Positions 1 to 64,000 of a stretch of DNA of 64,000 bases are shown here, in pieces. The stretch covers positions 1,860,001 to 1,924,000 of the forward strand of contig FSRV01000002.1 of the NCBI GenBank assembly GCA_900142905.1. The letters are read 5' to 3'. Each line of letters opens with the position of its first letter. Positions within the stretch are counted from its first letter, which is position 1. The notes under the pieces were generated by a model. The model had not been told where the DNA came from and did no database searches. It saw only the letters and a list, made by a program, of their open reading frames with translations. A program made the translations under genes and the position numbers. The stretch is from Burkholderia sp. GAS332 (GTDB lineage Bacteria > Pseudomonadota > Gammaproteobacteria > Burkholderiales > Burkholderiaceae).

Positions 1-72
1 GACTGCGCCGATCGCGGCGAGCCGGCATGGCACGCATAGTGGCTCGCCGGTGGGAACGGATGGTTTTGTCAC
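1..72 (-). CDS. Start of an unidentified gene running off the left edge
   Basis: A minus-strand reading frame opens with GTG at 72 and stays open to base 1 (24 codons). A good ribosome binding site (AAGGAG) lies five bases before the GTG, and this is the main support. The visible peptide contains a CVPC pair but is too short to assign to a family. It would be transcribed in the same direction as the DUF4148 gene upstream, 114 bases away. The start is inferred from the binding site alone. Confidence 0.4.
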   Translation of the reverse strand, partial: MTKPSVPTGEPLCVPCRLAAIGAV

Positions 73-186
73 GACGACTCCTTGACTCGTGGATAGATGC
101 ACTCATCGGCTAACACCCGTTTCAGCGATCTATTCCATTCGACATCCAGCGCGTCCGTTCCGTGTACGCGCTGGCTATCGATACCG

Positions 187-453
187 TCAATTGGCGCCAC
201 CCGCCGCCACGCTGCCGCTCGCGACGCGGCCCGCGGCGGCCTGTGCGGCAAGCGCTTCCTTGTTGTGCTTGACCTGCTGCGCGAAGACGGGACTCACATC
301 CGGATACGATGCATCGGTCACATAGTTCAGACCGTTCTGTTGGGCTTCAATCAATTCCTGGTACACCTGAGCACGTGTCTTGCCTTCTGCAAATGCGCTC
401 GACGAAGCGGCGAGAACGACAAGGGACAACGCGGCAAAAGTGATCTTCTTCAT
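187..453 (-). CDS. DUF4148 family small secreted protein
   Basis: This 88-residue protein has a cleavable signal peptide (residues 1 to about 22, ending SAFA) followed by the DUF4148 core, in which TRAQVYQELIEAQQNGLNY matches the usual 'TRAxVxxEL..' pattern. The family is common in Burkholderiales and its molecular function is not known; the proteins are exported to the periplasm. A GGAG motif precedes the ATG at 453. The upstream DNA on this strand carries an ECF-type promoter-like site (492-520) of the same form as those before the nearby sigma-factor gene and anti-sigma-like gene. This suggests it is a target of that sigma factor. Confidence 0.85.
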   Translation of the reverse strand: MKKITFAALSLVVLAASSSAFAEGKTRAQVYQELIEAQQNGLNYVTDASYPDVSPVFAQQVKHNKEALAAQAAAGRVASGSVAAGGAN

Positions 454-491
454 GATGAACTCCAGTGAGTTTTGTGCGGGTTTGCATGAGG

Positions 492-520
492 GAGAACCAC
501 GGGTTGGCGGTTTTTATTCC
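492..520 (-). promoter_or_regulatory. ECF-type promoter-like site for the DUF4148 gene
   Basis: On the minus strand GGAATAAA (520 to 513) is followed after 15 bases by GTTCTC (497 to 492). The same arrangement occurs at 557-585 and 1523-1550 on the plus strand. GGAA-type -35 elements are typical of ECF sigma factors. The site is about 40 bases upstream of the DUF4148 start codon. The assignment to the ECF factor at 1629 is inference. Confidence 0.55.
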
Positions 521-556
521 TGCATTGGCGCTTCGCAAAAAACAAACTTCGAAAGG

Positions 557-585
557 GGAATAAAGTAGTACACGAGTGGGTTTGC
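557..585 (+). promoter_or_regulatory. ECF-type promoter-like site for the first anti-sigma-like gene
   Basis: GGAATAAA at 557-564 is followed after exactly 15 bases by GTTTGC at 580-585. It is divergent from the site at 492-520, so the two would fire back to back. The nearest plus-strand gene starts at 759, which would leave a leader of roughly 170 bases that contains the (GCA)10 repeat. Confidence 0.55.
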
Positions 586-643
586 TCACCGTTCGATGGT
601 GCCGTTTGGCGGTGCCGTGCCGCGCCGGCGTCTCGACGGCTTC

Positions 644-674
<31 letters not shown>

Positions 675-758
675 AGATAGTGTTTCGAGCGTATGGAATA
701 AACCGACATCCACACGTGTTCGCCACTCGATAGCTGAATTCCGACGAACGCCGACACC

Positions 759-1484
759 ATGACCGCAACCGACGCCCCCTCCGACTCGCCGCTTTCCGAA
801 GCCGACATCCAGGCCTATGCCGATGGCACGCTGACGCCGGAACGCGCCGCGTTTCTGCAGGACTATCTGGGCAAGGATCCGGCGGAAGCGCGCCGGGTGG
901 CGTTCTACGGCAGGCTGAACGCGCAGATGCAAAAAGCGTTCGAAACAACCGACGAACCCGTTCCGCACCGTCCCGAAGGATGGCGCGGCACGCTCGACCG
1001 GTTGAAGGCCGCGAGGCGTCCGGGCAAGATGGTCAATGCGCTCGCGGCGCTCGTTCTGACGTTGGTGGCCGCGAGCGGCTGGTTTGCCGCCACCCAGGCG
1101 TCCCGTCAGGCGCTCAACAATGCCGCTGTGATGGCGCTGGCAGAAACCGCCGCCGCACCGTATTCCGCCGCCTCGCCGACGCGAACCGACGTGTCCGCAC
1201 CCAACCTCGCCGCGATCGGATTGCGACTCGTGGATCAAAGGGTTCTATCGCTCGGCCCATTCCAACGCGCCACCGAATTTGTCTATCTGAACGGGGACAA
1301 CCGGCCGGTCGTGCTGATTTCCACGCTGGCGCTGCTGGCGCCGGCCCAGCCGCAGTGGGCCGCCCGCCGTATCGGCGAGATCCGCCTGCTGACCTGGACG
1401 GCGCAGCGGCAGCGCTTCGTGGTCGCCGGCGACGCCCGCACCCACGGCCTGATGCGCGCCGCCGACGTCATGACCGTGCGGTAA
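759..1484 (+). CDS. Membrane anti-sigma-like protein
   Basis: This 241-residue protein has an N-terminal cytoplasmic segment (residues 12-60) with the pattern LSEADIQAYADGTLTPER, typical of the anti-sigma domain of RsiW/anti-sigma-factor-like proteins, then one transmembrane helix at about residues 91-111 and a periplasmic C-terminal domain. It lacks the HxxxCxxC zinc motif. The N-terminal pattern resembles that of the anti-sigma protein encoded at 2144, so there are two such proteins around one ECF sigma gene. It would bind a sigma factor at the inner membrane, but which one is not proven. An ECF-type promoter-like site and a (GCA)10 repeat lie upstream. Confidence 0.65.
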   Translation: MTATDAPSDSPLSEADIQAYADGTLTPERAAFLQDYLGKDPAEARRVAFYGRLNAQMQKAFETTDEPVPHRPEGWRGTLDRLKAARRPGKMVNALAALVLTLVAASGWFAATQASRQALNNAAVMALAETAAAPYSAASPTRTDVSAPNLAAIGLRLVDQRVLSLGPFQRATEFVYLNGDNRPVVLISTLALLAPAQPQWAARRIGEIRLLTWTAQRQRFVVAGDARTHGLMRAADVMTVR

Positions 1485-1522
1485 GCCGTCGCCAGTTTTT
1501 TCGCAACGTTCTAAAAAACAAC

Positions 1523-1550
1523 GGAATAAAATGCGCCCACGCGTGTTTGC
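1523..1550 (+). promoter_or_regulatory. ECF-type promoter-like site for the sigma-factor gene
   Basis: GGAATAAA at 1523-1530 is followed after 14 bases by GTTTGC at 1545-1550, about 80 bases before the sigma gene. It matches the sites at 492-520 and 557-585 and suggests that the sigma factor activates its own transcription, as is common for ECF factors. Confidence 0.55.
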
Positions 1551-1628
1551 ACCTCGAATGCGCGTGGTGGTTCAATCGACGGCCGCCCACCCGGCGGCCC
1601 ACGCGAAGCCCCACGATTGGGATGAAAA

Positions 1629-2147
1629 ATGGATGTCCGTGACGAGTTGATGGAGCATGTGCCGCGCTTGCGGCGCTATGCGCGAGCGCTGATCAACAAT
1701 CGCGATCTCGCCGACGATCTGGTGCAGGACACGCTCGAACGCGCGCTCGGCCGCACCGGCATGTTTCAGCCTGGCACCGACCTGCGTGCGTGGCTGTTCA
1801 CGATCATGCATAACGTGTTCGCCAATCAGGCGCGCAAGGCTTCGGCGCGCGCCGTCCACGTGGCGGTCGACGACGACAGCGTCCACGAAAGCGAATTTGC
1901 CGTGCCGTCCGATCAGACCCGTTCGCTGGAAATGCGCGACCTCGACTACGCGTTGCAGCGTTTGCCCATGGAGCAGCGCGAAGTCGTGCTGCTGGTCGGT
2001 CTCGAGGAAATGAGCTACGCCGACGTGGCCCTCGCGCTGAACATCCCGATCGGCACGGTGATGTCGCGCCTTTCGCGCGGGCGCGAGCGGCTTCGGGCAT
2101 TGATGGCGGGCACGCAGCCCGGTGCAAAATTACAGGTGGTGCGATGA
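1629..2147 (+). CDS. ECF-family RNA polymerase sigma factor
   Basis: The 172-residue product has sigma-70 region 2 (about residues 8-75, with LADDLVQDTLERAL) and region 4 (about 110-160, with LPMEQREVVLLVGLEEMSY and the helix-turn-helix IPIGTVMSRLSRGRERL). There is no region 3, and the length is normal for an ECF factor. It directs RNA polymerase to a small stress or envelope regulon. Its stop codon overlaps the start of the anti-sigma gene (ATGA at 2144), the usual translational coupling for such pairs. The ATG at 1629 comes about 80 bases after a GGAATAAA promoter-like site, which suggests autoregulation. Confidence 0.9.
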   Translation: MDVRDELMEHVPRLRRYARALINNRDLADDLVQDTLERALGRTGMFQPGTDLRAWLFTIMHNVFANQARKASARAVHVAVDDDSVHESEFAVPSDQTRSLEMRDLDYALQRLPMEQREVVLLVGLEEMSYADVALALNIPIGTVMSRLSRGRERLRALMAGTQPGAKLQVVR

Positions 2148-2971
2148 GCGACCAACACACGCCGATCGGCGAAGAAGATCTGCACGCGTACGTGGACGGC
2201 ACGCTGTCCGACGAACGACGCGTCGAGGTGGAGCGCGCGCTCGAACAGAACCCCGAGTTGGCGGCGCGCATCAGCGATTATTTTTCGCTGAACAACATGT
2301 TCCATGAACGCTATGACCGCGTGCTGAGCGAGCCCGTGCCCAAACGTCTGCAGACACCGTTGGCCAGTGGGCGCCGCTGGCGCATTGCCGCCAACTGGCC
2401 ACAGTTCGCCGGGATGGCCGCGGCGCTGGTGATGGGCGTGGGCATCGGCATAGGCACGCATATGGGGCAGGACGTCGTGGCGCCGGTCGCCGGTCACTCG
2501 GACACGCGCCCTGTCAGCCTGGACAGCGCCGAGGGTTTCGCACGGCAAGCCGCGGTGGCGCATGTGGTTTATATGCCCGCCGTCGACCGTCCGGCCGACA
2601 TGAATGCGGATCACGAACAGGATTTCGTGCAGTGGCTGTCCAACCGGCTCGGCACCAATGTGCATCCGCCGATTCTGTCGAAGAGCGGTTTCAACCTGTC
2701 GGGCGGCCGTCTGTTGCCGGGCGCCGATGGGCCAACCGCACAGTTCATGTATCGCGGGCCAAACGGCGAACGCGTGACGCTGTGCATTTCGCATCGTCAG
2801 GTGAGCGCGAATACCACCGCGTTCAAGCTGTATCAGGACGGGCCGGTGAACGTGTTCTACTGGGTCGACGGTGACTTTGGCTATGCGGTGTCAGGCGGGA
2901 TCGATCGCAAGGTGCTGTTGCAACTGTCGCATGACGTGTACTCGCAGTTGACGGGTGCCGCGCCGGGTTGA
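2144..2971 (+). CDS. Transmembrane anti-sigma factor paired with the ECF sigma
   Basis: This 275-residue protein begins with an anti-sigma-like domain (IGEEDLHAYVDGTLSDERR, residues 8-26), has one transmembrane helix at about 86-107, and ends in a periplasmic domain of about 165 residues. No zinc-binding HxxxCxxC motif is present. The gene overlaps the sigma gene by four bases, so it is very likely its cognate inhibitor: it would hold the sigma factor at the membrane until a periplasmic signal releases it. The N-terminal pattern is shared with the protein encoded at 759. Confidence 0.8.
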   Translation: MSDQHTPIGEEDLHAYVDGTLSDERRVEVERALEQNPELAARISDYFSLNNMFHERYDRVLSEPVPKRLQTPLASGRRWRIAANWPQFAGMAAALVMGVGIGIGTHMGQDVVAPVAGHSDTRPVSLDSAEGFARQAAVAHVVYMPAVDRPADMNADHEQDFVQWLSNRLGTNVHPPILSKSGFNLSGGRLLPGADGPTAQFMYRGPNGERVTLCISHRQVSANTTAFKLYQDGPVNVFYWVDGDFGYAVSGGIDRKVLLQLSHDVYSQLTGAAPG

Positions 2972-2999
2972 GATGCCAAGCCACGTCGCGATAGCGGGA

Positions 3000-4088
<1,089 letters not shown>

Positions 4089-4092
4089 CCGT

Positions 4093-5292
<1,200 letters not shown>

Positions 5293-6228
5293 TTAGCGCG
5301 GTGTGGCGATGCGGCGGGCATTGAAGCTATCGAGTTCGATAACGCTGCCGGGATTCGCGCCTGACTTGACCAGCTCCCGTGGCGTCACGCCCAACAACCG
5401 CCCCATCCAATGCGCCATATGACTCTGATGCGCAAAGCCCGTCTCCAGCGCGATCTGGCTCGCGTTGAGCCTGCCTTGAAGCAATAGCGCTCTGGCCCGC
5501 TCTACTCGCCGCTGCACCACATACTGATGCACCGGCATACCGAGCGTTTCGCGAAACAGCACCTTGAAATGCGGCACGCTCAACTCGGCGTGCACAGCCA
5601 GTTCGTCAAGCGTGAGGCGTTGATCCAAATGCGCTTCGATAAACTCGATCACGCGAGCAGCGGTCTTCGGCGCCAGCGTGCGGCGTTTGTTCTCGAGCTT
5701 GTCGAGCACCGGCGCGCTGGCGATCAGCCGCACCACCATCGCCGTACACAGGCTTTCGGCGTAAAGCGGGTCGGACGCCTCATCGGCTTCGAGTTCGGCG
5801 CGTAACGCCCAGGCCAGATGCTGAAAACGCGGATCGCGCATCTGGAACTGCGGGCGAAGCTGCGCTTCGCTCGTTTTCAATTCCAGCTGTTCGACGGTCC
5901 TCTGCGCGAAGTCTTCGTTAATCCACACACTGAAAATCGTGCAGGCGGATTCATCGGTCCACTGTCCGTCGACGCCCGCGGGAATCACATCGGCGTCGCC
6001 GTGCGCCTGAATCCGCGAGAGGCGACGCTCGCTGCATACGCAACGCGCCTTGACCGGCGCGCCGACATGCACGCCCACACGATGATGCTTGAGCGCCGGA
6101 ATCCGGTGCAGCCCGGCCGACACGCTGACCAGCTCCGCACCAAAACCCCGCCAGCCGAGTGTCTTGCTGGAGCGCAGTGCAATGCGGGAACCGCTGTGCG
6201 GCTGCGGTATCGGTGTCACGGCATTCAT
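5293..6228 (-). CDS. AraC-family transcriptional regulator
   Basis: The 311-residue protein ends in a typical AraC double helix-turn-helix (about residues 205-295, with LTLDELAVHAELSVPHFKVL and the second helix QIALETGFAHQSHMAHW). The N-terminal part is a less conserved sensor domain of unknown ligand. It lies upstream of lipA/lipB on the same strand, with about 105 bases between, so it could control the lipase genes or be read with them. That link is inference from position only. Confidence 0.85.
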   Translation of the reverse strand: MNAVTPIPQPHSGSRIALRSSKTLGWRGFGAELVSVSAGLHRIPALKHHRVGVHVGAPVKARCVCSERRLSRIQAHGDADVIPAGVDGQWTDESACTIFSVWINEDFAQRTVEQLELKTSEAQLRPQFQMRDPRFQHLAWALRAELEADEASDPLYAESLCTAMVVRLIASAPVLDKLENKRRTLAPKTAARVIEFIEAHLDQRLTLDELAVHAELSVPHFKVLFRETLGMPVHQYVVQRRVERARALLLQGRLNASQIALETGFAHQSHMAHWMGRLLGVTPRELVKSGANPGSVIELDSFNARRIATPR

Positions 6229-6436
6229 GTGTTCCCCTCGTAGATAGCGGCCAACGTGCGTGCATTGTGCGGCGTTTTTCGTGGTTTTGCTTGGGCTCGC
6301 ATCGTCTCAACTCGCATGCTGCGCTGCCGCAGAAGAAAACAATCATCCGATTCTGCGCACCACGATCCGTGCCCGCGCGTTTCCTACTCCCAGCCTCCCT
6401 AAGATGACGGCATACCGAACCAGTCAGGAGCTCAAC

Positions 6437-7357
6437 GTGTTTGTGATCTTTGGAGCAGCAGGCAATGTAGGCAGAGTGAGCGCCGCGGCATTGCGCCGGG
6501 CGGGCCGCGACGTGCGCGCGGTGGTCCGTGACAAAAAGCAAGGTGAAGTGTTAGCGGAGATCGGCTGTGAAATCGCCGTCGCGGATCTCCTCGATCCCGC
6601 CTCGGTCGCGCGCGCTATCGAAGGCGCCTACGCGGTACAGATCCTGTGCCCGGTGCCCCGCGCACATGCAGATCCCGGGGCCGAGATGCGGCGCATGATC
6701 GACGCGAGCGCGAAGACATTGCGCGCTAACCCGCCGCAACGCCTGCTCGCGCTCTCCGACTACGGCGCGGAACACGCAAGCGGCACCGGTATCACGACGC
6801 TGTTTCACTACCTCGAAATGCAACTCGCGCCGGTTGCCTCGCAGTTGACGTTTCTGCGCGCCGCGGAACATATGCACAACTGGGCCCGCGTATTACCGAT
6901 TGCGCTCGCGAGAGGCGTGCTGCCGACGCTGCATCATCCGTTGAACAAGCTGTTTCCCACGGTCGCCGCCGAGGATGTCGGCCTGCTGGCCGCCGAACTC
7001 CTGCTCGATGACAGACCGGCGAAGGTCTCACGGCGCGTGGTGAGTATCGAGGGTGAAGCACGCGTTAGCCCATTAGACGTCGCACGCACGCTCGGTGAAT
7101 TGGCGCGCCGTCAGGTCACGGCCCTCGCAGTGCCGCGTGATGGATGGGCCGCCATGCTCCATGACGCGGGGCTCGGCGAGAACCATGCGCATCTCATCAT
7201 GGATCTGTACGACGCGCACAACGCGGGCCGCATCGACGTCGAAACCGAGATCAGCGAGCGGCGCTTCGGCGCGATCGCGCTAGCGGACGTGTTTGCGTCG
7301 ATCCTGGCGCGCACCGCTGCAACTTCAACTGCCACCCCAACCGCGGCGGCACGCTAA
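6437..7357 (+). CDS. NmrA-like NAD(P)-binding Rossmann protein
   Basis: The protein starts with a nucleotide-binding motif (FGAAGNVGR, GxxGxxG type) and continues as an NmrA/atypical short-chain dehydrogenase fold of about 306 residues. Members sense NAD(P) redox state or act on unknown substrates, and the catalytic Tyr-xxx-Lys of true reductases is not evident. I prefer the GTG at 6437, because CAGGAG lies six bases before it and the Rossmann strand then begins at residue 2. An in-frame ATG at 6404 would add 11 residues before the fold. It is divergent from the AraC gene. Confidence 0.8.
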   Translation: MFVIFGAAGNVGRVSAAALRRAGRDVRAVVRDKKQGEVLAEIGCEIAVADLLDPASVARAIEGAYAVQILCPVPRAHADPGAEMRRMIDASAKTLRANPPQRLLALSDYGAEHASGTGITTLFHYLEMQLAPVASQLTFLRAAEHMHNWARVLPIALARGVLPTLHHPLNKLFPTVAAEDVGLLAAELLLDDRPAKVSRRVVSIEGEARVSPLDVARTLGELARRQVTALAVPRDGWAAMLHDAGLGENHAHLIMDLYDAHNAGRIDVETEISERRFGAIALADVFASILARTAATSTATPTAAAR

Positions 7358-7383
7358 TCGGCACTCGCAAGAGGAGGAACGGC

Positions 7384-7584
7384 ATGCATACCTGCCCATT
7401 ACTGCGCGCCTCGATGGCATCGCGAAAGAGCGTGGCGCATCGAAGCCCGAGGACACGCGCGACCACGAACACCCGCTACTGGACGGCTATCTCGGCAAGT
7501 CTTGCGGGACTGGTCGGCTGGCGAGCGCTTCGGGACGTGCTCAACGCGATTCCCGATAGCAATGACGACTTTGGCTTGTTCTGA
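7384..7584 (+). CDS. Small protein of unknown function
   Basis: This 66-residue reading frame starts 26 bases after the NmrA-like gene and has a near-perfect ribosome binding site (GAGGAGG, six bases before the ATG), so it is probably translated as the second gene of that transcript. The central part (RYWTAISASLAGLVGWRALRD) could be a short membrane helix, and the C-terminus is acidic (IPDSNDDFGLF). I do not recognise a family. Confidence 0.5.
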   Translation: MHTCPLLRASMASRKSVAHRSPRTRATTNTRYWTAISASLAGLVGWRALRDVLNAIPDSNDDFGLF

Positions 7585-7788
7585 TTCGCCGCAATTCGGC
7601 CTGGCTTGGCGTGACTTGGCTTGGCCGAGGGTCGGCTTCGGGCTTGAGTCGGCCAGGCATCGATTCGATGCGTCATAGATACGCCGCACACAGCGAAAGC
7701 CGACGTCCCACCAACGCAACAGATCGACGAAATCGACGCTTCAGCACCGGTCGCCATTTGCACAAGGCGGCCGGCGCGCATGCGCCGC

Positions 7789-8463
7789 TTATTCGTTCTC
7801 GTCGAAGTAGTGCCCAAACTTCAACTGTTTGGTACGGATATAGCGCTCGTTTTCCTCACGCATTGGAATCGCCAGCGCGACCCGCTCACATACCGGAATA
7901 CCGTGCTTCGACAGCGTGTCGAATTTCTCCGGATTGTTGCTCATCAGGCGCACCGAGGTGACCTTGAGCGTGCGCAAAATGCCCGCCGCCGAATCGTATT
8001 CGCGCGAGTCGTCGGGCAAGCCGAGATCGAGATTGGCCTCGACGGTGTCGCGCCCCTGCTCCTGCAGCGCATACGCGCGAATCTTGTTCGACAGGCCGAT
8101 GCCGCGCCCTTCGTGGCCGCGCAGATACAGCAGCACGCCGCAGCCTTCGGCCGCGATATAGCGCAGCGCCAGATCGAGCTGCTCGCCGCAGTCGCAGCGA
8201 TACGAGCCGAGCACGTCGCCCGTCAGGCACTCGGAGTGCAGGCGCGTCAACACGGACGACTGGTTTGCGACATCGCCCATCACGAGCGCGAGATGTTCGG
8301 CGCCGCTTTCGCACACACGAAACACGTAGGAGGTGAACGTGCCGTAGCGCGTGGGGAGCGTGGCGGTAGCGTCGAGAATGACGCACTCGCCGTTGATTGC
8401 GCCGTCTGCTGCTGGCGACGGATCGTGAGACGTGAGCATGGCGTTGGACAGTGGTGCTGACAT
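7789..8463 (-). CDS. ribA: GTP cyclohydrolase II
   Basis: The 224-residue enzyme opens the imidazole ring of GTP to give the first intermediate of riboflavin synthesis. The zinc site is visible as HSECLTGD plus RCDCG (Cys79, Cys90, Cys92), followed by the conserved [13 protein letters not shown] segment (113-124) and MSNNPEKF near the C-terminus. It is a stand-alone RibA, not fused to a RibB domain. The start at 8463 is an ATG; an in-frame TTG four codons upstream is less likely. No FMN riboswitch is visible upstream, so this may be the unlinked copy of the gene. Confidence 0.93.
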
Positions 8464-8720
8464 GAACCCGATCAAACCGGGGATAAGGTATGGACTGGGA
8501 GTTTACCGCTAATCGGCGAACAGCACCCGGATGTCCATGCAACGCGCAAGGAACCGCCGCGGCGCGGCGCCACTCGCCAGCGCTAACCCAGGTGAAACGT
8601 GCCGCGCGCCACAGGTATTCCCGAGGTACTTCGCCCGCGCGTCACGCCTATACTGGAATGGCCTGTCCCTCACGACAGCGCGCCGCATTGGCGTGCTGCA
8701 CTGCGAAACGGAGCCGCTCC

Positions 8721-9164
8721 ATGACAAGCGTTGCACAACTTCTTAAAACGAAACCGAACAACACCACCGTTTTCACGGTCGGGGCCGACGATTCCGTCTA
8801 CGAGGCGATCAAGCTGATGGCTGAAAAAGGCATCGGCGCACTGGTCGTGACGGACGGTGACAGCATCGCGGGGATCATTACGGAGCGCGACTATGCGCGC
8901 AAAGTCGTCCTGATGGACCGGTCGTCGAAAGCCACGCCGGTGCGCGACATCATGAGCAAAGCCGTGCGCTTCGTGCGTCCCGACCAGACCACCGAAGACT
9001 GCATGGCGCTGATGACCGAACGGCGCATGCGCCACTTGCCGGTGATCGAAAACGACCGGCTGGTCGGCATGGTATCGATCGGGGACCTGGTGAAGAACAT
9101 CATCGCCGAGCAGCAGTTCACGATTCAGCAACTTGAGTTCTATATCCACGGCGAACGGCCTTGA
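8721..9164 (+). CDS. Tandem CBS-domain protein
   Basis: The 147-residue protein consists almost entirely of two CBS domains (about residues 13-65 and 80-133), with the hallmark segments GIGALVVTDGDSIAGIITERD and RHLPVIENDRLVGMVSIGDL. CBS pairs bind adenine nucleotides and act as energy sensors; stand-alone proteins of this type are common and their partner is usually unknown. GGAG lies seven bases before the ATG at 8721. A longer frame to 8490 exists but has no support. Confidence 0.9.
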   Translation: MTSVAQLLKTKPNNTTVFTVGADDSVYEAIKLMAEKGIGALVVTDGDSIAGIITERDYARKVVLMDRSSKATPVRDIMSKAVRFVRPDQTTEDCMALMTERRMRHLPVIENDRLVGMVSIGDLVKNIIAEQQFTIQQLEFYIHGERP

Positions 9165-9237
9165 GGGACGCCGCCCGGCGCACGTAAAACCCACGCTTCC
9201 CGCACGTCGCCGGTCACACGCTGCCGCAACAGGGCAC

Positions 9238-9270
9238 AAAAAAAGCCCAATGCTTGAAAAAGCTTGGGCG
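9238..9270 (-). terminator. Rho-independent terminator for the DUF4148 gene at 9393-9737
   Basis: Read on the minus strand, a GC-rich stem (GCCCAAGCTT pairing with AAGC and TTGGGC with one bulged base, 9246-9270) is followed by eight T residues (9245-9238). It lies about 120 bases beyond the stop of the minus-strand DUF4148 gene. Confidence 0.8.
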
Positions 9271-9392
9271 AAGCTACCTTGCGGCAGCGGAGGTTCTTGA
9301 ATTGTGGGCCGCGACACGGCGCGGCACTGCGGATTCGTTCGGCTGGCGGCACAAACTGAACTGCCGGCCAGACCAGCCGGCTACCGCCTGAA

Positions 9393-9737
9393 TCAGTTAC
9401 CGAAATAAACCGACTTCGGGCCGGACATCGGCTGTACCACGCCTCCCGCCTGCGACGAACCGCTCACCGCGCCACCGTAACCACTGGTATTCGCGACCGG
9501 CTCCTGCGTCTGCGCGACGGCCGGGTTCTGCGCCTGCACACGGGCTTCGGCGGCTTGAATGTCAGCCGGATAGTTCGGGTCGTTGCTCGCACCCGGGTTG
9601 TAGCCGGCTTGTTCCAACTGGATTAATTGATTGCGGACTTCAGCGCGAGTCATGGGCTGGTCGTTTGACTGAGCGAACGCAGCGACCGGGGCGGCGAGAA
9701 TGGTTGCAATGGCGACTGCCTTGATGAGCGATTTCAT
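9393..9737 (-). CDS. DUF4148 family secreted protein
   Basis: The 114-residue precursor has a clear signal peptide (residues 1-22, ending AAFA) and a DUF4148 core with MTRAEVRNQLIQLEQAGYNP, then a low-complexity tail rich in Gly, Ser, Gln and Val. Function is unknown, as for the paralogue at 187-453. GGAGG lies eight bases before the ATG. Unlike the first paralogue, no GGAATAAA promoter-like site is found upstream, so the two are probably controlled differently. A terminator follows at 9238-9270. Confidence 0.85.
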   Translation of the reverse strand: MKSLIKAVAIATILAAPVAAFAQSNDQPMTRAEVRNQLIQLEQAGYNPGASNDPNYPADIQAAEARVQAQNPAVAQTQEPVANTSGYGGAVSGSSQAGGVVQPMSGPKSVYFGN

Positions 9738-10011
9738 GATGACTTACCTCCAGACCTGGTTTTTTGCTTCGCCTGCCACACGATGTGGGAAGCGAGTGAT
9801 TCAAGTCTAGTCACCTGTTCATCAAGGGGAAACCCTTAATTACGAGACATACAATTGCTCAAAACGCAAGAATGCGGCGAAATTTACCGCCCGGCACCCG
9901 TGAAGCCCTAGCTTTGCCGTAATAATTGTCGGGATCGTAACCCTATGTGTCTGATGTTTCGACAATGCGCCCGCACTGAGTGTGTTTTGCTGCATTGTTT
10001 GCTGCCCATGG

Positions 10012-10659
10012 TCAATTTCGCGCGTTCGTCGAAGCGCCTGCATGCGGCGGCAGCAACAGTTTTCGCGGCCCGCTGACGAACGTGCTGCCGGGTTCGAAAA
10101 ACCGTAGCGGCCGGTGCATTTCGCGCGACAAGCCGATACGCGTCGTCACGCCAATCGGACTCCCCCCCGTCTCGATCACCCCGATCCACAGATCGCGCCC
10201 GGCGCAAAGATCACGGCCGTCGAACGACTGATCGATGCCTAAGGCCATGGTGAGCCGGCCGGGACCGCGCGCGAGGTCGCGCAGCGGCACGCCGGGGCGC
10301 CGCGCTTCCATCAGCGGCAGGCCTTCCAGCGGCTCGATGGCGCGAAGCAGAATGCCGGCGCCGATCTCTTCCGCTTCGGCGGACATGTTCAGCATGTACG
10401 AAAGCCCGTATGTCAGCCGGATATACGCGTGTCCGGGGGCGAGAAACATCGAGCCGTTATAGGGACGACGACCGAGAAACGCGTGGCTGGTCGAATCGCC
10501 GACCGGATACGCCTCAGTTTCAACAATCCGGCCGCTGATACGGCCTTCTGGCAGGTCGTGCACGAGATATTTGCCGACCATGAAGCGCGCCAGTGCAACC
10601 GCATCGAGCGGCAAATCGTCACGAAGCAATGGAAGGATGGGCAGCGGCTGATTCGGCAT
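10012..10659 (-). CDS. 3-methyladenine DNA glycosylase, AAG/MPG family
   Basis: The 215-residue protein matches the alkyladenine-glycosylase fold in length and motifs: RIVETEAY carries the likely catalytic Glu, followed by [22 protein letters not shown] and [14 protein letters not shown]. It removes alkylated purines from DNA as the first step of base excision repair. No clear Shine-Dalgarno sequence precedes the ATG at 10659. Three 12-bp tandem repeats lie only 11 bases upstream, and the frame is open through them, so a longer N-terminus with Gln-Gln-Ala-Ser repeats is possible but less likely. Confidence 0.9.
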
Positions 10660-10669
10660 GGGGTTCGGA

Positions 10670-10705
10670 CTTGTTGTGAAGCTTGTTGTGAGGCTTGTTG
10701 TGAGG
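10670..10705. repeat. Three 12-bp tandem repeats before the glycosylase gene
   Basis: CTTGTTGTGAAG at 10670-10681 is followed by two copies of CTTGTTGTGAGG to 10705. The block lies in the leader of the glycosylase gene. The rest of the 10660-11077 gap holds no convincing gene; it carries the control region for the glycosylase and for the divergent BON gene. Confidence 0.85.
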
Positions 10706-11077
10706 CGCGAGGCGCAGGGTTCGAGGGATGCGCGACCGACGCGCAGCGGACGCAGCCGACGAGTGTGTCAGCCGCGCCGCACCAAGCGGCAGAGCGCCAT
10801 CGGCCTGCCTTCATCGGCCCATGCGTTGTATCAAAACCTCATTTCTGGGCAGCGACGCATTCACCATGGAACTAATTGGAGTATCGTGTGTTTCCGGCCT
10901 GCAGCACAGCCTTTGCCGGCATGCGTGTGCTTAGGCCCGCCCCATCCGCTTACAGATTGAAAGAAGTTGCACGACCCGCAGCAGCGTTCCATTCAGATGT
11001 GATCCCGCAGTACCCGCTGGTGCAGTACACCGGCCCCACCCGGGGCCGTCGTATTCATGACAATAGGAGAGAGTTGA

Positions 11078-11446
11078 ATGAAAGCATTCCAGGCAATCAA
11101 GATGGTAGGCGGCGCGCTGATCGTTCTGGCGTCCGTCAGTGCCTACGCGCAAAGCAGCGATGCGGCCGCCACGCCAGCAGCCCCGATGGCGGCTTCGTCG
11201 GCGCCTAGCGCCAAGTCGGTCAAGGCAGCCAACCGTGCGCTGGGACGCAAAGTGCGCAGCGCACTGTCGAAGACCAAGGGCCTGAGCGTGACCAACATCA
11301 CGGTGCGCGCGCGTGGCGGCGCAGTGACGCTGGCCGGCACGGTGCCTGAGCAGGAGCAAATCGACATCGCCACTCAGGCGGCGCAAGGCGTGGCTGGTGT
11401 GACGTCGGTCAAGAACGCACTGACGATCCGTCCGGTCGGACAGTAA
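11078..11446 (+). CDS. Periplasmic BON-domain protein
   Basis: The 122-residue precursor has a signal peptide (to about residue 25, ending AYA), an Ala/Ser/Pro linker, and one BON domain (about residues 50-118) with the characteristic VRARGGAVTLAGTVPEQEQ and GVAGVTSVKNAL strands. BON domains are small lipid- or envelope-associated modules, and single-domain proteins are often induced by osmotic or envelope stress. AGGAGAG precedes the ATG. It is probably transcribed alone. Confidence 0.88.
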   Translation: MKAFQAIKMVGGALIVLASVSAYAQSSDAAATPAAPMAASSAPSAKSVKAANRALGRKVRSALSKTKGLSVTNITVRARGGAVTLAGTVPEQEQIDIATQAAQGVAGVTSVKNALTIRPVGQ

Positions 11447-11870
11447 ACTGCGTTAGCCAACTGTAGCGCTACACCCGGACGCAACGCTTCATCTCGAGGC
11501 GGCGCGTCCGGACCGGAACACCCGGTTTCTCTTTCATGAAGCGGCTAAGCCTTCCGCTCTAGTCCGATGGTGTTTCATCCATCGAAGCCGCGCCGCACTT
11601 TCCGCGCAATCCTGCGTGGCTCAATCCTTCAGATGCTGCACAGTCGCCGGTTGCCTTACTGCCTTCGCCACTGCGTCGGCGCAATTCGCCCCGCAGGCTG
11701 ACAAAGCCTCGTTCGACGTGAACTATCCTTTATAATTTAATGCGTTAGGGTGCGTTGTTGACAGGATGGGTTAGCATTCGCGCCCGCTCGATATCTCGCC
11801 GGCACCCATTGGCGCGCACCGCGTCAGTCCCATACCAGCAACGAGACCAAGCAACGAAAGGAAGCCCTGA
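11447..11870. other. Intergenic stretch without a recognised gene
   Basis: No open frame here has a ribosome binding site or a recognisable product. A perfect TATAAT hexamer at 11731-11736 may be the -10 element for the antiporter gene downstream, but I see no good -35 element at the right distance. Confidence 0.5.
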
Positions 11871-12953
11871 ATGACCACGCCCGCGACCGTTTTGCCCCGC
11901 TGGACCATTGCCGCGCCGTTCGTCGCCTGGATCGTGCTGGGCGTGGCGTACGCCCTGCCGGAGAACGGACTGCTGCTCGCGCTGATTGGGGTCGCCCTGT
12001 GCGCAGCCGTGTTCACGGCGGTGCACCATGCGGAAGTGGTCGCGCATCGCGTCGGCGAACCGTTCGGTACGCTGGTGCTGGCCGTGGCCGTGACGGTGAT
12101 CGAGGTCGCGCTGATCGTTTCGGTCATGTTGACGTCCGGCCCCGAAAAGGCCGGCCTCGCGCGTGACACCGTGTTCGCCGCGGTGATGATCGTCTGCAAC
12201 GGGATCGTGGGCATTTGCCTACTGGTGGGCGGCATCCGGCATCGCGAGCAGGACTTTCAGAGTCGTGGCGCTGCGGCCGCGCTGGCGGTGCTCGCGTCGT
12301 TGTCCGTGTTGACGTTGGTCATGCCGAATTACACGACGACCAGCGTCGGCCCTGTTTTGTCGTCGTCGCAACTGGCATTCGCCGGGGTGTCGTCGCTGGT
12401 GCTATATGGGGTGTTCGTGTTCGTCCAGACCGTGCGGCATCGCGACTACTTTCTTGCTGACGTCCCCGACGAGGACGTCCATGCCGCTCCGCCAAGTACC
12501 GGTGTCGCGCTGGCAGCCGGCGGCTTGCTGGTGGTGTGCCTCGTCGCCGTCGTGTTGCTCGCGAAGGTGCTCTCGCCGGTGGTCGAAACTGCGGTGAAGA
12601 ACGCAGGCGCGCCGCCGGCGGTGGTCGGCATTATCATTGCCGCCCTGGTGCTGCTGCCCGAAGGACTCGCCGCCGTGCGCGCAGCGCGGGCCGATCGCTT
12701 GCAGAACAGCATGAATCTCGCGCTCGGATCGGCGCTGGCGAGTATCGGGCTGACCATTCCAACGGTCGCCGCCGTGTTTTTGTGGACCGCTCAGCCGCTC
12801 ATCCTCGGTATCGACGGCAAGGAAACCGTGCTGCTGATGCTCACGTTGGTCGTCGGTACTTTGACGCTCAGCAGCGGGCGCACGACGATCCTGCAAGGCG
12901 CCGTGCATCTGTCGTTGTTCGCGGCGTATCTGTTTCTGTCCTTCGCGCCCTGA
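11871..12953 (+). CDS. chaA: Calcium/sodium:proton antiporter
   Basis: The 360-residue protein is almost wholly hydrophobic, with about eleven membrane helices arranged as two related halves. The first half carries VAVTVIEVALIVSVML and the second LLPEGLAAVRAARADRLQNS, which match the acidic repeat regions of the CaCA-type ChaA family. It exchanges cytoplasmic Ca2+ or Na+ for protons across the inner membrane and helps with salt and alkaline stress. AAAGGAAG lies just before the ATG. It converges on the LysR gene, with a GC-rich hairpin between. Confidence 0.88.
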   Translation: MTTPATVLPRWTIAAPFVAWIVLGVAYALPENGLLLALIGVALCAAVFTAVHHAEVVAHRVGEPFGTLVLAVAVTVIEVALIVSVMLTSGPEKAGLARDTVFAAVMIVCNGIVGICLLVGGIRHREQDFQSRGAAAALAVLASLSVLTLVMPNYTTTSVGPVLSSSQLAFAGVSSLVLYGVFVFVQTVRHRDYFLADVPDEDVHAAPPSTGVALAAGGLLVVCLVAVVLLAKVLSPVVETAVKNAGAPPAVVGIIIAALVLLPEGLAAVRAARADRLQNSMNLALGSALASIGLTIPTVAAVFLWTAQPLILGIDGKETVLLMLTLVVGTLTLSSGRTTILQGAVHLSLFAAYLFLSFAP

Positions 12954-12963
12954 CGCCAGGCTT

Positions 12964-12994
12964 GGGGCCCGCGCTCCACGAAACAACGGGCCCC
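12964..12994. terminator. GC-rich hairpin between convergent genes
   Basis: GGGGCCCG (12964-12971) and CGGGCCCC (12987-12994) form a perfect 8-bp stem with a 15-base loop between the antiporter gene and the converging LysR gene. A long T tract is missing, so termination strength is uncertain. Confidence 0.5.
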
Positions 12995-12996
12995 TC

Positions 12997-13890
12997 CTAC
13001 TCTTCCCAATGCGCCGCGATCCAGTCGCGAAACAGATTCAGCTTCTGCTGATGCGCGACTGAATCCGGATACACGAAGTAATAGCGCCAGCCGGTCTTGA
13101 GCACCGTATCGAACGGCCGCACAAGGCGCTTGGCCGCGACGTCTTCGTCGATCAAGGCAAGGTCGCTGATGGCGACACCGAAGCCCTGCAAAGCGACGTT
13201 GGTCGCCATGTCGAGCGTGTCGAAACTCGGGCCGTGCTCGGCGTCGATACCTTGTATATTCGCCGCGTCCACCTCGGTTACCTTGGCGAGCCACATCTTC
13301 CAGTCGCGATGATCACGCGTTGGATGCAGCAGCGTGTGGCGCACCAGATCCGCCACCTCGTTCAGCGGTTTGTCTTTCAGCAGATCGGGCGCACACACCG
13401 GCGTCAGACGTTCCTCGAACAAGGGCACCGCCTGCACGTCCACACCCGGCGACGAGCCGTAGATGATTGCCGCATCGAACGGCTCGAGCTGAAAGTCGAC
13501 GTCGTGCTGCCAGGTCGTGGTGATCTGAACGTGCAGTTCGGGATATTCAGCCTGAAAACGCATGATCTTCGGCAACATCCAGCGCATCACGCAAGTCGGC
13601 ACTTTCAGTGCGAGATCCGTGCGTTGACGCGTGAGGCGCAGCGAGATCTCTTCGATACGCGCGAAGCTCTCCTTCACGGCCGGCAGCAGCAATTCGCCTT
13701 CGGCGGTCAGCGTCAGCCCCTTTGCATGGCGCTTGAAGAGCGGAAACTTGTAATAGTCCTCGAGCGCAATGATTTGCCGGCTGACCGCGCCTTGCGTCAG
13801 GCATAGGTGATCAGCGGCGCGCGTAAAGCTGCGATGCCGCGCGACAGTTTCGAAAATCTGCAGCGCATTGAGCGGCGGAAGACGTCGCAT
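12997..13890 (-). CDS. LysR-family regulator, GcvA-like
   Basis: The 297-residue protein has a winged helix-turn-helix at residues 5-64 (NALQIFETVARHRSFTRAAD then LTQGAVSRQIIALE) and a LysR substrate-binding domain of normal length. The N-terminal pattern is of the GcvA subgroup. It is divergent from the ABC transporter operon that begins at 14345, and LysR regulators usually control the divergent operon in response to its substrate. The ligand cannot be read from the sequence. Confidence 0.88.
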   Translation of the reverse strand: MRRLPPLNALQIFETVARHRSFTRAADHLCLTQGAVSRQIIALEDYYKFPLFKRHAKGLTLTAEGELLLPAVKESFARIEEISLRLTRQRTDLALKVPTCVMRWMLPKIMRFQAEYPELHVQITTTWQHDVDFQLEPFDAAIIYGSSPGVDVQAVPLFEERLTPVCAPDLLKDKPLNEVADLVRHTLLHPTRDHRDWKMWLAKVTEVDAANIQGIDAEHGPSFDTLDMATNVALQGFGVAISDLALIDEDVAAKRLVRPFDTVLKTGWRYYFVYPDSVAHQQKLNLFRDWIAAHWEE

Positions 13891-14344
13891 CGGGATGAGT
13901 CCAGTCGAGATCAGAAAAAATCATTGCGTGGGTGTGCGGCGTTGCATGCCGTCACGCCCATTGAGCCCACAGGATACGCGATCAGAAATGCCCGCACGCG
14001 TTGCGCGGAGCAAACGCGCATGCATTTCGCTCATGACCCGGCCATCGATTCCCGCCTAAACGCACCCGCGTGCACCGACTCAGGGCAAAACCTGCCGAGC
14101 ACCGCACCAGAACCGAGCTTTCCTCATACCTCCCCCCAGCCCGCTCGCGCCAAACAATCATGGACGTTAACCCCGATACGCCACTGGATTGGCGTTCCCA
14201 CGGATCGCAGCGAATCCGCCGCTAGCGCCACACGACAGCCAGCCCATGAGATTCCGTCATGCGCTCCATGCGCATATTTCGTTTGTTGGGGGATTTTGGC
14301 AAACCTAGAGTGCATCCACACGCAACGCATCACAGGAGAGCGCC
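13891..14344. other. Divergent control region between the LysR gene and the ABC operon
   Basis: This 454-base gap separates two divergent genes and has no supported reading frame. It should hold both promoters and the LysR binding sites. I could not define a convincing T-N11-A operator by eye. Confidence 0.5.
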
Positions 14345-15439
14345 ATGCAAGAGATCAAACGGGGTAGAAGGCAGGCCATCAAGGCGATCGGCGCGGCACT
14401 CGCGGCGTCGACGCTGCCGATGCCGTTCATCAATCTGCGCGCTCAGGAGCACAACTTCTCCGGCAAGACGCTGCGCTTGCTGACCTGGTCGGACGACACC
14501 GGCGCCGCCGCGTTGCGCAACATCGCCGCCACGTTCGCGGCGAAGACCGGCGCGAAGGTGATCGCCGACCGCGCCGACGGCACCTCCGGCATGGTCGCCA
14601 AGGTCAAGGCCGCGGGCGATCGTCCGACTTACGACGTCATCACGCTGGCCGGCGTCGGCGCGGCGGGTCTCGGTGACGCGGGTCTCCTGATGAAGCCCGA
14701 TCTCGACAAGCTGCCGAATCTGAAGGACGTCGCGCCGCCCTACCGCACGGGCGCGAACGGCTTCGGCATCGGTTATCTGCTGTGGTCGGACGGCTTGATC
14801 TACAACACGTCGACGGTCAAGACCGCGCCGTCTTCGTACGAAGCATTGTGGGACCCGAAGTACGCCGGACGCCTGTTTCTGCCGCCGCCCGAATGGGCCG
14901 AAGCCGTGGACCTCGCGATCATCGCCGCCAAATTGAATGGTGGCTCGCAACAGAACATCGAGCCCGGCTTCAAGAAGCTGATGCAGTTGAAAGACCGCGT
15001 GATGACGCTCGGCGAGAACCCGAACCAGGTGGCCGATCTGTTCCGCACCGGTTCGCTCGATATCGGCGGCATCTATTCGCCGGCCTTTTTCCCGGACCAG
15101 ATCCGCAAGCCCGAGTACAAGATGGGCGTGACCTACGGCATGAAGGAAGGGTTCGCCACGCAACTCATGTTCACGGTGATCCCCAAGTCGCATCCGGCTG
15201 ACAGCGATCTGATCCACGCCTTCATCAACCATTCGCTCGATGCCGGCGTGCAAGGCCGCATGGCTGCCGACGTGCTGAACGGCCCGGTCAATTCGAAAGC
15301 GGTGATTCCCGCCGAGAGCCGCGCGTTCGTGCCAAGCCCGCAGCAGATCGCCGAGAAAGCGATCTTGCATGACGACAAGGCGCTCGCCGTCGTGCAAGCG
15401 GCGTGGATCAAGCGCTACACCGAAATTTTCTCGGCATGA
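14345..15439 (+). CDS. ABC transporter periplasmic binding protein, PotD/spermidine type
   Basis: The 364-residue protein begins with a twin-arginine-like export signal (RGRRQAIKAIGAALAAST, residues 6-23), then a family 1 solute-binding domain beginning LRLLTWSD. The closest general type is the polyamine/iron class of binding proteins. It would deliver an unidentified organic substrate to the permeases encoded directly downstream. The stop codon overlaps the start of the first permease gene (ATGA at 15436). GGAG precedes the ATG. The true substrate is unknown. Confidence 0.85.
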   Translation: MQEIKRGRRQAIKAIGAALAASTLPMPFINLRAQEHNFSGKTLRLLTWSDDTGAAALRNIAATFAAKTGAKVIADRADGTSGMVAKVKAAGDRPTYDVITLAGVGAAGLGDAGLLMKPDLDKLPNLKDVAPPYRTGANGFGIGYLLWSDGLIYNTSTVKTAPSSYEALWDPKYAGRLFLPPPEWAEAVDLAIIAAKLNGGSQQNIEPGFKKLMQLKDRVMTLGENPNQVADLFRTGSLDIGGIYSPAFFPDQIRKPEYKMGVTYGMKEGFATQLMFTVIPKSHPADSDLIHAFINHSLDAGVQGRMAADVLNGPVNSKAVIPAESRAFVPSPQQIAEKAILHDDKALAVVQAAWIKRYTEIFSA

Positions 15440-16419
15440 CGACGATGCTCGCGCGCTTTTCGCGGCGTGCCTCGTCGGCGTCGGACGCTGCGTCGGGTGA
15501 TGCGTCAGGCGCGGCTTCCGGCACGCCCGGCGCCGCATCCGGCGCACCGGACGAGCCGGCCTCCACCGCACTCGCAAAAGCGCGGCCCTGGATCCTGCTC
15601 GCGCCTATCCTGCTGTTTCTCGCCCTACTCGGCGCGGCTGCGCTCGTCGTGCTGCGTATGAGCTTCGGCACCCAGGGCAACGAATGGCACGGCTTCACGC
15701 TGCAGAACTATGCCGATCTCATCGACGGCTATTTCCTGAAGTCGTTGTGGCTCACACTGAAGCTCGCGTTCCAAAGCATGGTTTGCGCCGTGCTGCTGGC
15801 CATCCCCGTCGCCCTGGCGATGGCGCGCACCAAGTCGCGGCTGGCGCGGCGGCTGTTGCTGGCGGGTGTGCTATTGCCCTTGCTCGTCAATCTGCTGCTG
15901 CAAGGTTATGGCTGGCTGATCATTCTCGGCCCGGCCGGTCTGCTCAATCACGCGTTGCTTGCAAGCGGCCTCGTCGAGCGCCCGGTGATGTGGCTGTATC
16001 GCGAACACGGTGTGTTGCTCGGGTTGATTCAGACGGCGTTTCCGCTGGCCGTGCTGCCGTTGTCGAGTGCGATGCGCGCGGTTTCGAGCTCGTATGAAGA
16101 AGCCGCGGCCACGCTCGGCGCAACGCGTTGGCAAACGCTGCGTCACGTGTTGCTGCCGCTCGCCATGCCAGGTCTCGTGTCCGGCGCCCTGCTCGTGTTC
16201 GCCTACAACGCCAGCGCCTTCGCCGTGCCCCTGCTGCTCGGCGGACGCCGCGTGCCGATGCTCGCCGTGCTGGTCCATGACCAGGTCGCGCCTTTGCTGA
16301 ACTGGCCCGCCGCGTCCGCATCGGGCGTCGTATTGATGATCGCGACGCTCACGGTGATGGCGCTGTCGCAGCGCCTCGTGCGCCGTACGCAACATCTTGC
16401 CGAGGAGCCTCACGCATGA
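15436..16419 (+). CDS. ABC transporter permease, PotB type
   Basis: The 327-residue protein has an Ala/Ser/Pro-rich N-terminal extension of about 45 residues, then six membrane helices. The cytoplasmic EAA loop reads EEAAATLGATRWQTLRHVLLP. It is one half of the inner-membrane channel, paired with the next permease. The start at 15436 overlaps the stop of the binding-protein gene and the end overlaps the next gene by four bases, so the genes are translationally coupled. Confidence 0.88.
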   Translation: MTTMLARFSRRASSASDAASGDASGAASGTPGAASGAPDEPASTALAKARPWILLAPILLFLALLGAAALVVLRMSFGTQGNEWHGFTLQNYADLIDGYFLKSLWLTLKLAFQSMVCAVLLAIPVALAMARTKSRLARRLLLAGVLLPLLVNLLLQGYGWLIILGPAGLLNHALLASGLVERPVMWLYREHGVLLGLIQTAFPLAVLPLSSAMRAVSSSYEEAAATLGATRWQTLRHVLLPLAMPGLVSGALLVFAYNASAFAVPLLLGGRRVPMLAVLVHDQVAPLLNWPAASASGVVLMIATLTVMALSQRLVRRTQHLAEEPHA

Positions 16420-17315
16420 GCACGCCGATCCAGACTCCGCGCCTGGCACGCTCGCCACGTTCACCACGCCTGCCGCGTTTGCCGCGCTTGCCCACCACCA
16501 TGCCCGGCCAGCTCGGCAAGGCCACCGCGCTGCTCGCCGCCGTCGTGCTGTTTCTCGCCGCGCTGCCGATCCTGACGATGATCACGATGTCGTTCAGTGC
16601 CGCCGACACGCTCGAATTCCCGCCGCACGCCTACGGCCTGCATTGGTACCGCGCGGCATGGCACGGTTTCGTCTCGCCGGATGCGAGCGACTCGCTCTCC
16701 ATGGGCGCCGCGCTCAGCACGAGCCTGATCGTCGCGCTCTCGACGATGGTCATCGCCACGCTCGTCTCGGTGCCCGCCGCCTACGCGCTGAGCCGCTACC
16801 GCTTTCGCGGCAAGCCCGCGGTCGAACAACTGGTGGCGTTGCCGCTCGTCTATCCGCTGGTGATGCTCGGTTTGTCGCTGTTGCTGGTGTTCAACGTGCT
16901 GCCGGTCGAACTCGGCGTATTCCGCCTGATCATCGCGCATGTGATTCTGGCGCTGCCGTTCACCGTGAAAAATTGCGCGGCGTCGGTGGCTTCGATCGGC
17001 CCGGAGTTCGAGGAAGCGGCCTGCGTGATGGGCGCGAGCCCGAGTCGCGCGCTGCTCGACGTGATCCTGCCGCTCATGCGCCCCGGCATTCTCGCCGGCA
17101 TGCTGTTCGCCTTCATCGTCTCGTTCAACGAATTCACGGTGACCTTCTTCCTGTACGGCATCGACACGATGACGCTGCCGGTGTGGCTCTACAGCCGCAC
17201 GGTGTCGTCGCTGGATCCGACCGTGTTCTGTTTCGCCGTATTCATCGTCGCGATCGACTTCGCGCTGATCTGGCTGCTTGAAAAGCTGATCGGCGACGAA
17301 GGGGTGGCGCTTTGA
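16416..17315 (+). CDS. ABC transporter permease, PotC type
   Basis: The 299-residue protein has about six membrane helices and an EAA loop (EFEEAACVMGASPSRALLDV), and is the partner of the preceding permease. It begins with a short basic, Arg/Pro/Leu-rich cytoplasmic tail (residues 7-28). It starts within the last codons of the preceding gene (ATGA at 16416) and is followed by the ATPase gene after about 50 bases. Confidence 0.88.
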   Translation: MSTPIQTPRLARSPRSPRLPRLPRLPTTMPGQLGKATALLAAVVLFLAALPILTMITMSFSAADTLEFPPHAYGLHWYRAAWHGFVSPDASDSLSMGAALSTSLIVALSTMVIATLVSVPAAYALSRYRFRGKPAVEQLVALPLVYPLVMLGLSLLLVFNVLPVELGVFRLIIAHVILALPFTVKNCAASVASIGPEFEEAACVMGASPSRALLDVILPLMRPGILAGMLFAFIVSFNEFTVTFFLYGIDTMTLPVWLYSRTVSSLDPTVFCFAVFIVAIDFALIWLLEKLIGDEGVAL

Positions 17316-17364
17316 GCGTCCTTTCGATTCGCGCTGCGCTGATGCCTTTTTGCTGGAGCATTCG

Positions 17365-18438
17365 ATGACCCATCTGACCTTGCAGGCCGTGACCAAGCGC
17401 TTCAACGCGGCCTATGCCGTCGACAGCGTCGATCTGAGCGTGCCCGACGGCAAGCTGGTGTGTTTTCTCGGGCCGTCCGGCTGCGGCAAGACCACGCTCT
17501 TGCGGATGATCGCCGGGTTGGAGACGCCGAGTTCGGGCAGCATCAACTTCGCCGGCCGCGACATCACGCATCGGCCGGCCAACCAGCGCGACTTCGGCAT
17601 GGTGTTTCAGTCGCTCGCGCTGTTTCCGCACATGACGGTCGCGCAGAACGTCGCGTATCCGCTCAAGCTGCGCAAGACCGCAAAAGACGCGCAAGCGCGC
17701 CGCGTCACTGAACTGCTGGAACTGATCCAGTTGCCGCATATGGCGAACCGGCCGGTCACGCAACTCTCCGGCGGTCAGCGGCAACGCGTGGCGATTGCCC
17801 GCGCGATCGCCTCGCAACCGAAACTGCTGCTGCTCGACGAACCGCTCTCCGCGCTCGACGCCAAGCTGCGCGAAGCGATGCAGGTCGAGATCCGCCTGCT
17901 GCAACAGCGCCTTGGCATCACGACGATCATGGTCACGCACGACCAGCGCGAAGCGATGACGATGGCCGACGAAATCGTCGTGATGGAGAAAGGCCGGATT
18001 GCGCAAGTGGGCAAACCGCTCGATATTTATCGCGATCCGGTGAGCGAATTCGTCGCTGACTTCATCGGGCTAGGTAATATCCTGCCGGTCACCTACGACG
18101 GCACGGGCGGCGTCAGTCTGCCGGGCGGAAGGCGCATTGCCGTTGCGCAACCGGCGCGGATGCCGGAGTCCAACAGCGATATCCGTCTGTTGATCCGGCC
18201 CGAGGACGTGTGTGTCAAATCGGCGTCCGCCGATGCAGGACCGAACCGGCTCGCGGGTACGGTGACTTTTATCCGCGACGTGGGGGCGTCGCTCGAAGCG
18301 ACGATCGATTGCGCGGGTTTCACCCTGACTGCCGCGACCACGCCGCGCGAAACGCCGGGGCTGACGCTCGGCATGCCAGTATTCGCGGAATTGCCGCCGC
18401 ACGCGTGCAAACTGATCGCTGCCCGCGCGGCGCGTTGA
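17365..18438 (+). CDS. ABC transporter ATP-binding protein, PotA type
   Basis: The 357-residue protein has Walker A GPSGCGKTT (residues 36-44), the signature LSGGQRQR, Walker B LLLLDEPLSALD and the switch His in TMVTHDQREA, and ends with a TOBE-type regulatory domain (about 280-357). It powers uptake through the two upstream permeases. GGAG lies seven bases before the ATG at 17365; a TTG five codons upstream is less likely. It is the only transport ATPase in the two-system cluster, so it might also serve the downstream permeases, though those belong to a different class. Confidence 0.9.
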   Translation: MTHLTLQAVTKRFNAAYAVDSVDLSVPDGKLVCFLGPSGCGKTTLLRMIAGLETPSSGSINFAGRDITHRPANQRDFGMVFQSLALFPHMTVAQNVAYPLKLRKTAKDAQARRVTELLELIQLPHMANRPVTQLSGGQRQRVAIARAIASQPKLLLLDEPLSALDAKLREAMQVEIRLLQQRLGITTIMVTHDQREAMTMADEIVVMEKGRIAQVGKPLDIYRDPVSEFVADFIGLGNILPVTYDGTGGVSLPGGRRIAVAQPARMPESNSDIRLLIRPEDVCVKSASADAGPNRLAGTVTFIRDVGASLEATIDCAGFTLTAATTPRETPGLTLGMPVFAELPPHACKLIAARAAR

Positions 18439-18541
18439 AACGTGTCGATGAGGCTTGTCACCGCGGTGCGCCACTGAAGCACAGCACTAAAGCGCTCGCA
18501 GCACCCCATTCCAATACCGAGTTTTCGACAGAGGAAAGACC

Positions 18542-19366
18542 ATGAATCAGCCCCACGTTACCCAATCGAACACACGCCGCGTCTTTGCCACCCTCGCCGC
18601 GACGCTCGCCTTCACCGGCCTCGGCGCACTGTGCGCCTTTTCGTCGACCGCGCATGCCGACGCGCTCGACAACATCGCCAAGTCCGGCACGGTCCGCATT
18701 GGCGTATTCGAGGACTATCCGCCGTTCGGCTCGATCGGCCCGGACATGAAGCCGATGGGCTACGACATCGACGTCGCCAATCTCATCGGCAAGGCGCTCA
18801 ACGCCAAGGTCGAACTCGTGCAGGTGACCGGCGACAACCGCATGGCCTACCTCGCCGACCACAAGGCTGACATGCTGCTTTCAGTCGGTCAGACGCCGGA
18901 ACGCGAAAAGGTAATCGACTTCTCGCAGCCGTACGCGCCCTACTACCTCGCCGTCTTCGGTCCGAAAGCGCTGCCCGTGAAGAACGCGGCCGACCTCGCC
19001 GGCAAATCGATTTCGGTCGCGCGCGGCACGCTGGAAGACCTGAGCGTGACCAAGATCGCGCCGCCCAGCGCGAACATCAAAAGATTCGACGATCCTAACG
19101 GCGCAATTTCGGCGTTTCTTTCTGGTCAGGTACAGTTGATGGTAGTCGGCAACGACGTCGGCGCAACCATTCTCGCGCGTCATCCGGCGAACGATCCGGA
19201 GCAGAAGTTCTCGCTGTTCAGCTCGCCGGACCACGTCGGTTTGAACAAGAACGAGCCGCGTCTGAAGCAGAAAGTCGACGAAACGATTGCCAAGGCCCGC
19301 AAGGACGGCACCATGAATGCGATCTCGCAGAAATGGCTGCGTGCGCCGCTGCCGGCCGACCTCTGA
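18542..19366 (+). CDS. Polar amino acid ABC transporter binding protein
   Basis: The 274-residue precursor has a signal peptide (cleavage near STAHA, residue 39) and a family 3 solute-binding domain (KSGTVRIGVFEDYPPFG at the start, later QTPEREKVIDFSQPY). Such proteins bind amino acids or similar small polar compounds in the periplasm. The gene follows the PotA-type ATPase by about 100 bases in the same direction and precedes two matching permeases. The ligand is unknown. Confidence 0.88.
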   Translation: MNQPHVTQSNTRRVFATLAATLAFTGLGALCAFSSTAHADALDNIAKSGTVRIGVFEDYPPFGSIGPDMKPMGYDIDVANLIGKALNAKVELVQVTGDNRMAYLADHKADMLLSVGQTPEREKVIDFSQPYAPYYLAVFGPKALPVKNAADLAGKSISVARGTLEDLSVTKIAPPSANIKRFDDPNGAISAFLSGQVQLMVVGNDVGATILARHPANDPEQKFSLFSSPDHVGLNKNEPRLKQKVDETIAKARKDGTMNAISQKWLRAPLPADL

Positions 19367-19438
19367 ACTTTTATTGCGCTGACTGACCCGGCTCGGCCCG
19401 GCCGCGCCGGAGTTTGACCACACGATGAGCGCCTCGCC

Positions 19439-20188
19439 ATGACTTATGCGTTCGATTTCAGCGGCTTCGGCCTCTATGCGGGGTTGCTCGCGCGCGGCGT
19501 CGCCGTCACGCTAGGGCTCACCGCCGTATCCACCCTGCTCGGCGGTCTCGTCGGCATAGGCGGCGCGAGCATCGCGGTGGCCGGGCCGAAGTGGGCGCGC
19601 TGGGTGGTCGCGACTTACGTCGAGTTGATCCGCAATACACCCTTCATCGTGCAGTTGTTCTTCATCTTCTTCGGCTTGCCGAGCCTCGGCATTCATATCG
19701 ATGAGGTACAGGCCGCGATTCTGGCGATGACCGTCAATCTCGGCGCCTACGCGATCGAGATCGTGCGCGCCGGTATCGATTCGATTCCGCGTGGCCAGGT
19801 GCAGGCGGCGCAAGCACTCGGCCTGCATGGACGGCAAGTGTTTCGCTATGTCGTGCTGCCGCAGGCGGTCGCCAACGTATTTCCCGCGCTGCTGAGCCAG
19901 GTGCTGATCGTGATGCTCGGCTCGGCAGTGGTCTCGCAGATCTCGGTGCCCGATCTGACCTACGCGGCCAACTTCATCCAGTCGCGCAACTTCCGCTCGT
20001 TCGAGAGCTACCTGATCATTACCGCGACGTATCTGGTGTTGTCGATCGCGTTGCGGCAACTCATGAACCGGCTCGGCCGCAATCTCTTCGCGGGCCGCGC
20101 GGCGCGTGGCGGCAGCGACAGCGCGCCGCGTAACTGGCGCACCCGCCTGATGTGGCGCGGCGCCCGCACTCTGCCGACGGAGCGTTGA
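19439..20188 (+). CDS. Polar amino acid ABC transporter permease, first
   Basis: The 249-residue HisM/GlnP-type permease carries the family segment VELIRNTPFIVQLFFIFFG and the cytoplasmic loop QAAQALGLHGRQVFRYVVLP. It has about five membrane helices. It pairs with the next gene product and with the binding protein at 18542. The stop at 20186-20188 lies two bases before the next start codon. Confidence 0.88.
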   Translation: MTYAFDFSGFGLYAGLLARGVAVTLGLTAVSTLLGGLVGIGGASIAVAGPKWARWVVATYVELIRNTPFIVQLFFIFFGLPSLGIHIDEVQAAILAMTVNLGAYAIEIVRAGIDSIPRGQVQAAQALGLHGRQVFRYVVLPQAVANVFPALLSQVLIVMLGSAVVSQISVPDLTYAANFIQSRNFRSFESYLIITATYLVLSIALRQLMNRLGRNLFAGRAARGGSDSAPRNWRTRLMWRGARTLPTER

Positions 20189-20190
20189 TC

Positions 20191-20847
20191 ATGGTCGAAT
20201 TCACGCTGTGGGACATCGCCCGCAATCTGTTGCTCGCCGCCCGCTGGACGGTGTTGTTGTCGCTGATCGCGTTTGTCGGCGGTGGTGTTGTCGGGCTGAT
20301 TCTGCTCGCGATGCGCGTGTCGCCTTTGCCTTGGCTGCGGCGGATCGTCGTGGTGTATGTGGAAGTGTTTCAGGGCACGCCGTTGCTGATGCAACTGTTT
20401 CTGGCGTTCTTCGGCCTGCCGTTGCTGGGTGTCGATGTTTCGCCCTGGGTTGCGGCAACCGTCACGCTGACGCTTTACACCAGCGCGTATCTGGTCGATA
20501 TCTGGCGCGGTTGCGTGGAAGCTGTGCCGCGCGGCCAGTGGGCCGCGGGGGCGAGTTTGGGCATGACGTTCAGCCAGCAACTGCGCTACATCATCTGGCC
20601 GCAGGCGCTCAAGATCGCCGTGGCGCCGACGGTCGGCTTCCTCGTGCAGGTGGTGAAAAGCACGGCGCTCGCGTCGATCATCGGCTTCACGGAATTGACC
20701 AAGACCGGCACGATGATCACGAATGCCGCATTCCGTCCGTTCCCGATCTACGGCATGGTCGCTATGATTTACTTCGCGATGTGTTTCCCGTTGACGTGGT
20801 ATGCGCGCGTGCTGGAGAAGCGGGCGAAGGTCGGGCAGCACCGCTAG
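20191..20847 (+). CDS. Polar amino acid ABC transporter permease, second
   Basis: The 218-residue permease has the same class markers (EVFQGTPLLMQLFLAFFG and AAGASLGMTFSQQLRYIIWP) and about five membrane helices. The start at 20191 was chosen because it follows the stop of the preceding gene directly; an overlapping ATG at 20152 would add an unlikely tail. No ATPase gene of this class follows: the operon ends in a strong terminator at 20866. Confidence 0.88.
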   Translation: MVEFTLWDIARNLLLAARWTVLLSLIAFVGGGVVGLILLAMRVSPLPWLRRIVVVYVEVFQGTPLLMQLFLAFFGLPLLGVDVSPWVAATVTLTLYTSAYLVDIWRGCVEAVPRGQWAAGASLGMTFSQQLRYIIWPQALKIAVAPTVGFLVQVVKSTALASIIGFTELTKTGTMITNAAFRPFPIYGMVAMIYFAMCFPLTWYARVLEKRAKVGQHR

Positions 20848-20865
20848 CGCTTTCTGCGGGTCCAT

Positions 20866-20903
20866 AAAAAAGCGGCAACCGTTTTGCGCGGTTGCCGCTT
20901 TTT
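20866..20903. terminator. Bidirectional rho-independent terminator
   Basis: GCGGCAACCG (20872-20881) and CGGTTGCCGC (20889-20898) form a perfect 10-bp stem, flanked by six A residues on the left and five T residues on the right. It can stop transcription of the permease operon from the left and of the cytochrome operon from the right. Confidence 0.92.
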
Positions 20904-20922
20904 CGTTGTGAGGCCGATGCGT

Positions 20923-22203
20923 CTATCGAGCCGCCTGCGTCGACTTGCGCAACTTCGCCACGTCGGCCGCCGTGACCGCCGACCCACCGTTATTCCAACC
21001 GCCCCGCACGAAGGTCAGTACGTCGGCGATTTGCTGGTCGTTGAGCACCGGCGCGTACTTCGGCATCGGATACGGCGCGGGAATGCCGCCGATCACCAGA
21101 TCCCCCGTGCCGTTCAACGTCACGTTAATCAGCGACGACGGATCCTTTTCGAGCACATTCGGATTCCCGGCCAGCGGCGCCAGCATCGGCGCAAAGCCGC
21201 GTCCGTCGACGCCATGGCAGTGCATACAATACGCCGTATAAACACGCGCACCGGCATCGTTCGCGGGACGGTTCAGCGACACCTTCGTTGCCTGGCCGTC
21301 GTACGAATAAGGCGGTGCGCCACTGCCACCCGCCGGGGGTAGCGACTTCAGGTACGTGGACATCGCGGCGATGTCGGTATCGTTCATGCCCTGCGTGCTG
21401 TTGTTGATCACACTGGTCATGGAACCGAATGCCGATGCATGCTGATTGGCGCCGGTCTTCAGGAACGCCTGCAGGTCCTGATCGTTCCAGCGCCCCAGCC
21501 CGACGTTGTGCTCACCGGTCAGGTTCGCCGCGAACCAACCGTCGAGCGGGGCGCCGGTCAGGAACGCGCTGCCGCTTTCATCCAGCGCCTTCTCCTGAAA
21601 CGCAATGCCGCGCGGCGTATGACACGAGCCGCAGTGCCCCAGGCCCTGAATCAGGTACGCGCCGCGATTCCACGCGACATCCTTGCCCGGCTTGTCCTGA
21701 TAGGCGCCCTTCTCCAGGAACACCATGTTCCAGAACATCAACGGCCAGCGCATGTTCAACGGCCATTTGATGTCCGGCTCGCGGTTCGCCTGCTGCACCG
21801 GCGCCACGCCGCTCATGAAGTACGCGTACAGCGCCTTCATGTCGTCGTCGTTGACCTTCGCATACGAGGGATACGGCATCGCCGGATACAGGTTGTGACC
21901 GTCTTTCGCGACGCCTTCGCGCATCGCTTTCGCAAAATCCTCTTCCGTGTAAGTGCCGATGCCGGTTTGCTGATCCGGCGTGATGTTGGTGGTGTAGATC
22001 TGGCCCATCGGCGTGGTCATCGGCAGGCCACCCGCGAACGGTTTGCCTTTCGGCGCCGTATGGCAAGCGACACAATCGCCGACCTTCGCCAGATAGGCGC
22101 CGTGTTGCACCAACGCCTGATCCGCCGCTTGCGCCGGGGCTTGCATCAGGAACGGCAGCGCCACGCACAGCGCCGCACCGAAACCCTTGAGTGTGTTTTT
22201 CAT
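20923..22203 (-). CDS. Tri-haem cytochrome c, electron acceptor of the first molybdenum hydroxylase
   Basis: The 426-residue precursor has a signal peptide (to about residue 27) and three CxxCH haem sites: CVACH (44-48), CGSCH (191-195) and CMHCH (326-330). This three-domain layout matches the cytochrome subunits of periplasmic alcohol and aldehyde dehydrogenases. The gene is the third of an operon after a 2Fe-2S gene and a molybdopterin subunit gene, 12 bases after the latter. It would accept electrons in the periplasm and pass them to the respiratory chain. A terminator follows. Confidence 0.9.
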   Translation of the reverse strand: MKNTLKGFGAALCVALPFLMQAPAQAADQALVQHGAYLAKVGDCVACHTAPKGKPFAGGLPMTTPMGQIYTTNITPDQQTGIGTYTEEDFAKAMREGVAKDGHNLYPAMPYPSYAKVNDDDMKALYAYFMSGVAPVQQANREPDIKWPLNMRWPLMFWNMVFLEKGAYQDKPGKDVAWNRGAYLIQGLGHCGSCHTPRGIAFQEKALDESGSAFLTGAPLDGWFAANLTGEHNVGLGRWNDQDLQAFLKTGANQHASAFGSMTSVINNSTQGMNDTDIAAMSTYLKSLPPAGGSGAPPYSYDGQATKVSLNRPANDAGARVYTAYCMHCHGVDGRGFAPMLAPLAGNPNVLEKDPSSLINVTLNGTGDLVIGGIPAPYPMPKYAPVLNDQQIADVLTFVRGGWNNGGSAVTAADVAKLRKSTQAAR

Positions 22204-22215
22204 GTCGGGCTCCAG

Positions 22216-24459
22216 TCAGGCGGTTTGCAGTTGGCTGCCGACCGGCAATTGCCGCAGCCGCTTGCCGGTGACGGCGTAAATCGCGTTCGTCAGAGCGGGC
22301 GCGAGCGCCGCCGTCCCCGGTTCGCCGATACCGCCTGGCGCCTCGCTGCTCTTGACGATGTGCACCTCGATAGGCGGCGTTTGATCGATCCGCAGCATCC
22401 GGTAGTCGGTGAAGTTGTTCTGCTCCACACGGCCGTCCTTGATCGTGATCTCGCTATAGAGCGCGGCCGTGATACCGAAGATGATGCCGCCCTGCACCTG
22501 CGCTTCAATCGTGTTCGGATTCACCACCATCCCGCAATCGACCGCGCACACGACCCGCTTGACGGCCACCTCGCCCTGATCGACCGCCACGTCGACGACG
22601 ATCGAGAAGAAGCTGCCGAACGCATGCATCACCGACACACCGCGCCCCTGGCCCGTTGGTACCGCGCTGCCCCAGTTCGCCGCCTGCGTGGCGGTATTGA
22701 GCACGTTTAGCGCGCGCGGCGTTTTGCCCAGCAGATCCTGGCGATATTTGACCGGATCGACTTTCGCCTGCGCAGCGAGTTCGTCGATGAAACTCTCGAC
22801 CACGAAGGTGCCGCGCGTCGGTCCCACGCCGCGCCAGAATGCGGTGGGAACAGCATGCGGTTCCTGGCGCACATAGTCGACCAACTGGTTCGGCAAGTCG
22901 TATGGCAAGTCCGCGGACACTTCCACGGCATCGGGGTCGAGCCCATGCTGGAAGGCCGGCGGCGCAAAGCGCGCCATAATCGACGAGCCAACAATCCGAT
23001 GCTGCCACGCGATCGGCTTGCCGTTCGCGTCGAGCCCGGCGGAGATCTTGTCGTAGTAGTACGGCCGGTACATATCGTGCTGGATATCTTCTTCACGCGT
23101 CCACAGCACCTTCACCGGCGTCGACACCTGTTTGCCGATCTTGACCGCCTGCGTGACCATGTCGAACTCGAGCCGCCGGCCGAAGCCGCCGCCGAGCAGA
23201 TGGTTGTGCACCACGATCTTGTCAGCGGGCAAGCCGGTGACGGCAACCGCCGCATCCACCACCCGCGTCGGCACTTGCGAGCCGAGCCAGATATCGCAGC
23301 CGTCGGGCCGCACGTGCACCGTACAGTTGATCGGCTCCATCGTGGCGTGCGCGAGGAACGGTTGCTGATACACGGCGTCGACGCGTGTCTTCGCGTTTGA
23401 AAACGCGTTGTTCACGTCACCCTCTTTACGCGCCACCGCACCATTGCGCTGCGAGGCATTGGCAAGATCGTCGACGATCTGCTTCATCCCGATCTGCGCG
23501 CCCGCGCCTTCGTTCCATGTGATATCCAGCGCCTGCACACCGCGTTTGGCGGCCCACGTGTGATCGCCGATCACGGCGACCGCGTTATCGACTTTGACGA
23601 TCTGGCGCACGCCGGGAATCTTCTTCGCGTTGGTATCGTCGACGCTGGCGAGCGTGCCGCCGAACACCGGGCAATTGGCGATGGCCGCGTAGACCATGTC
23701 GGGCACGCGCACGTCCAGTCCGAACATGGCGGTGCCGTCTACTTTCTCCGGCGAATCGAGGCGCTTCACCGCGGTGCCGATCAGCTTGAAATCTTTCGGA
23801 TCTTTCAACGGCACGTTCTGCGGCGCGGGCAGTTTCGCCGCGGCGTTCACCAACTGTCCGTAACCAATGCTGCGGTTGCTGGCCGCATGAATCACCTGCC
23901 CGGCTTCTGCATGACAGCTGGCCGGATCGACTTGCCATTGCTGCGCGGCCGCGCTGATCAATACGGTGCGTGCGGTCGCGCCGGCACGGCGCATCGGCTC
24001 CCAGGCATAGCGGATCGACGTCGAACCGCCGGTGAGCTGGCCGCCGAGCAGCGGGTCCATGAAGAGTTTTTCGTTCGGCGGCGCGTGATCGAGCGTGACC
24101 GAGTCGAGCGGCACTTCGAGCTCTTCGGCGATCAGCATCGGGATCGACGTATACACGCCTTGCCCCATCTCGACTTTCGGCATCACCAGCGTGACTTTGC
24201 CCGCCGTGTCGATCTGGATGAAGGCGTTCGGCTCGAACACGCCATTTTGCGGCGCCTCATCCCCATCGCCGCCGATCACGGATTTGCCGGCCTTCTGGTC
24301 CTGACTGGCGGCCGGCATGCTGAAGCCCAGCAGCAAGCCGCCGCCGGCCGCGGCACCGATCGTCACGCCGAACTTCAGAAAGGTGCGGCGCGAGAGTCTC
24401 CCTGCGCCACCCTTCGACGGCTGCGCGCCGTTTTGTGCGTCGAGCAATCCCTGAGACAT
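22216..24459 (-). CDS. Molybdopterin subunit of a xanthine-dehydrogenase-family enzyme (isoquinoline 1-oxidoreductase beta type)
   Basis: The 747-residue protein has a twin-arginine signal SRRTFLKFG (residues 23-31) and the large Moco-binding domains of the IorB-type group, with GGGFGRRLEFD, AFWRGVGPTRG and GIGEPGTAALAPALTNAI. The last contains the conserved catalytic Glu region. Enzymes of this group oxidise aldehydes or N-heterocycles in the periplasm; the substrate here is unknown. The start at 24459 lies one base after the stop of the 2Fe-2S gene and has GGGAG before it; a longer frame to 24558 would overlap that gene. Confidence 0.9.
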   Translation of the reverse strand: MSQGLLDAQNGAQPSKGGAGRLSRRTFLKFGVTIGAAAGGGLLLGFSMPAASQDQKAGKSVIGGDGDEAPQNGVFEPNAFIQIDTAGKVTLVMPKVEMGQGVYTSIPMLIAEELEVPLDSVTLDHAPPNEKLFMDPLLGGQLTGGSTSIRYAWEPMRRAGATARTVLISAAAQQWQVDPASCHAEAGQVIHAASNRSIGYGQLVNAAAKLPAPQNVPLKDPKDFKLIGTAVKRLDSPEKVDGTAMFGLDVRVPDMVYAAIANCPVFGGTLASVDDTNAKKIPGVRQIVKVDNAVAVIGDHTWAAKRGVQALDITWNEGAGAQIGMKQIVDDLANASQRNGAVARKEGDVNNAFSNAKTRVDAVYQQPFLAHATMEPINCTVHVRPDGCDIWLGSQVPTRVVDAAVAVTGLPADKIVVHNHLLGGGFGRRLEFDMVTQAVKIGKQVSTPVKVLWTREEDIQHDMYRPYYYDKISAGLDANGKPIAWQHRIVGSSIMARFAPPAFQHGLDPDAVEVSADLPYDLPNQLVDYVRQEPHAVPTAFWRGVGPTRGTFVVESFIDELAAQAKVDPVKYRQDLLGKTPRALNVLNTATQAANWGSAVPTGQGRGVSVMHAFGSFFSIVVDVAVDQGEVAVKRVVCAVDCGMVVNPNTIEAQVQGGIIFGITAALYSEITIKDGRVEQNNFTDYRMLRIDQTPPIEVHIVKSSEAPGGIGEPGTAALAPALTNAIYAVTGKRLRQLPVGSQLQTA

Positions 24460-24460
24460 G

Positions 24461-24916
24461 TCAGGCTCCCTTCGCGGCTTGCTTGATCGCCGCGCGGATG
24501 CGGTTGTACGTCCCACAGCGGCAGATGTTGCCGGCCATGGCGGCGTCGATATCCGCATCGGTCGGATTGGGATTGCTCGCGATCAGCGAAGCCGCCGACA
24601 TCACCTGCCCCGACTGACAATAGCCGCATTGCACAACATCCAGCTGACGCCACGCCTGCTGCACCTTCTGCCCGGCCGGCGTGCTGCCGACCGCTTCGAT
24701 GGTCGTGATCTTCTTGTCGCCGACAGCCGCCGCCGGCAGCACGCACGAGCGCACTGCGACGCCATCGAGATGCACGGTGCACGCGCCGCATTGGGCAATG
24801 CCGCAACCGAACTTGGTGCCGGTCAAGCCGACCAGGTCGCGTAAGACCCACAGCAAGGGCATGTCCGGCGGTGCGTCGACAGTATGAGTCTGGCCATTGA
24901 TGTTGAACGTTGTCAT
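24461..24916 (-). CDS. 2Fe-2S subunit of the first molybdenum hydroxylase
   Basis: The 151-residue protein has the plant-type ferredoxin cluster ([15 protein letters not shown], with a fourth Cys a few residues on) and the second all-helical cluster (CGYCQSGQ then CRCG), the standard two-cluster IorA/XdhC-like small subunit. It carries electrons from the Mo centre to the cytochrome c. It is the first gene of a three-gene operon (2Fe-2S, Moco, cytochrome). It has no signal of its own, and probably leaves the cell bound to the Tat-exported large subunit. Confidence 0.92.
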
Positions 24917-24943
24917 GGGCGGCTCCGGGTGGGGTTTATTGTT

Positions 24944-24961
24944 TGTCTAGCTGTTTAGACA
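24944..24961. promoter_or_regulatory. Operator-like dyad before the first Mo-hydroxylase operon
   Basis: TGTCTAGCTGTTTAGACA is a perfect dyad with 6-bp arms (TGTCTA/TAGACA) 28 bases upstream of the 2Fe-2S start codon. A near-identical site, 16 of 18 bases, occurs upstream of the second Mo-hydroxylase operon at 34522. This suggests one common regulator. The remaining 24962-25357 holds no recognisable gene. Confidence 0.6.
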
Positions 24962-25357
24962 GAGACGTCGAACCAAAACACAAAAACTTGCCATGTTTAT
25001 TCGACAAGCCGTGCTAATACGCCATGCGGCTACAGTTCAATGCGTGCAGTAGATGATGCGCAGCGCGAGGGCGCTGGAAGGGACGGGGAAATTGTAGCCG
25101 TGGATAAAGAAGTTCGCCGACAGCGTGACATGTCCGCAGCGTGCCCGTACGACAACAAAGACCCGGCCGCGGCCCTTGCCGGAAGTGAAACGATATTCAA
25201 ATCAATGCGTTACCATTGTCGCATTCGCTTGAGCCGGCGCGTGTTGCGCACTCGCCTTATTCTTATTGAGGCATCCTCGAGCGATTTTGTTAGCATGGAT
25301 CTGGCTTCACCTGATCGCCCGGTTTGATCCGGCATGACTATCCGAAGGAGCGGCAAG

Positions 25358-25756
25358 ATGAACGACCAGCAATGCACTCAATTCCTCTCGGAAATCCGCA
25401 GACCGCTATTGGCGCTGCATAAGGCGATTCTCGATCACGAACGCGCGTCATACGAAAAGGAATTCGGCCCCGTGACGCCGGCGGCCTTCCTGCAAGTGCT
25501 TATCAACGGCTCGGCGTTCCGCTGGCTCACGCCGCTCTCCACGGTGATTGCAAACGTCGACGAGATTCTCGACGACAAGGAAGCGGACGCCGCCGATCGG
25601 CTCGCCGCAGCCGAAGCCGTCACCGGCCTCTTTTCCCCCGAGCAGCCCAACAACGCGTTCCTGCCGCGCTACTTGCCGCTCCTGCAAGCCGACCCGGCGA
25701 TCCTGCACCACCACGGGCAAGTCTCGCAATTGCTGCGCAGCGCTGAAGCGAAGTAG
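25358..25756 (+). CDS. Conserved-looking protein of unknown function
   Basis: The 132-residue protein is soluble, alpha-helical in character and has no signal peptide. I do not recognise the family. The N-terminal half (RRPLLALHKAILDHERASYE) is amphipathic and the middle contains an acidic stretch. The start at 25358 is preferred to the ATG at 25334, because AAGGAG lies eight bases before it. It stands alone between intergenic stretches of about 440 bases on each side. Confidence 0.75.
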   Translation: MNDQQCTQFLSEIRRPLLALHKAILDHERASYEKEFGPVTPAAFLQVLINGSAFRWLTPLSTVIANVDEILDDKEADAADRLAAAEAVTGLFSPEQPNNAFLPRYLPLLQADPAILHHHGQVSQLLRSAEAK

Positions 25757-26203
25757 CCGGCGACGGGTGACTTCGCCTGGCGCTTCGTTAGCGTTAGCCG
25801 GAGGCCCTCGCCGTGGTGGAGGGAGGCAGCGCGGCATCCGGTATGGATTGCGCCTTCGGCTCCCGAATTCACTCACCCTTGCCACGCGCACGCTTTGGTC
25901 GATCACGCGTCGTTTCGTTGAATGCCGAATCGACGCGACCTCTACGATTACCAGGCCTCCCGAATCCAGCCAACACGAAAACACCTTATTTCAAGGTGAT
26001 TTGTGCTCGTTATGTAACAGTGCGCGCTATCAGCGTAGCTCACCGTTCAATCCGGCGACGCCGCGAGTCACATTCTTTTGAATTTGCCTGGCTTTGCTGA
26101 ATAAATCCAAGGTGAGCTTTTGCGGGAGGCTTTCCGAGGAGGCTACGACAAGCCGGTCAGCGTGCTTTGGCGCGCCCTGCTAAGGTAAGCAGACTTTCTC
26201 GCG
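25757..26203. other. Intergenic stretch with an IS-end-like sequence and no recognised gene
   Basis: The codon use of the open frames here does not look coding and none has a good ribosome binding site. The only recognisable element is an insertion-sequence-like terminus at 26090-26107. Confidence 0.5.
26090..26107. mobile_element. Solitary IS5/IS903-type terminal sequence
   Basis: GGCTTTGCTGAATAAATC differs at one position from the terminal inverted repeat of IS903 (IS5 family) as I remember it. No transposase gene and no second end were found nearby, so this would be a relic of an excised or decayed element, or an isolated chance match. Confidence 0.4.
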
Positions 26204-27034
26204 ATGCTCATCACCATGCAAAACTGGCCGCTTCCCGAAAGCTATACGTTCCGTAATCAAACCGTGCGTTTTCGCGTGACCGGCAACGGCCCGCCGCTGG
26301 TGCTGGTTCATGGCACACCGTTTTCTTCGTATGTGTGGCATCGCATCGCCCCGCATCTCGCGCAAGTTCGCACCGTGTATTACTACGATCTACTCGGCTA
26401 CGGCCAGTCCGAGCAACGCGACGCTCAGGACGTCTCGCTCGGCGTGCAGAACGTGCTGCTGGCGGAATTGCTCGCGCATTGGCAGCTAACGAATCCGGAC
26501 GTCATCGCGCACGATTTCGGCGGCGCGACTGCCTTGCGCGCGCATCTGATTGACGGCTGCGACTATCGCAGCCTCACGCTGATCGATCCGGTCGCCGTCG
26601 CACCATGGGGTTCGCCGTTCGTGCAGCACGTGCGCGAACACAGCGCGGCCTTCGCCGGGCTGCCGCCCTATATCCATGAAGCGGTGGTGAAGGCCTACGT
26701 GCGCGGCGCCATCGCTCGCGACATTCCGGACGAGGAACTCGCGCCTTATGTGACGCCGTGGCTCGGCGCAACGGGACAAGCCGCGTTCTACCGCCAGATC
26801 GCCCAAATGGATCAGCGCTACACCGACGCGGTCGAAACACGTTATTCGCAGATGCGTTGCCCGACGCAAATCCTGTGGGGCGAAGACGACCAGTGGATTC
26901 CGCTCGAACGCGGCCGGCAACTGGCGGCAGTCATACCCGAGGCGCGCTTTCAGGCGGTGCCGAAGGCCGGTCATCTGCTGCAGGAAGATGCACCTGAAGC
27001 GATTGTCGCGGCGGCGTTGCGGTGGTTCGATTGA
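26204..27034 (+). CDS. Alpha/beta hydrolase with an Asp nucleophile (dehalogenase/epoxide-hydrolase-like)
   Basis: The 276-residue protein has the oxyanion segment VLVHGTPFSS, a nucleophile elbow HDFGG in which the usual Ser is Asp, an acidic residue in ILWGEDDQWIP, and His in KAGHLLQEDAP. An Asp nucleophile is the hallmark of haloalkane/haloacetate dehalogenases and epoxide hydrolases, rather than esterases. The substrate is not known. The start may be the ATG at 26204 or the one at 26216; neither has a strong ribosome binding site. A strong terminator follows. Confidence 0.82.
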   Translation: MLITMQNWPLPESYTFRNQTVRFRVTGNGPPLVLVHGTPFSSYVWHRIAPHLAQVRTVYYYDLLGYGQSEQRDAQDVSLGVQNVLLAELLAHWQLTNPDVIAHDFGGATALRAHLIDGCDYRSLTLIDPVAVAPWGSPFVQHVREHSAAFAGLPPYIHEAVVKAYVRGAIARDIPDEELAPYVTPWLGATGQAAFYRQIAQMDQRYTDAVETRYSQMRCPTQILWGEDDQWIPLERGRQLAAVIPEARFQAVPKAGHLLQEDAPEAIVAAALRWFD

Positions 27035-27101
27035 ACGCGCGCAGTCGATAGCCCATCGGTTCGGTAACGGATCCTGATGTTCCGGATGCGTGGATGTGAC
27101 A

Positions 27102-27142
27102 AAGCAGCGATCCCGGCCAATGATTGACCGGGATCGCTGCTT
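27102..27142. terminator. Strong hairpin terminator between convergent genes
   Basis: AAGCAGCGATCCCGG (27102-27116) pairs perfectly with CCGGGATCGCTGCTT (27128-27142) over 15 bp with an 11-base loop, between the hydrolase gene and the converging NlpD-like gene. The symmetric AA/TT edges suit use from both sides. Confidence 0.8.
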
Positions 27143-27199
27143 GTGTAGAGGGGACGAAAAATCGCTGGCTAGTGCCTAACTACAGACCTAACCACAGGC

Positions 27200-28168
27200 C
27201 TAACCACGGCCCTGCGGCAAATACGGCATCGGATCGATCGGCTTGCCGTCGCGGCGCAGCTCGAAGCCCACGGAGACGCGCGAGTTATTTTCATCGCCCA
27301 TCTCGGCAATCTGCTGTCCTTGCCGCACGATGTCGCCGATTTTGACCAGCAGCTTGCGGTTATGCGAGTAGGCGGTCAGAAAGTCCTTGTTGTGCTGGAC
27401 GATGATCAGGCTGCCGTAACCATTCAGACCCGTGCCGGCGTACATCACCTTGCCGTCGGCCGCGGCCCGCACCGGATCGCCCGGCTTGCCGCCGATTTCG
27501 ATGCCGCGCGTTTCGCCCGGCTGGAAAGCTTCGACGACGCTGCCACCCGCAGGCCACGCCAGCGACACGCCGTTCGCATGCCGGGAAGTCTCCCGCGCGA
27601 CGTCGCGTACCTCGGCGGCGCTGGGCGCGGGTGATTGCGCGGTGGACTGGGCCGATGCCTGCGCGGTGGCTGCCGCCTGTTGCGCGGCGAGCGGAACCGG
27701 CGGCGCGGACGCTGCAGCAGCTTTGGCAGCGGCGGCTGCCGCGTTGGCCGCCGCATTGGCCGCATTAGCCGCCCGCACCGTTTCCGGCGAAGCGACGCGC
27801 AGCACCTCTCCGTGCTTCAAGCGCGAGGAAGACTTGAGGCCGTTCCACGCCTGCAACTGCCTGACAGTGCAATGATGATGCTGCGCGATGCGCGCCAGCG
27901 TGTCGCCACGCTTGACGCGATACACCAGGGGCGGCGCCTTTTTAAGCGGCGTGCCGTCGTCAGCGCTGAGCTGGGCCGACGGGCCTGCGACTGCACCGGA
28001 AGCCGGCGCTGCAGCCGCTGCCGGCACACCGGACGCAGCCGATGCGCCCGCTGCCGCGCCAGTTTGCGCGCCCTGCTGTCCCACATTCGCACAACCGCTG
28101 ACCGCCAGCGCGACCCACACGCCAGCCAGACTGGCCATCATTGTTCTGTCGAAACGCTTTCCCAACAT
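27200..28168 (-). CDS. NlpD-like lipoprotein: LysM plus degenerate LytM (M23) domain
   Basis: The 322-residue lipoprotein has a signal peptide ending in a lipobox (VSGC, about residue 25), an Ala-rich linker, a LysM peptidoglycan-binding domain (VYRVKRGDTLARIAQHHHCT, near residues 80-125), a second long Ala-rich linker and a C-terminal LytM domain. Catalytic metal ligands of M23 peptidases are missing: the first His is replaced in RGIEIG and the HxH motif reads VGF. As with NlpD and EnvC, it probably activates a cell-wall amidase rather than cutting peptidoglycan itself. AGGAG precedes the ATG at 28168. Confidence 0.85.
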   Translation of the reverse strand: MLGKRFDRTMMASLAGVWVALAVSGCANVGQQGAQTGAAAGASAASGVPAAAAAPASGAVAGPSAQLSADDGTPLKKAPPLVYRVKRGDTLARIAQHHHCTVRQLQAWNGLKSSSRLKHGEVLRVASPETVRAANAANAAANAAAAAAKAAAASAPPVPLAAQQAAATAQASAQSTAQSPAPSAAEVRDVARETSRHANGVSLAWPAGGSVVEAFQPGETRGIEIGGKPGDPVRAAADGKVMYAGTGLNGYGSLIIVQHNKDFLTAYSHNRKLLVKIGDIVRQGQQIAEMGDENNSRVSVGFELRRDGKPIDPMPYLPQGRG

Positions 28169-28805
28169 ATTCGACTCCTGCTTTTTTATTGGCAGGCCGA
28201 GTGCTGCCCTGTCGCGTACGATGCGCGCGTTCTGACGAAGCGCTGCTTTCTTGCGCGACACAGCGAGGCCGCCTCGTGCGGCGCCCACTCGTGCCCTGCC
28301 GCACAACCCAATCCCTTTCGCCTTGCCGGAAGCCAGATGCCGGAAACCCGGACGCCCGGATGCCATATAACAGGCGATCTTCCGCGAAAAGGGCCAGATT
28401 GCCGATTAAAATTCACGCGGAATTGTAAAGTGCGTTTTGCAAAAAACGTCCCGCCCCACACGTTTTGATACAAACCTTACGCACGGTGTTGCAGACAAGG
28501 TTGCGTGTGCAACCAGTCCAGCGCCGCATACCCTTGGGCAGCCGCTGCTCCGTGCAACCCCGGCGGCCTAACCAGGCGGGTCCTCGCCTCACGCGCGCTG
28601 TCGGCTTGACGCCTCTACGCGCACAGTCTCAAAGACGCGCAAACGGCTGCGCCGCCGGACGACCGGATGCCAACGTTTGCTTATCGGCAAAACACGGTGA
28701 AAACTTGAGTTGCCGCGACTCGAAACGATGAGTGAGGATGGGGAAATGCGTAGACGAGCGGGCGGACAGACCTGCGCCCGCCCGGCTCGTAGCGACCGGC
28801 CTGAA
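28169..28805. other. 637-base gap without a supported gene
   Basis: Several open frames cross this stretch on both strands, but none has a ribosome binding site with a recognisable product. It contains the promoter region of the NlpD-like gene and the region downstream of the gene at 28806-29222. I see no hairpin or repeat worth naming. Confidence 0.5.
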
Positions 28806-29222
28806 CTAGCTGTAGGTATGACCTTGATACTGCACGTAGCCAACCGGGTGATGGGTAAAGTGCAGCACCGGCAGAACGGGATTTTGGTTGTCGGCGGTGG
28901 GATAGGCGCTGGCTTCGGCGATATATTCGCCTTGCGCCTCGATCGGTTGCCCGACTTGCAGTCCGGGGATTTCCTGCGCGAGCCCTTCGCTATCACCGTA
29001 GCGCACGGCGACGAATACTTCGGTGCCGACCAGATTCTGCGTGCCGCCTTCGAACTTCACGACCGTGTTGATTTTGATGACGAATTGCTGGTGCTCGGCG
29101 GCGTGGTGAAATTCCGGGTTGAGGAACACCTTGCTGATCGTGCCCTGTACGCAAGCCAGCGGCGCGCCCAGCGAATGAGGGGCACTATGATGCGGAAGAG
29201 TCTGCGTTGCGAGATTACTCAT
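28806..29222 (-). CDS. Small protein resembling DUF3465
   Basis: The 138-residue protein has no signal peptide. The C-terminal half (VGQPIEAQGEYI, then LHFTHHPVGYVQYQGHTY) resembles the OB-fold-like DUF3465 family, where a Trp/Phe-Thr-His-His segment is typical. The function is unknown. The start at 29222 is supported by GGAGA about eight bases upstream; the frame is open further but those codons look non-coding. Confidence 0.7.
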   Translation of the reverse strand: MSNLATQTLPHHSAPHSLGAPLACVQGTISKVFLNPEFHHAAEHQQFVIKINTVVKFEGGTQNLVGTEVFVAVRYGDSEGLAQEIPGLQVGQPIEAQGEYIAEASAYPTADNQNPVLPVLHFTHHPVGYVQYQGHTYS

Positions 29223-29344
29223 GAAGTCTCCGTGAAGGGCATCAGATTGGTCTACGGCGAAACGTAAGGCGCGCCGCCGGGCGGCAACGGCGCGATACCC
29301 TTTGAGCAGGCCATGACGCGTGAGTTCATTAGCCACCCACGCAT

Positions 29345-29377
29345 AAAAAAAGCCGGCACCTTTGAGGGCGCCGGCTC
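29345..29377 (-). terminator. Terminator of the second Mo-hydroxylase operon
   Basis: On the minus strand a GCCGGC-based stem (29352-29377) is followed by seven T residues (29351-29345). It lies about 55 bases after the stop of the cytochrome c gene. Confidence 0.85.
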
Positions 29378-29431
29378 TTCCTTACATAACGCCTGACGCC
29401 AAACCTGCAGCGCCCCGACGCATGGCGTGTT

Positions 29432-30694
29432 TCATCGCAATGCTTTCACCACATCCGCCGTCACGTCGGCGGGTTGGCCGCCATACGTCGCGCGCAGATA
29501 ATTCGCGAGTTGCGCGAGTTCCGTGTCGCTGAGTTGCGTGGCGAAGCCCGGCATGTCCTGCATCCGCTCGATGCCGGGGAAATCCTGCGCGCCGATGCCG
29601 TCGAGCATCGCCACGATCAGGTTGTGCGCATCGCTTTGACGCACCGTCGAGTTGGCATGCATCGGCACCGCGACGTGCGGCTTGCCCTCACCGCCCAGGC
29701 CATGACAGCCGGCACACACCGCGAGATAGACATTGCGCCCCGCCTCGAGTTGCGCGGCATCGGCGGAGACCGATTGCAACGGTTGCGGCGCGGGCGCCTG
29801 GTCGCCGAGCAGATACGTCGACATTGCACGCAGATCGTCATGCGTCATGTACTGGCTGCTCAGATGCACGACCGGATACATCTCGCCGAAGGCCGAACCT
29901 TGCGGCGCGATACCGGTGGCGAAGAACGTCTGCAGATCCGCGGCCGTCCAGCCACGCGCCGCCAAACCATGCGGCGTGATGTCCGGTGCGGCGATCCGGC
30001 CAAGCGCCGCGCCCGTGAGCGGCTTCGCCCCATCGAGCTGACCGAACTTGCCGCGCGGCGTATGGCATTCGGCGCAATGGCCGAGTGCGCTCGCCAGATA
30101 ACGTCCGCGATTCCAGTCGGCGGATTGCCCTGTCGATGCGTCCGGCAATGTGTCCTTCAGGAACACCCAATTCCAGAAGCGCACGCCGAAACGCATGTTG
30201 AACGGGAACGACAACTCCGGTTCGTGGTTCGCGACAGCGGCCGGTTTCTGCGCCATCAGATACGCGTAGATCGCATCGCTATCCGCGCGCGAAAGCTGGC
30301 GGTAGGACGTGTACGGCATCGCCGGATACAACTGTTTGTTCGGCGTGACGCCGTCGTGCAGCGCCTTGTACAGATCGTCCGCGCTCCAGTTGCCGATACC
30401 GTGGTCCTTGTCCGGCGTAATGTTGGTGCCGTAGAAGGTGCCGAACGGCGAAGCCAGCTTCACACCGCCGGCGAACGGCGCGCCATCCGACGTGGTGTGG
30501 CAGGCGGCGCAATCGGCCGCTTTGACGAGGTAACGGCCACGCGCGAGCGGATCGGCGGCGGTGGATTGCGGGCCCATTGCGGCGGCGGCCTGCATCGCTG
30601 CGGCGGAGTTGTCCTGTTTGCCGCAAGCGCTTAGCACCGCAGCCGTGCCGAGCAACAGCAGCGCACGGCGCACATTCATCGAGGGGCTCATCAT
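29432..30694 (-). CDS. Tri-haem cytochrome c lipoprotein, partner of the second molybdenum hydroxylase
   Basis: The 420-residue precursor starts with a lipoprotein signal (lipobox LSAC, Cys24), so it is anchored in a membrane on the periplasmic side. It has three haem sites: CAACH (62-66), CAECH (207-211) and CAGCH (327-331). The layout equals that of the cytochrome at 20923, but that one is soluble. It is the last gene of a three-gene operon. The ATG at 30694 overlaps the stop of the 2Fe-2S gene (ATGA) and has AAAGGA before it. Confidence 0.88.
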   Translation of the reverse strand: MMSPSMNVRRALLLLGTAAVLSACGKQDNSAAAMQAAAAMGPQSTAADPLARGRYLVKAADCAACHTTSDGAPFAGGVKLASPFGTFYGTNITPDKDHGIGNWSADDLYKALHDGVTPNKQLYPAMPYTSYRQLSRADSDAIYAYLMAQKPAAVANHEPELSFPFNMRFGVRFWNWVFLKDTLPDASTGQSADWNRGRYLASALGHCAECHTPRGKFGQLDGAKPLTGAALGRIAAPDITPHGLAARGWTAADLQTFFATGIAPQGSAFGEMYPVVHLSSQYMTHDDLRAMSTYLLGDQAPAPQPLQSVSADAAQLEAGRNVYLAVCAGCHGLGGEGKPHVAVPMHANSTVRQSDAHNLIVAMLDGIGAQDFPGIERMQDMPGFATQLSDTELAQLANYLRATYGGQPADVTADVVKALR

Positions 30695-31422
30695 GCGGCG
30701 TCCTTTACCAGGCCGGGCGTCGTCATCACAACGTCCTTGACGGCTTCGTAGTAGCGCACGTAGCCCGTGCAGCGGCAGATATGGTCGTTCAGCGCTTCGG
30801 TGATGGTTTGCTCGACCTTGTCTTTGGCAATCGGCTGACGCTTCAGACGTTCGATCAGCACCGTCGCGGCATTGACGAAACCGGGCGTACAGTAGCCGCA
30901 CTGAAAACTGAAGTGCTCGAGAAACTTCTGCTGGATCGGCGACAGCTCAACGACCTCGCCTGCGTCGTTGCGCTTCGCGTGGCCTTCGATCGTGCGGATG
31001 GTTTTGCCATTGAAGAAATTCGCGCCCGTGATGCAGGTGCGCACCTCTTCGCTGGTGCCATCCGGCTTGTCGACGATCACGACGCACGCGTGGCAGATGC
31101 CCTGGCCGCAGCCGAGGCGCGAACCGGTCAGGTGCAGATACTCGTGCAGGTAATCGATCATCATCAAACCGGCGGGCACGTCGGTCGGGCCGACGATCTC
31201 GCCATTCACCTTGACCGACACCGGCAGCGTACGGAAATGCGTCAACGGACGCTCGACCACCGTTGCAGCCGGTGCGCTGGCAGGAACGCCGGCGGACGCG
31301 GCAGCGGCAGCAGAGGCACCGGAAGCGCTGGAAGCAGCGGCGACAGCGCCTGAAGCAGCAACCGCGCTGGCCGGGTTAACGCCGCTCGCGGCGCTGGCGG
31401 GAGTTTGAGTGGGGGCCGTCAT
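30691..31422 (-). CDS. 2Fe-2S subunit of the second molybdenum hydroxylase
   Basis: The 243-residue protein has an unusual Ala/Ser-rich N-terminal extension of about 55 residues, then the two 2Fe-2S domains (CGQGICHACVV, later CGYCTPG and CRCTGY). Usual small subunits are about 150-170 residues, so the extension is extra. No Tat motif is present. The start codon overlaps the stop of the large-subunit gene and the stop overlaps the cytochrome gene, so the three genes are tightly coupled. Confidence 0.9.
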   Translation of the reverse strand: MTAPTQTPASAASGVNPASAVAASGAVAAASSASGASAAAAASAGVPASAPAATVVERPLTHFRTLPVSVKVNGEIVGPTDVPAGLMMIDYLHEYLHLTGSRLGCGQGICHACVVIVDKPDGTSEEVRTCITGANFFNGKTIRTIEGHAKRNDAGEVVELSPIQQKFLEHFSFQCGYCTPGFVNAATVLIERLKRQPIAKDKVEQTITEALNDHICRCTGYVRYYEAVKDVVMTTPGLVKDAA

Positions 31423-34247
31423 GCGAGCACCTTCTGAATATGTTGCGGGGTCACCGGCAGGTCGGTAAAGCGATGTCCGATCGCGTGCGCGATACCGTTC
31501 ACGATGGCGCCGACCACCGGAATCATCACCACTTCGGCGATGCCCTTCGGCGGATCGGTATCGGTCAGCGGCGGCAGCACTTCGCCAGTCTGGGTCCAGA
31601 CGGCGACGTCCGTTGCGCGCGGCAACTGGTAGCGATTGAAGTTCCACGTGCCGTTGCCGGGGCCGTCTTCATAGAGCGGCAGATACTCATGCAATGCATG
31701 GCCGATACCCATCGCGAGACCGCCTTGTAGCTGGCCCGACACGAGTTGCGGCGAAAGCTGATTGCCGCATTCCATGATCGAGTGATGCGCGAGCACATTC
31801 ACCTTGCCGCTCGCTTCATGTACCGACAATTCGACGAGGGTGCCGACCGCGCTGTAGTACGTGACCGCCGCGTTGTTGCGCTGAACCGGCGGATAGAACA
31901 CGCGCTGACGATCGAGCACGCGGTACTGGTTCGCCGTGGTTTGCAGTTTCTTTTTATCGGCCGAAGCGTTGTCGCCATATCGAAGCGCGAGGCCATCGAG
32001 CGGCAGACGCTCGACGCTACCGTCGATCTCGAAGTCCGACTCGGTCCATTGCCAGCGATTGAACACGTGCACCGTCGCGCCCGTTACCAGACCCAACTCG
32101 TGCGCCTTCTTCGCGAGCTGTTCGAACGGCAACGCTTCGAGCCCCGCCGCGGACAACTTGCCGTCGACCCAACGCGCGTCCTCGATGCGCACCACCAGCG
32201 GCGCGGCTTGACCACCGCCGCCGCCCTGGCTCCAGATCGCCATTGCCGCCGGCCACAAGCCGTGCGAGAACACGACCCGTGCTGCTTCACGCGTGCTGTG
32301 CGTGAAGTAGAACGCCGAATTCGTCGCGCTCGAAGGCGACGCATAACCCGGCGACCAGCGCGGATTCGCGGCCAGCTTGTCCTGGTCCGCTTGCGACATC
32401 ATGTATGGATCGCCGCTCGTGACGACCGGCAGATCGGGCCAATCGGTGATCGCGACATGCACGTCGGTGGCCGGCATGCCGAGCCACTTCGCGACCGCGA
32501 CCGCCTGCGAGGTCGACATGCCGGTGCCGATTTCGGCAGCTGTATGTTGCAAGCTGATCTTGCCGTCGGCGCTGAACTCGACCTTCGCAAACGAAGTCTC
32601 CGCGCCCGTGCCGAAGTCCTTTTGCACACAGGCAAAACCGACCCCGTAACGCGTGCCCGGATGCGCCGCTTCGAACTCGGCTTTGCGCTTCGCGCGATTC
32701 ACCCATAGCGGATGAACCTTCGCCTTCTGCAACACATCGTCGACACGAATCGCGCCTGCGGGCACAGCGCCCTGGGTATTTTTCATGCCCGAACGCAGCG
32801 CGTTTTTCAGGCGGAAGTCGATCGGATCGACATTCAACTGCGCGGCCATTTCGTCGATCATCATCTCGGTCGCGGCCATGCTTTGCAGCGTGCCGTAGCC
32901 GCGTGCCGAACCGGCGTCGATCGCGCGCGTGGCGATCGCCACGGCCGAGAGATCGTTCTTCGGAAAGTAGTAGATCGACTGCGCAGCCGTCGCGCCAACC
33001 ATCGCCACCGACGGCGAGAAGTTGCAACGACCGCCGCCATTCGCTTCCATCGCGGCCTTGAACGATTGCAGCAGGCCCGTGTTCTTATCGACCGCGATGC
33101 GGTAGTTCATCTTGAACGCGTGGCGTTTCAAGGACGTCTGGAACTGCTCGTAGCGATCGTTGGCGAGACGCACCGGACGGCCGTCCGCATACATCGCGCA
33201 GACGAGACCGTAGAACGGCACGTTGAAGTGGTCCTTCGACCCATAGCCGACGGTGTAGCACGGATGGATGAACAGATTCTTCACCGGGAATGCGCACTTC
33301 GCGACCATGCCGGCCGCGCTGTCCGCGACCTCGGACGGCGCCTGGGTCGGCACGACCATGTGCAGCGATTGCGTCGCGGCGTCGTACCAGCAGTTCGCGT
33401 TGTCGGGTTCGAGCGCGGCCGTGTCGATCGACTGCGTGTTGTATTCGCGCTCCATCACCAGCCAGTCCGCCGACGGATGATCCAATTCCTGCTGCATCTG
33501 TCCGGCATAGAACATGCCCTGCTCGTCGAGCTTGCCGTGTTCGACACCGTCCGGCCACACCGGCTGGTGCTTACGCATCATGCTCGGGAACACCGGTGCG
33601 TCTTTCAGGCTGGAGAAGATGTCGTCGTCATAGGGCGTCTTGCCGCCGACGCGCACGAAGCGGAACGTGCCCCACGGGTCGCGTTCGAGCGGCCCGGTTT
33701 GCGCGCCATAACGGATGATCTGATCCTGGAACTTCAGTTTGTCTTTCGCGAAACGGAAGCGCGCGAAGTCGTGATAGATCAGGATCGCGACCGCCTGGCC
33801 GAGATACGCGGGCGTCTTGCCCGGCGGCAGCAACATGTCGTCGCCGTAGAAGGCCGGGAAGATCAGGCCGTCGCGCGTCAGATCGTCCGCCGTCACCACG
33901 CGGTCAGGCTTCAGTTCGTCGCCGAGCAACGAGAGATCGAAGCCTTCGTAGCTGCGGTCGGCTTGCGTCGTGCGCAGGATGAAGGCGTGCGACTGCTGCT
34001 GTGGCCAGTGCGGCATGTCGGTGGCGCGAACGTCGCGCGCGAACACTTTCGAGCCGGTCACTTTGGCGATCCCGTCGATGCGGAATTTCGCCTGACCGTT
34101 GGCGGCGTCCCACTGAACCGGCGTCAGAATTTTGTCTTCGAACAACGCAGCAAATGCGCGGCTACCCATCGGCGCGATATACACCGACACCCCCGCCAAC
34201 ACGCTGGCCTTCAGAAAACTACGACGCGAAAGGTCGAGTTTCCCCAT
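31419..34247 (-). CDS. Molybdopterin subunit of the second xanthine-dehydrogenase-family enzyme
   Basis: The 942-residue protein carries a textbook twin-arginine signal (SRRSFLK, residues 7-13) and aldehyde-oxidase-type Moco domains; recognisable parts include AIDAGSARGYGTLQSMA and the C-terminal DTDPPKGIAEVVMIP with the catalytic Glu region. It is about 200 residues longer than the paralogue at 22216, so the two are not recent copies. It acts in the periplasm with the 2Fe-2S and cytochrome products. AAGGAG precedes the ATG at 34247. The substrate is unknown; an aldehyde is likely for the family. Confidence 0.9.
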   Translation of the reverse strand: MGKLDLSRRSFLKASVLAGVSVYIAPMGSRAFAALFEDKILTPVQWDAANGQAKFRIDGIAKVTGSKVFARDVRATDMPHWPQQQSHAFILRTTQADRSYEGFDLSLLGDELKPDRVVTADDLTRDGLIFPAFYGDDMLLPPGKTPAYLGQAVAILIYHDFARFRFAKDKLKFQDQIIRYGAQTGPLERDPWGTFRFVRVGGKTPYDDDIFSSLKDAPVFPSMMRKHQPVWPDGVEHGKLDEQGMFYAGQMQQELDHPSADWLVMEREYNTQSIDTAALEPDNANCWYDAATQSLHMVVPTQAPSEVADSAAGMVAKCAFPVKNLFIHPCYTVGYGSKDHFNVPFYGLVCAMYADGRPVRLANDRYEQFQTSLKRHAFKMNYRIAVDKNTGLLQSFKAAMEANGGGRCNFSPSVAMVGATAAQSIYYFPKNDLSAVAIATRAIDAGSARGYGTLQSMAATEMMIDEMAAQLNVDPIDFRLKNALRSGMKNTQGAVPAGAIRVDDVLQKAKVHPLWVNRAKRKAEFEAAHPGTRYGVGFACVQKDFGTGAETSFAKVEFSADGKISLQHTAAEIGTGMSTSQAVAVAKWLGMPATDVHVAITDWPDLPVVTSGDPYMMSQADQDKLAANPRWSPGYASPSSATNSAFYFTHSTREAARVVFSHGLWPAAMAIWSQGGGGGQAAPLVVRIEDARWVDGKLSAAGLEALPFEQLAKKAHELGLVTGATVHVFNRWQWTESDFEIDGSVERLPLDGLALRYGDNASADKKKLQTTANQYRVLDRQRVFYPPVQRNNAAVTYYSAVGTLVELSVHEASGKVNVLAHHSIMECGNQLSPQLVSGQLQGGLAMGIGHALHEYLPLYEDGPGNGTWNFNRYQLPRATDVAVWTQTGEVLPPLTDTDPPKGIAEVVMIPVVGAIVNGIAHAIGHRFTDLPVTPQHIQKVLA

Positions 34248-34676
34248 GGACTTCTCCTTTAGTGAACACAGCGGCAACCCGTTAGCAGGACGGACGCGGA
34301 ACACAGGCCGGCGCGGCCGCACACTAGATTACACGCGACGGACCTGCGCTGAACTGCTGTTAACCACGAGGGAGGTGTTCGAACCGCGGGCGCTTACGTG
34401 CGCCCGGCCATGCCGGCGACGTGCAGCGGACATCACGTCGGCGATGCCGCAATCGATCTGATTTACCTTGAACTGCCGTGAGTTGCCTTTTCCCTGCCCT
34501 ACAGAGGGCAAGGGGCCGGATTATCTCGCTGTTTAGACACACGGTGCGTCATTTTTTGTCTTCTATCGCGAAAATAACGGATCGGGTATGGACCGCTATA
34601 GCATTTTGTTTATAACGCTTAACCCAGCACGCGAGAATGCGATGAAGCATTATGGTGGCCGGGTTGTAACGCCAAA
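34248..34676. other. Leader and control region of the second Mo-hydroxylase operon
   Basis: This 429-base stretch has no supported gene. It contains the operator-like site at 34522-34539. If transcription starts near that site, the operon would have an untranslated leader of more than 250 bases, in contrast to the short leader of the first operon. Confidence 0.5.
34522..34539. promoter_or_regulatory. Operator-like site shared with the first Mo-hydroxylase operon
   Basis: TATCTCGCTGTTTAGACA matches the dyad at 24944-24961 at 16 of 18 positions, including an unbroken 12-base run (GCTGTTTAGACA), and has the same orientation relative to the operon it precedes. One arm of the dyad is degenerate here. 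Confidence 0.55.
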
Positions 34677-35432
34677 CTAAGCACGCAAGATCGTGATGCC
34701 CAATGCCTCGAACGGAGCGGTATGCGCCTCCGGCGTGTTCCGCTCGACGACAATCGTGCTTGCCGCAGTCACGTCCGCAATCTTGTACGCGGAGGCCGCA
34801 TTGAATTTTTCCGCCGATGCCAGCACCACCGTCTCAGCCGCATGTTCCGCGAGTGCGCGCTTAATGTAGGCCTCCTCCATATCGCCGGTGCTCAGGCCCG
34901 CTTGCGGATGGATGCCGGTCACGCCCATGAAGTAGAGGTCGGCGCGAATGTGGCTGAGTGCCTCCATAGCGGCAGCGCCGACATTGACCATCGAATGCCG
35001 GAACAGGCGCCCGCCGATCATGATGACCTCGAGCTCCGAGTGCTCCGCCAGTTCGACGGCGATGCTCGGGCTGTGCGTGACGATCGTCGCGCGTAAATCG
35101 CGCGGCAGGTGACGCGCCAGTTGCACGGCAGTCGTGCCGCCGTCGATGAACGCAATCTGCCCGCGCGCGATCATGCCCGCTGCCGCCCGGCCGATCGCCG
35201 CTTTCGATGCCGATTCGATGCGCTCGCGTCCGGCCAAATCCACCACCGCCGGCGACGCCGGCAACGCACCGCCATGCACGCGCTGAAGCTGCCCCTCAAC
35301 GGCAAGCTCGCGCAAGTCGCGGCGGATGGTGTCCTCGGAGACGTCGAACTCCACGCTCAGCGTTTTGGCGATCACCTGGCCATCACGCTTGAGCGCCTCA
35401 AGGATCAACTGTTTTCTTTGCGATGTGAGCAC
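34677..35432 (-). CDS. DeoR-family transcriptional regulator
   Basis: The 251-residue protein has an N-terminal DeoR winged helix (LTSQRKQLILEALKRDGQV, then FDVSEDTIRRDLRELA) and the C-terminal sugar-phosphate-sensing domain (IAFIDGGTTAVQLARHLP and IGGRLFRHSMVN). DeoR proteins usually repress sugar or nucleoside genes and respond to a phosphorylated sugar. I place the start at GTG 35432, which gives the typical beginning of the family; longer frames run into the operator region. It is divergent from a NudK-like gene, with three phased repeats between them. Confidence 0.85.
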   Translation of the reverse strand: MLTSQRKQLILEALKRDGQVIAKTLSVEFDVSEDTIRRDLRELAVEGQLQRVHGGALPASPAVVDLAGRERIESASKAAIGRAAAGMIARGQIAFIDGGTTAVQLARHLPRDLRATIVTHSPSIAVELAEHSELEVIMIGGRLFRHSMVNVGAAAMEALSHIRADLYFMGVTGIHPQAGLSTGDMEEAYIKRALAEHAAETVVLASAEKFNAASAYKIADVTAASTIVVERNTPEAHTAPFEALGITILRA

Positions 35433-35461
35433 GGCGGCGGTCCCGGAAGCAATTTGGCGAT

Positions 35462-35502
35462 TTGCACGAAATTTCTTGTTTTTGCACGATACTGCACGAT
35501 AC
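35462..35502. promoter_or_regulatory. Helically phased direct repeats between the DeoR and NudK genes
   Basis: TTGCACGA at 35462, TTGCACGA at 35482 and CTGCACGA at 35492 lie 20 and 10 bases apart, that is on one face of the helix, and the last two extend to TGCACGATAC. They start 30 bases from the DeoR start codon and fall in the shared control region, as expected for a DeoR-type operator. Confidence 0.6.
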
Positions 35503-35555
35503 CATGAATTGCGTGCGGTGCAGACCGCGTTTCCCAACAGGACAGGATGCGAGCC

Positions 35556-36143
35556 ATGAACGAAATCGCCGGGCGGGTACGGATTGTCGACGTGAAAGTG
35601 CTATCGGACGACTGGTACGTGCTGAAGAAAACCACCTTCGACTACCAACGCGCGGACGGCAGTTGGCAACGCCAGAGCCGCGAAACCTATGATCGCGGCA
35701 ACGGCGCGACGTTGCTGCTGTACGACGCGCGCCACCGCACGGTGGTGCTGACACGGCAATTCCGTCTGCCGGCCTTCGTCAATGGCCATCACGGCATGCT
35801 GATCGAGGCGCCGGCGGGTCTGCTGGAGACGGCTTCGCCGGAGGAACGGATTCGCGCCGAAGTCGAAGAGGAAACCGGCTATCGCGTGCATGACGTGCGC
35901 AAGGTATTCGAGGCTTTCATGAGCCCAGGTTCGGTGACGGAAAAGCTGCACTTTTTCGTCGCCGAATACGATGCGGTGGCAAAGGTCGGCGCGGGCGGCG
36001 GGATTGCCGACGAAGGCGAAGATATCGAAGTGCTGGAACTGCCGGTGGACGAAGCGCTGGCGATGGTCGAGCGCGGCGAGATCGTCGACGGGAAGACCAT
36101 CATGTTGTTGCAGTACGCGAAGTTGAATCTGTTCGCCGCATAA
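35556..36143 (+). CDS. nudK: Nudix hydrolase, NudK (GDP-mannose hydrolase) type
   Basis: The 195-residue protein follows E. coli NudK closely in motifs: ETYDRGNGATLLLYD (43-57), VLTRQFRLPAFVNG (64-77), a Nudix box at about 88-110 with EVEEETGY, FMSPGSVTEKLHFFVAEY and DGKTIMLLQY near the end. It would split GDP-sugars such as GDP-mannose in the cytoplasm. The ATG at 35556 has AGGA eight bases before it; an ATG at 35547 is also possible. The divergent DeoR regulator may control it. Confidence 0.88.
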   Translation: MNEIAGRVRIVDVKVLSDDWYVLKKTTFDYQRADGSWQRQSRETYDRGNGATLLLYDARHRTVVLTRQFRLPAFVNGHHGMLIEAPAGLLETASPEERIRAEVEEETGYRVHDVRKVFEAFMSPGSVTEKLHFFVAEYDAVAKVGAGGGIADEGEDIEVLELPVDEALAMVERGEIVDGKTIMLLQYAKLNLFAA

Positions 36144-36460
36144 GCGGCAGTTCGCCGGTCATTCGACCGAACCGCTGTGACTAGGCATGGGCGCAAATGC
36201 GGAGTACCGCGGGCGCCCTGCTGCCACTACGGCTGTTCTGTCAGGGGCCTAGCCGCGAAGCAAACATTTCGGACTAGTCTCACGCGATTTTAGGAATGGG
36301 ACGATAGGTTGAAGCACATCAAAAAAATATCCTTACGGGTTCTGTTGAAGGCTGCATCGCTGTCAATGCTTTGCAAGTCTTTAAACGGAACGACCCTTTC
36401 CGTCAGGATATTTTTTTACTTCGTCAGCTTGATCAAGCCGGCGGATGATTTGAGGTTTAA
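36144..36460. other. AT-richer gap with a long inverted repeat
   Basis: From about 36280 to 36480 the DNA is clearly less GC-rich than the genes on either side. The main element is the inverted repeat at 36321-36417. No protein gene is supported here. Confidence 0.55.
36321..36417. repeat. Long inverted repeat with poly-A/poly-T ends
   Basis: AAAAAAATATCCTTACGG (36321-36338) and CCGTCAGGATATTTTTTT (36400-36417) are reverse complements at 17 of 18 positions, with 61 bases between them. Just inside, GGGTTCTGTT and AACGGAACGACCC extend the pairing imperfectly. It could be a structured RNA, a terminator-like element or a small MITE. Confidence 0.75.
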
Positions 36461-36790
36461 GTGGATTCTCTTAATTCAGCGAACAGATTCATGGGTGGCT
36501 TCCTTTTCGGCACCCTGGTCGCTGCAGTCGTGATGGTGTTGCTGTGCAACGCCGGTGAATTTTCGCCGTTCATAGCGCAGCTGCATGCTTTGGAACAGGT
36601 CATCCTGACCGCGCTCATTTCCATCGTCATCGTCGACGCAAAGCCATTGGCTTATAAGACCGTCTGGCGTGAACGCCGCTGCAGCTTCGTACTCGATGAA
36701 GATCTGAGTGCGACCATTCGCGGCAGAACCTTCGGTATTCCCGCCGGTGTGGTAGTCGGGATTCTGATTCAGAACTATGTGATGAACTGA
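36461..36790 (+). CDS. Small inner-membrane protein of unknown function
   Basis: The 109-residue protein starts with GTG, five bases after GAGG. It has hydrophobic helices at about residues 11-30 and 43-60 and a third weak one at the C-terminus (FGIPAGVVVGILIQNYVM), so it is probably a two- or three-pass membrane protein. I do not recognise a family. It lies between the long inverted repeat and the porin gene, which runs the other way. Confidence 0.65.
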   Translation: MDSLNSANRFMGGFLFGTLVAAVVMVLLCNAGEFSPFIAQLHALEQVILTALISIVIVDAKPLAYKTVWRERRCSFVLDEDLSATIRGRTFGIPAGVVVGILIQNYVMN

Positions 36791-36841
36791 ACCGGCCGCG
36801 CCCGCCAGAGACACACGGCCGGCACGCCCTGCCGCCCGCCC

Positions 36842-38014
36842 CTAGAACTTATGTCGTATCGCCGCGCGCACCACGACCTGCTTCGACGTCGATGACGGCG
36901 ACTGGGTGCCGACATTGAAGGCATCGTCCAGAATCGAATAGGTGGAGTCGCCAGTCACCTGCTGGTATTCGCCCTGAATGTACACATCGGTGCGTTTGGA
37001 CAGGTTGTAGTCCGCCATCAGGCCGAAGGAATGAATCTTCGGCTTCACGCCGCCGCTCGAGGCGTCATAAGTTTCCATCGTGTAGACGTACTGCGCGCCG
37101 ACGAACAGCATCGGCGAAATCTGATACTTGCCGTTCACCTCGAAGTTCTGATACTTCAGCGAGTTCAACAACACGCCCGGCGGCGCAAGCGGCATCACGC
37201 CGAGATAGCCATTGCCGGTCGGGTCCAGATAGTTCGAGTTGGTGTACACGAAGCCGGCCGTGGCCGGGCCGAAGTTATAAGTAATGCCGCCGCCGAACAC
37301 GCGCATGCGGGCGGCGATAAAGCTGGCGTCGTTCTCGGTGATCGCGCCGTTTGAGCCGTTGCCGGGATTGTCGGCCTGCAGATACGCCGCGGCCACCAGC
37401 AGTCCGCCATAGGTGTACTGCCCGCCGAAACTGTACGCGCGATTGTTGGCAAAGTTAGTGTCGTTGCTGAAGCTGTAGACGCCGCCGAACTGAAAGCCCG
37501 AGAGCGACGGGCTGGTGTACTTGACGCTGTTGTCGAGGCGGAATGAGTTGTCGGTGTTGTCGTTATCGTACGGATGCGAGAACAGTGAACCGGCCCAGTC
37601 GCCGTTGGCTGTCGTCGGCGCCAGAAAGTCGACCACCGAGTCGTACTGGCGGCCGAACGTCAAGGTGCCGTATGGCGCCGAACTCAAGCCGACGAACGCC
37701 TGGCGGCCGAACATCCGGCCACCCTGGTTAAGCTGTCCGGAACTGACGTCGAAGCCGTTTTCCAGCTGGAAGATCGCCTTCAGGCCGCCGCCCAGATCCT
37801 CGGCGCCCTTCAAGCCCCAGCGGCTGCCTTGCGCATCGCCGCTCGCGAGCTCATAGACATGGCCGCGGCCGACATTATTGGTGTAGTTGATGCCTTCATC
37901 GAGCACGCCATAGAGCGACACACTCGTCTGGGCGAAAGCAGGCGGGGAGAAAATGGCAAGCGAAGTGGCGGACAAAGCGGTGGAGACAGCCAGCGCGAAC
38001 ACTTGCTTGTTCAT
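36842..38014 (-). CDS. Outer-membrane general porin, Burkholderia trimeric type
   Basis: The 390-residue precursor has a signal peptide cleaved after AFA (about residue 28), and the mature protein begins QTSVSLYGVLDEGINY, the standard start of gram-negative porins of this order. The repeated aromatic beta-strand pattern, GLKGAEDLGGGLKAIFQLE and the C-terminal AAIRHKF ending in Phe are all typical. It forms a channel for small solutes. AGGGAGA precedes the ATG at 38014. Confidence 0.93.
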   Translation of the reverse strand: MNKQVFALAVSTALSATSLAIFSPPAFAQTSVSLYGVLDEGINYTNNVGRGHVYELASGDAQGSRWGLKGAEDLGGGLKAIFQLENGFDVSSGQLNQGGRMFGRQAFVGLSSAPYGTLTFGRQYDSVVDFLAPTTANGDWAGSLFSHPYDNDNTDNSFRLDNSVKYTSPSLSGFQFGGVYSFSNDTNFANNRAYSFGGQYTYGGLLVAAAYLQADNPGNGSNGAITENDASFIAARMRVFGGGITYNFGPATAGFVYTNSNYLDPTGNGYLGVMPLAPPGVLLNSLKYQNFEVNGKYQISPMLFVGAQYVYTMETYDASSGGVKPKIHSFGLMADYNLSKRTDVYIQGEYQQVTGDSTYSILDDAFNVGTQSPSSTSKQVVVRAAIRHKF

Positions 38015-38547
38015 GATGATCTCCCTGAGCTCGAGTAATGGGACAACTCGATCCGACCGCTTTCTTTTTGACGCTAGTCGAGGCGTTTTTTGACCCCGAC
38101 GCGCTTTAAGGAAATCCTCACACGCCGTTACGTCGCCGTCCATCGGGTGTCGTGCGCATGGCTCAAAACGTTGCGAAATCTCCACTTCGTAGTACAGCCC
38201 CTTTTTTCGCGACGCTTATTCAGGTAAACGGCAGCGCGCCGCGCGGACTTAAGCCAGCTGTCGCATTGACGACGCCGGCCCTGCGTCCCGTAGCGGTTTT
38301 GTCATAGAAAGAAATATAATCGAAAGCTTTTGCGGCGCCGCAGCGGAACTCCGCGCCGTCAAACGGGTCATTTTTACTGGCCTCTTCAACCGAGCCTCGC
38401 GTGGCTCGGTTCGAGCGACGATGCGAATGGCCGCCCCGCGGGTCGGCCATTCGCCGCAACACCCAATCCAATTTCAAAAAGCTTGGTGAGACGCCTGCCG
38501 CGCTGGACTAGCGCGCCGTCGCACGGGGCTGCTTTTGGCGCCACACA
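38015..38547. other. 533-base gap between porin and OpgC genes
   Basis: No supported protein gene. It holds the porin promoter and two adjacent strong hairpins at 38388-38454. Confidence 0.5.
38388..38454. repeat. Two adjacent perfect stem-loops
   Basis: AACCGAGCC (38388-38396) pairs with GGCTCGGTT (38403-38411) around a 6-base loop. Eleven bases later GCGAATGGCCG (38423-38433) pairs with CGGCCATTCGC (38444-38454) around a 10-base loop. There is no T tract after either, so they do not look like simple terminators. Confidence 0.75.
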
Positions 38548-39657
38548 ATGCAAAAGTCGCAATCCCGCTTGATCGAACTCGATTTTTTTCGCGGGCTCGT
38601 CCTCCTGATCATCGTTGTCGATCACATTGGCGGCAGCATTCTGTCGCGCGTCACACTGCACGCGTATGCGCTGTGCGACGCGGCTGAGGTCTTCGTGTTC
38701 CTCGGCGGCTTCGCCACCGCCACCGCCTACGCGGCGCTCGCCGAACGGCGTAACGAGGCGACCGCGCGCAGCCGCTTCCTGCGGCGCTCGCTCGAAATCT
38801 ATCGCGCGTTCCTCATCACGGCCGGTTTGATGCTGCTGGTCAGCGCGGTGCTGACCGCGTTCAGTATCGACGGGCCGAATCTCGCCACCACCGATCTCGA
38901 CGATCTGATGAACGCCCCCGTGGCCGCCCTGCGCGACATCCTGCTTTTCCGCCGTCAGCCCTATCTCGCTTCCGTATTGCCGATGTACGCGTTCTTCGCG
39001 CTGCTGGTGCCGATGATCCTGCCGCTCGCGCGCAGCAAGCCGTGGCTGCTGCTGGCCGGCAGTGTCGCGCTGTGGGCGGGTGCCCCGGCTGTCAACGCCT
39101 ACCTGCCCGCCGCGCCCGACATGCACTGGGATTTCAACCCGTTTGCCTGGCAGTTGCTGTTCGTGCTGGGCGTCCTCGCACGTTGCCAGCCGGTTTATCA
39201 GCGCATCAGCGCACACCGACTCGGCTGGCTGGTCAGCGTGCTGGCGTTCGCCGTGGTGGCTGCCGCGGCCTACTACAAGCTGTTTATTGAACGCGAGCCG
39301 CTCGATGGCAGCTTTAAACAAAACCTCTCCTACCTGCGCGCGGTCAATTTTCTCGCGATTGCGTGGCTCGTCGCGAACCTGATCCAGCTCGGCTGGGCGA
39401 GGAAGCTCGCTCAATGGGCGCCGTGGGTCGGCATGATCGGCCGCAAAGGGCTGCTGTGCTTCATCGCGGGCGCCGTGATTTCGCTGGTCGTCGATTCGGT
39501 GCTGTATGCCGCGACCGACGGCTATCTGAACTATCCCCTCGGGCTGGTGGCGGATGCCTGTGCGGTCGGCGCGCTGTTCGCCGTCGCCAGGGCGTCGGAG
39601 CCGCTCAAGCGCTTCATGACGCATCTGTGGAGTTCGCGTCTTGGAACGTCGCCCTGA
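38548..39657 (+). CDS. OpgC-like membrane acyltransferase
   Basis: The 369-residue protein has about ten membrane helices and the OpgC family start (RLIELDFFRGLVLLIIVVDH, with the conserved Arg and Asp-His). OpgC transfers succinyl groups to osmoregulated periplasmic glucans; other family members have unknown acceptors. No opgG/opgH gene is in the window, so the acceptor is uncertain. A secreted esterase gene follows after about 55 bases and may be co-transcribed. Confidence 0.85.
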   Translation: MQKSQSRLIELDFFRGLVLLIIVVDHIGGSILSRVTLHAYALCDAAEVFVFLGGFATATAYAALAERRNEATARSRFLRRSLEIYRAFLITAGLMLLVSAVLTAFSIDGPNLATTDLDDLMNAPVAALRDILLFRRQPYLASVLPMYAFFALLVPMILPLARSKPWLLLAGSVALWAGAPAVNAYLPAAPDMHWDFNPFAWQLLFVLGVLARCQPVYQRISAHRLGWLVSVLAFAVVAAAAYYKLFIEREPLDGSFKQNLSYLRAVNFLAIAWLVANLIQLGWARKLAQWAPWVGMIGRKGLLCFIAGAVISLVVDSVLYAATDGYLNYPLGLVADACAVGALFAVARASEPLKRFMTHLWSSRLGTSP

Positions 39658-39712
39658 GTGAGTGATAGCATGACGGCCGCGCACGACCTGCGCGGCGGCC
39701 TCCTACTTTGAA

Positions 39713-40573
39713 ATGCGTCTATTCCTACATTCCGCACTCTTCGCGCTATGCGCCGCTGTCGGCGCGCCGGCGAGCGCCAGCATCGTCATCAGCCGAAGCT
39801 TCCACTCGGAAGCACTTGGCCGCGACTGGGCGTATACGATCTATCTGCCCACCGGCTATCGCCACGACGCTCCACGCATTCCCGTGCTCTACCTCCTGCA
39901 CGGCAATAACGGCGACGCCAACGATTGGCTCACGCAGGGCCACCTGCAAACCACCGCCGATGCGCTGATCGAGCACAAGGACATACCGCCGGTCGCGATC
40001 GTGATGCCACAAGGCGGGACAGACTGGTACGTCGATCGCAAGGAGAAGATGGAGACAGCGTTCTTCGGCGATCTGCTGCCCGAGATCGAAACGCACTACG
40101 CCGTCGCCACGCAGCGCGGCGGGCGGATGATCGGCGGCGTGTCGATGGGCGGGTTCGGCGCACTGCGCTATGCCATGACGCAACCCGAACTCTTTTGCGG
40201 CGCGCTCCTGTTGAGTCCCGCGATCTATGCGAATGAGCCTCCGCTCGGTTCAGCGGCGCGCCGCGTCGGCGTGTTCGGCGACCGGCAGTTCGACCCGCAC
40301 GTCTGGCACGCGCTCAACTATCCGGCGCAATGGGAGCGGTACATGAGCCGGCCGTACCGCCTGCCGATGTTCATCGCCGCCGGTGACGACGACCTCACGA
40401 TCCAGGCCGATGCGTCATCGCTGTATACGCATCTTCGGCTGGCGGGGAATCCGGCGGCGCTGCGCATCATCGACGGCGGCCACACCTGGGATGTCTGGAG
40501 CGCGCTGCTGCCCGCCGCGCTGAAATACACGCTGGGCTGCGTCAAACAGTCGGCGCGCGATCAGGAAAAGTAA
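39713..40573 (+). CDS. Secreted esterase-D-type alpha/beta hydrolase
   Basis: The 286-residue precursor has a signal peptide (to about residue 22, ASAS) and a putative-esterase (PF00756-type) fold: LLHGNNGDANDW, the nucleophile elbow GVSMGG, an acidic residue in AAGDDDLT and His in IDGGHTWDVW. It probably removes acyl groups from sugars or glucans in the periplasm. Its place right after the OpgC-like acyltransferase suggests the two act on the same polymer, which is inference. Confidence 0.87.
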   Translation: MRLFLHSALFALCAAVGAPASASIVISRSFHSEALGRDWAYTIYLPTGYRHDAPRIPVLYLLHGNNGDANDWLTQGHLQTTADALIEHKDIPPVAIVMPQGGTDWYVDRKEKMETAFFGDLLPEIETHYAVATQRGGRMIGGVSMGGFGALRYAMTQPELFCGALLLSPAIYANEPPLGSAARRVGVFGDRQFDPHVWHALNYPAQWERYMSRPYRLPMFIAAGDDDLTIQADASSLYTHLRLAGNPAALRIIDGGHTWDVWSALLPAALKYTLGCVKQSARDQEK

Positions 40574-40632
40574 ATCAGGACAAATGAGCCGGCGAATCAG
40601 CAGTCCTGATTGCGCCAGAAAATTGCGTGCAA

Positions 40633-41715
40633 CTATTGCACGAGATCGGTCCACAGCACCATCAGCACCGTCATGAGCGCGGGCCCGATGAACAGGCCGA
40701 GCAAGCCGAACGTCTCCGCCCCGCCGAGAATGCCGAATAGCACCAGCAGGAAAGGCAATCGCGTCGAGTTGCCGATCAGCACCGGCCGCACGAAATGCTC
40801 GGCGACGAACACCACGACTGAGCCGAACACCGCAAGCCCGATGGCCCCGGCAACCGCGCCTTGCGAAAACAGCCACAAGGCCGCGAGGCCGAACGTAATC
40901 GGTGCGCAGAACGGCAACATCGCGGCAATCGCCGTGATGAACGCGAGCAGCGCGACGTGCGGCAAACCGGTCACGAAGTAAGCGACGCCCAACAACACGC
41001 CCTCGCCGAGCCCAACCACCACCAGTCCCGACACCGTGCCGCGCACGGCCGCCGCCATGCGCTCGAGCAGTTGTGCGCCGTCTTCGCCGAAGCCGCGCCG
41101 CGCGCCTTTCATCAGCGAGCCGGACACATGCGGCCCCGCCTGAAAGATCACGAACAGCGTGACCAGCATGAAGGCAAACACCATCACGCCATGCGCCGCG
41201 CGCGCGCCGAAGTGGCGGCCGAGCGTCATCACCGTGGTGCTGTGCAGCCCTTTCATTGCCGCCGAGTCGCGCAGCGGCTGAGCGAGATTGGCCTGCCACC
41301 AGGCTGAAATCTGTTGCACGCCGAACGGCAAGCGCTCGATGATGTCCGGCATTGGAATACCGTTTTCCTGCACGGTCTTGAACCACTCATTCATGTCATG
41401 GGCTTCGTGCAGCGCCTGAGCAATGCCGATACCGACCGGCAGCACCACCAGCAACGCGATGGCGAGCGTCAGCACCGCGGCGATCAGCGTCGTGCGGCCA
41501 GTAAACCAGCGGCTGCCCTCCACCTTTTTCACAAGCGGCCACAAGGCAATCGCAATGACGCCGGCCCACGCGACCACCGCGATGAAATCGCGCACGACCC
41601 ACAGCGCCAGCAACACAAGTGCGATGTACAGGACGAGTGAGGCCGCCTTCTGCTTTTTCGGGCAATCAGGCGGTGTCGGCGATTCGGGCGGTGCTACGGG
41701 GGGGCGTGAATTCAT
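40633..41715 (-). CDS. AI-2E family membrane transporter
   Basis: The 360-residue protein has about eight membrane helices and the AI-2E family C-terminal half (FITAIAAMLPFCAPITFG, VLFGILGGAETFGLLGLFIGP). Members include the quorum-signal exporter TqsA and putative Na+/H+ antiporters, so the substrate cannot be read from the sequence. The start at 41715 precedes a short Pro-rich cytoplasmic tail; the ribosome binding site is weak. Confidence 0.85.
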   Translation of the reverse strand: MNSRPPVAPPESPTPPDCPKKQKAASLVLYIALVLLALWVVRDFIAVVAWAGVIAIALWPLVKKVEGSRWFTGRTTLIAAVLTLAIALLVVLPVGIGIAQALHEAHDMNEWFKTVQENGIPMPDIIERLPFGVQQISAWWQANLAQPLRDSAAMKGLHSTTVMTLGRHFGARAAHGVMVFAFMLVTLFVIFQAGPHVSGSLMKGARRGFGEDGAQLLERMAAAVRGTVSGLVVVGLGEGVLLGVAYFVTGLPHVALLAFITAIAAMLPFCAPITFGLAALWLFSQGAVAGAIGLAVFGSVVVFVAEHFVRPVLIGNSTRLPFLLVLFGILGGAETFGLLGLFIGPALMTVLMVLWTDLVQ

Positions 41716-42057
41716 GTGAGCTCTTAAGGTCTTGTCGATATGCGCGCGAGCCGACCAGAAAAATGCAAACCCGCTACACTTGCATGGCACGGTCGCTCAT
41801 CAATAACCACATCTTAAAGGAAGCACCGGCGCCCCTCGCAGGCGGCATTCTCGTCGCGCTGCGTACAACACAGCGTTGCAAAAATCCACGCTATCCCAAA
41901 TTCATATCGCATATGACCCGCAAAGCCCCGTCGTTTAGGGTAAGTGTGGATGTCAAGTTTCATTGTTGCTATTTCGAGAACAGTGTTTCAACCGCGGCAC
42001 AATGGCTATCCGGCGCGTGTAGGACTACATTCGGCACACCACAATATGGAGCCGACA
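41716..42057. other. Divergent intergenic region, nothing recognised
   Basis: This 342-base gap between the AI-2E gene and the DUF3331 gene should hold both promoters. I see no repeat, RNA motif or credible small gene in it. Confidence 0.45.
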
Positions 42058-42348
42058 ATGATGACCTTAGAGTCCATCCCCCTTGACGGAACCAACGGCG
42101 TACGCATCGAAATTCTCGAGCGTTCCGACACCACGCTGGTGATCCGCTGGGTCGAACCGGGGCGCTGTCATTATGGCGAGCAGCGTTGGCGGCGGCGCTC
42201 GGCGCATACGTCGGGGACGTGCGCGGTGACGCGGCGCAAGATTCGCCGCGGCGATGCGGTGTTCAAACCGGCGGAACGGCCGGCCCCTTCCAATGCGTCC
42301 GCGATGATTTGTGCCGAGGTGTTGGGCGCGCTCGCTGCTGAAGTCTGA
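42058..42348 (+). CDS. DUF3331-like small protein
   Basis: The 96-residue protein has the pattern LVIRWVEPGRCHYGEQRWR, a Cys in GTCAVT, then IRRGDAVFKPAERPAPSNA, which fits the Burkholderia DUF3331 family. The function is unknown. GGAG is six bases before the ATG at 42058; the next codon is also ATG. Confidence 0.75.
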   Translation: MMTLESIPLDGTNGVRIEILERSDTTLVIRWVEPGRCHYGEQRWRRRSAHTSGTCAVTRRKIRRGDAVFKPAERPAPSNASAMICAEVLGALAAEV

Positions 42349-42557
42349 TTTTTTAGCTTTAGTTTTATCGCCAGCGCGATTGCGTGCGCGGCGTCTGAAT
42401 GCCTGCAAGCCTGCGCCACTGGCCTTTCCCTTTCTGGGTATCCGCATTACGCGGTTGACGCTCATGTTTCATGTGGCGTCGCCGCGATTGCTCCCTGGCA
42501 TACGCGGCGCAAATTCTTCCATTGGATGCTGCGAATCCCTGCTCCATCGCATCACGC

Positions 42558-42833
42558 TTACCTGCGTGGCTTGGCTTTCACCTCATACTTCTTCCAATAC
42601 TGAAACTCTTCTTCGTGCACCTCAATATCGAGCTCCAAGACGCTTTGTTGGAGCCGTTCTTGCGCGTCAGCCACGGCCTTGTTGTAGATAGTGGGTCCGA
42701 TTTCCTCAAGGAAGAAACCGAGGAGCGCCCCAGCGGCGATGTTGCCTATAGGCTCCTCCATATTTTTCTCGAAATAGCGCTGAATGGAGGCAATCGCATC
42801 TGCTCGAGCTTCTTTCGTCAATTCAATTGTCAT
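42558..42833 (-). CDS. DUF2164 family protein
   Basis: The 91-residue protein matches DUF2164 over its length: IELTKEARADAIASIQRYF, then EPIGNIAAGALLGFFLEEIG and YNKAVADAQERLQ. It is a small soluble helical protein of unknown function found in many proteobacteria. The start at 42833 is the conserved one; the ribosome binding site is not obvious. The longer frame to 42890 adds residues that do not fit the family. Confidence 0.82.
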   Translation of the reverse strand: MTIELTKEARADAIASIQRYFEKNMEEPIGNIAAGALLGFFLEEIGPTIYNKAVADAQERLQQSVLELDIEVHEEEFQYWKKYEVKAKPRR

Positions 42834-42963
42834 AGCGGCTGTGCCCGGCAACATGTGCTTGTATGAAAGGGACCCTGATCGACGCAACACGAAAGCGACA
42901 CCCGTTCCGTCGATTAATCATGCGATAAGGCTGCCGCGAAAGATACCGGCCTTGCTACAGGCG

Positions 42964-43470
42964 TCAACGCAGCCGCTTACACATGTGTTCCTCGTCATAG
43001 AACCGTCCATTGATCTGCATGGCACGTGGTTCCAATCCGAAGGTCTCAAACCCCTGCGATGTATAGAGCTTCTTCGCCGCTACGTTTTCGGCGTTGACGC
43101 ACAGCATCAACTGGATGGTATTCCACGCCTCGAATGCATGCGTTGTCGCGGCCGCCAGAAGCGTTCCGGCAATCCCTTGCCCACGGTATGAAGGGTTCAC
43201 GAACACGCCCCAGATTGTCGCCTTGTGGTTGACCTGGCGCAGCGGCTCTCGACGTATCCCCGTGATACCGGCCAACACCTCGCCGTCGAAGGCGCCGAAC
43301 ACGGCTTGCGTGGGTGTCACGCGGATGCGATGAGCGGTTTCTTCGATCGATCGCGCCATCTCCTCTTCGCGCGTTGGCCAGATCGATATCGGGGAGCTTT
43401 CTACGGCGAGAAGACGCAACGATTTGAAACGCTCGGCGTCGTTTGGAGCGAGAAGGCGGACAGTGACCAT
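42964..43470 (-). CDS. GNAT-family N-acetyltransferase
   Basis: The 168-residue protein has a GNAT fold with the acetyl-CoA-binding segment VFVNPSYRGQGIAGTLLAAA (Q/R-x-x-G-x-G/A) and a later LYTSQGFETFG motif. It would transfer an acetyl group to an amine of an unknown acceptor. It lies alone, with the MFS gene upstream in the same direction. Confidence 0.87.
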   Translation of the reverse strand: MVTVRLLAPNDAERFKSLRLLAVESSPISIWPTREEEMARSIEETAHRIRVTPTQAVFGAFDGEVLAGITGIRREPLRQVNHKATIWGVFVNPSYRGQGIAGTLLAAATTHAFEAWNTIQLMLCVNAENVAAKKLYTSQGFETFGLEPRAMQINGRFYDEEHMCKRLR

Positions 43471-43603
43471 GCCGGTGCGGGTAGCGGTTGACTGAAGACG
43501 CCTACATTACTTGATAGGAATAATGCCGCGCAAGTTCTCACGGCCGGTCTGCGCCATCTGACGCAATCGGCCGGATTGGCGGAAGCCACCGCAAACTGAT
43601 TAA

Positions 43604-44974
43604 TCATGCGGCTGGGGTGGCGTGTCCGCTATCGCCTATCGCCGGTACATCGTCGTATTCCCGCGAGATGTCCTTGTTCGTGTAGTCACCCAGCCGCGAA
43701 GCGGCGATCAGGCTGAGCACCGCGCACACCAGGATATAGCCCGCGATGGCATAGCCCGAATGGTAGTAAGCGAACAGCGCGGTCGCAATCAGCGGCGCAG
43801 GGCCGCCGGCAATGACTGAGGCTAACTGGTAGCCCATGGACGCACCGCTGTAACGCAGCCGCCCCGTGAAAGATTCCGCGATCAAAGCGGCCTGCGGACC
43901 GTACAACATCGAATGCGGTACTAGCGAGAGCACGATGGCGGCGAAGATCCACATCGGATCCTTAGTGTCGACCATTGCAAAATAGAGGAAGCCGAATACG
44001 CCGACGACGGCGGCACCGATCATATACATCCGCCGCCGCCCAATCAGATCGGACACGTGGCCAAAGAACGGGATGGTGAAGAATTCCAGCACGGAAGCCG
44101 CCAGCACTGCCGTTAACAACAGGTCGCGTGTCACGCCGAGTGTCGTGACGCCATAGGTGAAAACGAAGGCCGTGAAAATATAGAAAGGCGCCTGTTCGGC
44201 CATACGCGCGAAGGCCGAGAGAAGGATGTCTTTCGGCTGACGGCGCAACACCTCGAGCATCGGCGTCTTCTCGATCTTGCGCTCGGCGAGGAGCCGCGCA
44301 AAGATCGGCGTCTCGAGAATATTCAAGCGGATGTAGAGGCCGATCGCGACCAGCACGATACTGAGGAAGAAAGGCACGCGCCAGCCCCACGTGAGGAAAC
44401 CGCTGCCGGAGATCTGACTCATGGCCAGCACGGCCAGATTGGCCAGGAACAGTCCCGCCGGCACCCCGAACTGTGGCCAGGAGGCGACGAAACCGCGATG
44501 CGCGTTGGTGCGCGCCCATTCCATCGACATCAGGACCGAACCACCCCATTCGCCGCCGACGCCCACACCCTGAATGAAGCGCAGCACGGTGAGCACGACG
44601 GCGCCCCAGACGCCGATCACGGCGTAGGTCGGAACAAAGGCCACGGCAAACGTGGCGAGTCCCATCAGCAACAGCGTCACGATCAGCGTAGCCTTGCGTC
44701 CGATGCGATCGCCGTAATGGCCGAAAATGGCCGCGCCAACCGGCCTCGCTATAAAGCCGACGGCGTAGATCAGAAAAGCCTGCAGTGTGCCGACGAGTGG
44801 GTCCGATCCTGGAAAATACAGCTTCGCGAAAACCAGGCCGGTGACCGTACTGTAGAGGAAGAAGTCATACCATTCGATCGTAGTACCAATCGTGCTGGCG
44901 ATGACAGCGCGGCGCAACTGGCGCCGAGCGTCCTGATCGGAGAGGGGCATCGCCCCGGATTGCGTGGCAGCCAT
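43604..44974 (-). CDS. MFS transporter, metabolite:H+ symporter (MHS) type
   Basis: The 456-residue protein has twelve membrane helices and the MHS signature at the start (IGTTIEWYDFFLYSTVTGLV), then GHYGDRIGRKATL and RFIQGVGVGGEWGGSVL. Relatives carry shikimate, alpha-ketoglutarate or similar organic acids with protons. The substrate is not determined. GGGGGG lies about nine bases before the ATG at 44974, and longer frames upstream look non-coding. Confidence 0.88.
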   Translation of the reverse strand: MAATQSGAMPLSDQDARRQLRRAVIASTIGTTIEWYDFFLYSTVTGLVFAKLYFPGSDPLVGTLQAFLIYAVGFIARPVGAAIFGHYGDRIGRKATLIVTLLLMGLATFAVAFVPTYAVIGVWGAVVLTVLRFIQGVGVGGEWGGSVLMSMEWARTNAHRGFVASWPQFGVPAGLFLANLAVLAMSQISGSGFLTWGWRVPFFLSIVLVAIGLYIRLNILETPIFARLLAERKIEKTPMLEVLRRQPKDILLSAFARMAEQAPFYIFTAFVFTYGVTTLGVTRDLLLTAVLAASVLEFFTIPFFGHVSDLIGRRRMYMIGAAVVGVFGFLYFAMVDTKDPMWIFAAIVLSLVPHSMLYGPQAALIAESFTGRLRYSGASMGYQLASVIAGGPAPLIATALFAYYHSGYAIAGYILVCAVLSLIAASRLGDYTNKDISREYDDVPAIGDSGHATPAA

Positions 44975-45238
44975 TTGAGACCCCCCAATGAAGGGCGATA
45001 TTCTGATATAGACCGTTTGTGCGATGAGATGTTCCGGTGGCGGCAAGGTGCCGCCGGTATCTGTTGCATCGCATGAGTCTGACAAAACCCCCTCCCCTGA
45101 TTGCGGCCCTTCGCCATGTGCTAATGTGGGCTTCATTGCGCCAGCTCACCCTGCTCGCCCGACGCGCGGCGGTATAGTGCCCCGCCGCAATTCCACCCAC
45201 CGCGCCGCGCCTCCTGCGACGCCGTTAGAGGCCACGCC

Positions 45239-47806
45239 ATGGCAGAAGACACTCACGACACCCGCGCCGCAGCGGCATCTCCCGCCCAGCTGGTTGCACC
45301 GCAACAATTCTCTCTGGACGTCCTGCTCGAGAAATATGCGAAAGGCGACGAGCAATCGGCCGACGACGTGTTCAAACGCGTCGCCCGCGGCGTCGCTCAG
45401 GCAGAGCCAGAAGCACTGCGCGAATCGGTCGAAGCGCGCTTCGTCGACAATCTGCGGCATGGCGCACTCGGCGCCGGACGCATCATGAGCGCGGCAGGCA
45501 CGGGCATCGCCGCCACGCTCATCAATTGTTTCGTGCAGCCGGTCGGCGACGCGATTCAGGGTGTCGATGAACAAGGCCTGCCCGGCATCTACGTGGCACT
45601 ACTGCAAGCCGCCGAAACGATGCGCCGTGGCGGTGGCGTCGGCTACAACTTCTCCGCGATCCGGCCCAAAGGCGCCCGCGTTCATACCACCAGTTCGTCC
45701 GCGTCCGGGCCCTGCAGTTATATGGATGTGTTCGATGCCTCGTGCCGGACCGTGGAAAGCGCCGGCTCGCGGCGCGGCGCGCAAATGGCCGTGCTCGACT
45801 GCAATCACCCCGATCTGATCGAGTTCATCGAGGCGAAACATTCGAAAGGCCGCTGGAACAACTTCAATGTGTCGGTGGGCGTCACCGACGAATTCATGCG
45901 CGCGGTCGAAGGCGATCAGCCCTGGCAACTCGTGCACCACGCCGATCCGTCGCCGGCGTTGCGCGCGGCAGGCGATGTGCGGCAACGCGAAGACAGCCTG
46001 TGGGTCTATAGCGAAAGGCCCGCCCGCGAGATCTGGGATCGCATCATGCGTTCCACCTACGACGTCGCGGAACCTGGCATCGTGTTCATCTCGCGCATGA
46101 ACGAAGACAACAATCTACGCGCCGTCGAAACCATCCGCGCCACCAATCCGTGCGGCGAACAACCGTTGCCGGCCTACGGCTGCTGCAATCTCGGACCGTT
46201 GAACCTCACGCGTTTCGTGCTCGATCCGTTCGCGCAAATGAAAGGCCACAAGCCTTCGTTCGATTGGGACGGTCTCGCCAAACGCACCCGCACCCAGGTG
46301 CGTTTTCTCGACGACGTGCTCGACGTCACGCTATGGCCGCTGCAGCAGCAATATGACGAGTCGCGCGCCAAGCGGCGCATCGGCGTCGGCTTCACCGGCC
46401 TCGGCGATACGCTGGTGATGCTCGGCCTGCGCTACAACTCGCAGGAAGGCCGCGACTTCGCGGTGCGCGTTGCCCGGCTGATGCGTGACGAAGCCTATCG
46501 GGCGTCGGTGGAACTGGCGCGCGAGCGCGGCGCGTTTGAGCTGTTCGACGCCGCACGCTATCTGGAAGCCGGCACGTTCGCTTCGCGCCTGCCCGACGAC
46601 ATCAAGGATGCGATACGCGAGGACGGTATCCGCAACAGTCATTTGCTGTCGATCGCGCCGACGGGCACGGTCAGCCTCGCGTTCGCCGACAACGCGTCGA
46701 ACGGCATCGAGCCGGCCTTCTCGTGGACCTACACGCGCATGAAGGTGATGGCCGACGGCAGCCGCGAATCGTTCGATGTCGAAGACTACGCGTATCGCCT
46801 TTATCGCGAGCTCGGCGGCGACGTGAAGAACCTGCCCGACTACTTCGTCAGCGCACTCGAAATGTCGGCACGTGACCACCTCGACATGATGGCCGCCGTG
46901 CAGCCTTACGTCGACACGTCGATCTCGAAGACGGTGAACGTGCCCGCGGACTATCCGTTCGAAGCGTTCGAAAGTCTCTACTTCGACGCGTGGAAAAACG
47001 GGCTCAAGGGCCTCGCCACGTACCGTCCGAACGAAACGCTCGGCGCGGTGCTGAGCGTGAGCCCACCGCAAGTCGACGATACGCTCGCCGAGACGGATCA
47101 GGATCCGCTGCGGATCGCGATCGATCATCGACCCAAGGGCGAGTTGCCGGCGATCATCGAAAAGGTCGAGTACCTGACGCAAGCGGGCAAGAAGTCGCTT
47201 TACGTGGCAGTGTCATTCATCGAAGTGACGGGACGGCTCGGCGGTGAAGAGGTCACGATCGAGCGCCCCATCGAGTTCTTCATTCCGACCGGTCAGCGCG
47301 ACGAATCCCAGCAATGGATCACGGCGACGATGCGTTCGCTGTCGCTCGCGGCACGCGGTGGTTTTGTCGCGCGTAACTTGCAGGATATGCGCAAGGTGTC
47401 GTGGGATCGCGGGCAGGTGCGGCTCGGCGAGGTACAGCGTCTCGACGGTCATCGCACGCCGCGCTGGCATGATTCCGAGGTGGCGGCGCTCGCTTTTGCG
47501 ATCCAGCAGATTCTGCACCGGCGCGGCTTTCTCGACGCCGAAGGCAACCAGGTGCCGTCGCGCATGCTGGCGCGTTTGCCGCGTGGGCAGATGAAGGCCG
47601 AGACGGCGTTGCCGGCGGATTTCGGCATCCGTCCGCATCCGGGCGACGCTGACGAAACAGCATTGATGACGCAACCCGGCGGCGGTGTGCATGGACTGCA
47701 CACCATGCTCGGACGCAAATGCGGCTCTTGCGGTGCGAACGCGGTGATTCGCAAGGATGGGTGCGACTTCTGTACGGCGTGCGGTGAAGTCGGCGCGTGC
47801 GGGTGA
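45239..47806 (+). CDS. nrdJ: Adenosylcobalamin-dependent ribonucleotide reductase (class II)
   Basis: The 855-residue enzyme makes deoxyribonucleotides with coenzyme B12 and works with or without oxygen. Visible features are GGGVGYNFSAIRPKGA, the active-site NPCGEQPLPAYGCCNLG, LSIAPTGTVSLAFADNASNG, and a C-terminal zinc-ribbon-like tail with CGSCGAN and CDFCTACG. No NrdR gene or cobalamin riboswitch is seen nearby. It converges on a hydrolase gene 22 bases away. The length is usual for the longer NrdJ class with a C-terminal Cys-rich tail. Confidence 0.93.
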   Translation: MAEDTHDTRAAAASPAQLVAPQQFSLDVLLEKYAKGDEQSADDVFKRVARGVAQAEPEALRESVEARFVDNLRHGALGAGRIMSAAGTGIAATLINCFVQPVGDAIQGVDEQGLPGIYVALLQAAETMRRGGGVGYNFSAIRPKGARVHTTSSSASGPCSYMDVFDASCRTVESAGSRRGAQMAVLDCNHPDLIEFIEAKHSKGRWNNFNVSVGVTDEFMRAVEGDQPWQLVHHADPSPALRAAGDVRQREDSLWVYSERPAREIWDRIMRSTYDVAEPGIVFISRMNEDNNLRAVETIRATNPCGEQPLPAYGCCNLGPLNLTRFVLDPFAQMKGHKPSFDWDGLAKRTRTQVRFLDDVLDVTLWPLQQQYDESRAKRRIGVGFTGLGDTLVMLGLRYNSQEGRDFAVRVARLMRDEAYRASVELARERGAFELFDAARYLEAGTFASRLPDDIKDAIREDGIRNSHLLSIAPTGTVSLAFADNASNGIEPAFSWTYTRMKVMADGSRESFDVEDYAYRLYRELGGDVKNLPDYFVSALEMSARDHLDMMAAVQPYVDTSISKTVNVPADYPFEAFESLYFDAWKNGLKGLATYRPNETLGAVLSVSPPQVDDTLAETDQDPLRIAIDHRPKGELPAIIEKVEYLTQAGKKSLYVAVSFIEVTGRLGGEEVTIERPIEFFIPTGQRDESQQWITATMRSLSLAARGGFVARNLQDMRKVSWDRGQVRLGEVQRLDGHRTPRWHDSEVAALAFAIQQILHRRGFLDAEGNQVPSRMLARLPRGQMKAETALPADFGIRPHPGDADETALMTQPGGGVHGLHTMLGRKCGSCGANAVIRKDGCDFCTACGEVGACG

Positions 47807-47828
47807 GCGACAACCGCGACGATCAGAA

Positions 47829-48683
47829 CTACCAGGAACTCGCGAAGGCGTGGACAAGCCGATTGAATGCCCCCGGCTTCGCGACGTTCATCCCATGCGA
47901 TGCACCGGCAATGGTTTGTTTGTCCGCGTAATCGATCCAATCCGCCAGCTTGTCAACGTTGTTGCGAAACATGCGAGGGCTCTTTTCGCCCTCGATCAGC
48001 AAGGTCCTGCACTGCACATCACGCGCTGCGTCACGTGAGTACGCCGGCAAAGGGTCACGCAACTGCTTCGGCAGCGTGGCGGCATTGTCGATCGCCATGG
48101 TGCGGAAACTGGCGGGACTCTTGCGCCAGAAGCCAGGCATGCTCACCGAGTCCACGAAAAGCTCCAGTCCGGCGTCAATCGCACCGCTTTCAATCAAATC
48201 CGCGACTTTGGCGCGAAGGACATTGGTCGCAGGTGGCAACGCGGCCTCCGGCATCCCATCGATCTGCAACGGGCCGCCCGGATCGGCCAGCGTCAGCGTT
48301 TTTACCAGCCGCGGATACTCGCGCGCCACGTGGAATGCAACGCACCCTCCCCGCGAGTGCCCCACCAGATGAACCGGCCCGAGGTTCATTGCCGCGATGA
48401 ACTCGGCGAGTTCCGCGACATGTGTCTTCCAGCCAAATTCTCCTTGAATGCACGCATCGGCAGCCGGCCAGTAGTGACTGAGGCTGACCGAAACGCAGAG
48501 GAAATGCTTCGACAGAAACTCGGTTTGACTGCCCCAATAGCGGTAATCGCAAAGCGATCCGTGCACGAAAACCAGCGGCTCTCCCGACCCGCTGATCACA
48601 TAGGGCACGCTGATGCCGGAGGGGACGGTGGCAAAGCACAACTCCGGGACTGCAAGTAGTGAAGGGTCGGTTCGCGCGTTCAT
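47829..48683 (-). CDS. Alpha/beta hydrolase
   Basis: The 284-residue protein has VFVHGSLCDYRYW, the nucleophile elbow GHSRGG, and a late His in AGASHGMNVAKP. It has no signal peptide. The substrate is unknown. AAGGAA lies before the ATG at 48683; an ATG seven codons upstream is less likely. It is divergent from the LysR gene at 48773, which probably controls it through the palindrome between them. Confidence 0.85.
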   Translation of the reverse strand: MNARTDPSLLAVPELCFATVPSGISVPYVISGSGEPLVFVHGSLCDYRYWGSQTEFLSKHFLCVSVSLSHYWPAADACIQGEFGWKTHVAELAEFIAAMNLGPVHLVGHSRGGCVAFHVAREYPRLVKTLTLADPGGPLQIDGMPEAALPPATNVLRAKVADLIESGAIDAGLELFVDSVSMPGFWRKSPASFRTMAIDNAATLPKQLRDPLPAYSRDAARDVQCRTLLIEGEKSPRMFRNNVDKLADWIDYADKQTIAGASHGMNVAKPGAFNRLVHAFASSW

Positions 48684-48741
48684 GGATGGGTTCCTTTCCA
48701 GCACTATGCCCGACGCAGCAATCTAAGGAAATCGCGTAATA

Positions 48742-48758
48742 TTGATGATATCTATCAA
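48742..48758. promoter_or_regulatory. LysR-type operator between the hydrolase and its regulator
   Basis: TTGATGATATCTATCAA has 5-bp palindromic arms (TTGAT/ATCAA) in the 89-base gap between two divergent genes, 15 bases before the LysR start codon. It fits the general LysR-box form and the usual place for autorepression with activation of the divergent gene. Confidence 0.6.
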
Positions 48759-48772
48759 CTTTTCTGATACCA

Positions 48773-49624
48773 ATGAAAGCACTGGATCTGGACGTTCTGA
48801 CCATGATCGTGGCCGTGGCCGACACGGGGAACATTAGTCGCGCGGCGGAAATCGTCCATCGCTCGCAATCGGCGGTGAGCATGCAGATCAAAACGCTCGA
48901 AACCGCGCTCGGCAAGCCGCTTTTCGTGCGCAAGCCGAGAAGCGTGATCCCGACACAAGACGGCGAGGTCCTGCTGACGTTCGCGCGGCGCATGCTCGCG
49001 CTGCGCGACGAAGCGTGGGCGGCGGTGGTCCGGCCTGACGTAACCGGCCGGGTCGTCATCGGTGTGCCCGACGACTACGCGTCGTCACTGCTACCGTCGA
49101 TCCTCAAGAAATTTTCCGCGACCTACCCGAAGGTCGAGATTCAGGTCGTCGGACTGCCGAGCGTGGCGCTTGCACCCATGGTCAAGGACGGATCGGTCGA
49201 CCTGGTCTGCGGGACGCGCGTCAAGGGCCTCTCGGGCGAGTTCATCCGGCACGAACCGATGGTCTGGGCCGCGGCGCCCAGCGCGCATGACATCTGGCGC
49301 GAGCGGCCGCTGCCCATTGCGGTGTTCATGCCGGGCAGCGTCGCCCGGGAAAACGCGATCCGCAGTCTGGAACAGGCGAAGATCACCTACCGGACCTCTT
49401 ACGAGAGCCCGAGCCTGTTGGGCCTTCTCAGCATGGTGGAAGCGGGACTCGCGGTGGCGCCGCTCGCGCAATGTGCGGTTCCCGCTCATCTGAGCTTGCT
49501 CGGCCATGCACAGGGCTTGCCCGAAATCGCCGCGCTGGAGTTGATCCTGGCGCGGAGCGCTAAATCGAAGCGGCCGCCATGTGACTTTCTCGCCGAAAAG
49601 ATCATGTCGGAACTGCGGCGTTAG
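48773..49624 (+). CDS. LysR-family transcriptional regulator
   Basis: The 283-residue protein has an N-terminal winged helix (LDVLTMIVAVADTGNISRAAE, then HRSQSAVSMQIKTLE) and a LysR-type sensor domain. Length is normal. It is divergent from an alpha/beta hydrolase gene with a palindrome between them. Its ligand is unknown. Confidence 0.88.
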   Translation: MKALDLDVLTMIVAVADTGNISRAAEIVHRSQSAVSMQIKTLETALGKPLFVRKPRSVIPTQDGEVLLTFARRMLALRDEAWAAVVRPDVTGRVVIGVPDDYASSLLPSILKKFSATYPKVEIQVVGLPSVALAPMVKDGSVDLVCGTRVKGLSGEFIRHEPMVWAAAPSAHDIWRERPLPIAVFMPGSVARENAIRSLEQAKITYRTSYESPSLLGLLSMVEAGLAVAPLAQCAVPAHLSLLGHAQGLPEIAALELILARSAKSKRPPCDFLAEKIMSELRR

Positions 49625-49938
49625 TTACACCTTGGCGGCGTTAAGTTGCCGCCGTCATGGCACGCCAGAAAAGTATCACCAGGTTTGATTGCGTCGTGCC
49701 GGGAGCGACGAGCCCGCCCAGTCAGGTTTTAATCGGTATTCGCCCGCATTGCTGAACGTCGCGTGGCGATGGAAGATCCGGATGGGTCGTATTTGACCCC
49801 AACGCTTCCGGACGAGTTGGCCCCGCCCGGATAGCACAAAATTATCAAGACCAAGCCGCAAGCTGCTGTTCATCAAAATAAGCCGAACGGCAATCTGCCT
49901 TTAGCATCAACGTTTTTCGACGGGAACGAGAGGCGCAC
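49625..49938. other. Intergenic stretch, no gene supported
   Basis: A GC-rich hairpin just after the LysR stop (about 49634-49653, TGGCGGCG paired with GCCGCCG) may end that transcript. The open frame on the minus strand in this gap has no ribosome binding site and no recognisable product. Confidence 0.5.
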
Positions 49939-51336
49939 ATGTCCACCCAAAAGGCAGCAGAGATCGCGGCGCGTCTCGACAGGCTACCGCCGTCCCGTAC
50001 CATCTGGTCGATGGTGATCCTGATATCGCTTGGCGGCGTATTCGAATTCTACGATCTCTTTTTCACCGGCTATGTCGCGCCCGGCATGGTTCAGTCCGGC
50101 TTGTTCAAACCGGAGTCCCTCGGCTTCTTCGCAGCCCTCCAGCCACTCGCCGTCGCCGGCTTTGGTACGTTCGTGTTCGCGACGTTCGCGGGGCTGTGGG
50201 TTGGCACACTGGTGCTCGGCTTTGTCGCCGACCGGTTTGGCCGACGCTTCATCTTCACCTGGTCGCTGATCTGGTACATGATCTGCACCGTCATCATGGC
50301 TTTCCAGACTTCAGGATTCGCGCTTGATATCTGGCGATTCGTCGCCGGCATCGGTATCGGTGTCGAACTGGTGACAATCGACACTTACATTTCTGAACTG
50401 ATCCCAAGCCAGGAGCGCGGCCGTGCTTACGCCGTGAACCAGTTCATCACCTTCGCGGTTGTGCCGGTGGTCGCGTTTCTCGCCTATGCGTTGAACGGAA
50501 CACGGCCCCTTGGCCTTGACTATTGGCGCGTTGTCATCCTGATCGGCTCGGTCGGCGCTGTGGTCGTCTGGTTTCTGCGCCGAAAGATTCCGGAAAGTCC
50601 GAGATGGCTGGCTCGTCACGGCCGCGTGGACGAGGCCGAGCGGATCATTGCAGACATCGAGCGTCGCGTGACGGCTGAAAAAAATATCGCGCTAGCACCA
50701 CCACAGCCGAGCGCGCCTGAAAAGGAGGGGCGTGGCACGCTGAAGGAGATTTTTTCCCGAAATTATCGGCGGCGGACGATCATCCTATCGATCTTCAATA
50801 TGGCCCAGGTCATCGGCTTCTATGGCTTCGCGGCCTGGGTGCCCACGCTGCTGATTCATCGGGGTATTCACGTCACCGCGAGCCTCGGCTACGCCTTTGT
50901 CATCGCGATCGCCAATCCCTTTGGTCCCTTGCTGGGCACCTTATTCGCGGACAAGATTGAACGCAAGACCCAGATTTGCGGCGGTCTGTTCACCATGGGT
51001 GTGGTCATCGCGATCTTTTCACAAGCCTCCAGTCCGTCGTTACTGATCGCGCTCGGCGTGATATTCACGCTTGCCGCCAACATCATGTCCTATGCGTACC
51101 ATGGTTACCAGGCGGAGCTCTACCCGACCCGGGTGCGGGCCCGCGCGATCGGCTTCGTCTATTCATGGAGCCGGATCGCGGCTGCCTTCGCCGGGCTGGC
51201 GATCGGCATCCTGCTGCACGGCTACGGTGTGCCGGGCGTGGCGGTCTTCATCGGCATGTCGATGGTGGTTGCGATCTGCATGATCCTGCTGGGTCCGTCT
51301 ACGAAAGGTCTGGCGCTCGAGACGATCAACCATTGA
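49939..51336 (+). CDS. MFS transporter, sugar-porter-like
   Basis: The 465-residue protein has twelve membrane helices and MFS motifs GFVADRFGRRFIFT, FVAGIGIGVELVTIDTYISE, RRKIPESPRWLARHGRVDEA and GYQAELYPTRVRARAIG. These place it with the sugar/organic acid (SP/AAHS-like) carriers. It has a central cytoplasmic loop of about 50 residues. The substrate is unknown. AGAGGCG is found just before the ATG. Confidence 0.87.
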   Translation: MSTQKAAEIAARLDRLPPSRTIWSMVILISLGGVFEFYDLFFTGYVAPGMVQSGLFKPESLGFFAALQPLAVAGFGTFVFATFAGLWVGTLVLGFVADRFGRRFIFTWSLIWYMICTVIMAFQTSGFALDIWRFVAGIGIGVELVTIDTYISELIPSQERGRAYAVNQFITFAVVPVVAFLAYALNGTRPLGLDYWRVVILIGSVGAVVVWFLRRKIPESPRWLARHGRVDEAERIIADIERRVTAEKNIALAPPQPSAPEKEGRGTLKEIFSRNYRRRTIILSIFNMAQVIGFYGFAAWVPTLLIHRGIHVTASLGYAFVIAIANPFGPLLGTLFADKIERKTQICGGLFTMGVVIAIFSQASSPSLLIALGVIFTLAANIMSYAYHGYQAELYPTRVRARAIGFVYSWSRIAAAFAGLAIGILLHGYGVPGVAVFIGMSMVVAICMILLGPSTKGLALETINH

Positions 51337-51492
51337 TTTTGCGTAGCTCCTTCATTGATCTTGCAAAGTTTGACGATATTGCGCACCTGAACCTGTCAGC
51401 GGAACCCACTGACGCCGCGTTATATCCATCAGTGTCGTGCGGGCGCGCGACACTGATGGAACCTACCTCGTCTCACACCTACAGGATCAGCG

Positions 51493-51933
51493 ATGAAAAT
51501 ACCGTTTCTTTCCATGGCAGTGGCGACCGGATTACTCGTTGCGACTGCTGGCTATGCGCAGGTCCCGGCCAGCGCGCCGGCCGGATCGACAGCCCTCTGC
51601 AAGGACGGCACGTCCTATTCGGGCGCCTCGAAAAAGGGCGCCTGCGCGGGTCATAAGGGTATCAAGACCTGGTACGGCGCATCGGGTGCCGCAGCAGGCG
51701 CTGCGAGCGCTCCCGCAGGTGCGGCCCCGGCTGTCGCTCCGGCCGCTGCGAGCAGCGCAAAACCGGCGGCAGCCGGTGGCGGCCCCGGCCAGGTCTGGGT
51801 TAATACGAGCACCAAGGTCTACCATTGCCCGACAGACAAGTACTACGGCAAGACGAAGAATGGTGCGTACATGACCGAGGCGGATGCAAAAGCAAAGGGC
51901 TTCCACGCCGATCACGGGAAAGCCTGCCAGTAA
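51493..51933 (+). CDS. Secreted DUF3761-like protein
   Basis: The 146-residue precursor has a signal peptide (to about residue 22, GYA), a DUF3761-type Cys/His segment (TALCKDGTSYSGASKKGACA), an Ala/Pro-rich linker and a conserved C-terminal part (VYHCPTDKYYGKTKNGAYMT) with two further cysteines. The function is unknown. The C-terminal segment occurs in many Burkholderia secreted proteins. A strong hairpin terminator follows. Confidence 0.8.
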   Translation: MKIPFLSMAVATGLLVATAGYAQVPASAPAGSTALCKDGTSYSGASKKGACAGHKGIKTWYGASGAAAGAASAPAGAAPAVAPAAASSAKPAAAGGGPGQVWVNTSTKVYHCPTDKYYGKTKNGAYMTEADAKAKGFHADHGKACQ

Positions 51934-51949
51934 CGATCGCAAGGCAACG

Positions 51950-51982
51950 GCGCACGTCCGGGTCTTACACCCGGACGTGCGC
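51950..51982. terminator. Strong hairpin between convergent genes
   Basis: GCGCACGTCCGGGT (51950-51963) pairs perfectly with ACCCGGACGTGCGC (51969-51982) over 14 bp with a 5-base loop, between the DUF3761-like gene and the end of the sulfite-oxidation genes. It marks the left border of the sulfolactate island. Confidence 0.85.
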
Positions 51983-52003
51983 GTTTATACAGGCGTCCCC
52001 AGA

Positions 52004-52954
52004 TCAGCCGACTCTCGCGTAGTAAAGATTCTGCGGATGCTTCGCTTCGGCGAAAAAGAACCAGCGTTCCGCCACGAGGCCCGCGTATTGCACGAGACAC
52101 GCGGCAGCCAGCAAGCCGAGCGAGACGTCGATCGAATGCAAGCCTGCACCCAGCGCCATCAGCAAGACTGGCACGGCAAACGCGGCCACGAGGAAACCCC
52201 ATTTGACGCCCCGCAGCGTCCCCGCCGATTTGCCGTGAAAGAATTCACGCAGATTGAAAGCGCCGGCGGTAAAACCGCGTGAGACCTGTACGAGCTTCGG
52301 ATTCTTGATGCCGGTCGCGCTTTGCACGGTGGACTTCGGCCGCAAACGCGCATTGCGCATGAGCGACGCCGAGCGGCTGGCACAGCCCGCGAGTGTCAGC
52401 ACGCAGGCACAGACCGCCAACCCCGCCGTCAGCCCCGGCGCGAACCACGCGGTCAGCGCCGTCGCCAGCGTGAACCCGGACGCGCAGCCTAGCAGCACGA
52501 AGTTGACCAGCGTGAGCGGCGTGGCCCACTCCTGCAGAAAACGCAGGCATGCGTAGATCATCGCCGAGCAGACGAATAGCGCGGCGCTCGCCAGTACGCC
52601 GAGCGCGCCTATCGCGAGCGACCACGGCGAGCCGAACGCGTGCGCGACGCCATAGAAAAAAGCACAGGCGAGAAACGCCGGCAGGCAGAGACATTCGCGC
52701 GACAACCACGAGGTTCGCCACATTGCCACCGCACGCCATGCGCGCTCCGGATGCCCGAGATGGAAGAACGACGCGATCAGTCCGAGGCCGCCCAACACCA
52801 CCGACAAGCCCGCGCCGGTGACATAGAACGCATCGGTGGGCGCCGCGATCAGCCCCAGATGCGCAGCCGCTTCCACGCCGACCAGCGCGATCAGCAGCCC
52901 TTGCGCCGCGCCGCTTAAGGTAGTGAGAAAAACCACGGAGAAAGCAGGATTCAT
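52004..52954 (-). CDS. soeC: Membrane anchor subunit (DmsC/SoeC type) of a molybdenum oxidoreductase
   Basis: The 316-residue protein has about eight membrane helices and the DmsC-like start (FSVVFLTTLSGAAQGLLIAL) with LASFFHLGHPERAWRA. It would anchor the FeS and Mo subunits to the inner side of the membrane and pass electrons to quinone. It is the last of three genes (A-B-C order). The general family is DMSO-reductase anchor; the sulfite dehydrogenase assignment comes from the neighbouring sulfolactate genes and the lack of a Tat signal on the Mo subunit. Confidence 0.75.
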   Translation of the reverse strand: MNPAFSVVFLTTLSGAAQGLLIALVGVEAAAHLGLIAAPTDAFYVTGAGLSVVLGGLGLIASFFHLGHPERAWRAVAMWRTSWLSRECLCLPAFLACAFFYGVAHAFGSPWSLAIGALGVLASAALFVCSAMIYACLRFLQEWATPLTLVNFVLLGCASGFTLATALTAWFAPGLTAGLAVCACVLTLAGCASRSASLMRNARLRPKSTVQSATGIKNPKLVQVSRGFTAGAFNLREFFHGKSAGTLRGVKWGFLVAAFAVPVLLMALGAGLHSIDVSLGLLAAACLVQYAGLVAERWFFFAEAKHPQNLYYARVG

Positions 52955-52976
52955 CGTGCGGTCCTTTTAATGTCCT

Positions 52977-53723
52977 TTAGATGCGCGTCGCCATCGACGC
53001 CAGATGCAGTTCGCCGCGCTCGACTTGCGCGTCAAACGATGCCGGCGTATCCATCACTGCCCCCGTCGATTTGCACGAGCAGCCATCGCTGCCGCAGCCC
53101 GAGGCCGACGTGGTGACGCGCGGCAAATAATGATTCGCCGGTTTCGTGTTCCATTCAGGCATCAACTGATAGCCGCCACGCTCCTCGATCGCCTTCGACA
53201 CCACCGACTCCGGGTCATGGATATCGCCGAACAGGCGCGCGGAGGTCGGACACGCGAGCACGCAGGCCGGTTGCCGGTCGCGCTCGGAGAGGTTTTCATC
53301 ATGAATACGATCGACGCACAAGGTGCACTTGGTCATCTCCTTGCGCGCTTCATCGAGTTCGCGCGCGCCATAAGGGCAGGCCCACGCGCAATACTTGCAG
53401 CCGATGCACTTGTCGAAATCGACCAGCACGAGGCCGTCCTCCTTGCGCTTGTAGCTGGCGCCGGTTGGGCACACCGGCACGCACGGCGGGTCTTCGCAGT
53501 GCAGGCACGACTTCGGGAAATGGATCGTCTCGGCGTTCGGAAAACTGCCGGCCTCGAAGCTCTGCACGCGGTTGAAGAATGTGCCGGACGGATCGGCATC
53601 GTAGGGATTCAGGTCGGCGAGACTGCCCGATTCGCCCGACGTGTTCCACTCCTTGCAACTGGTCACGCAGGCCTGGCATCCCACGCATACGTTCAGGTCG
53701 ATCACCAATGCCATCTGAGTCAT
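52977..53723 (-). CDS. soeB: Four-cluster 4Fe-4S subunit (SoeB type)
   Basis: The 248-residue protein carries four cysteine clusters: CVGCQACVTSC, CLHCEDPPCVPVC, CIGCKYCAWAC and CTLC with a later CVLAC. This is the standard DmsB-like electron-transfer subunit. The C-terminus adds a Cys-rich GCGSDGCSCKS tail. The start at 53723 has AAGGAG before it. It links the Mo subunit gene upstream with the anchor gene 22 bases downstream. Confidence 0.82.
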   Translation of the reverse strand: MTQMALVIDLNVCVGCQACVTSCKEWNTSGESGSLADLNPYDADPSGTFFNRVQSFEAGSFPNAETIHFPKSCLHCEDPPCVPVCPTGASYKRKEDGLVLVDFDKCIGCKYCAWACPYGARELDEARKEMTKCTLCVDRIHDENLSERDRQPACVLACPTSARLFGDIHDPESVVSKAIEERGGYQLMPEWNTKPANHYLPRVTTSASGCGSDGCSCKSTGAVMDTPASFDAQVERGELHLASMATRI

Positions 53724-53822
53724 CAAAGGCTCCTTGCTGCTTTATTGCTTTGTTGCGTTATCCGCGTGCTTCTTTACTGTTTAGTCGCGCTTGCGTCGTG
53801 TCCTGGCCGCGTGTGCCTTGCG

Positions 53823-56744
53823 TCACTTGCGCCCAGCCGCGCCACGCAGCCGCGCCGCGAACTCGCCGCGCCCCGCGAAGTAGGTCTGCACGATCCGCGA
53901 GATCACGCCGTTCGAGCCCGGCAGCGCCTGCATCGCGTCGAACTGGGGCAACGTGTGCCGCGCGTCCGCTTCCGCCGGATAGATGCGCACCCGTACGTCG
54001 TACCACGCGGCCTGTCCGGTGATCGGGTCGGAGTTCGACACGCGTCCTGCCGCATCATCCGCGGCGGGCAGTTCGTCCGTGATCAAGTGATTGAGCAGAA
54101 AGCCGCGCTGCGATTCGTTCGCGCCCGCGCCGAGGTTCCATGCACCCGCAGCCTTGCCGATCGCGTTCCACGTCCAGACCGTCCCCGGCTCGACCGTCTC
54201 GCTGAAGCGCGCCATGCAGCGCACGCGGCCCCATTGCGATTCGGCATAGATCCAGCTGCCGTCGGCAATGCCGTTCTCCGCCGCCATCAGCGGATTCATG
54301 TAGAGATAGTTCTCGCCGTGAATCTGCCGCAGCCACGCGTTCTGCGAGTCCCATGAGTGATACATCGCCATCGGCCGTTGCGTCACGGCGGCGAGCGGAA
54401 AGCGTGCGAGATCCGTGGAATGGCTTTCCAGCGGCGCATAAAAGAACGGCAGCGGATCGAAGTACTTCTCGACCCGCGCGCGCAAGTGCTCCGGCGGTTG
54501 CCTGCCGCTCCTGCGGCCCTGCGCGGCAAGCCTGAACTTTTGCATGACGTCGGAGTAAAGCTGGATCAGGATCGGTTCGCTGAATTTGCGAAAGCCGTTC
54601 TTCACCGCCCAGTCGAGATACGGCCCGTTGACGTTGCGCATGTACTGGAGCGTCTCGGGCAGCCGGTAATGGAACACGCAATTGTTCTTCGCGTACTGTT
54701 CCCACTGCCGCGGATTCGGCTCGCCGACCAGCGCCTTGTCGCCGTCCTTGCCGCGCCAGCCGATCAGAAAACCCACGCCCGAATCGGGCGCCGTCGTGTG
54801 ATTGATGATGAAGTCGGGATAGTCGCGAAAGCGCCGCGTGCCTTCGGCGGTCGTGAACGCGGGAAACTTCAGCCGCGACGCCAGTTCGATCAGCACTTCC
54901 TGGAAGGGCTTGCACTCGCCCGTCGGCGGCACGACCGGCACGCGCACCGAATCCACCGGACCGTCGAATTCAGAGATCGGCCGGTCGAGCATCGACATCG
55001 CGTCGTGCCGCTCGAGATAGGTGGTGTCCGGCAGGATCAGATCGGCGAACGCCGTCATCTCCGACTGGAACGCATCGCACACCACGAGAAACGGAATCTT
55101 GTACTCGCCGTTCGCATGCTTGTCGGCGAGCATCTCACGCACCTTCATCGTATTCATCGACGAATTCCACGCCATGTTGGCCATGAAAATCATCAAGGTA
55201 TCGATGGGATACGGATCGCCGCGCCACGCGTTGGTGATAACGCTATGCATCAGGCCATGCACGGCAAGCGGATATTCCCAGGAGAACGCCTTGTCGATCC
55301 GTACCGGACCGCCCTGTTCGTCGATGAACAGGTCTTCGGGGGCGGCGGGCCAGCCGAGCGGCCCGGTCGCGAGCGGCGTGTTCGGCTTGACGGCGTCGGG
55401 GCTGTTCGGCGGTTTGGCCGACGGCGGCACCGCGCGCGGAAACGGCGACTTATGACGAAAGCCGCCGGGGCGGTCAATCGTGCCGAGCAGCGACATCAGC
55501 ACCGCAAGCGCGCGGATCGACTGGAAGCCGTTGGAATGCGCGGCCAGTCCGCGCATCGCATGAAAGGCCACCGGATTGCCGGTCACCGTGTCGTGCGTTT
55601 TGCCCCAGGCATCGGTCCATGGGATCGGCAGCGTGATCCGGTGGTTGCGGCTGGTCTCGATCATTTCGCCCGCGAGGCGGCGAATCGTGTCCGCCGCGAT
55701 CCCGGTGATCTCAGCGGCCCACTCGGGCGTGCAATCGGCCACGCGTTCGCGCAGCAACGCGAACGACGGCGTGACCGGCGTGCCGTCAGCGAGCGTATAG
55801 CGGCCGTCCAGCGCGGGCGTCACGCCCTCTGCATGGTGCGGCACGGCACACGCGGCGGCGGTGTCCCACCAGAGATGATTCTGCGGAAACAGCGGATTGC
55901 CGACTGGCCGCTCCGGGTCACGCACGAACAGGCCGAAGTTTTCGCTGGCTTCGTCGAGGTCGACCAGTTCCGCCGCATTCGTATAGCGCTGCACGAACTC
56001 GTGGTCCCAGGCGTCGGCGGCAATCAATTCGTGCAGGAATGCCATGAACAGCGCGCCGTCGGTGCCTGGCTTGATCGGCACCCACTCGTCGGCAATCGCG
56101 GCATAGCCGGTGCGGATCGGATTGATGGCGATAAAGCGGCCACCCGCGCGCTTGAACTTCGAAATGGCGATCTTAAGCGGATTCGAATGGTGATCTTCCG
56201 CCGTGCCGATCATGAAGAAGAGTTTGGCGCTGTCCAGATCGGGGCCGCCGAATTCCCAGAACGAGCCGCCGATCGTATAGATCATGCCGGCCGCCATGTT
56301 GGCCGAGCAGAAGCCGCCATGGGCCGCGTAATTAGGCGTGCCGAACTGTTTGGCAAAGAGGCCCGTGAGCGCCTGCATCTGGTCGCGGCCAGTGAACAGG
56401 GCGAATTTCTTTGGATCCGTGGCGCGAATCGTGGCAAGGCGCTTCTCGAGCACGTCGAACGCGACTTCCCACGACACCGGCTCGAACTGCGCACTGCCCC
56501 GCTCGGCGCCCGCCTTGCGCATCAATGGCTGGGTCAGGCGCGCGGGCGAGTACTGCTTCATGATGCCGGAGGCACCCTTGGCGCAGATCACCCCCTGATT
56601 CAGCGGATGCTCAGGGTTGCCGTCGATGTAGCGTACCTCGCCTTCACGCAAATGCACGCGAATGCCGCAGCGACAGGCGCACATGTAACAGGTGGTCGTC
56701 TTGACCTCCAGCCGTTCGTTCTGCGTGCGGGCGTGGTGTTCCAT
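53823..56744 (-). CDS. soeA: Molybdopterin oxidoreductase, probable cytoplasmic sulfite dehydrogenase large subunit (SoeA type)
   Basis: The 973-residue protein starts with a 4Fe-4S site (Cys19, Cys22, Cys26, Cys54) and continues with molybdopterin-guanine-dinucleotide-binding domains (FALFTGRDQMQALTG, MIGTAEDHHSNPLKI, and a C-terminal domain near residue 790). It has no Tat signal, so it acts in the cytoplasm, as SoeABC does. SoeABC oxidises sulfite to sulfate and feeds electrons to quinone. The suyAB genes 3-4 kb away produce sulfite, which makes this role likely; polysulfide/DMSO-type reductases are the alternative. GGAGA precedes the ATG. Confidence 0.72.
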   Translation of the reverse strand: MEHHARTQNERLEVKTTTCYMCACRCGIRVHLREGEVRYIDGNPEHPLNQGVICAKGASGIMKQYSPARLTQPLMRKAGAERGSAQFEPVSWEVAFDVLEKRLATIRATDPKKFALFTGRDQMQALTGLFAKQFGTPNYAAHGGFCSANMAAGMIYTIGGSFWEFGGPDLDSAKLFFMIGTAEDHHSNPLKIAISKFKRAGGRFIAINPIRTGYAAIADEWVPIKPGTDGALFMAFLHELIAADAWDHEFVQRYTNAAELVDLDEASENFGLFVRDPERPVGNPLFPQNHLWWDTAAACAVPHHAEGVTPALDGRYTLADGTPVTPSFALLRERVADCTPEWAAEITGIAADTIRRLAGEMIETSRNHRITLPIPWTDAWGKTHDTVTGNPVAFHAMRGLAAHSNGFQSIRALAVLMSLLGTIDRPGGFRHKSPFPRAVPPSAKPPNSPDAVKPNTPLATGPLGWPAAPEDLFIDEQGGPVRIDKAFSWEYPLAVHGLMHSVITNAWRGDPYPIDTLMIFMANMAWNSSMNTMKVREMLADKHANGEYKIPFLVVCDAFQSEMTAFADLILPDTTYLERHDAMSMLDRPISEFDGPVDSVRVPVVPPTGECKPFQEVLIELASRLKFPAFTTAEGTRRFRDYPDFIINHTTAPDSGVGFLIGWRGKDGDKALVGEPNPRQWEQYAKNNCVFHYRLPETLQYMRNVNGPYLDWAVKNGFRKFSEPILIQLYSDVMQKFRLAAQGRRSGRQPPEHLRARVEKYFDPLPFFYAPLESHSTDLARFPLAAVTQRPMAMYHSWDSQNAWLRQIHGENYLYMNPLMAAENGIADGSWIYAESQWGRVRCMARFSETVEPGTVWTWNAIGKAAGAWNLGAGANESQRGFLLNHLITDELPAADDAAGRVSNSDPITGQAAWYDVRVRIYPAEADARHTLPQFDAMQALPGSNGVISRIVQTYFAGRGEFAARLRGAAGRK

Positions 56745-56962
56745 GCTGGGGATCTCCGTCGCTGCTCCGGCTGTGTCGAAGCGGGGTGGGTTCGATATCG
56801 ACCATCCTATCCGCCGCCGGCCCACAAGGGAAATCGCGATTTACGAGAGAAACTATCCGCCATGCTGATGGTTTCAATTGGCCTTCAGTGAGCGCATTTC
56901 CGTCGGGCTGTCCTGCATGCCCATTCGGCAGCCGATTTCAGCATGATCGGTCAGCCATTCCT

Positions 56963-57958
56963 TCAGCTTCCCCGCAATTGAGCAAGCAGCCCATCCGGAA
57001 TCTCGACGCCCTCTTGTTGCGCCGTGTCCGCAAGCCGCTCTCTTCGGTGGCCGGGAAGCCGGACGTCGTCGTCCGCCAGCATCATGTCGATCAACGCTTC
57101 AACGCGGGAAAGATAGGTTTCGTCACCCGCCAGCGCGCCTGGGTCGATGGCCCAGAACAGATGGCCGATGCGCGAACGCTCGCCCTCTTCGGTCAGGAAC
57201 GAACCCGCTTCGTAGCCGAAGTTCGCGCCGGTCAACGCGGCTGCCAGCAACTCGACGATCAGCGCGAGCATCGCCCCCTTGGCCCCGCCGAACGGCAGCA
57301 TCATGCCGTCGAGGGCGGCACGGGCGTCGGTGGTCGGCGCACCGTCGCGGGTGGTGGCCCAGCCATCGGGAATCGGTTTGCCGTCGCGCGCGGCAATCGC
57401 GATCTTGCCGCGCGCGATCTGCGAGAGCGCGAGGTCGATCACGAGCGGCTCGCCGTTGCGCCGCGGGAACACGGCGGCAATCGGGTTGGTGCCGAACAAG
57501 GCACGGCGGCCACCCCAGGCGGGCATCGCCGCGGGCGAATTGCTGAAGGCGAGCGCAACCAGGCCCGCCGCGCCGAGCGCCGCCAGATGCGCCGCGCCCA
57601 CCCCGAAATGGTGGCTGCGCTTCACGCCCGCCACGGCGCTGCCGAATTGCCGTGCCCGGTCGATCAAGGTCGACACCGCGAGATCGCAGGCGGGATAAGC
57701 CAGCCCGTCCGCACCGTCGACCAGTACCGCCGCGCCACGATCCGCCACGATTGCCGGCTGCGCCACGGGATCGACGCGGCCATTGCGCAACTGCGCACAA
57801 TACATCGGCAACCGCGCTACCCCGTGCGACGACAATCCGCGCAGGTCGGCGTAGACGAGCGAGCGCGCGGTCGATTCGGCGGTAGCCTCCAGCGCGCCCG
57901 CCAGGCGCAGGGTGTCGATTGCAAGCGCGGTCAGCGCGTCGGGTGACAGTCGGGGCAT
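56963..57958 (-). CDS. comC: Ldh2-family dehydrogenase, probable (R)-sulfolactate dehydrogenase (ComC type)
   Basis: The 331-residue protein is a member of the malate/L-lactate dehydrogenase (Ldh2) family, with DLRGLSSHGVARLP near residue 38, VKRSHHFGVGA (likely catalytic His) and ALFGTNPIAAVFP. ComC of this family interconverts (R)-3-sulfolactate and 3-sulfopyruvate with NAD(P). The gene lies between the suyAB/dctA genes and the sulfite dehydrogenase genes, which supports that substrate. Other Ldh2 members act on malate, ureidoglycolate or 2-oxo acids, so the substrate is inference. Confidence 0.75.
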   Translation of the reverse strand: MPRLSPDALTALAIDTLRLAGALEATAESTARSLVYADLRGLSSHGVARLPMYCAQLRNGRVDPVAQPAIVADRGAAVLVDGADGLAYPACDLAVSTLIDRARQFGSAVAGVKRSHHFGVGAAHLAALGAAGLVALAFSNSPAAMPAWGGRRALFGTNPIAAVFPRRNGEPLVIDLALSQIARGKIAIAARDGKPIPDGWATTRDGAPTTDARAALDGMMLPFGGAKGAMLALIVELLAAALTGANFGYEAGSFLTEEGERSRIGHLFWAIDPGALAGDETYLSRVEALIDMMLADDDVRLPGHRRERLADTAQQEGVEIPDGLLAQLRGS

Positions 57959-58004
57959 CGAATCGTCCTTGCGTGTGGATTGGCGTGTGGGTTTGCGTGT
58001 GCTG

Positions 58005-58103
58005 TCAGTCCGAGAGCGCGGCGGCGGCCCGTTGCGCGACGAGCGAACTCACCCGCTCGTTGGATGGGACCGTCAGGCCGGCCGTGTGGGGCGTGAGGAT
58101 CAT
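58005..58103 (-). pseudogene. slcC: Fossil C-terminus of a D-2-hydroxyacid dehydrogenase, probable slcC remnant
   Basis: The 32-codon frame reads M-ILTPHTAGLTVPSNERV and ends with a TGA at 58005. The segment LTPHTAG with its catalytic His and the following VxSNxRV helix is the C-terminal end of the phosphoglycerate-dehydrogenase-like D-2-hydroxyacid dehydrogenase family, to which SlcC ((S)-sulfolactate dehydrogenase) belongs. The NAD-binding and most catalytic parts are missing. Its first codon is fused at the dctA stop (ATGA), so the 5' part of the gene seems to have been replaced by dctA. It is too short to be an enzyme. Confidence 0.7.
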
Positions 58104-59446
58104 TTAGCCGTCTTTTCCAACAGCGGATGAGCCGCGGATTGACGTGTTTCTTCGAGTCCGGGGCGAACCGCCGTCGGCTGCTGCCCTTGAGCTTGCGCCT
58201 CGCGCGGCGCGGCGAGGAATTCGCGCGCGGCACGCGCATCGAATGCGCCTTCCCAACGCGCGACCACCAGCGTCGCCACCACATTGCCGATCATATTGGT
58301 GAGTGCGCGAACCTCGTTGAGCACCCGGTCGACGCCGAGAATCAGGGTGATACCCGCCACCGGAATGATGTTGTGCGTGGACAGCGTCGCGGTCAACGCG
58401 ACCAGCGCCGCACCGGCCACGCCCGCACCGCCCTTCGAGGTCAGCATCAGGATGGCCAGCAGCCCGAGCTGCTGCATCAGCGACAGATGTGTGTTGGTCG
58501 CCTGTGCGATGAAGAGCGAGGTCATCGTGAGGTAGATCGCCGCGCCGTCGAGATTGAACGAATAGCCGGTGGGCAGCACGAGCCCGACGATCGCCTTCGG
58601 GCAACCCATGCGCTCGAGCTTCTCCATGAGGCGCGGCAACACGGACTCCGTGGTGGAGGTGCCGAGCACGATCAGCAGTTCTTCGCGGAAGTACCTGAGC
58701 AGCGGCCAGAGCCCCACGCCCGCCCAGCGTGCCGCCGCACCGAGTACGATCGCCACGAACAGGATGCTGGTGATGTAGAAGCACAGAATCAGCAGACCGA
58801 GTTGCTGCAAGGTGCCGATGCCGTATTTGCCGACCGTGAAGGCGATCGCGCCAAATGCGCCGAGCGGTGCGAGCCGCATGATCATCTCGACGATGCGCAT
58901 CAGCGTGTCGCCGAACTGCTCGATGCCGCGCATGAGCAGCCGGCTGCGCTGCGACATGATCGATAACGCAATGCCGAACAGCACGGAGAACAACAGCACC
59001 TGCAGCAGATCGCCGCGCGCAAACGCGCCCACCACCGAATTCGGCACGATCATGTCGAAGAAACTCGACGACGCCGCGTGTGCGTCCGCCACGTAGTGCG
59101 ATACGGCGTGCGCATCGAGCGTGGCGGGATCGATGTTCAGCCCCGCGCCCGGATGCAGCACGTTCGCCACGACGAGCCCGATCACGAGCGCGATGGTGGT
59201 CACCACCTCGAAGTAGAGCAGCGTCTTGAGCCCGACGCGGCCCACCTGCTTCAGGCTCTCCATCCGCGCAATGCCCACCGAGACCGTACAGAAGATCACC
59301 AGTGTGATCAGCATCTTGATGAGTTTAATGAAGGTGTCGCCGAGCGGTTTCATTTCGACGCCGAACGAAGGCGCGAAGTAACCGACGAGAACCCCGGCTG
59401 CAAGTCCGATCAGGACCTGCACGTAGAGATGTTTGAGCACGCGCAA
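58100..59446 (-). CDS. dctA: DctA-type dicarboxylate carrier, candidate sulfolactate importer
   Basis: The 448-residue protein belongs to the DAACS family, with about eight membrane helices plus two hairpins. Family motifs are GTSTTESVLPRLMEKLERMG, the binding loop VLPTGYSFNLDGAAIYLTM and a late LGVDRVLNEVRALTNMIGN. DctA normally brings in succinate, fumarate or malate with protons or sodium. Here it lies between suyB and the ComC-type gene, so it may carry sulfolactate, a close analogue of malate. The C-terminal tail is longer and more polar than usual. The name is for the family, not a proven substrate. Confidence 0.85.
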   Translation of the reverse strand: MRVLKHLYVQVLIGLAAGVLVGYFAPSFGVEMKPLGDTFIKLIKMLITLVIFCTVSVGIARMESLKQVGRVGLKTLLYFEVVTTIALVIGLVVANVLHPGAGLNIDPATLDAHAVSHYVADAHAASSSFFDMIVPNSVVGAFARGDLLQVLLFSVLFGIALSIMSQRSRLLMRGIEQFGDTLMRIVEMIMRLAPLGAFGAIAFTVGKYGIGTLQQLGLLILCFYITSILFVAIVLGAAARWAGVGLWPLLRYFREELLIVLGTSTTESVLPRLMEKLERMGCPKAIVGLVLPTGYSFNLDGAAIYLTMTSLFIAQATNTHLSLMQQLGLLAILMLTSKGGAGVAGAALVALTATLSTHNIIPVAGITLILGVDRVLNEVRALTNMIGNVVATLVVARWEGAFDARAAREFLAAPREAQAQGQQPTAVRPGLEETRQSAAHPLLEKTAK

Positions 59447-59612
59447 GATGGTGTCTCCTCCACTCGCTGCCGCCAGATGTCGAGCCGGCGCCGTTGCGGC
59501 ATGGCTTGCCGGGCACGGGTGCCGTCGCGGCTGTTCTCCGTGCCGGCACGCGCCGGAATGTTGAGGTCCGCTCCGGCCTTATCAGGCTCCCGGAGCAGCC
59601 ATGCCGCCAGCT

Positions 59613-60788
59613 TCAGGCGCTTTCGAACAGACGGGTCAGCACGAACTCGCGATGACCGAGCGCTTCCGCCGACGTGAAACGGCCGTTGATCGTGGCCATC
59701 ATGCATTCGAGCAGTTTGTCGCCGCTCTGGTCGAGATTCTGCTCGCGCTGCAGGATGCCGGTCACATCGACATCGATATGTTCGCCCATGGTGCGAACCG
59801 TACGCGGATTCGCGCAGATCTTGATGACCGGCACGATCGGATTGCCGATCACGTTGCCCTGCCCCGTCGGGAAAAAGTGAACCACGAAGCCGGACGCCGC
59901 GCACAACGTCACCATTTCCGCCGCCGCCGACGACGAGTCCATGAACCACAGGCCCGAGTGCGTCGGCTCCTCGGCCTTGTCGAGCACACCGTCCACCATG
60001 CACTTCTTGCCGATCTTCTGGATATTGCCGAGCGCCTTCTCTTCAATGGTCGTCAGGCCGCCCGCGATATTGCCCTTGGTCGGCTGCGACTCCGACAAGT
60101 CGTCCGTTTTCCAGCGGTTGATCATGTCCTGATAGCGATCGAACATGAACTGAAAACGCTCGCGCACGCCGTCGTTGGCGCAGCGCGCGGCGACAATCTG
60201 TTCGCCGCCGGTCAGCTCCGACGTCTCGCCGAAGACGAGCGTGGTGCCGAGGCCATACAGCTTGTCAAAAGCATTGCCGACCGTCGGGTTCGCGCCGCAG
60301 CCCGAGGTGGTATCCGACTCGCCGCATTTGGTGGAGACCCACAGCTCCGAGATCGGGCACGCCACGCGATCGAGCGATGTGGCGTACTGCACCATTTCCT
60401 TCGCTGCCTTCGAAGCACGCATGATCGTGTCATGGTCGCCGTGCAGTTCGATGCCGAAGCCCATCACCGGCTTGCCGGTTTTCGCAATGCCGTCGACAAC
60501 GCGCTTGGTCCAGCCTTCCTCGATGCCGATCACGACCACGGCCGCGACGTTCGGGTTGCTGCCCGCGCCGATCAGCGTGCGGAAATGCAGATCGAGGTCG
60601 GCGCCGAACTGCAGCCGCCCGTACGGGTGCGGCAGCGCCATCGTGCCCTTGATATTGTTTTCGACGGCCTGCGCGGCGGCGTTCGACAGATCGTCGACCG
60701 GCAGAATGATCACATGGTTGCGCACGCCAACGCGGCCATTGTCGCGACGATAGCCGCGGAAAGTCGTATCCAGGTCAATCACGCTCAT
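59613..60788 (-). CDS. suyB: (2R)-3-sulfolactate sulfo-lyase, large subunit
   Basis: The 391-residue protein is the UxaA/altronate-dehydratase-like large subunit of sulfolactate sulfo-lyase, which splits 3-sulfolactate into pyruvate and sulfite. Visible parts are [19 protein letters not shown] near the start, [17 protein letters not shown] (iron-binding Cys region), [20 protein letters not shown] and [19 protein letters not shown]. The length equals that of known SuyB. It follows suyA by about 80 bases. The start at 60788 has a GAGAGA motif before it. Altronate and galactarate dehydratases are relatives, but the split A and B genes and neighbours favour SuyB. Confidence 0.85.
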
Positions 60789-60871
60789 GGTGTGTCTCTC
60801 GTTCGGTTCGGATTCGGTTCGGTTTGATGCGTTCGCAACAGGACAAGCGGCGGCTGGAAACAAGCCCCCGC

Positions 60872-61216
60872 TTACCAGCGCTTCGTCTTGATGTTGTGCA
60901 CGTGAGCGTGCTCGCCGGCGCTGATCGGCGCGACCACCTTGCCGATATCCACGCCGTACTTGAACACCGTGTCGCCGACCGCCATGTCTTTGAGCGCCAC
61001 CTTGTGACCGATCGGAATGTCCTGTTTGGCGGGGAACGTCACGATCTCATCGTCGTCCATGATCCACGCATTGAGTTGCGTGCCCGCCTTGATGCCCTCG
61101 ACGACCGCCACACCGACCGTGTCTTTCGCCTCGTGCAGCACGATATGAATCGTCTTGCGTTCAGGCGTCGCGCCCGCTGCCGCAGTGCCGTTGATATCTG
61201 CCGTGGGATTGCTCAT
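60872..61216 (-). CDS. suyA: (2R)-3-sulfolactate sulfo-lyase, small subunit
   Basis: The 114-residue protein has an SAF-like fold (residues 22-112) with [37 protein letters not shown] and a C-terminal [14 protein letters not shown], matching the small subunits of SuyAB and the N-terminal domain of altronate dehydratase. It is needed with SuyB for the sulfo-lyase reaction in the cytoplasm. GGAGACG precedes the ATG. It is the first gene of the catabolic operon and has a consensus sigma-70 promoter upstream. Confidence 0.85.
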
Positions 61217-61291
61217 TCGCGTCTCCGTTCGTGTGTTGAATGCGGTGTGGGTCCCGCCGGGGCAGCGAGTCAACCGCGCTGCTGTGAATCG

Positions 61292-61320
61292 ATATTAGGC
61301 GGCAGGTTTATGGATGTCAA
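61292..61320 (-). promoter_or_regulatory. Sigma-70 promoter of suyAB
   Basis: On the minus strand TTGACA (61320 to 61315), 17 bases and TAATAT (61297 to 61292) form an almost ideal sigma-70 promoter. It would give a leader of roughly 70 bases before suyA. Confidence 0.75.
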
Positions 61321-61338
61321 CTAGGTCATATATATGTC

Positions 61339-61347
61339 TTAGATGAG
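61339..61347. promoter_or_regulatory. Half-copy of the GntR operator upstream of the suyAB promoter
   Basis: TTAGATGAG repeats one arm of the dyad at 61457-61489 and lies about 19 bases upstream of the suyAB -35 element. The position would fit a regulator that acts on suyAB from upstream. Confidence 0.45.
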
Positions 61348-61456
61348 TGTTTTCCGGGACCGCCCGTGCTTTGCGGCTGGCGAGTTCTGTCCATGCGGAT
61401 GCGTGCGGCGTTTCCACACGCCAGGTAAAAACCCGTGTCGCGACTAGCCTACAAAA

Positions 61457-61489
61457 ACTATCTCATCTAGATGGGTTAGATGAGATAGT
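61457..61489. promoter_or_regulatory. GntR operator-like perfect inverted repeat
   Basis: ACTATCTCATCT (61457-61468) and AGATGAGATAGT (61478-61489) are perfect 12-bp reverse complements with nine bases between. The dyad lies 70 bases before the GntR start codon and just upstream of a TAAAAT (61494-61499) that may be its -10 element. Autorepression is likely. Confidence 0.7.
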
Positions 61490-61558
61490 CGGCTAAAATC
61501 AGGGCGGGGTTAACCTTCGCGAGCGGCGTCGCGCGGCTCGCGCATTTCAGGGGTTGTC

Positions 61559-62317
61559 ATGAGCACGCTCGCCATCAATCCGCCCGCGCTGGGCGGCACG
61601 CGGTACAAGGAGGTCAAGAGCGCGATTCTGGCCGCGCTCTCGGCGGGCGAATGGAAAGGCGGCGAATGCATTCCTTCGGAGAAGCGGCTGGCCGAACGGT
61701 TCGGCGTGTCCATCGGCACGCTGCGTAAAGCGATCGACGAACTCTGCGCCGAGAACATCCTGATCCGTCATCAGGGTCTCGGCACCTTCGTGTCCATGCA
61801 TCAGCGCGACCGGCATTTTTTCCGGTTTTTTCGCATTGTCCGGCGCGATGGCGACAAGGCCTATCCCGTCGTCACGTTGATCGATTTCAAAAAGGCGCGT
61901 GCATCCCGCGAGGTCGCGGCCATGCTCAACATCGAAACCGGCGCGCGCGTGTTCCAGTTCGTCAACGGCCTGGCGCTGCATGGCAAAACCGTTCTGATCG
62001 AGCACATCACGGTGCCGGAAGCCCATTTTCCGGGCCTCACTGAAACAAAGCTCCGTAACCGGCCCAACACGCTCTACAACTTTTACCAGGACGTGTTCGG
62101 CATCAACGTGGTCGAGACCGATGAACGCGTGAGCGTGGCATCGGCCAACGAGCTGGAAAGCACCCAGTTAGACGTGATCGTCGGCACACCGTTGCTCGAA
62201 ATCCGGCGGATCGCCTACTCGTATCACCGCAGCGCGGTCGAACTACGCGTTTCGCGGCTCAATACCGAGGAGTACGAGTACATCGGCACCCACGCGGGGC
62301 GCGAAGCAGAACGGTAG
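61559..62317 (+). CDS. suyR: GntR-family regulator with UTRA domain, probable sulfolactate regulator
   Basis: The 252-residue protein has a GntR winged helix (CIPSEKRLAERFGVSIGTLR, about residues 39-58) and a UTRA ligand-sensing domain typical of the HutC subfamily (ARVFQFVNGLALHGKTVLIE and a C-terminal YSYHRSAVELRVSRLNTEEY). It is divergent from suyAB, and an operator-like dyad lies in the shared control region. The ligand is probably sulfolactate or a downstream compound, by position only. Confidence 0.82.
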   Translation: MSTLAINPPALGGTRYKEVKSAILAALSAGEWKGGECIPSEKRLAERFGVSIGTLRKAIDELCAENILIRHQGLGTFVSMHQRDRHFFRFFRIVRRDGDKAYPVVTLIDFKKARASREVAAMLNIETGARVFQFVNGLALHGKTVLIEHITVPEAHFPGLTETKLRNRPNTLYNFYQDVFGINVVETDERVSVASANELESTQLDVIVGTPLLEIRRIAYSYHRSAVELRVSRLNTEEYEYIGTHAGREAER

Positions 62318-62384
62318 GCCGGGTGGGTAGAAGCTCCGCGGTCGGCCGCAAGCGGCGGACGGGCGGCTTGCTTGCGTGCGCTGC

Positions 62385-63317
62385 CTAGATCGGGGTCAAC
62401 ACCGCTTCGCCAGCGAAATGCCGCTTCGCGTTGGCCAGAAAGTTGTCGACCGAGGCCGCGATCGCTTCCGGCGAGCGGCCGCCCACATGCGGAGTCAGCA
62501 CCACATTGCGCAGCTTGAGCAAGGCCCCGGGCGGATGCGGCTCGCCCTCGTAGACGTCGAGGCCCGCACCGGCAATCGTTCCCGCGATAAGCGCCCGCGC
62601 CAACGCGGCGGTATCCACGACACTGCCGCGCGAGACGTTGACCACGAAACCGTTGGGCCCCAGCGCCTCCAACACCTTGGCGTCGATCAGATGATGCGTG
62701 CTCGCGCCGCCCGGCGTTGCCACCACCAGAAAATCGCACCACTGCGCGAGCCCCTGCACGCTGTCGAAATAGCGCAGCGACGCATCTTCACGCGGTTTGC
62801 GGTTGTGATACCCGATTTCCATATCGAACCCGGCGCCACGCCGCGCGACCTTCGCGCCGATATTGCCGAGCCCGACGATCCCGAGCCGCTTGCCGGACAC
62901 GTTCGGGCGCATCGGCAAGGTGTCGCGCCAGACGCCCTCGCGGGTGGCCTGGTCGAGTTGCGGCACGTCGCGCACCACCGCGAGCAGTAAGGCGAACGCG
63001 TGATCGGCCACGCAATGATCGTTGGTGCCCGCGCCGCTGACGAGCACGATGCCGCGCGAGCGGGCATGGTCGACGGCGAGGTTTTCATAGCCGGCGCCGA
63101 GCACGCTGACAAACTCGAGCTGCGGCATCCGGTCGATGTCAGCGGCTGTCAGCCCGGTCGTACCGTTGGTCAGCACGGCGCGGATCGCCTCGCCGTGCGC
63201 GGCGATCGCGGCGGCCCGCTGGGTGGCATCGGGTGCATAGACGACGTCGAAAGCGGCCTCGACACTGGCGCGGCTTGCGTCCTTCAAGGGGATCAGAACC
63301 AGCAGGGATGACTTCAT
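62385..63317 (-). CDS. D-2-hydroxyacid dehydrogenase, hydroxypyruvate/glyoxylate-reductase type
   Basis: The 310-residue protein is complete: NAD(P) motif GLGNIGAKVA (near residue 150), catalytic Arg in NVSRGSVVD, Glu in DVYEGEPH and His in LTPHVGG. It belongs to the GhrB-like subgroup, whereas the relic at 58005 has the LTPHTAG ending of another subgroup. It converges on the GntR gene 67 bases away. It may reduce glyoxylate, hydroxypyruvate or sulfopyruvate. By position it could supply the (S)-sulfolactate dehydrogenase step lost with slcC, but this is only a suggestion. Confidence 0.85.
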   Translation of the reverse strand: MKSSLLVLIPLKDASRASVEAAFDVVYAPDATQRAAAIAAHGEAIRAVLTNGTTGLTAADIDRMPQLEFVSVLGAGYENLAVDHARSRGIVLVSGAGTNDHCVADHAFALLLAVVRDVPQLDQATREGVWRDTLPMRPNVSGKRLGIVGLGNIGAKVARRGAGFDMEIGYHNRKPREDASLRYFDSVQGLAQWCDFLVVATPGGASTHHLIDAKVLEALGPNGFVVNVSRGSVVDTAALARALIAGTIAGAGLDVYEGEPHPPGALLKLRNVVLTPHVGGRSPEAIAASVDNFLANAKRHFAGEAVLTPI

Positions 63318-63580
63318 AACGGGCGCTTTTTTCTTTCGGGAAAAACGACGAGTGAGTGTAACAAGCCTCTCGCCACCCCGCTGGCAAGCGGCCACACGCC
63401 GCCACCAACGAAAGGCCCTGCGGCGAGCCAGCCGTCGTGCCGCCTAAAGTCCATCCGAACCACGCCGTTATCCTCGTGGATGGACCGGCGCAAACAGAAT
63501 GCGTCATGCGTCTTTCTTTTTTGGCCGAACCGAAGCCCAAGGCGCTTTAGAATAGCCGGAACTCCGACCACGGGAATCTC

Positions 63581-64000
63581 ATGCTGGACAACCTCCCGCG
63601 CGGCTCAGTGCCCGCCAACGACGCCCCGCAGGCAGTCCCCATGGGGGACGACTCCGAAATGTTCGAACTCGCGCCGGTCTCGCTCTGGCTCGAAGACTTC
63701 AGCGGCGTGCGCGCGCTCTTCGACGCATGGCGGGCACAAGGTGTGACGGATCTGCGCGCCCATTTCGCCGACGATCCGAGCCGGGTTGTCGAATGCGCGC
63801 ACAGCATCCGTGTCATCAAAGTCAATCAGAAGACGCTGGCACAATTCGAGGCCGCCGATTTCGACACGCTCACCGCCAATCTCGCCTCGGTGTTCCGCGA
63901 CGACATGCTCAAGACCCACCTCGAAGAGCTATGCCAATTGTGGGCGGGTCAGGCAAAGTTCACGAGCCAGACGGTCAACTACACGCTCGGCGGCCGCCGG
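63581..64000 (+). CDS. PAS-domain sensory protein, 5' part only
   Basis: The frame opens at ATG 63581 after GGGAA and stays open to the end of the window (140 codons). After a short tail the protein begins a PAS-like sensor domain (FELAPVSLWLEDFSGVRALF, then RVIKVNQKTLAQFEAADFD and LASVFRDDML). Such a domain is usually followed by a GGDEF diguanylate cyclase or a histidine kinase, but that part lies outside the window, so the output cannot be told. Confidence 0.75.
   Translation, partial: MLDNLPRGSVPANDAPQAVPMGDDSEMFELAPVSLWLEDFSGVRALFDAWRAQGVTDLRAHFADDPSRVVECAHSIRVIKVNQKTLAQFEAADFDTLTANLASVFRDDMLKTHLEELCQLWAGQAKFTSQTVNYTLGGRR

Follow-up and report, generated by a model that had tools for sequence, protein, structure and literature searches.

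Analysis of a 64-kb window of the genome of the soil bacterium Burkholderia sp. GAS332 (the whole stretch of DNA considered here, contig FSRV01000002.1) indicated that a block of genes near its end very probably provides for sulfolactate (SL) uptake, SuyAB cleavage, SoeABC sulfite oxidation and GntR control, in a form trimmed from a larger island. Homology and gene context are the basis for all functions predicted here. The core of the block is a separable unit, gntR-suyA-suyB-dctA-ldh2 (about 56,891-62,384), located between a resident 2-hydroxyacid dehydrogenase (2HADH) gene and resident soeABC genes. In the proposed pathway, a DctA-family symporter adapted to SL, a sulfonate look-alike of malate, would import the substrate, and SuyAB would cleave (R)-SL to pyruvate and sulfite, as strong homology suggests. 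SoeABC would then oxidise sulfite to sulfate on the cytoplasmic side and pass the electrons to quinone. The unit would be controlled by GntR via two boxes at the suyA and gntR promoters.

A recurrent unit between resident genes

All nine genes of the preliminary description were present and open in an ORF check of the window, and eight of the nine had a Pfam family match. The features are listed below with the evidence in brackets.

52004..52954, minus strand: soeC, DmsC-type membrane anchor (Pfam DmsC; resident neighbour)
52977..53726, minus strand: soeB, iron-sulfur subunit (Pfam Fer4; resident neighbour)
53823..56744 (or from 56825), minus strand: soeA, molybdopterin subunit, predicted sulfite dehydrogenase (Pfam Molybdopterin; resident neighbour)
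56849..56875, no strand: inverted repeat upstream of soeA (single occurrence in the genome)
56963..57958, minus strand: ldh2, Ldh2-family dehydrogenase, ComC-like by context (Pfam Ldh_2)
57984..58103, minus strand: slcC remnant, C-terminal part (32 codons against SlcC of locus L040)
58100..59446, minus strand: dctA, DctA-family symporter, predicted sulfolactate carrier (Pfam SDF; profiles; tree; residues)
59613..60788, minus strand: suyB, predicted (R)-sulfolactate sulfo-lyase, large subunit (Pfam GD_AH; SuyB clade 100/99)
60872..61216 (ATG) or 61273 (TTG), minus strand: suyA, predicted small subunit (ORF; galactarate dehydratase profile; locus survey)
61292..61320, minus strand: suyA promoter-like site TTGACA-17-TAATAT (sequence match)
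61326..61346, no strand: second predicted GntR box, just upstream of the suyA promoter (1 mismatch)
61418..61421, no strand: junction, about 8.9 kb of locus L178 absent (SDH/fumarase/ABC module; comparison with L178)
61463..61483, no strand: predicted GntR operator, box TCATCTA-N7-TAGATGA (0 mismatches)
61559..62317, plus strand: GntR/UTRA regulator, divergent (Pfam; locus survey)
62385..63317, minus strand: 2HADH, not SlcC (Pfam 2HADH; resident neighbour)

The gene neighbourhood recurred across 80 named loci, retrieved through their SuyB (83-100% identity). A SuyA relative was found at the same locus in 80/80, GntR in 69, Ldh2 in 68 and canonical SlcC in 49, counts that depend on identity and coverage thresholds, with some loci ending early at contig ends. 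The recurrence of SuyA, Ldh2 and GntR at these frequencies indicates that the grouping is not due to chance. The description of the block as a self-contained island did not hold, however: soeABC and the 2HADH gene lie outside the separable unit and are found side by side in relatives devoid of it. These empty sites, together with an upstream region of soeABC that is its own and separate from the unit, ruled out a unit that includes soeABC. Neither the two GntR-type boxes nor the slcC remnant featured in the preliminary description. Allowing up to 2 mismatches, the GntR box was counted 9 times genome-wide, the same as the reversed-pattern control (9). A HutC-type operator, GTNTANAC, was rejected, being present in only 1 of 45 intergenic stretches.

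Predicted sulfo-lyase and sulfite oxidation

As expected of SuyAB, suyA and suyB are separate, adjacent genes for a small and a large subunit. The suyA product gave no Pfam family match in the profile search and weakly matched the N-terminal part of a galactarate dehydratase model. Its start is more likely the ATG at 61216, because the TTG at 61273 is close behind the -10 box. A SuyB tree that took in 11 of the 80 named loci recovered a 17-row clade (support 100/99) that joins the protein to SuyB from clusters linked to hps and to slcC/comC, and long-branch warnings concerned mainly rows outside this clade. E. coli UxaA and GarD fell outside as well; the protein did not group inside the altronate/galactarate dehydratases, and the earlier naming of the pair as SuyAB was upheld. 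In the SuyB, SlcC and SoeA comparisons, strain relatives and context stand in for biochemically proven sequences. Strong homology argues for SuyAB as a predicted (R)-sulfolactate sulfo-lyase. Many database names read UxaA family hydrolase or D-galactarate dehydratase, and DctA scores over the cut-off of a generic C4-dicarboxylate model, as would suit a UxaA-type pair acting on a sugar acid, with neighbours for C4-dicarboxylates and not sulfonates. This is highly improbable, given that the SuyB clade stands apart from UxaA/GarD and that other SuyB clusters are linked to hpsN/hpsO, a sulfate exporter, a sulfite oxidase and TauE.

The GntR-suyA-suyB order is common to the window and Paracoccus versutus (L134). 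In P. versutus, genes for a sulfate exporter and for a sulfite oxidase lie close by; the window has SoeABC instead. No sulfate or sulfite exporter gene was found in the block, unlike the Paracoccus and Methylobacterium clusters; Paracoccus suyAB are reportedly accompanied by a sulfate exporter in the work of Rein et al. from 2005. As a separate observation, three PF03601 genes are present elsewhere in the GAS332 genome. The Cupriavidus pinatubonensis DHPS cluster hpsN-hpsO-suyAB, described in an extract of PMC12890257, has a SuyB that in our comparison was 87% identical to that of the window, but the window block has no hps genes, TctC or transhydrogenase.

The soeABC genes are in A-B-C order, the anchor is of the DmsC/NrfD type and SoeA lacks a twin-arginine motif; these last two properties fit cytoplasmic SoeABC as outlined in the available part of PMC8076601. 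Subunit order, a DmsC/NrfD-type anchor and a catalytic subunit without export signal are shared with SoeABC of Aquifex, Allochromatium and Ruegeria (extracts of PMC8076601 and PMC6335251), a likeness to this sulfite:quinone oxidoreductase that is one of organisation and not of direct SoeA sequence comparison. Relatives were found beside xsc in both Azospirillum regions opened and inside a sulfoacetate-type cluster of Indioceanicola, and this context agrees with the earlier proposal of SoeABC as the likely sulfite sink. The resident soeABC probably turns sulfite into sulfate. It is improbable that SoeABC is not a sulfite oxidase here, with sulfite exported or handled by another enzyme: both the xsc and sulfoacetate contexts and the anchor type and missing twin-arginine motif, as for cytoplasmic SoeABC in that extract of PMC8076601, speak against it. 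It is favoured by the mixed names of SoeA relatives (SoeA, formate dehydrogenase, molybdopterin oxidoreductase; SoeA on 7 among 120 matches listed), by soeABC without adjacent suyAB in 18 of the 30 best 2HADH loci and by a soeA inverted repeat unlike the GntR box. On a P. graminis plasmid, no sulfur gene was found among the listed neighbours of a SoeA relative.

A DctA subclade as candidate sulfolactate carrier

The carrier scored 593.7 against DctA profile NF002461 (cut-off 513) and just under the cut-off of NF009587 (564.2 against 570). DctA and TctC were mutually exclusive among the 80 SuyB loci: 37 had DctA, 30 TctC, none both and 13 neither. SL-linked DctA formed a clade with support 100/99, or 99/94 with the Methylobacterium row added. 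On the SL-linked side the tree covered the window, L136, L176 and L189 together with 17 of the 37 named DctA loci; the copy at L130 in the strain's own genome, carrying one in-frame stop, was left out, and warnings of long branches meeting concerned L189 with the SL rows and DctA2 with the outside rows. Across TM7, TM8 and HP2, the regions covered, the window DctA has not kept the substrate-site residues of the compared C4-dicarboxylate carriers: the SL-linked carriers have Asn for Ser in TM8, NLDGA for NLDGT in TM7 and Ala for Thr/Ser in HP2, and the TM8 Asn was present in 21/21 SL-linked rows and 0/21 other rows. We propose that this subclade, with its own substrate-site residues, probably carries sulfolactate. 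In role and kind of cluster it resembles SlcHFG (TTT) of Roseovarius nubinhibens and Chromohalobacter, as presented in an extract of PMC5812351, but the window block has an SLC1/DctA-family symporter and no TTT gene. DctA in place of TctABC, which the preliminary description called unusual, is so relative to the published SlcHFG systems, but it is general in this clade (37/80 loci).

Probable reduction of a larger island

Relative to the full copy in a sister lineage (P. domus), the gntR-suyA interval is without about 8.9 kb, with genes for a complex resembling succinate dehydrogenase, a fumarase of two subunits and an ABC importer of the sulfonate type. In the same comparison, 828 bp of slcC are missing between dctA and ldh2, leaving the last 32 codons, which match SlcC of L040 at 87.5%. 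The window unit looks trimmed down from a larger island, which once had slcC and the SDH-fumarase-ABC module; we infer that the 8.9-kb difference is a loss in the window strain. At the same site, relatives have empty sites, a gntR scar or full islands. A simple single-insertion history was rejected, with 6 state changes on the soeABC tree, at least 4 of them forced; the labels were not significantly clustered, as 142/500 label shuffles were equally low. This tree comprised 21 loci whose soeABC was nearly complete, one of them plasmid-borne (L187), and was built without L176-L178, L180 and L182; L035, L039 and L046 are also outside it. Insertion marked by a tRNA or repeats was likewise rejected: there was no tRNA within the 64-kb window, no direct repeat of at least 16 nt within either 701-base flank stretch and no clear GC shift (0.61-0.70 in unit genes, 0.625 for the window), and a 7.2-kb repeat scan returned short imperfect matches, one being the GntR box pair.

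SlcC is the partner that lets the SlcC/ComC pair turn (S)-SL into (R)-SL, and its absence makes use of both enantiomers by the strain doubtful. The 2HADH is not SlcC by orthology (26-36% identity to canonical SlcC) and is not coupled to suyB: it is present in 33/40 genus genomes with SuyB and 85/104 without, compared with 17/40 and 5/104 for canonical SlcC. That it takes the SlcC role, both enantiomers being used, is unlikely. It adjoins gntR, belongs to the right superfamily and, in several relatives that lack slcC, flanks the unit, but its low identity and its frequency without SuyB argue against this role, as does its loss in L181, which kept suyAB.

Ldh2 scored 213 bits against the sulfolactate dehydrogenase model NF040650 (cut-off 500), and its PDB matches were delta1-piperideine-2-carboxylate reductase (best, 199 bits) and archaeal sulfolactate dehydrogenase (180 bits). 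Its earlier assignment to the ComC family is consistent with the context, but not with this cut-off. Because the unit is trimmed and slcC gone, the strain should deal mainly with (R)-SL, or with sulfopyruvate after its reduction by the ComC-like Ldh2; a further dehydrogenase acting in place of SlcC would change this. A physiological substrate of L-cysteate (or sulfopyruvate), with an aminotransferase elsewhere yielding sulfopyruvate, Ldh2/ComC reducing it to (R)-SL and SuyAB cleaving that, is possible but rather doubtful. With slcC lost, Ldh2 would be needed only given another source of sulfopyruvate, and Ldh2 without canonical SlcC was found in 22/80 loci; cysteate resembles aspartate, for which the carrier family includes carriers, and Rein et al., in 2005, reportedly dealt with cysteate dissimilation via SL, going by the title. 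Yet the block has no aminotransferase, and the TM8 Asp of GltP is replaced by Asn in 21/21 SL rows.

Similarly to the SlcC/ComC-SuyAB systems of Chromohalobacter salexigens and Paracoccus wurundjeri (PMC12421959, in the part available), the block combines SuyAB with a ComC-type Ldh2. Compared with that part of the source, the window differs in its slcC scar, DctA-type carrier and adjoining soeABC, whereas its relatives keep canonical SlcC at the same site. P. domus and relatives retain the full island intact, and it is mirrored on a Methylobacterium oryzae plasmid (L189), with suyA-suyB-dctA-slcC-ldh-gntR and SDH/fumarase genes; this plasmid cluster differs by a SorA-like oxidase, TauE, a sulfate exporter and a TPP enzyme, without soeABC in its 17-kb stretch. 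We lean towards an ancestral island that encoded a sulfonate counterpart of the succinate-fumarate-malate segment. In the full island, the SDH-like complex would oxidise 3-sulfopropionate to sulfoacrylate and the two-subunit fumarase-like enzyme would hydrate this to sulfolactate, for SuyAB to cleave to pyruvate and sulfite. Uptake would rely either on a dedicated sulfonate-type ABC importer or on a second DctA lineage; SL would enter through the DctA subclade, whose substrate site would have been retuned. What the window retains would be a relic of this island after loss of the SDH-fumarase-ABC module and slcC.

Sulfonate metabolism in other microbes yields sulfolactate and 3-sulfopropionate as end products. 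A 3-sulfopropionate breakdown route is credited only to a thesis by a 2024 paper, and the comparison made here points to genes for it. The DctA subclade provides candidate SL carriers with three marked substrate-site positions. Collectively, one genomic site shows a catabolic island wearing down, as full, trimmed, scar and empty forms, and the adjoining probable sulfite-oxidase operon may explain the fit of this site for a sulfite-releasing pathway.

Gene content of the block and identity of SuyAB

Gene calls and family matches confirmed in the window every gene that the preliminary description had assigned to a sulfolactate block. The resident 2-hydroxyacid dehydrogenase gene (2HADH) lies at one end:

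62385-63317, minus strand: 2HADH

It is followed on the minus strand by suyA, suyB, dctA, ldh2, soeA, soeB and soeC, and a plus-strand gntR/UTRA gene is flanked by 2HADH and suyA. The genome has 10.4 Mb in 3 contigs, and the named loci closest to the window were from Paraburkholderia. Between nrdJ and soeC, the window (47829-51933) holds an alpha/beta-hydrolase-like ORF, a LysR gene, an MFS gene and a small ORF; nrdJ directly adjoins soeC in several relatives whose regions were mapped together, and this stretch looks like a separate insertion in the window.

SuyB (391 aa) had Burkholderiales as its named nearest relatives among the best 120 of 8000 scored, and its best 80 loci were 83-100% identical. 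A tree of 24 rows placed the window and 16 others in one clade (support 100/99), including C. pinatubonensis HN-2 (hpsN and hpsO adjoin its suyB), P. versutus (sulfate exporter and sulfite oxidase close by) and S. mexicanum (adjoining slcC- and comC-like genes). E. coli UxaA and GarD, 3 own-genome paralogues and 2 haloarchaeal proteins fell outside, the nearest outside row being a 43% identical own-genome paralogue (95/89, long branch). Since UxaA and GarD were left outside the clade, the tree favoured the predicted SuyAB identity over a place among altronate/galactarate dehydratases. The 43% identical paralogue, a UxaA-family protein, is encoded at G000:C2:3101126-3102256. SuyAB were identified in C. 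pinatubonensis JMP134 according to a 2026 review (PMC12890257). The block is a real sulfolactate unit, and its core is ordinary.

In the published sulfolactate route, SlcC and ComC, two dehydrogenases serving as a racemase, act upstream of SuyAB (PMC12421959). Ldh2 belongs to the right family yet scored below the sulfolactate dehydrogenase cut-off, and its best PDB match was another reductase of the same family; ComC is therefore only a contextual name for it. Canonical SlcC, a SerA-like protein with PGDH as top NCBIfam match, was found in 49 of the 80 loci fetched with SuyB (the named loci); the Chromohalobacter SlcC is described as lying in or beside the SERA clade (PMC6303947). Only a C-terminal piece of slcC is left in the window, directly 3' of the dctA stop codon (32 of its codons have 87.5% identity to SlcC of P. 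domus, locus L040), and 828 bp of the gene are absent relative to L178, the same P. domus locus. In the named locus L045 it is instead a 5' fragment that survives, so slcC seems to have undergone decay on more than one occasion. The window's whole genome gave no SlcC match at E <= 1e-80, its best match being 37% identical. 2HADH shares 26-36% identity with canonical SlcC. Among 144 genus genomes, a close 2HADH homologue (best E <= 1e-100) was present in 118, comprising 33/40 with SuyB (E <= 1e-150) and 85/104 without; the corresponding counts for canonical SlcC (E <= 1e-80) were 17/40 and 5/104. SlcC is thus tied to SuyB and 2HADH is not.

A DctA-type carrier

Unlike the window, which has DctA, published sulfolactate clusters use the TTT system SlcHFG as carrier (PMC5812351). 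Counting DctA as present at >=60% identity, 37/80 named loci had DctA, 30 had TctC, 0 had both and 13 neither. A literature search on the subject listed no paper linking sulfolactate with DctA or a dicarboxylate symporter. The sulfolactate-linked DctA proteins formed a clade (20 rows, 100/99; 21 rows including Methylobacterium, 99/94 with a long-branch warning) that excluded E. coli DctA, the paralogues in the window's own genome and a second lineage of DctA. The TM8 position compared, which we take to correspond to GltPh Asp394, was Asn in all 21 sulfolactate rows versus Ser (16), Asp (3), Gly (1) or Ala (1) in 21 others. At the TM7 site the sulfolactate rows had Ala (20) or Ser (1), the others Thr (18), Ser (2) or Phe (1); at the HP2 site all 21 had Ala, the others Ser (9), Thr (8), Pro (2) or Ala (2). 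The TM8 Arg was conserved (21/21 and 20/21, respectively). We infer that sulfolactate is transported by this DctA.

The second lineage (clade support 100/99) adjoins SDH/fumarase genes in other loci and is a candidate 3-sulfopropionate carrier. It was seen in the named loci L054, L058, L063, L065, L068, L071 and L072 (e.g. L071:16531-18243), with a TauE-type gene beside it in several.

A separable unit between resident genes

In the 30 best 2HADH loci, soeA lay <=1.5 kb beyond 2HADH in 18, gntR in 7 (including the window) and neither in 5. One of the 18 soeA-next loci (L159) carries a 28-residue gntR scar; this remnant (residues 225-252; L171:8348-8431, same genome), in the 2HADH/soeA gap of an island-less genome, is a trace of loss. 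We mapped 15 regions of 20 kb from genus genomes together with 12 earlier loci. The empty order 2HADH-soeABC occurred in 7 regions (L172-L175, L183-L185), the full island in L177, L178, L040, L041 and, without slcC, L044, the window-like layout in L179, L036 and L037, and further decayed forms in L181, L180, L039 and L046; L182 has 2HADH and lacks soeABC. Genome G388 has the island on another contig (L176) and an empty 2HADH-soeABC site (L175).

Compared with empty sites, homology ended at the 2HADH stop codon (at ~62366 in 2/7) and restarted at ~56890, 73 bp beyond ldh2, indicating that soeA retains its own upstream region. There, an inverted repeat GAAACCATC-N9-GATAGTTTC (56849-56875; 1 genome occurrence, 0 in the control) can also be recognised ahead of soeA in relatives with an empty site. 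In a concatenated soeABC tree of 21 loci (12 with the island, 9 without), the window paired with L040 (100/99). Island labels needed 6 changes, at least 4 of them forced, and showed no clustering beyond chance (142/500 shuffles as low). This is consistent with the island having been lost repeatedly, and perhaps regained, and is not consistent with a single insertion.

A predicted GntR box, TCATCTA-N7-TAGATGA, is found with 0 mismatches at 61463-61483 and with 1 mismatch at 61326-61346, where it lies immediately upstream of a TTGACA-17-TAATAT promoter; these are the only genome-wide matches at <=1 mismatch. At <=2 mismatches, 9 genome matches equalled the 9 of a reversed-pattern control, and weaker sites are therefore background. 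The window had 6 matches at <=3 mismatches (0.57 expected), 3 within the gntR/suyA intergenic stretch and 0 near soeA. At that threshold, 39/80 named loci had a box upstream of suyA versus 0.3 in base shuffles, and the box is a feature of the window's clade, as 37 fell among L035-L075 and 2 among L076-L114.

The anchor type, the 8 hydrophobic stretches of SoeC and the lack of an RR near the SoeA start fit descriptions of SoeABC. No second close SoeA was found in the window's genome (next best 30-32% over the N-terminal part). The block contains no exporter gene; 3 PF03601 genes lie elsewhere in the genome. SoeA relatives ~53% identical, on two Azospirillum plasmids, share their gene cluster with xsc, a CoA-ligase-like pair and a TTT carrier; a similar set surrounds the Indioceanicola relative, with no xsc among listed neighbours, and the P. 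graminis relative had no sulfur gene among its listed neighbours. Sulfoacetate-type clusters (TTT carrier, aldehyde dehydrogenase, CoA-ligase-like pair, Pta-like gene) lie directly upstream of soeABC in fetched loci L188, L210 and L211; the two of these on Azospirillum plasmids include xsc.

The missing module and a proposed 3-sulfopropionate route

The gntR side of L178 corresponds to window 61660-61422 (95.8%) and its suyA side to 61417-61200 (86.7%); in L178, 8,938 bp lie between the two. This stretch carries genes for the iron-sulfur protein, membrane subunit and flavoprotein of an SDH-like complex and for a two-subunit fumarase, along with a LysR gene and the genes of an ABC importer whose binding protein is NMT1-type and whose ATPase is of the nitrate/taurine type. 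With full islands on several soeABC-tree branches, deletion is the simplest polarity; polarity is proven for the slcC loss only. fumB was present in 6/6 loci checked, and fumA and sdhA together in 20/80 named loci. As the best fumB match in the window's own genome was 30%, the strain seems to be without the module.

The SDH/fumarase set recurs on a Methylobacterium oryzae plasmid (L189), which also carries suyA-suyB-dctA-slcC-ldh-gntR and genes for TauE, a sulfate exporter and a molybdopterin (SorA-like) oxidase. Genes for an SDH-like complex and a two-subunit fumarase were seen near suyAB at L178:2956-11435, L189:1-6451 and in L079, L093 and L099, most of which also have an ABC importer or binding protein of the sulfonate type.

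Bacterial 3-sulfopropionate degradation is described as unreported save in a thesis on Roseovarius nubinhibens, via sulfoacrylate and sulfolactate (PMC11489063). No genes for it were found in the literature searched, which lay mostly outside subscription journals and largely not in full text. We read the module as a route from 3-sulfopropionate through sulfoacrylate to sulfolactate, and the SDH/fumarase set near suyAB as candidate 3-sulfopropionate genes. What is notable in this unit is its carrier, its state as a trimmed relic and the apparent function of its full relatives.
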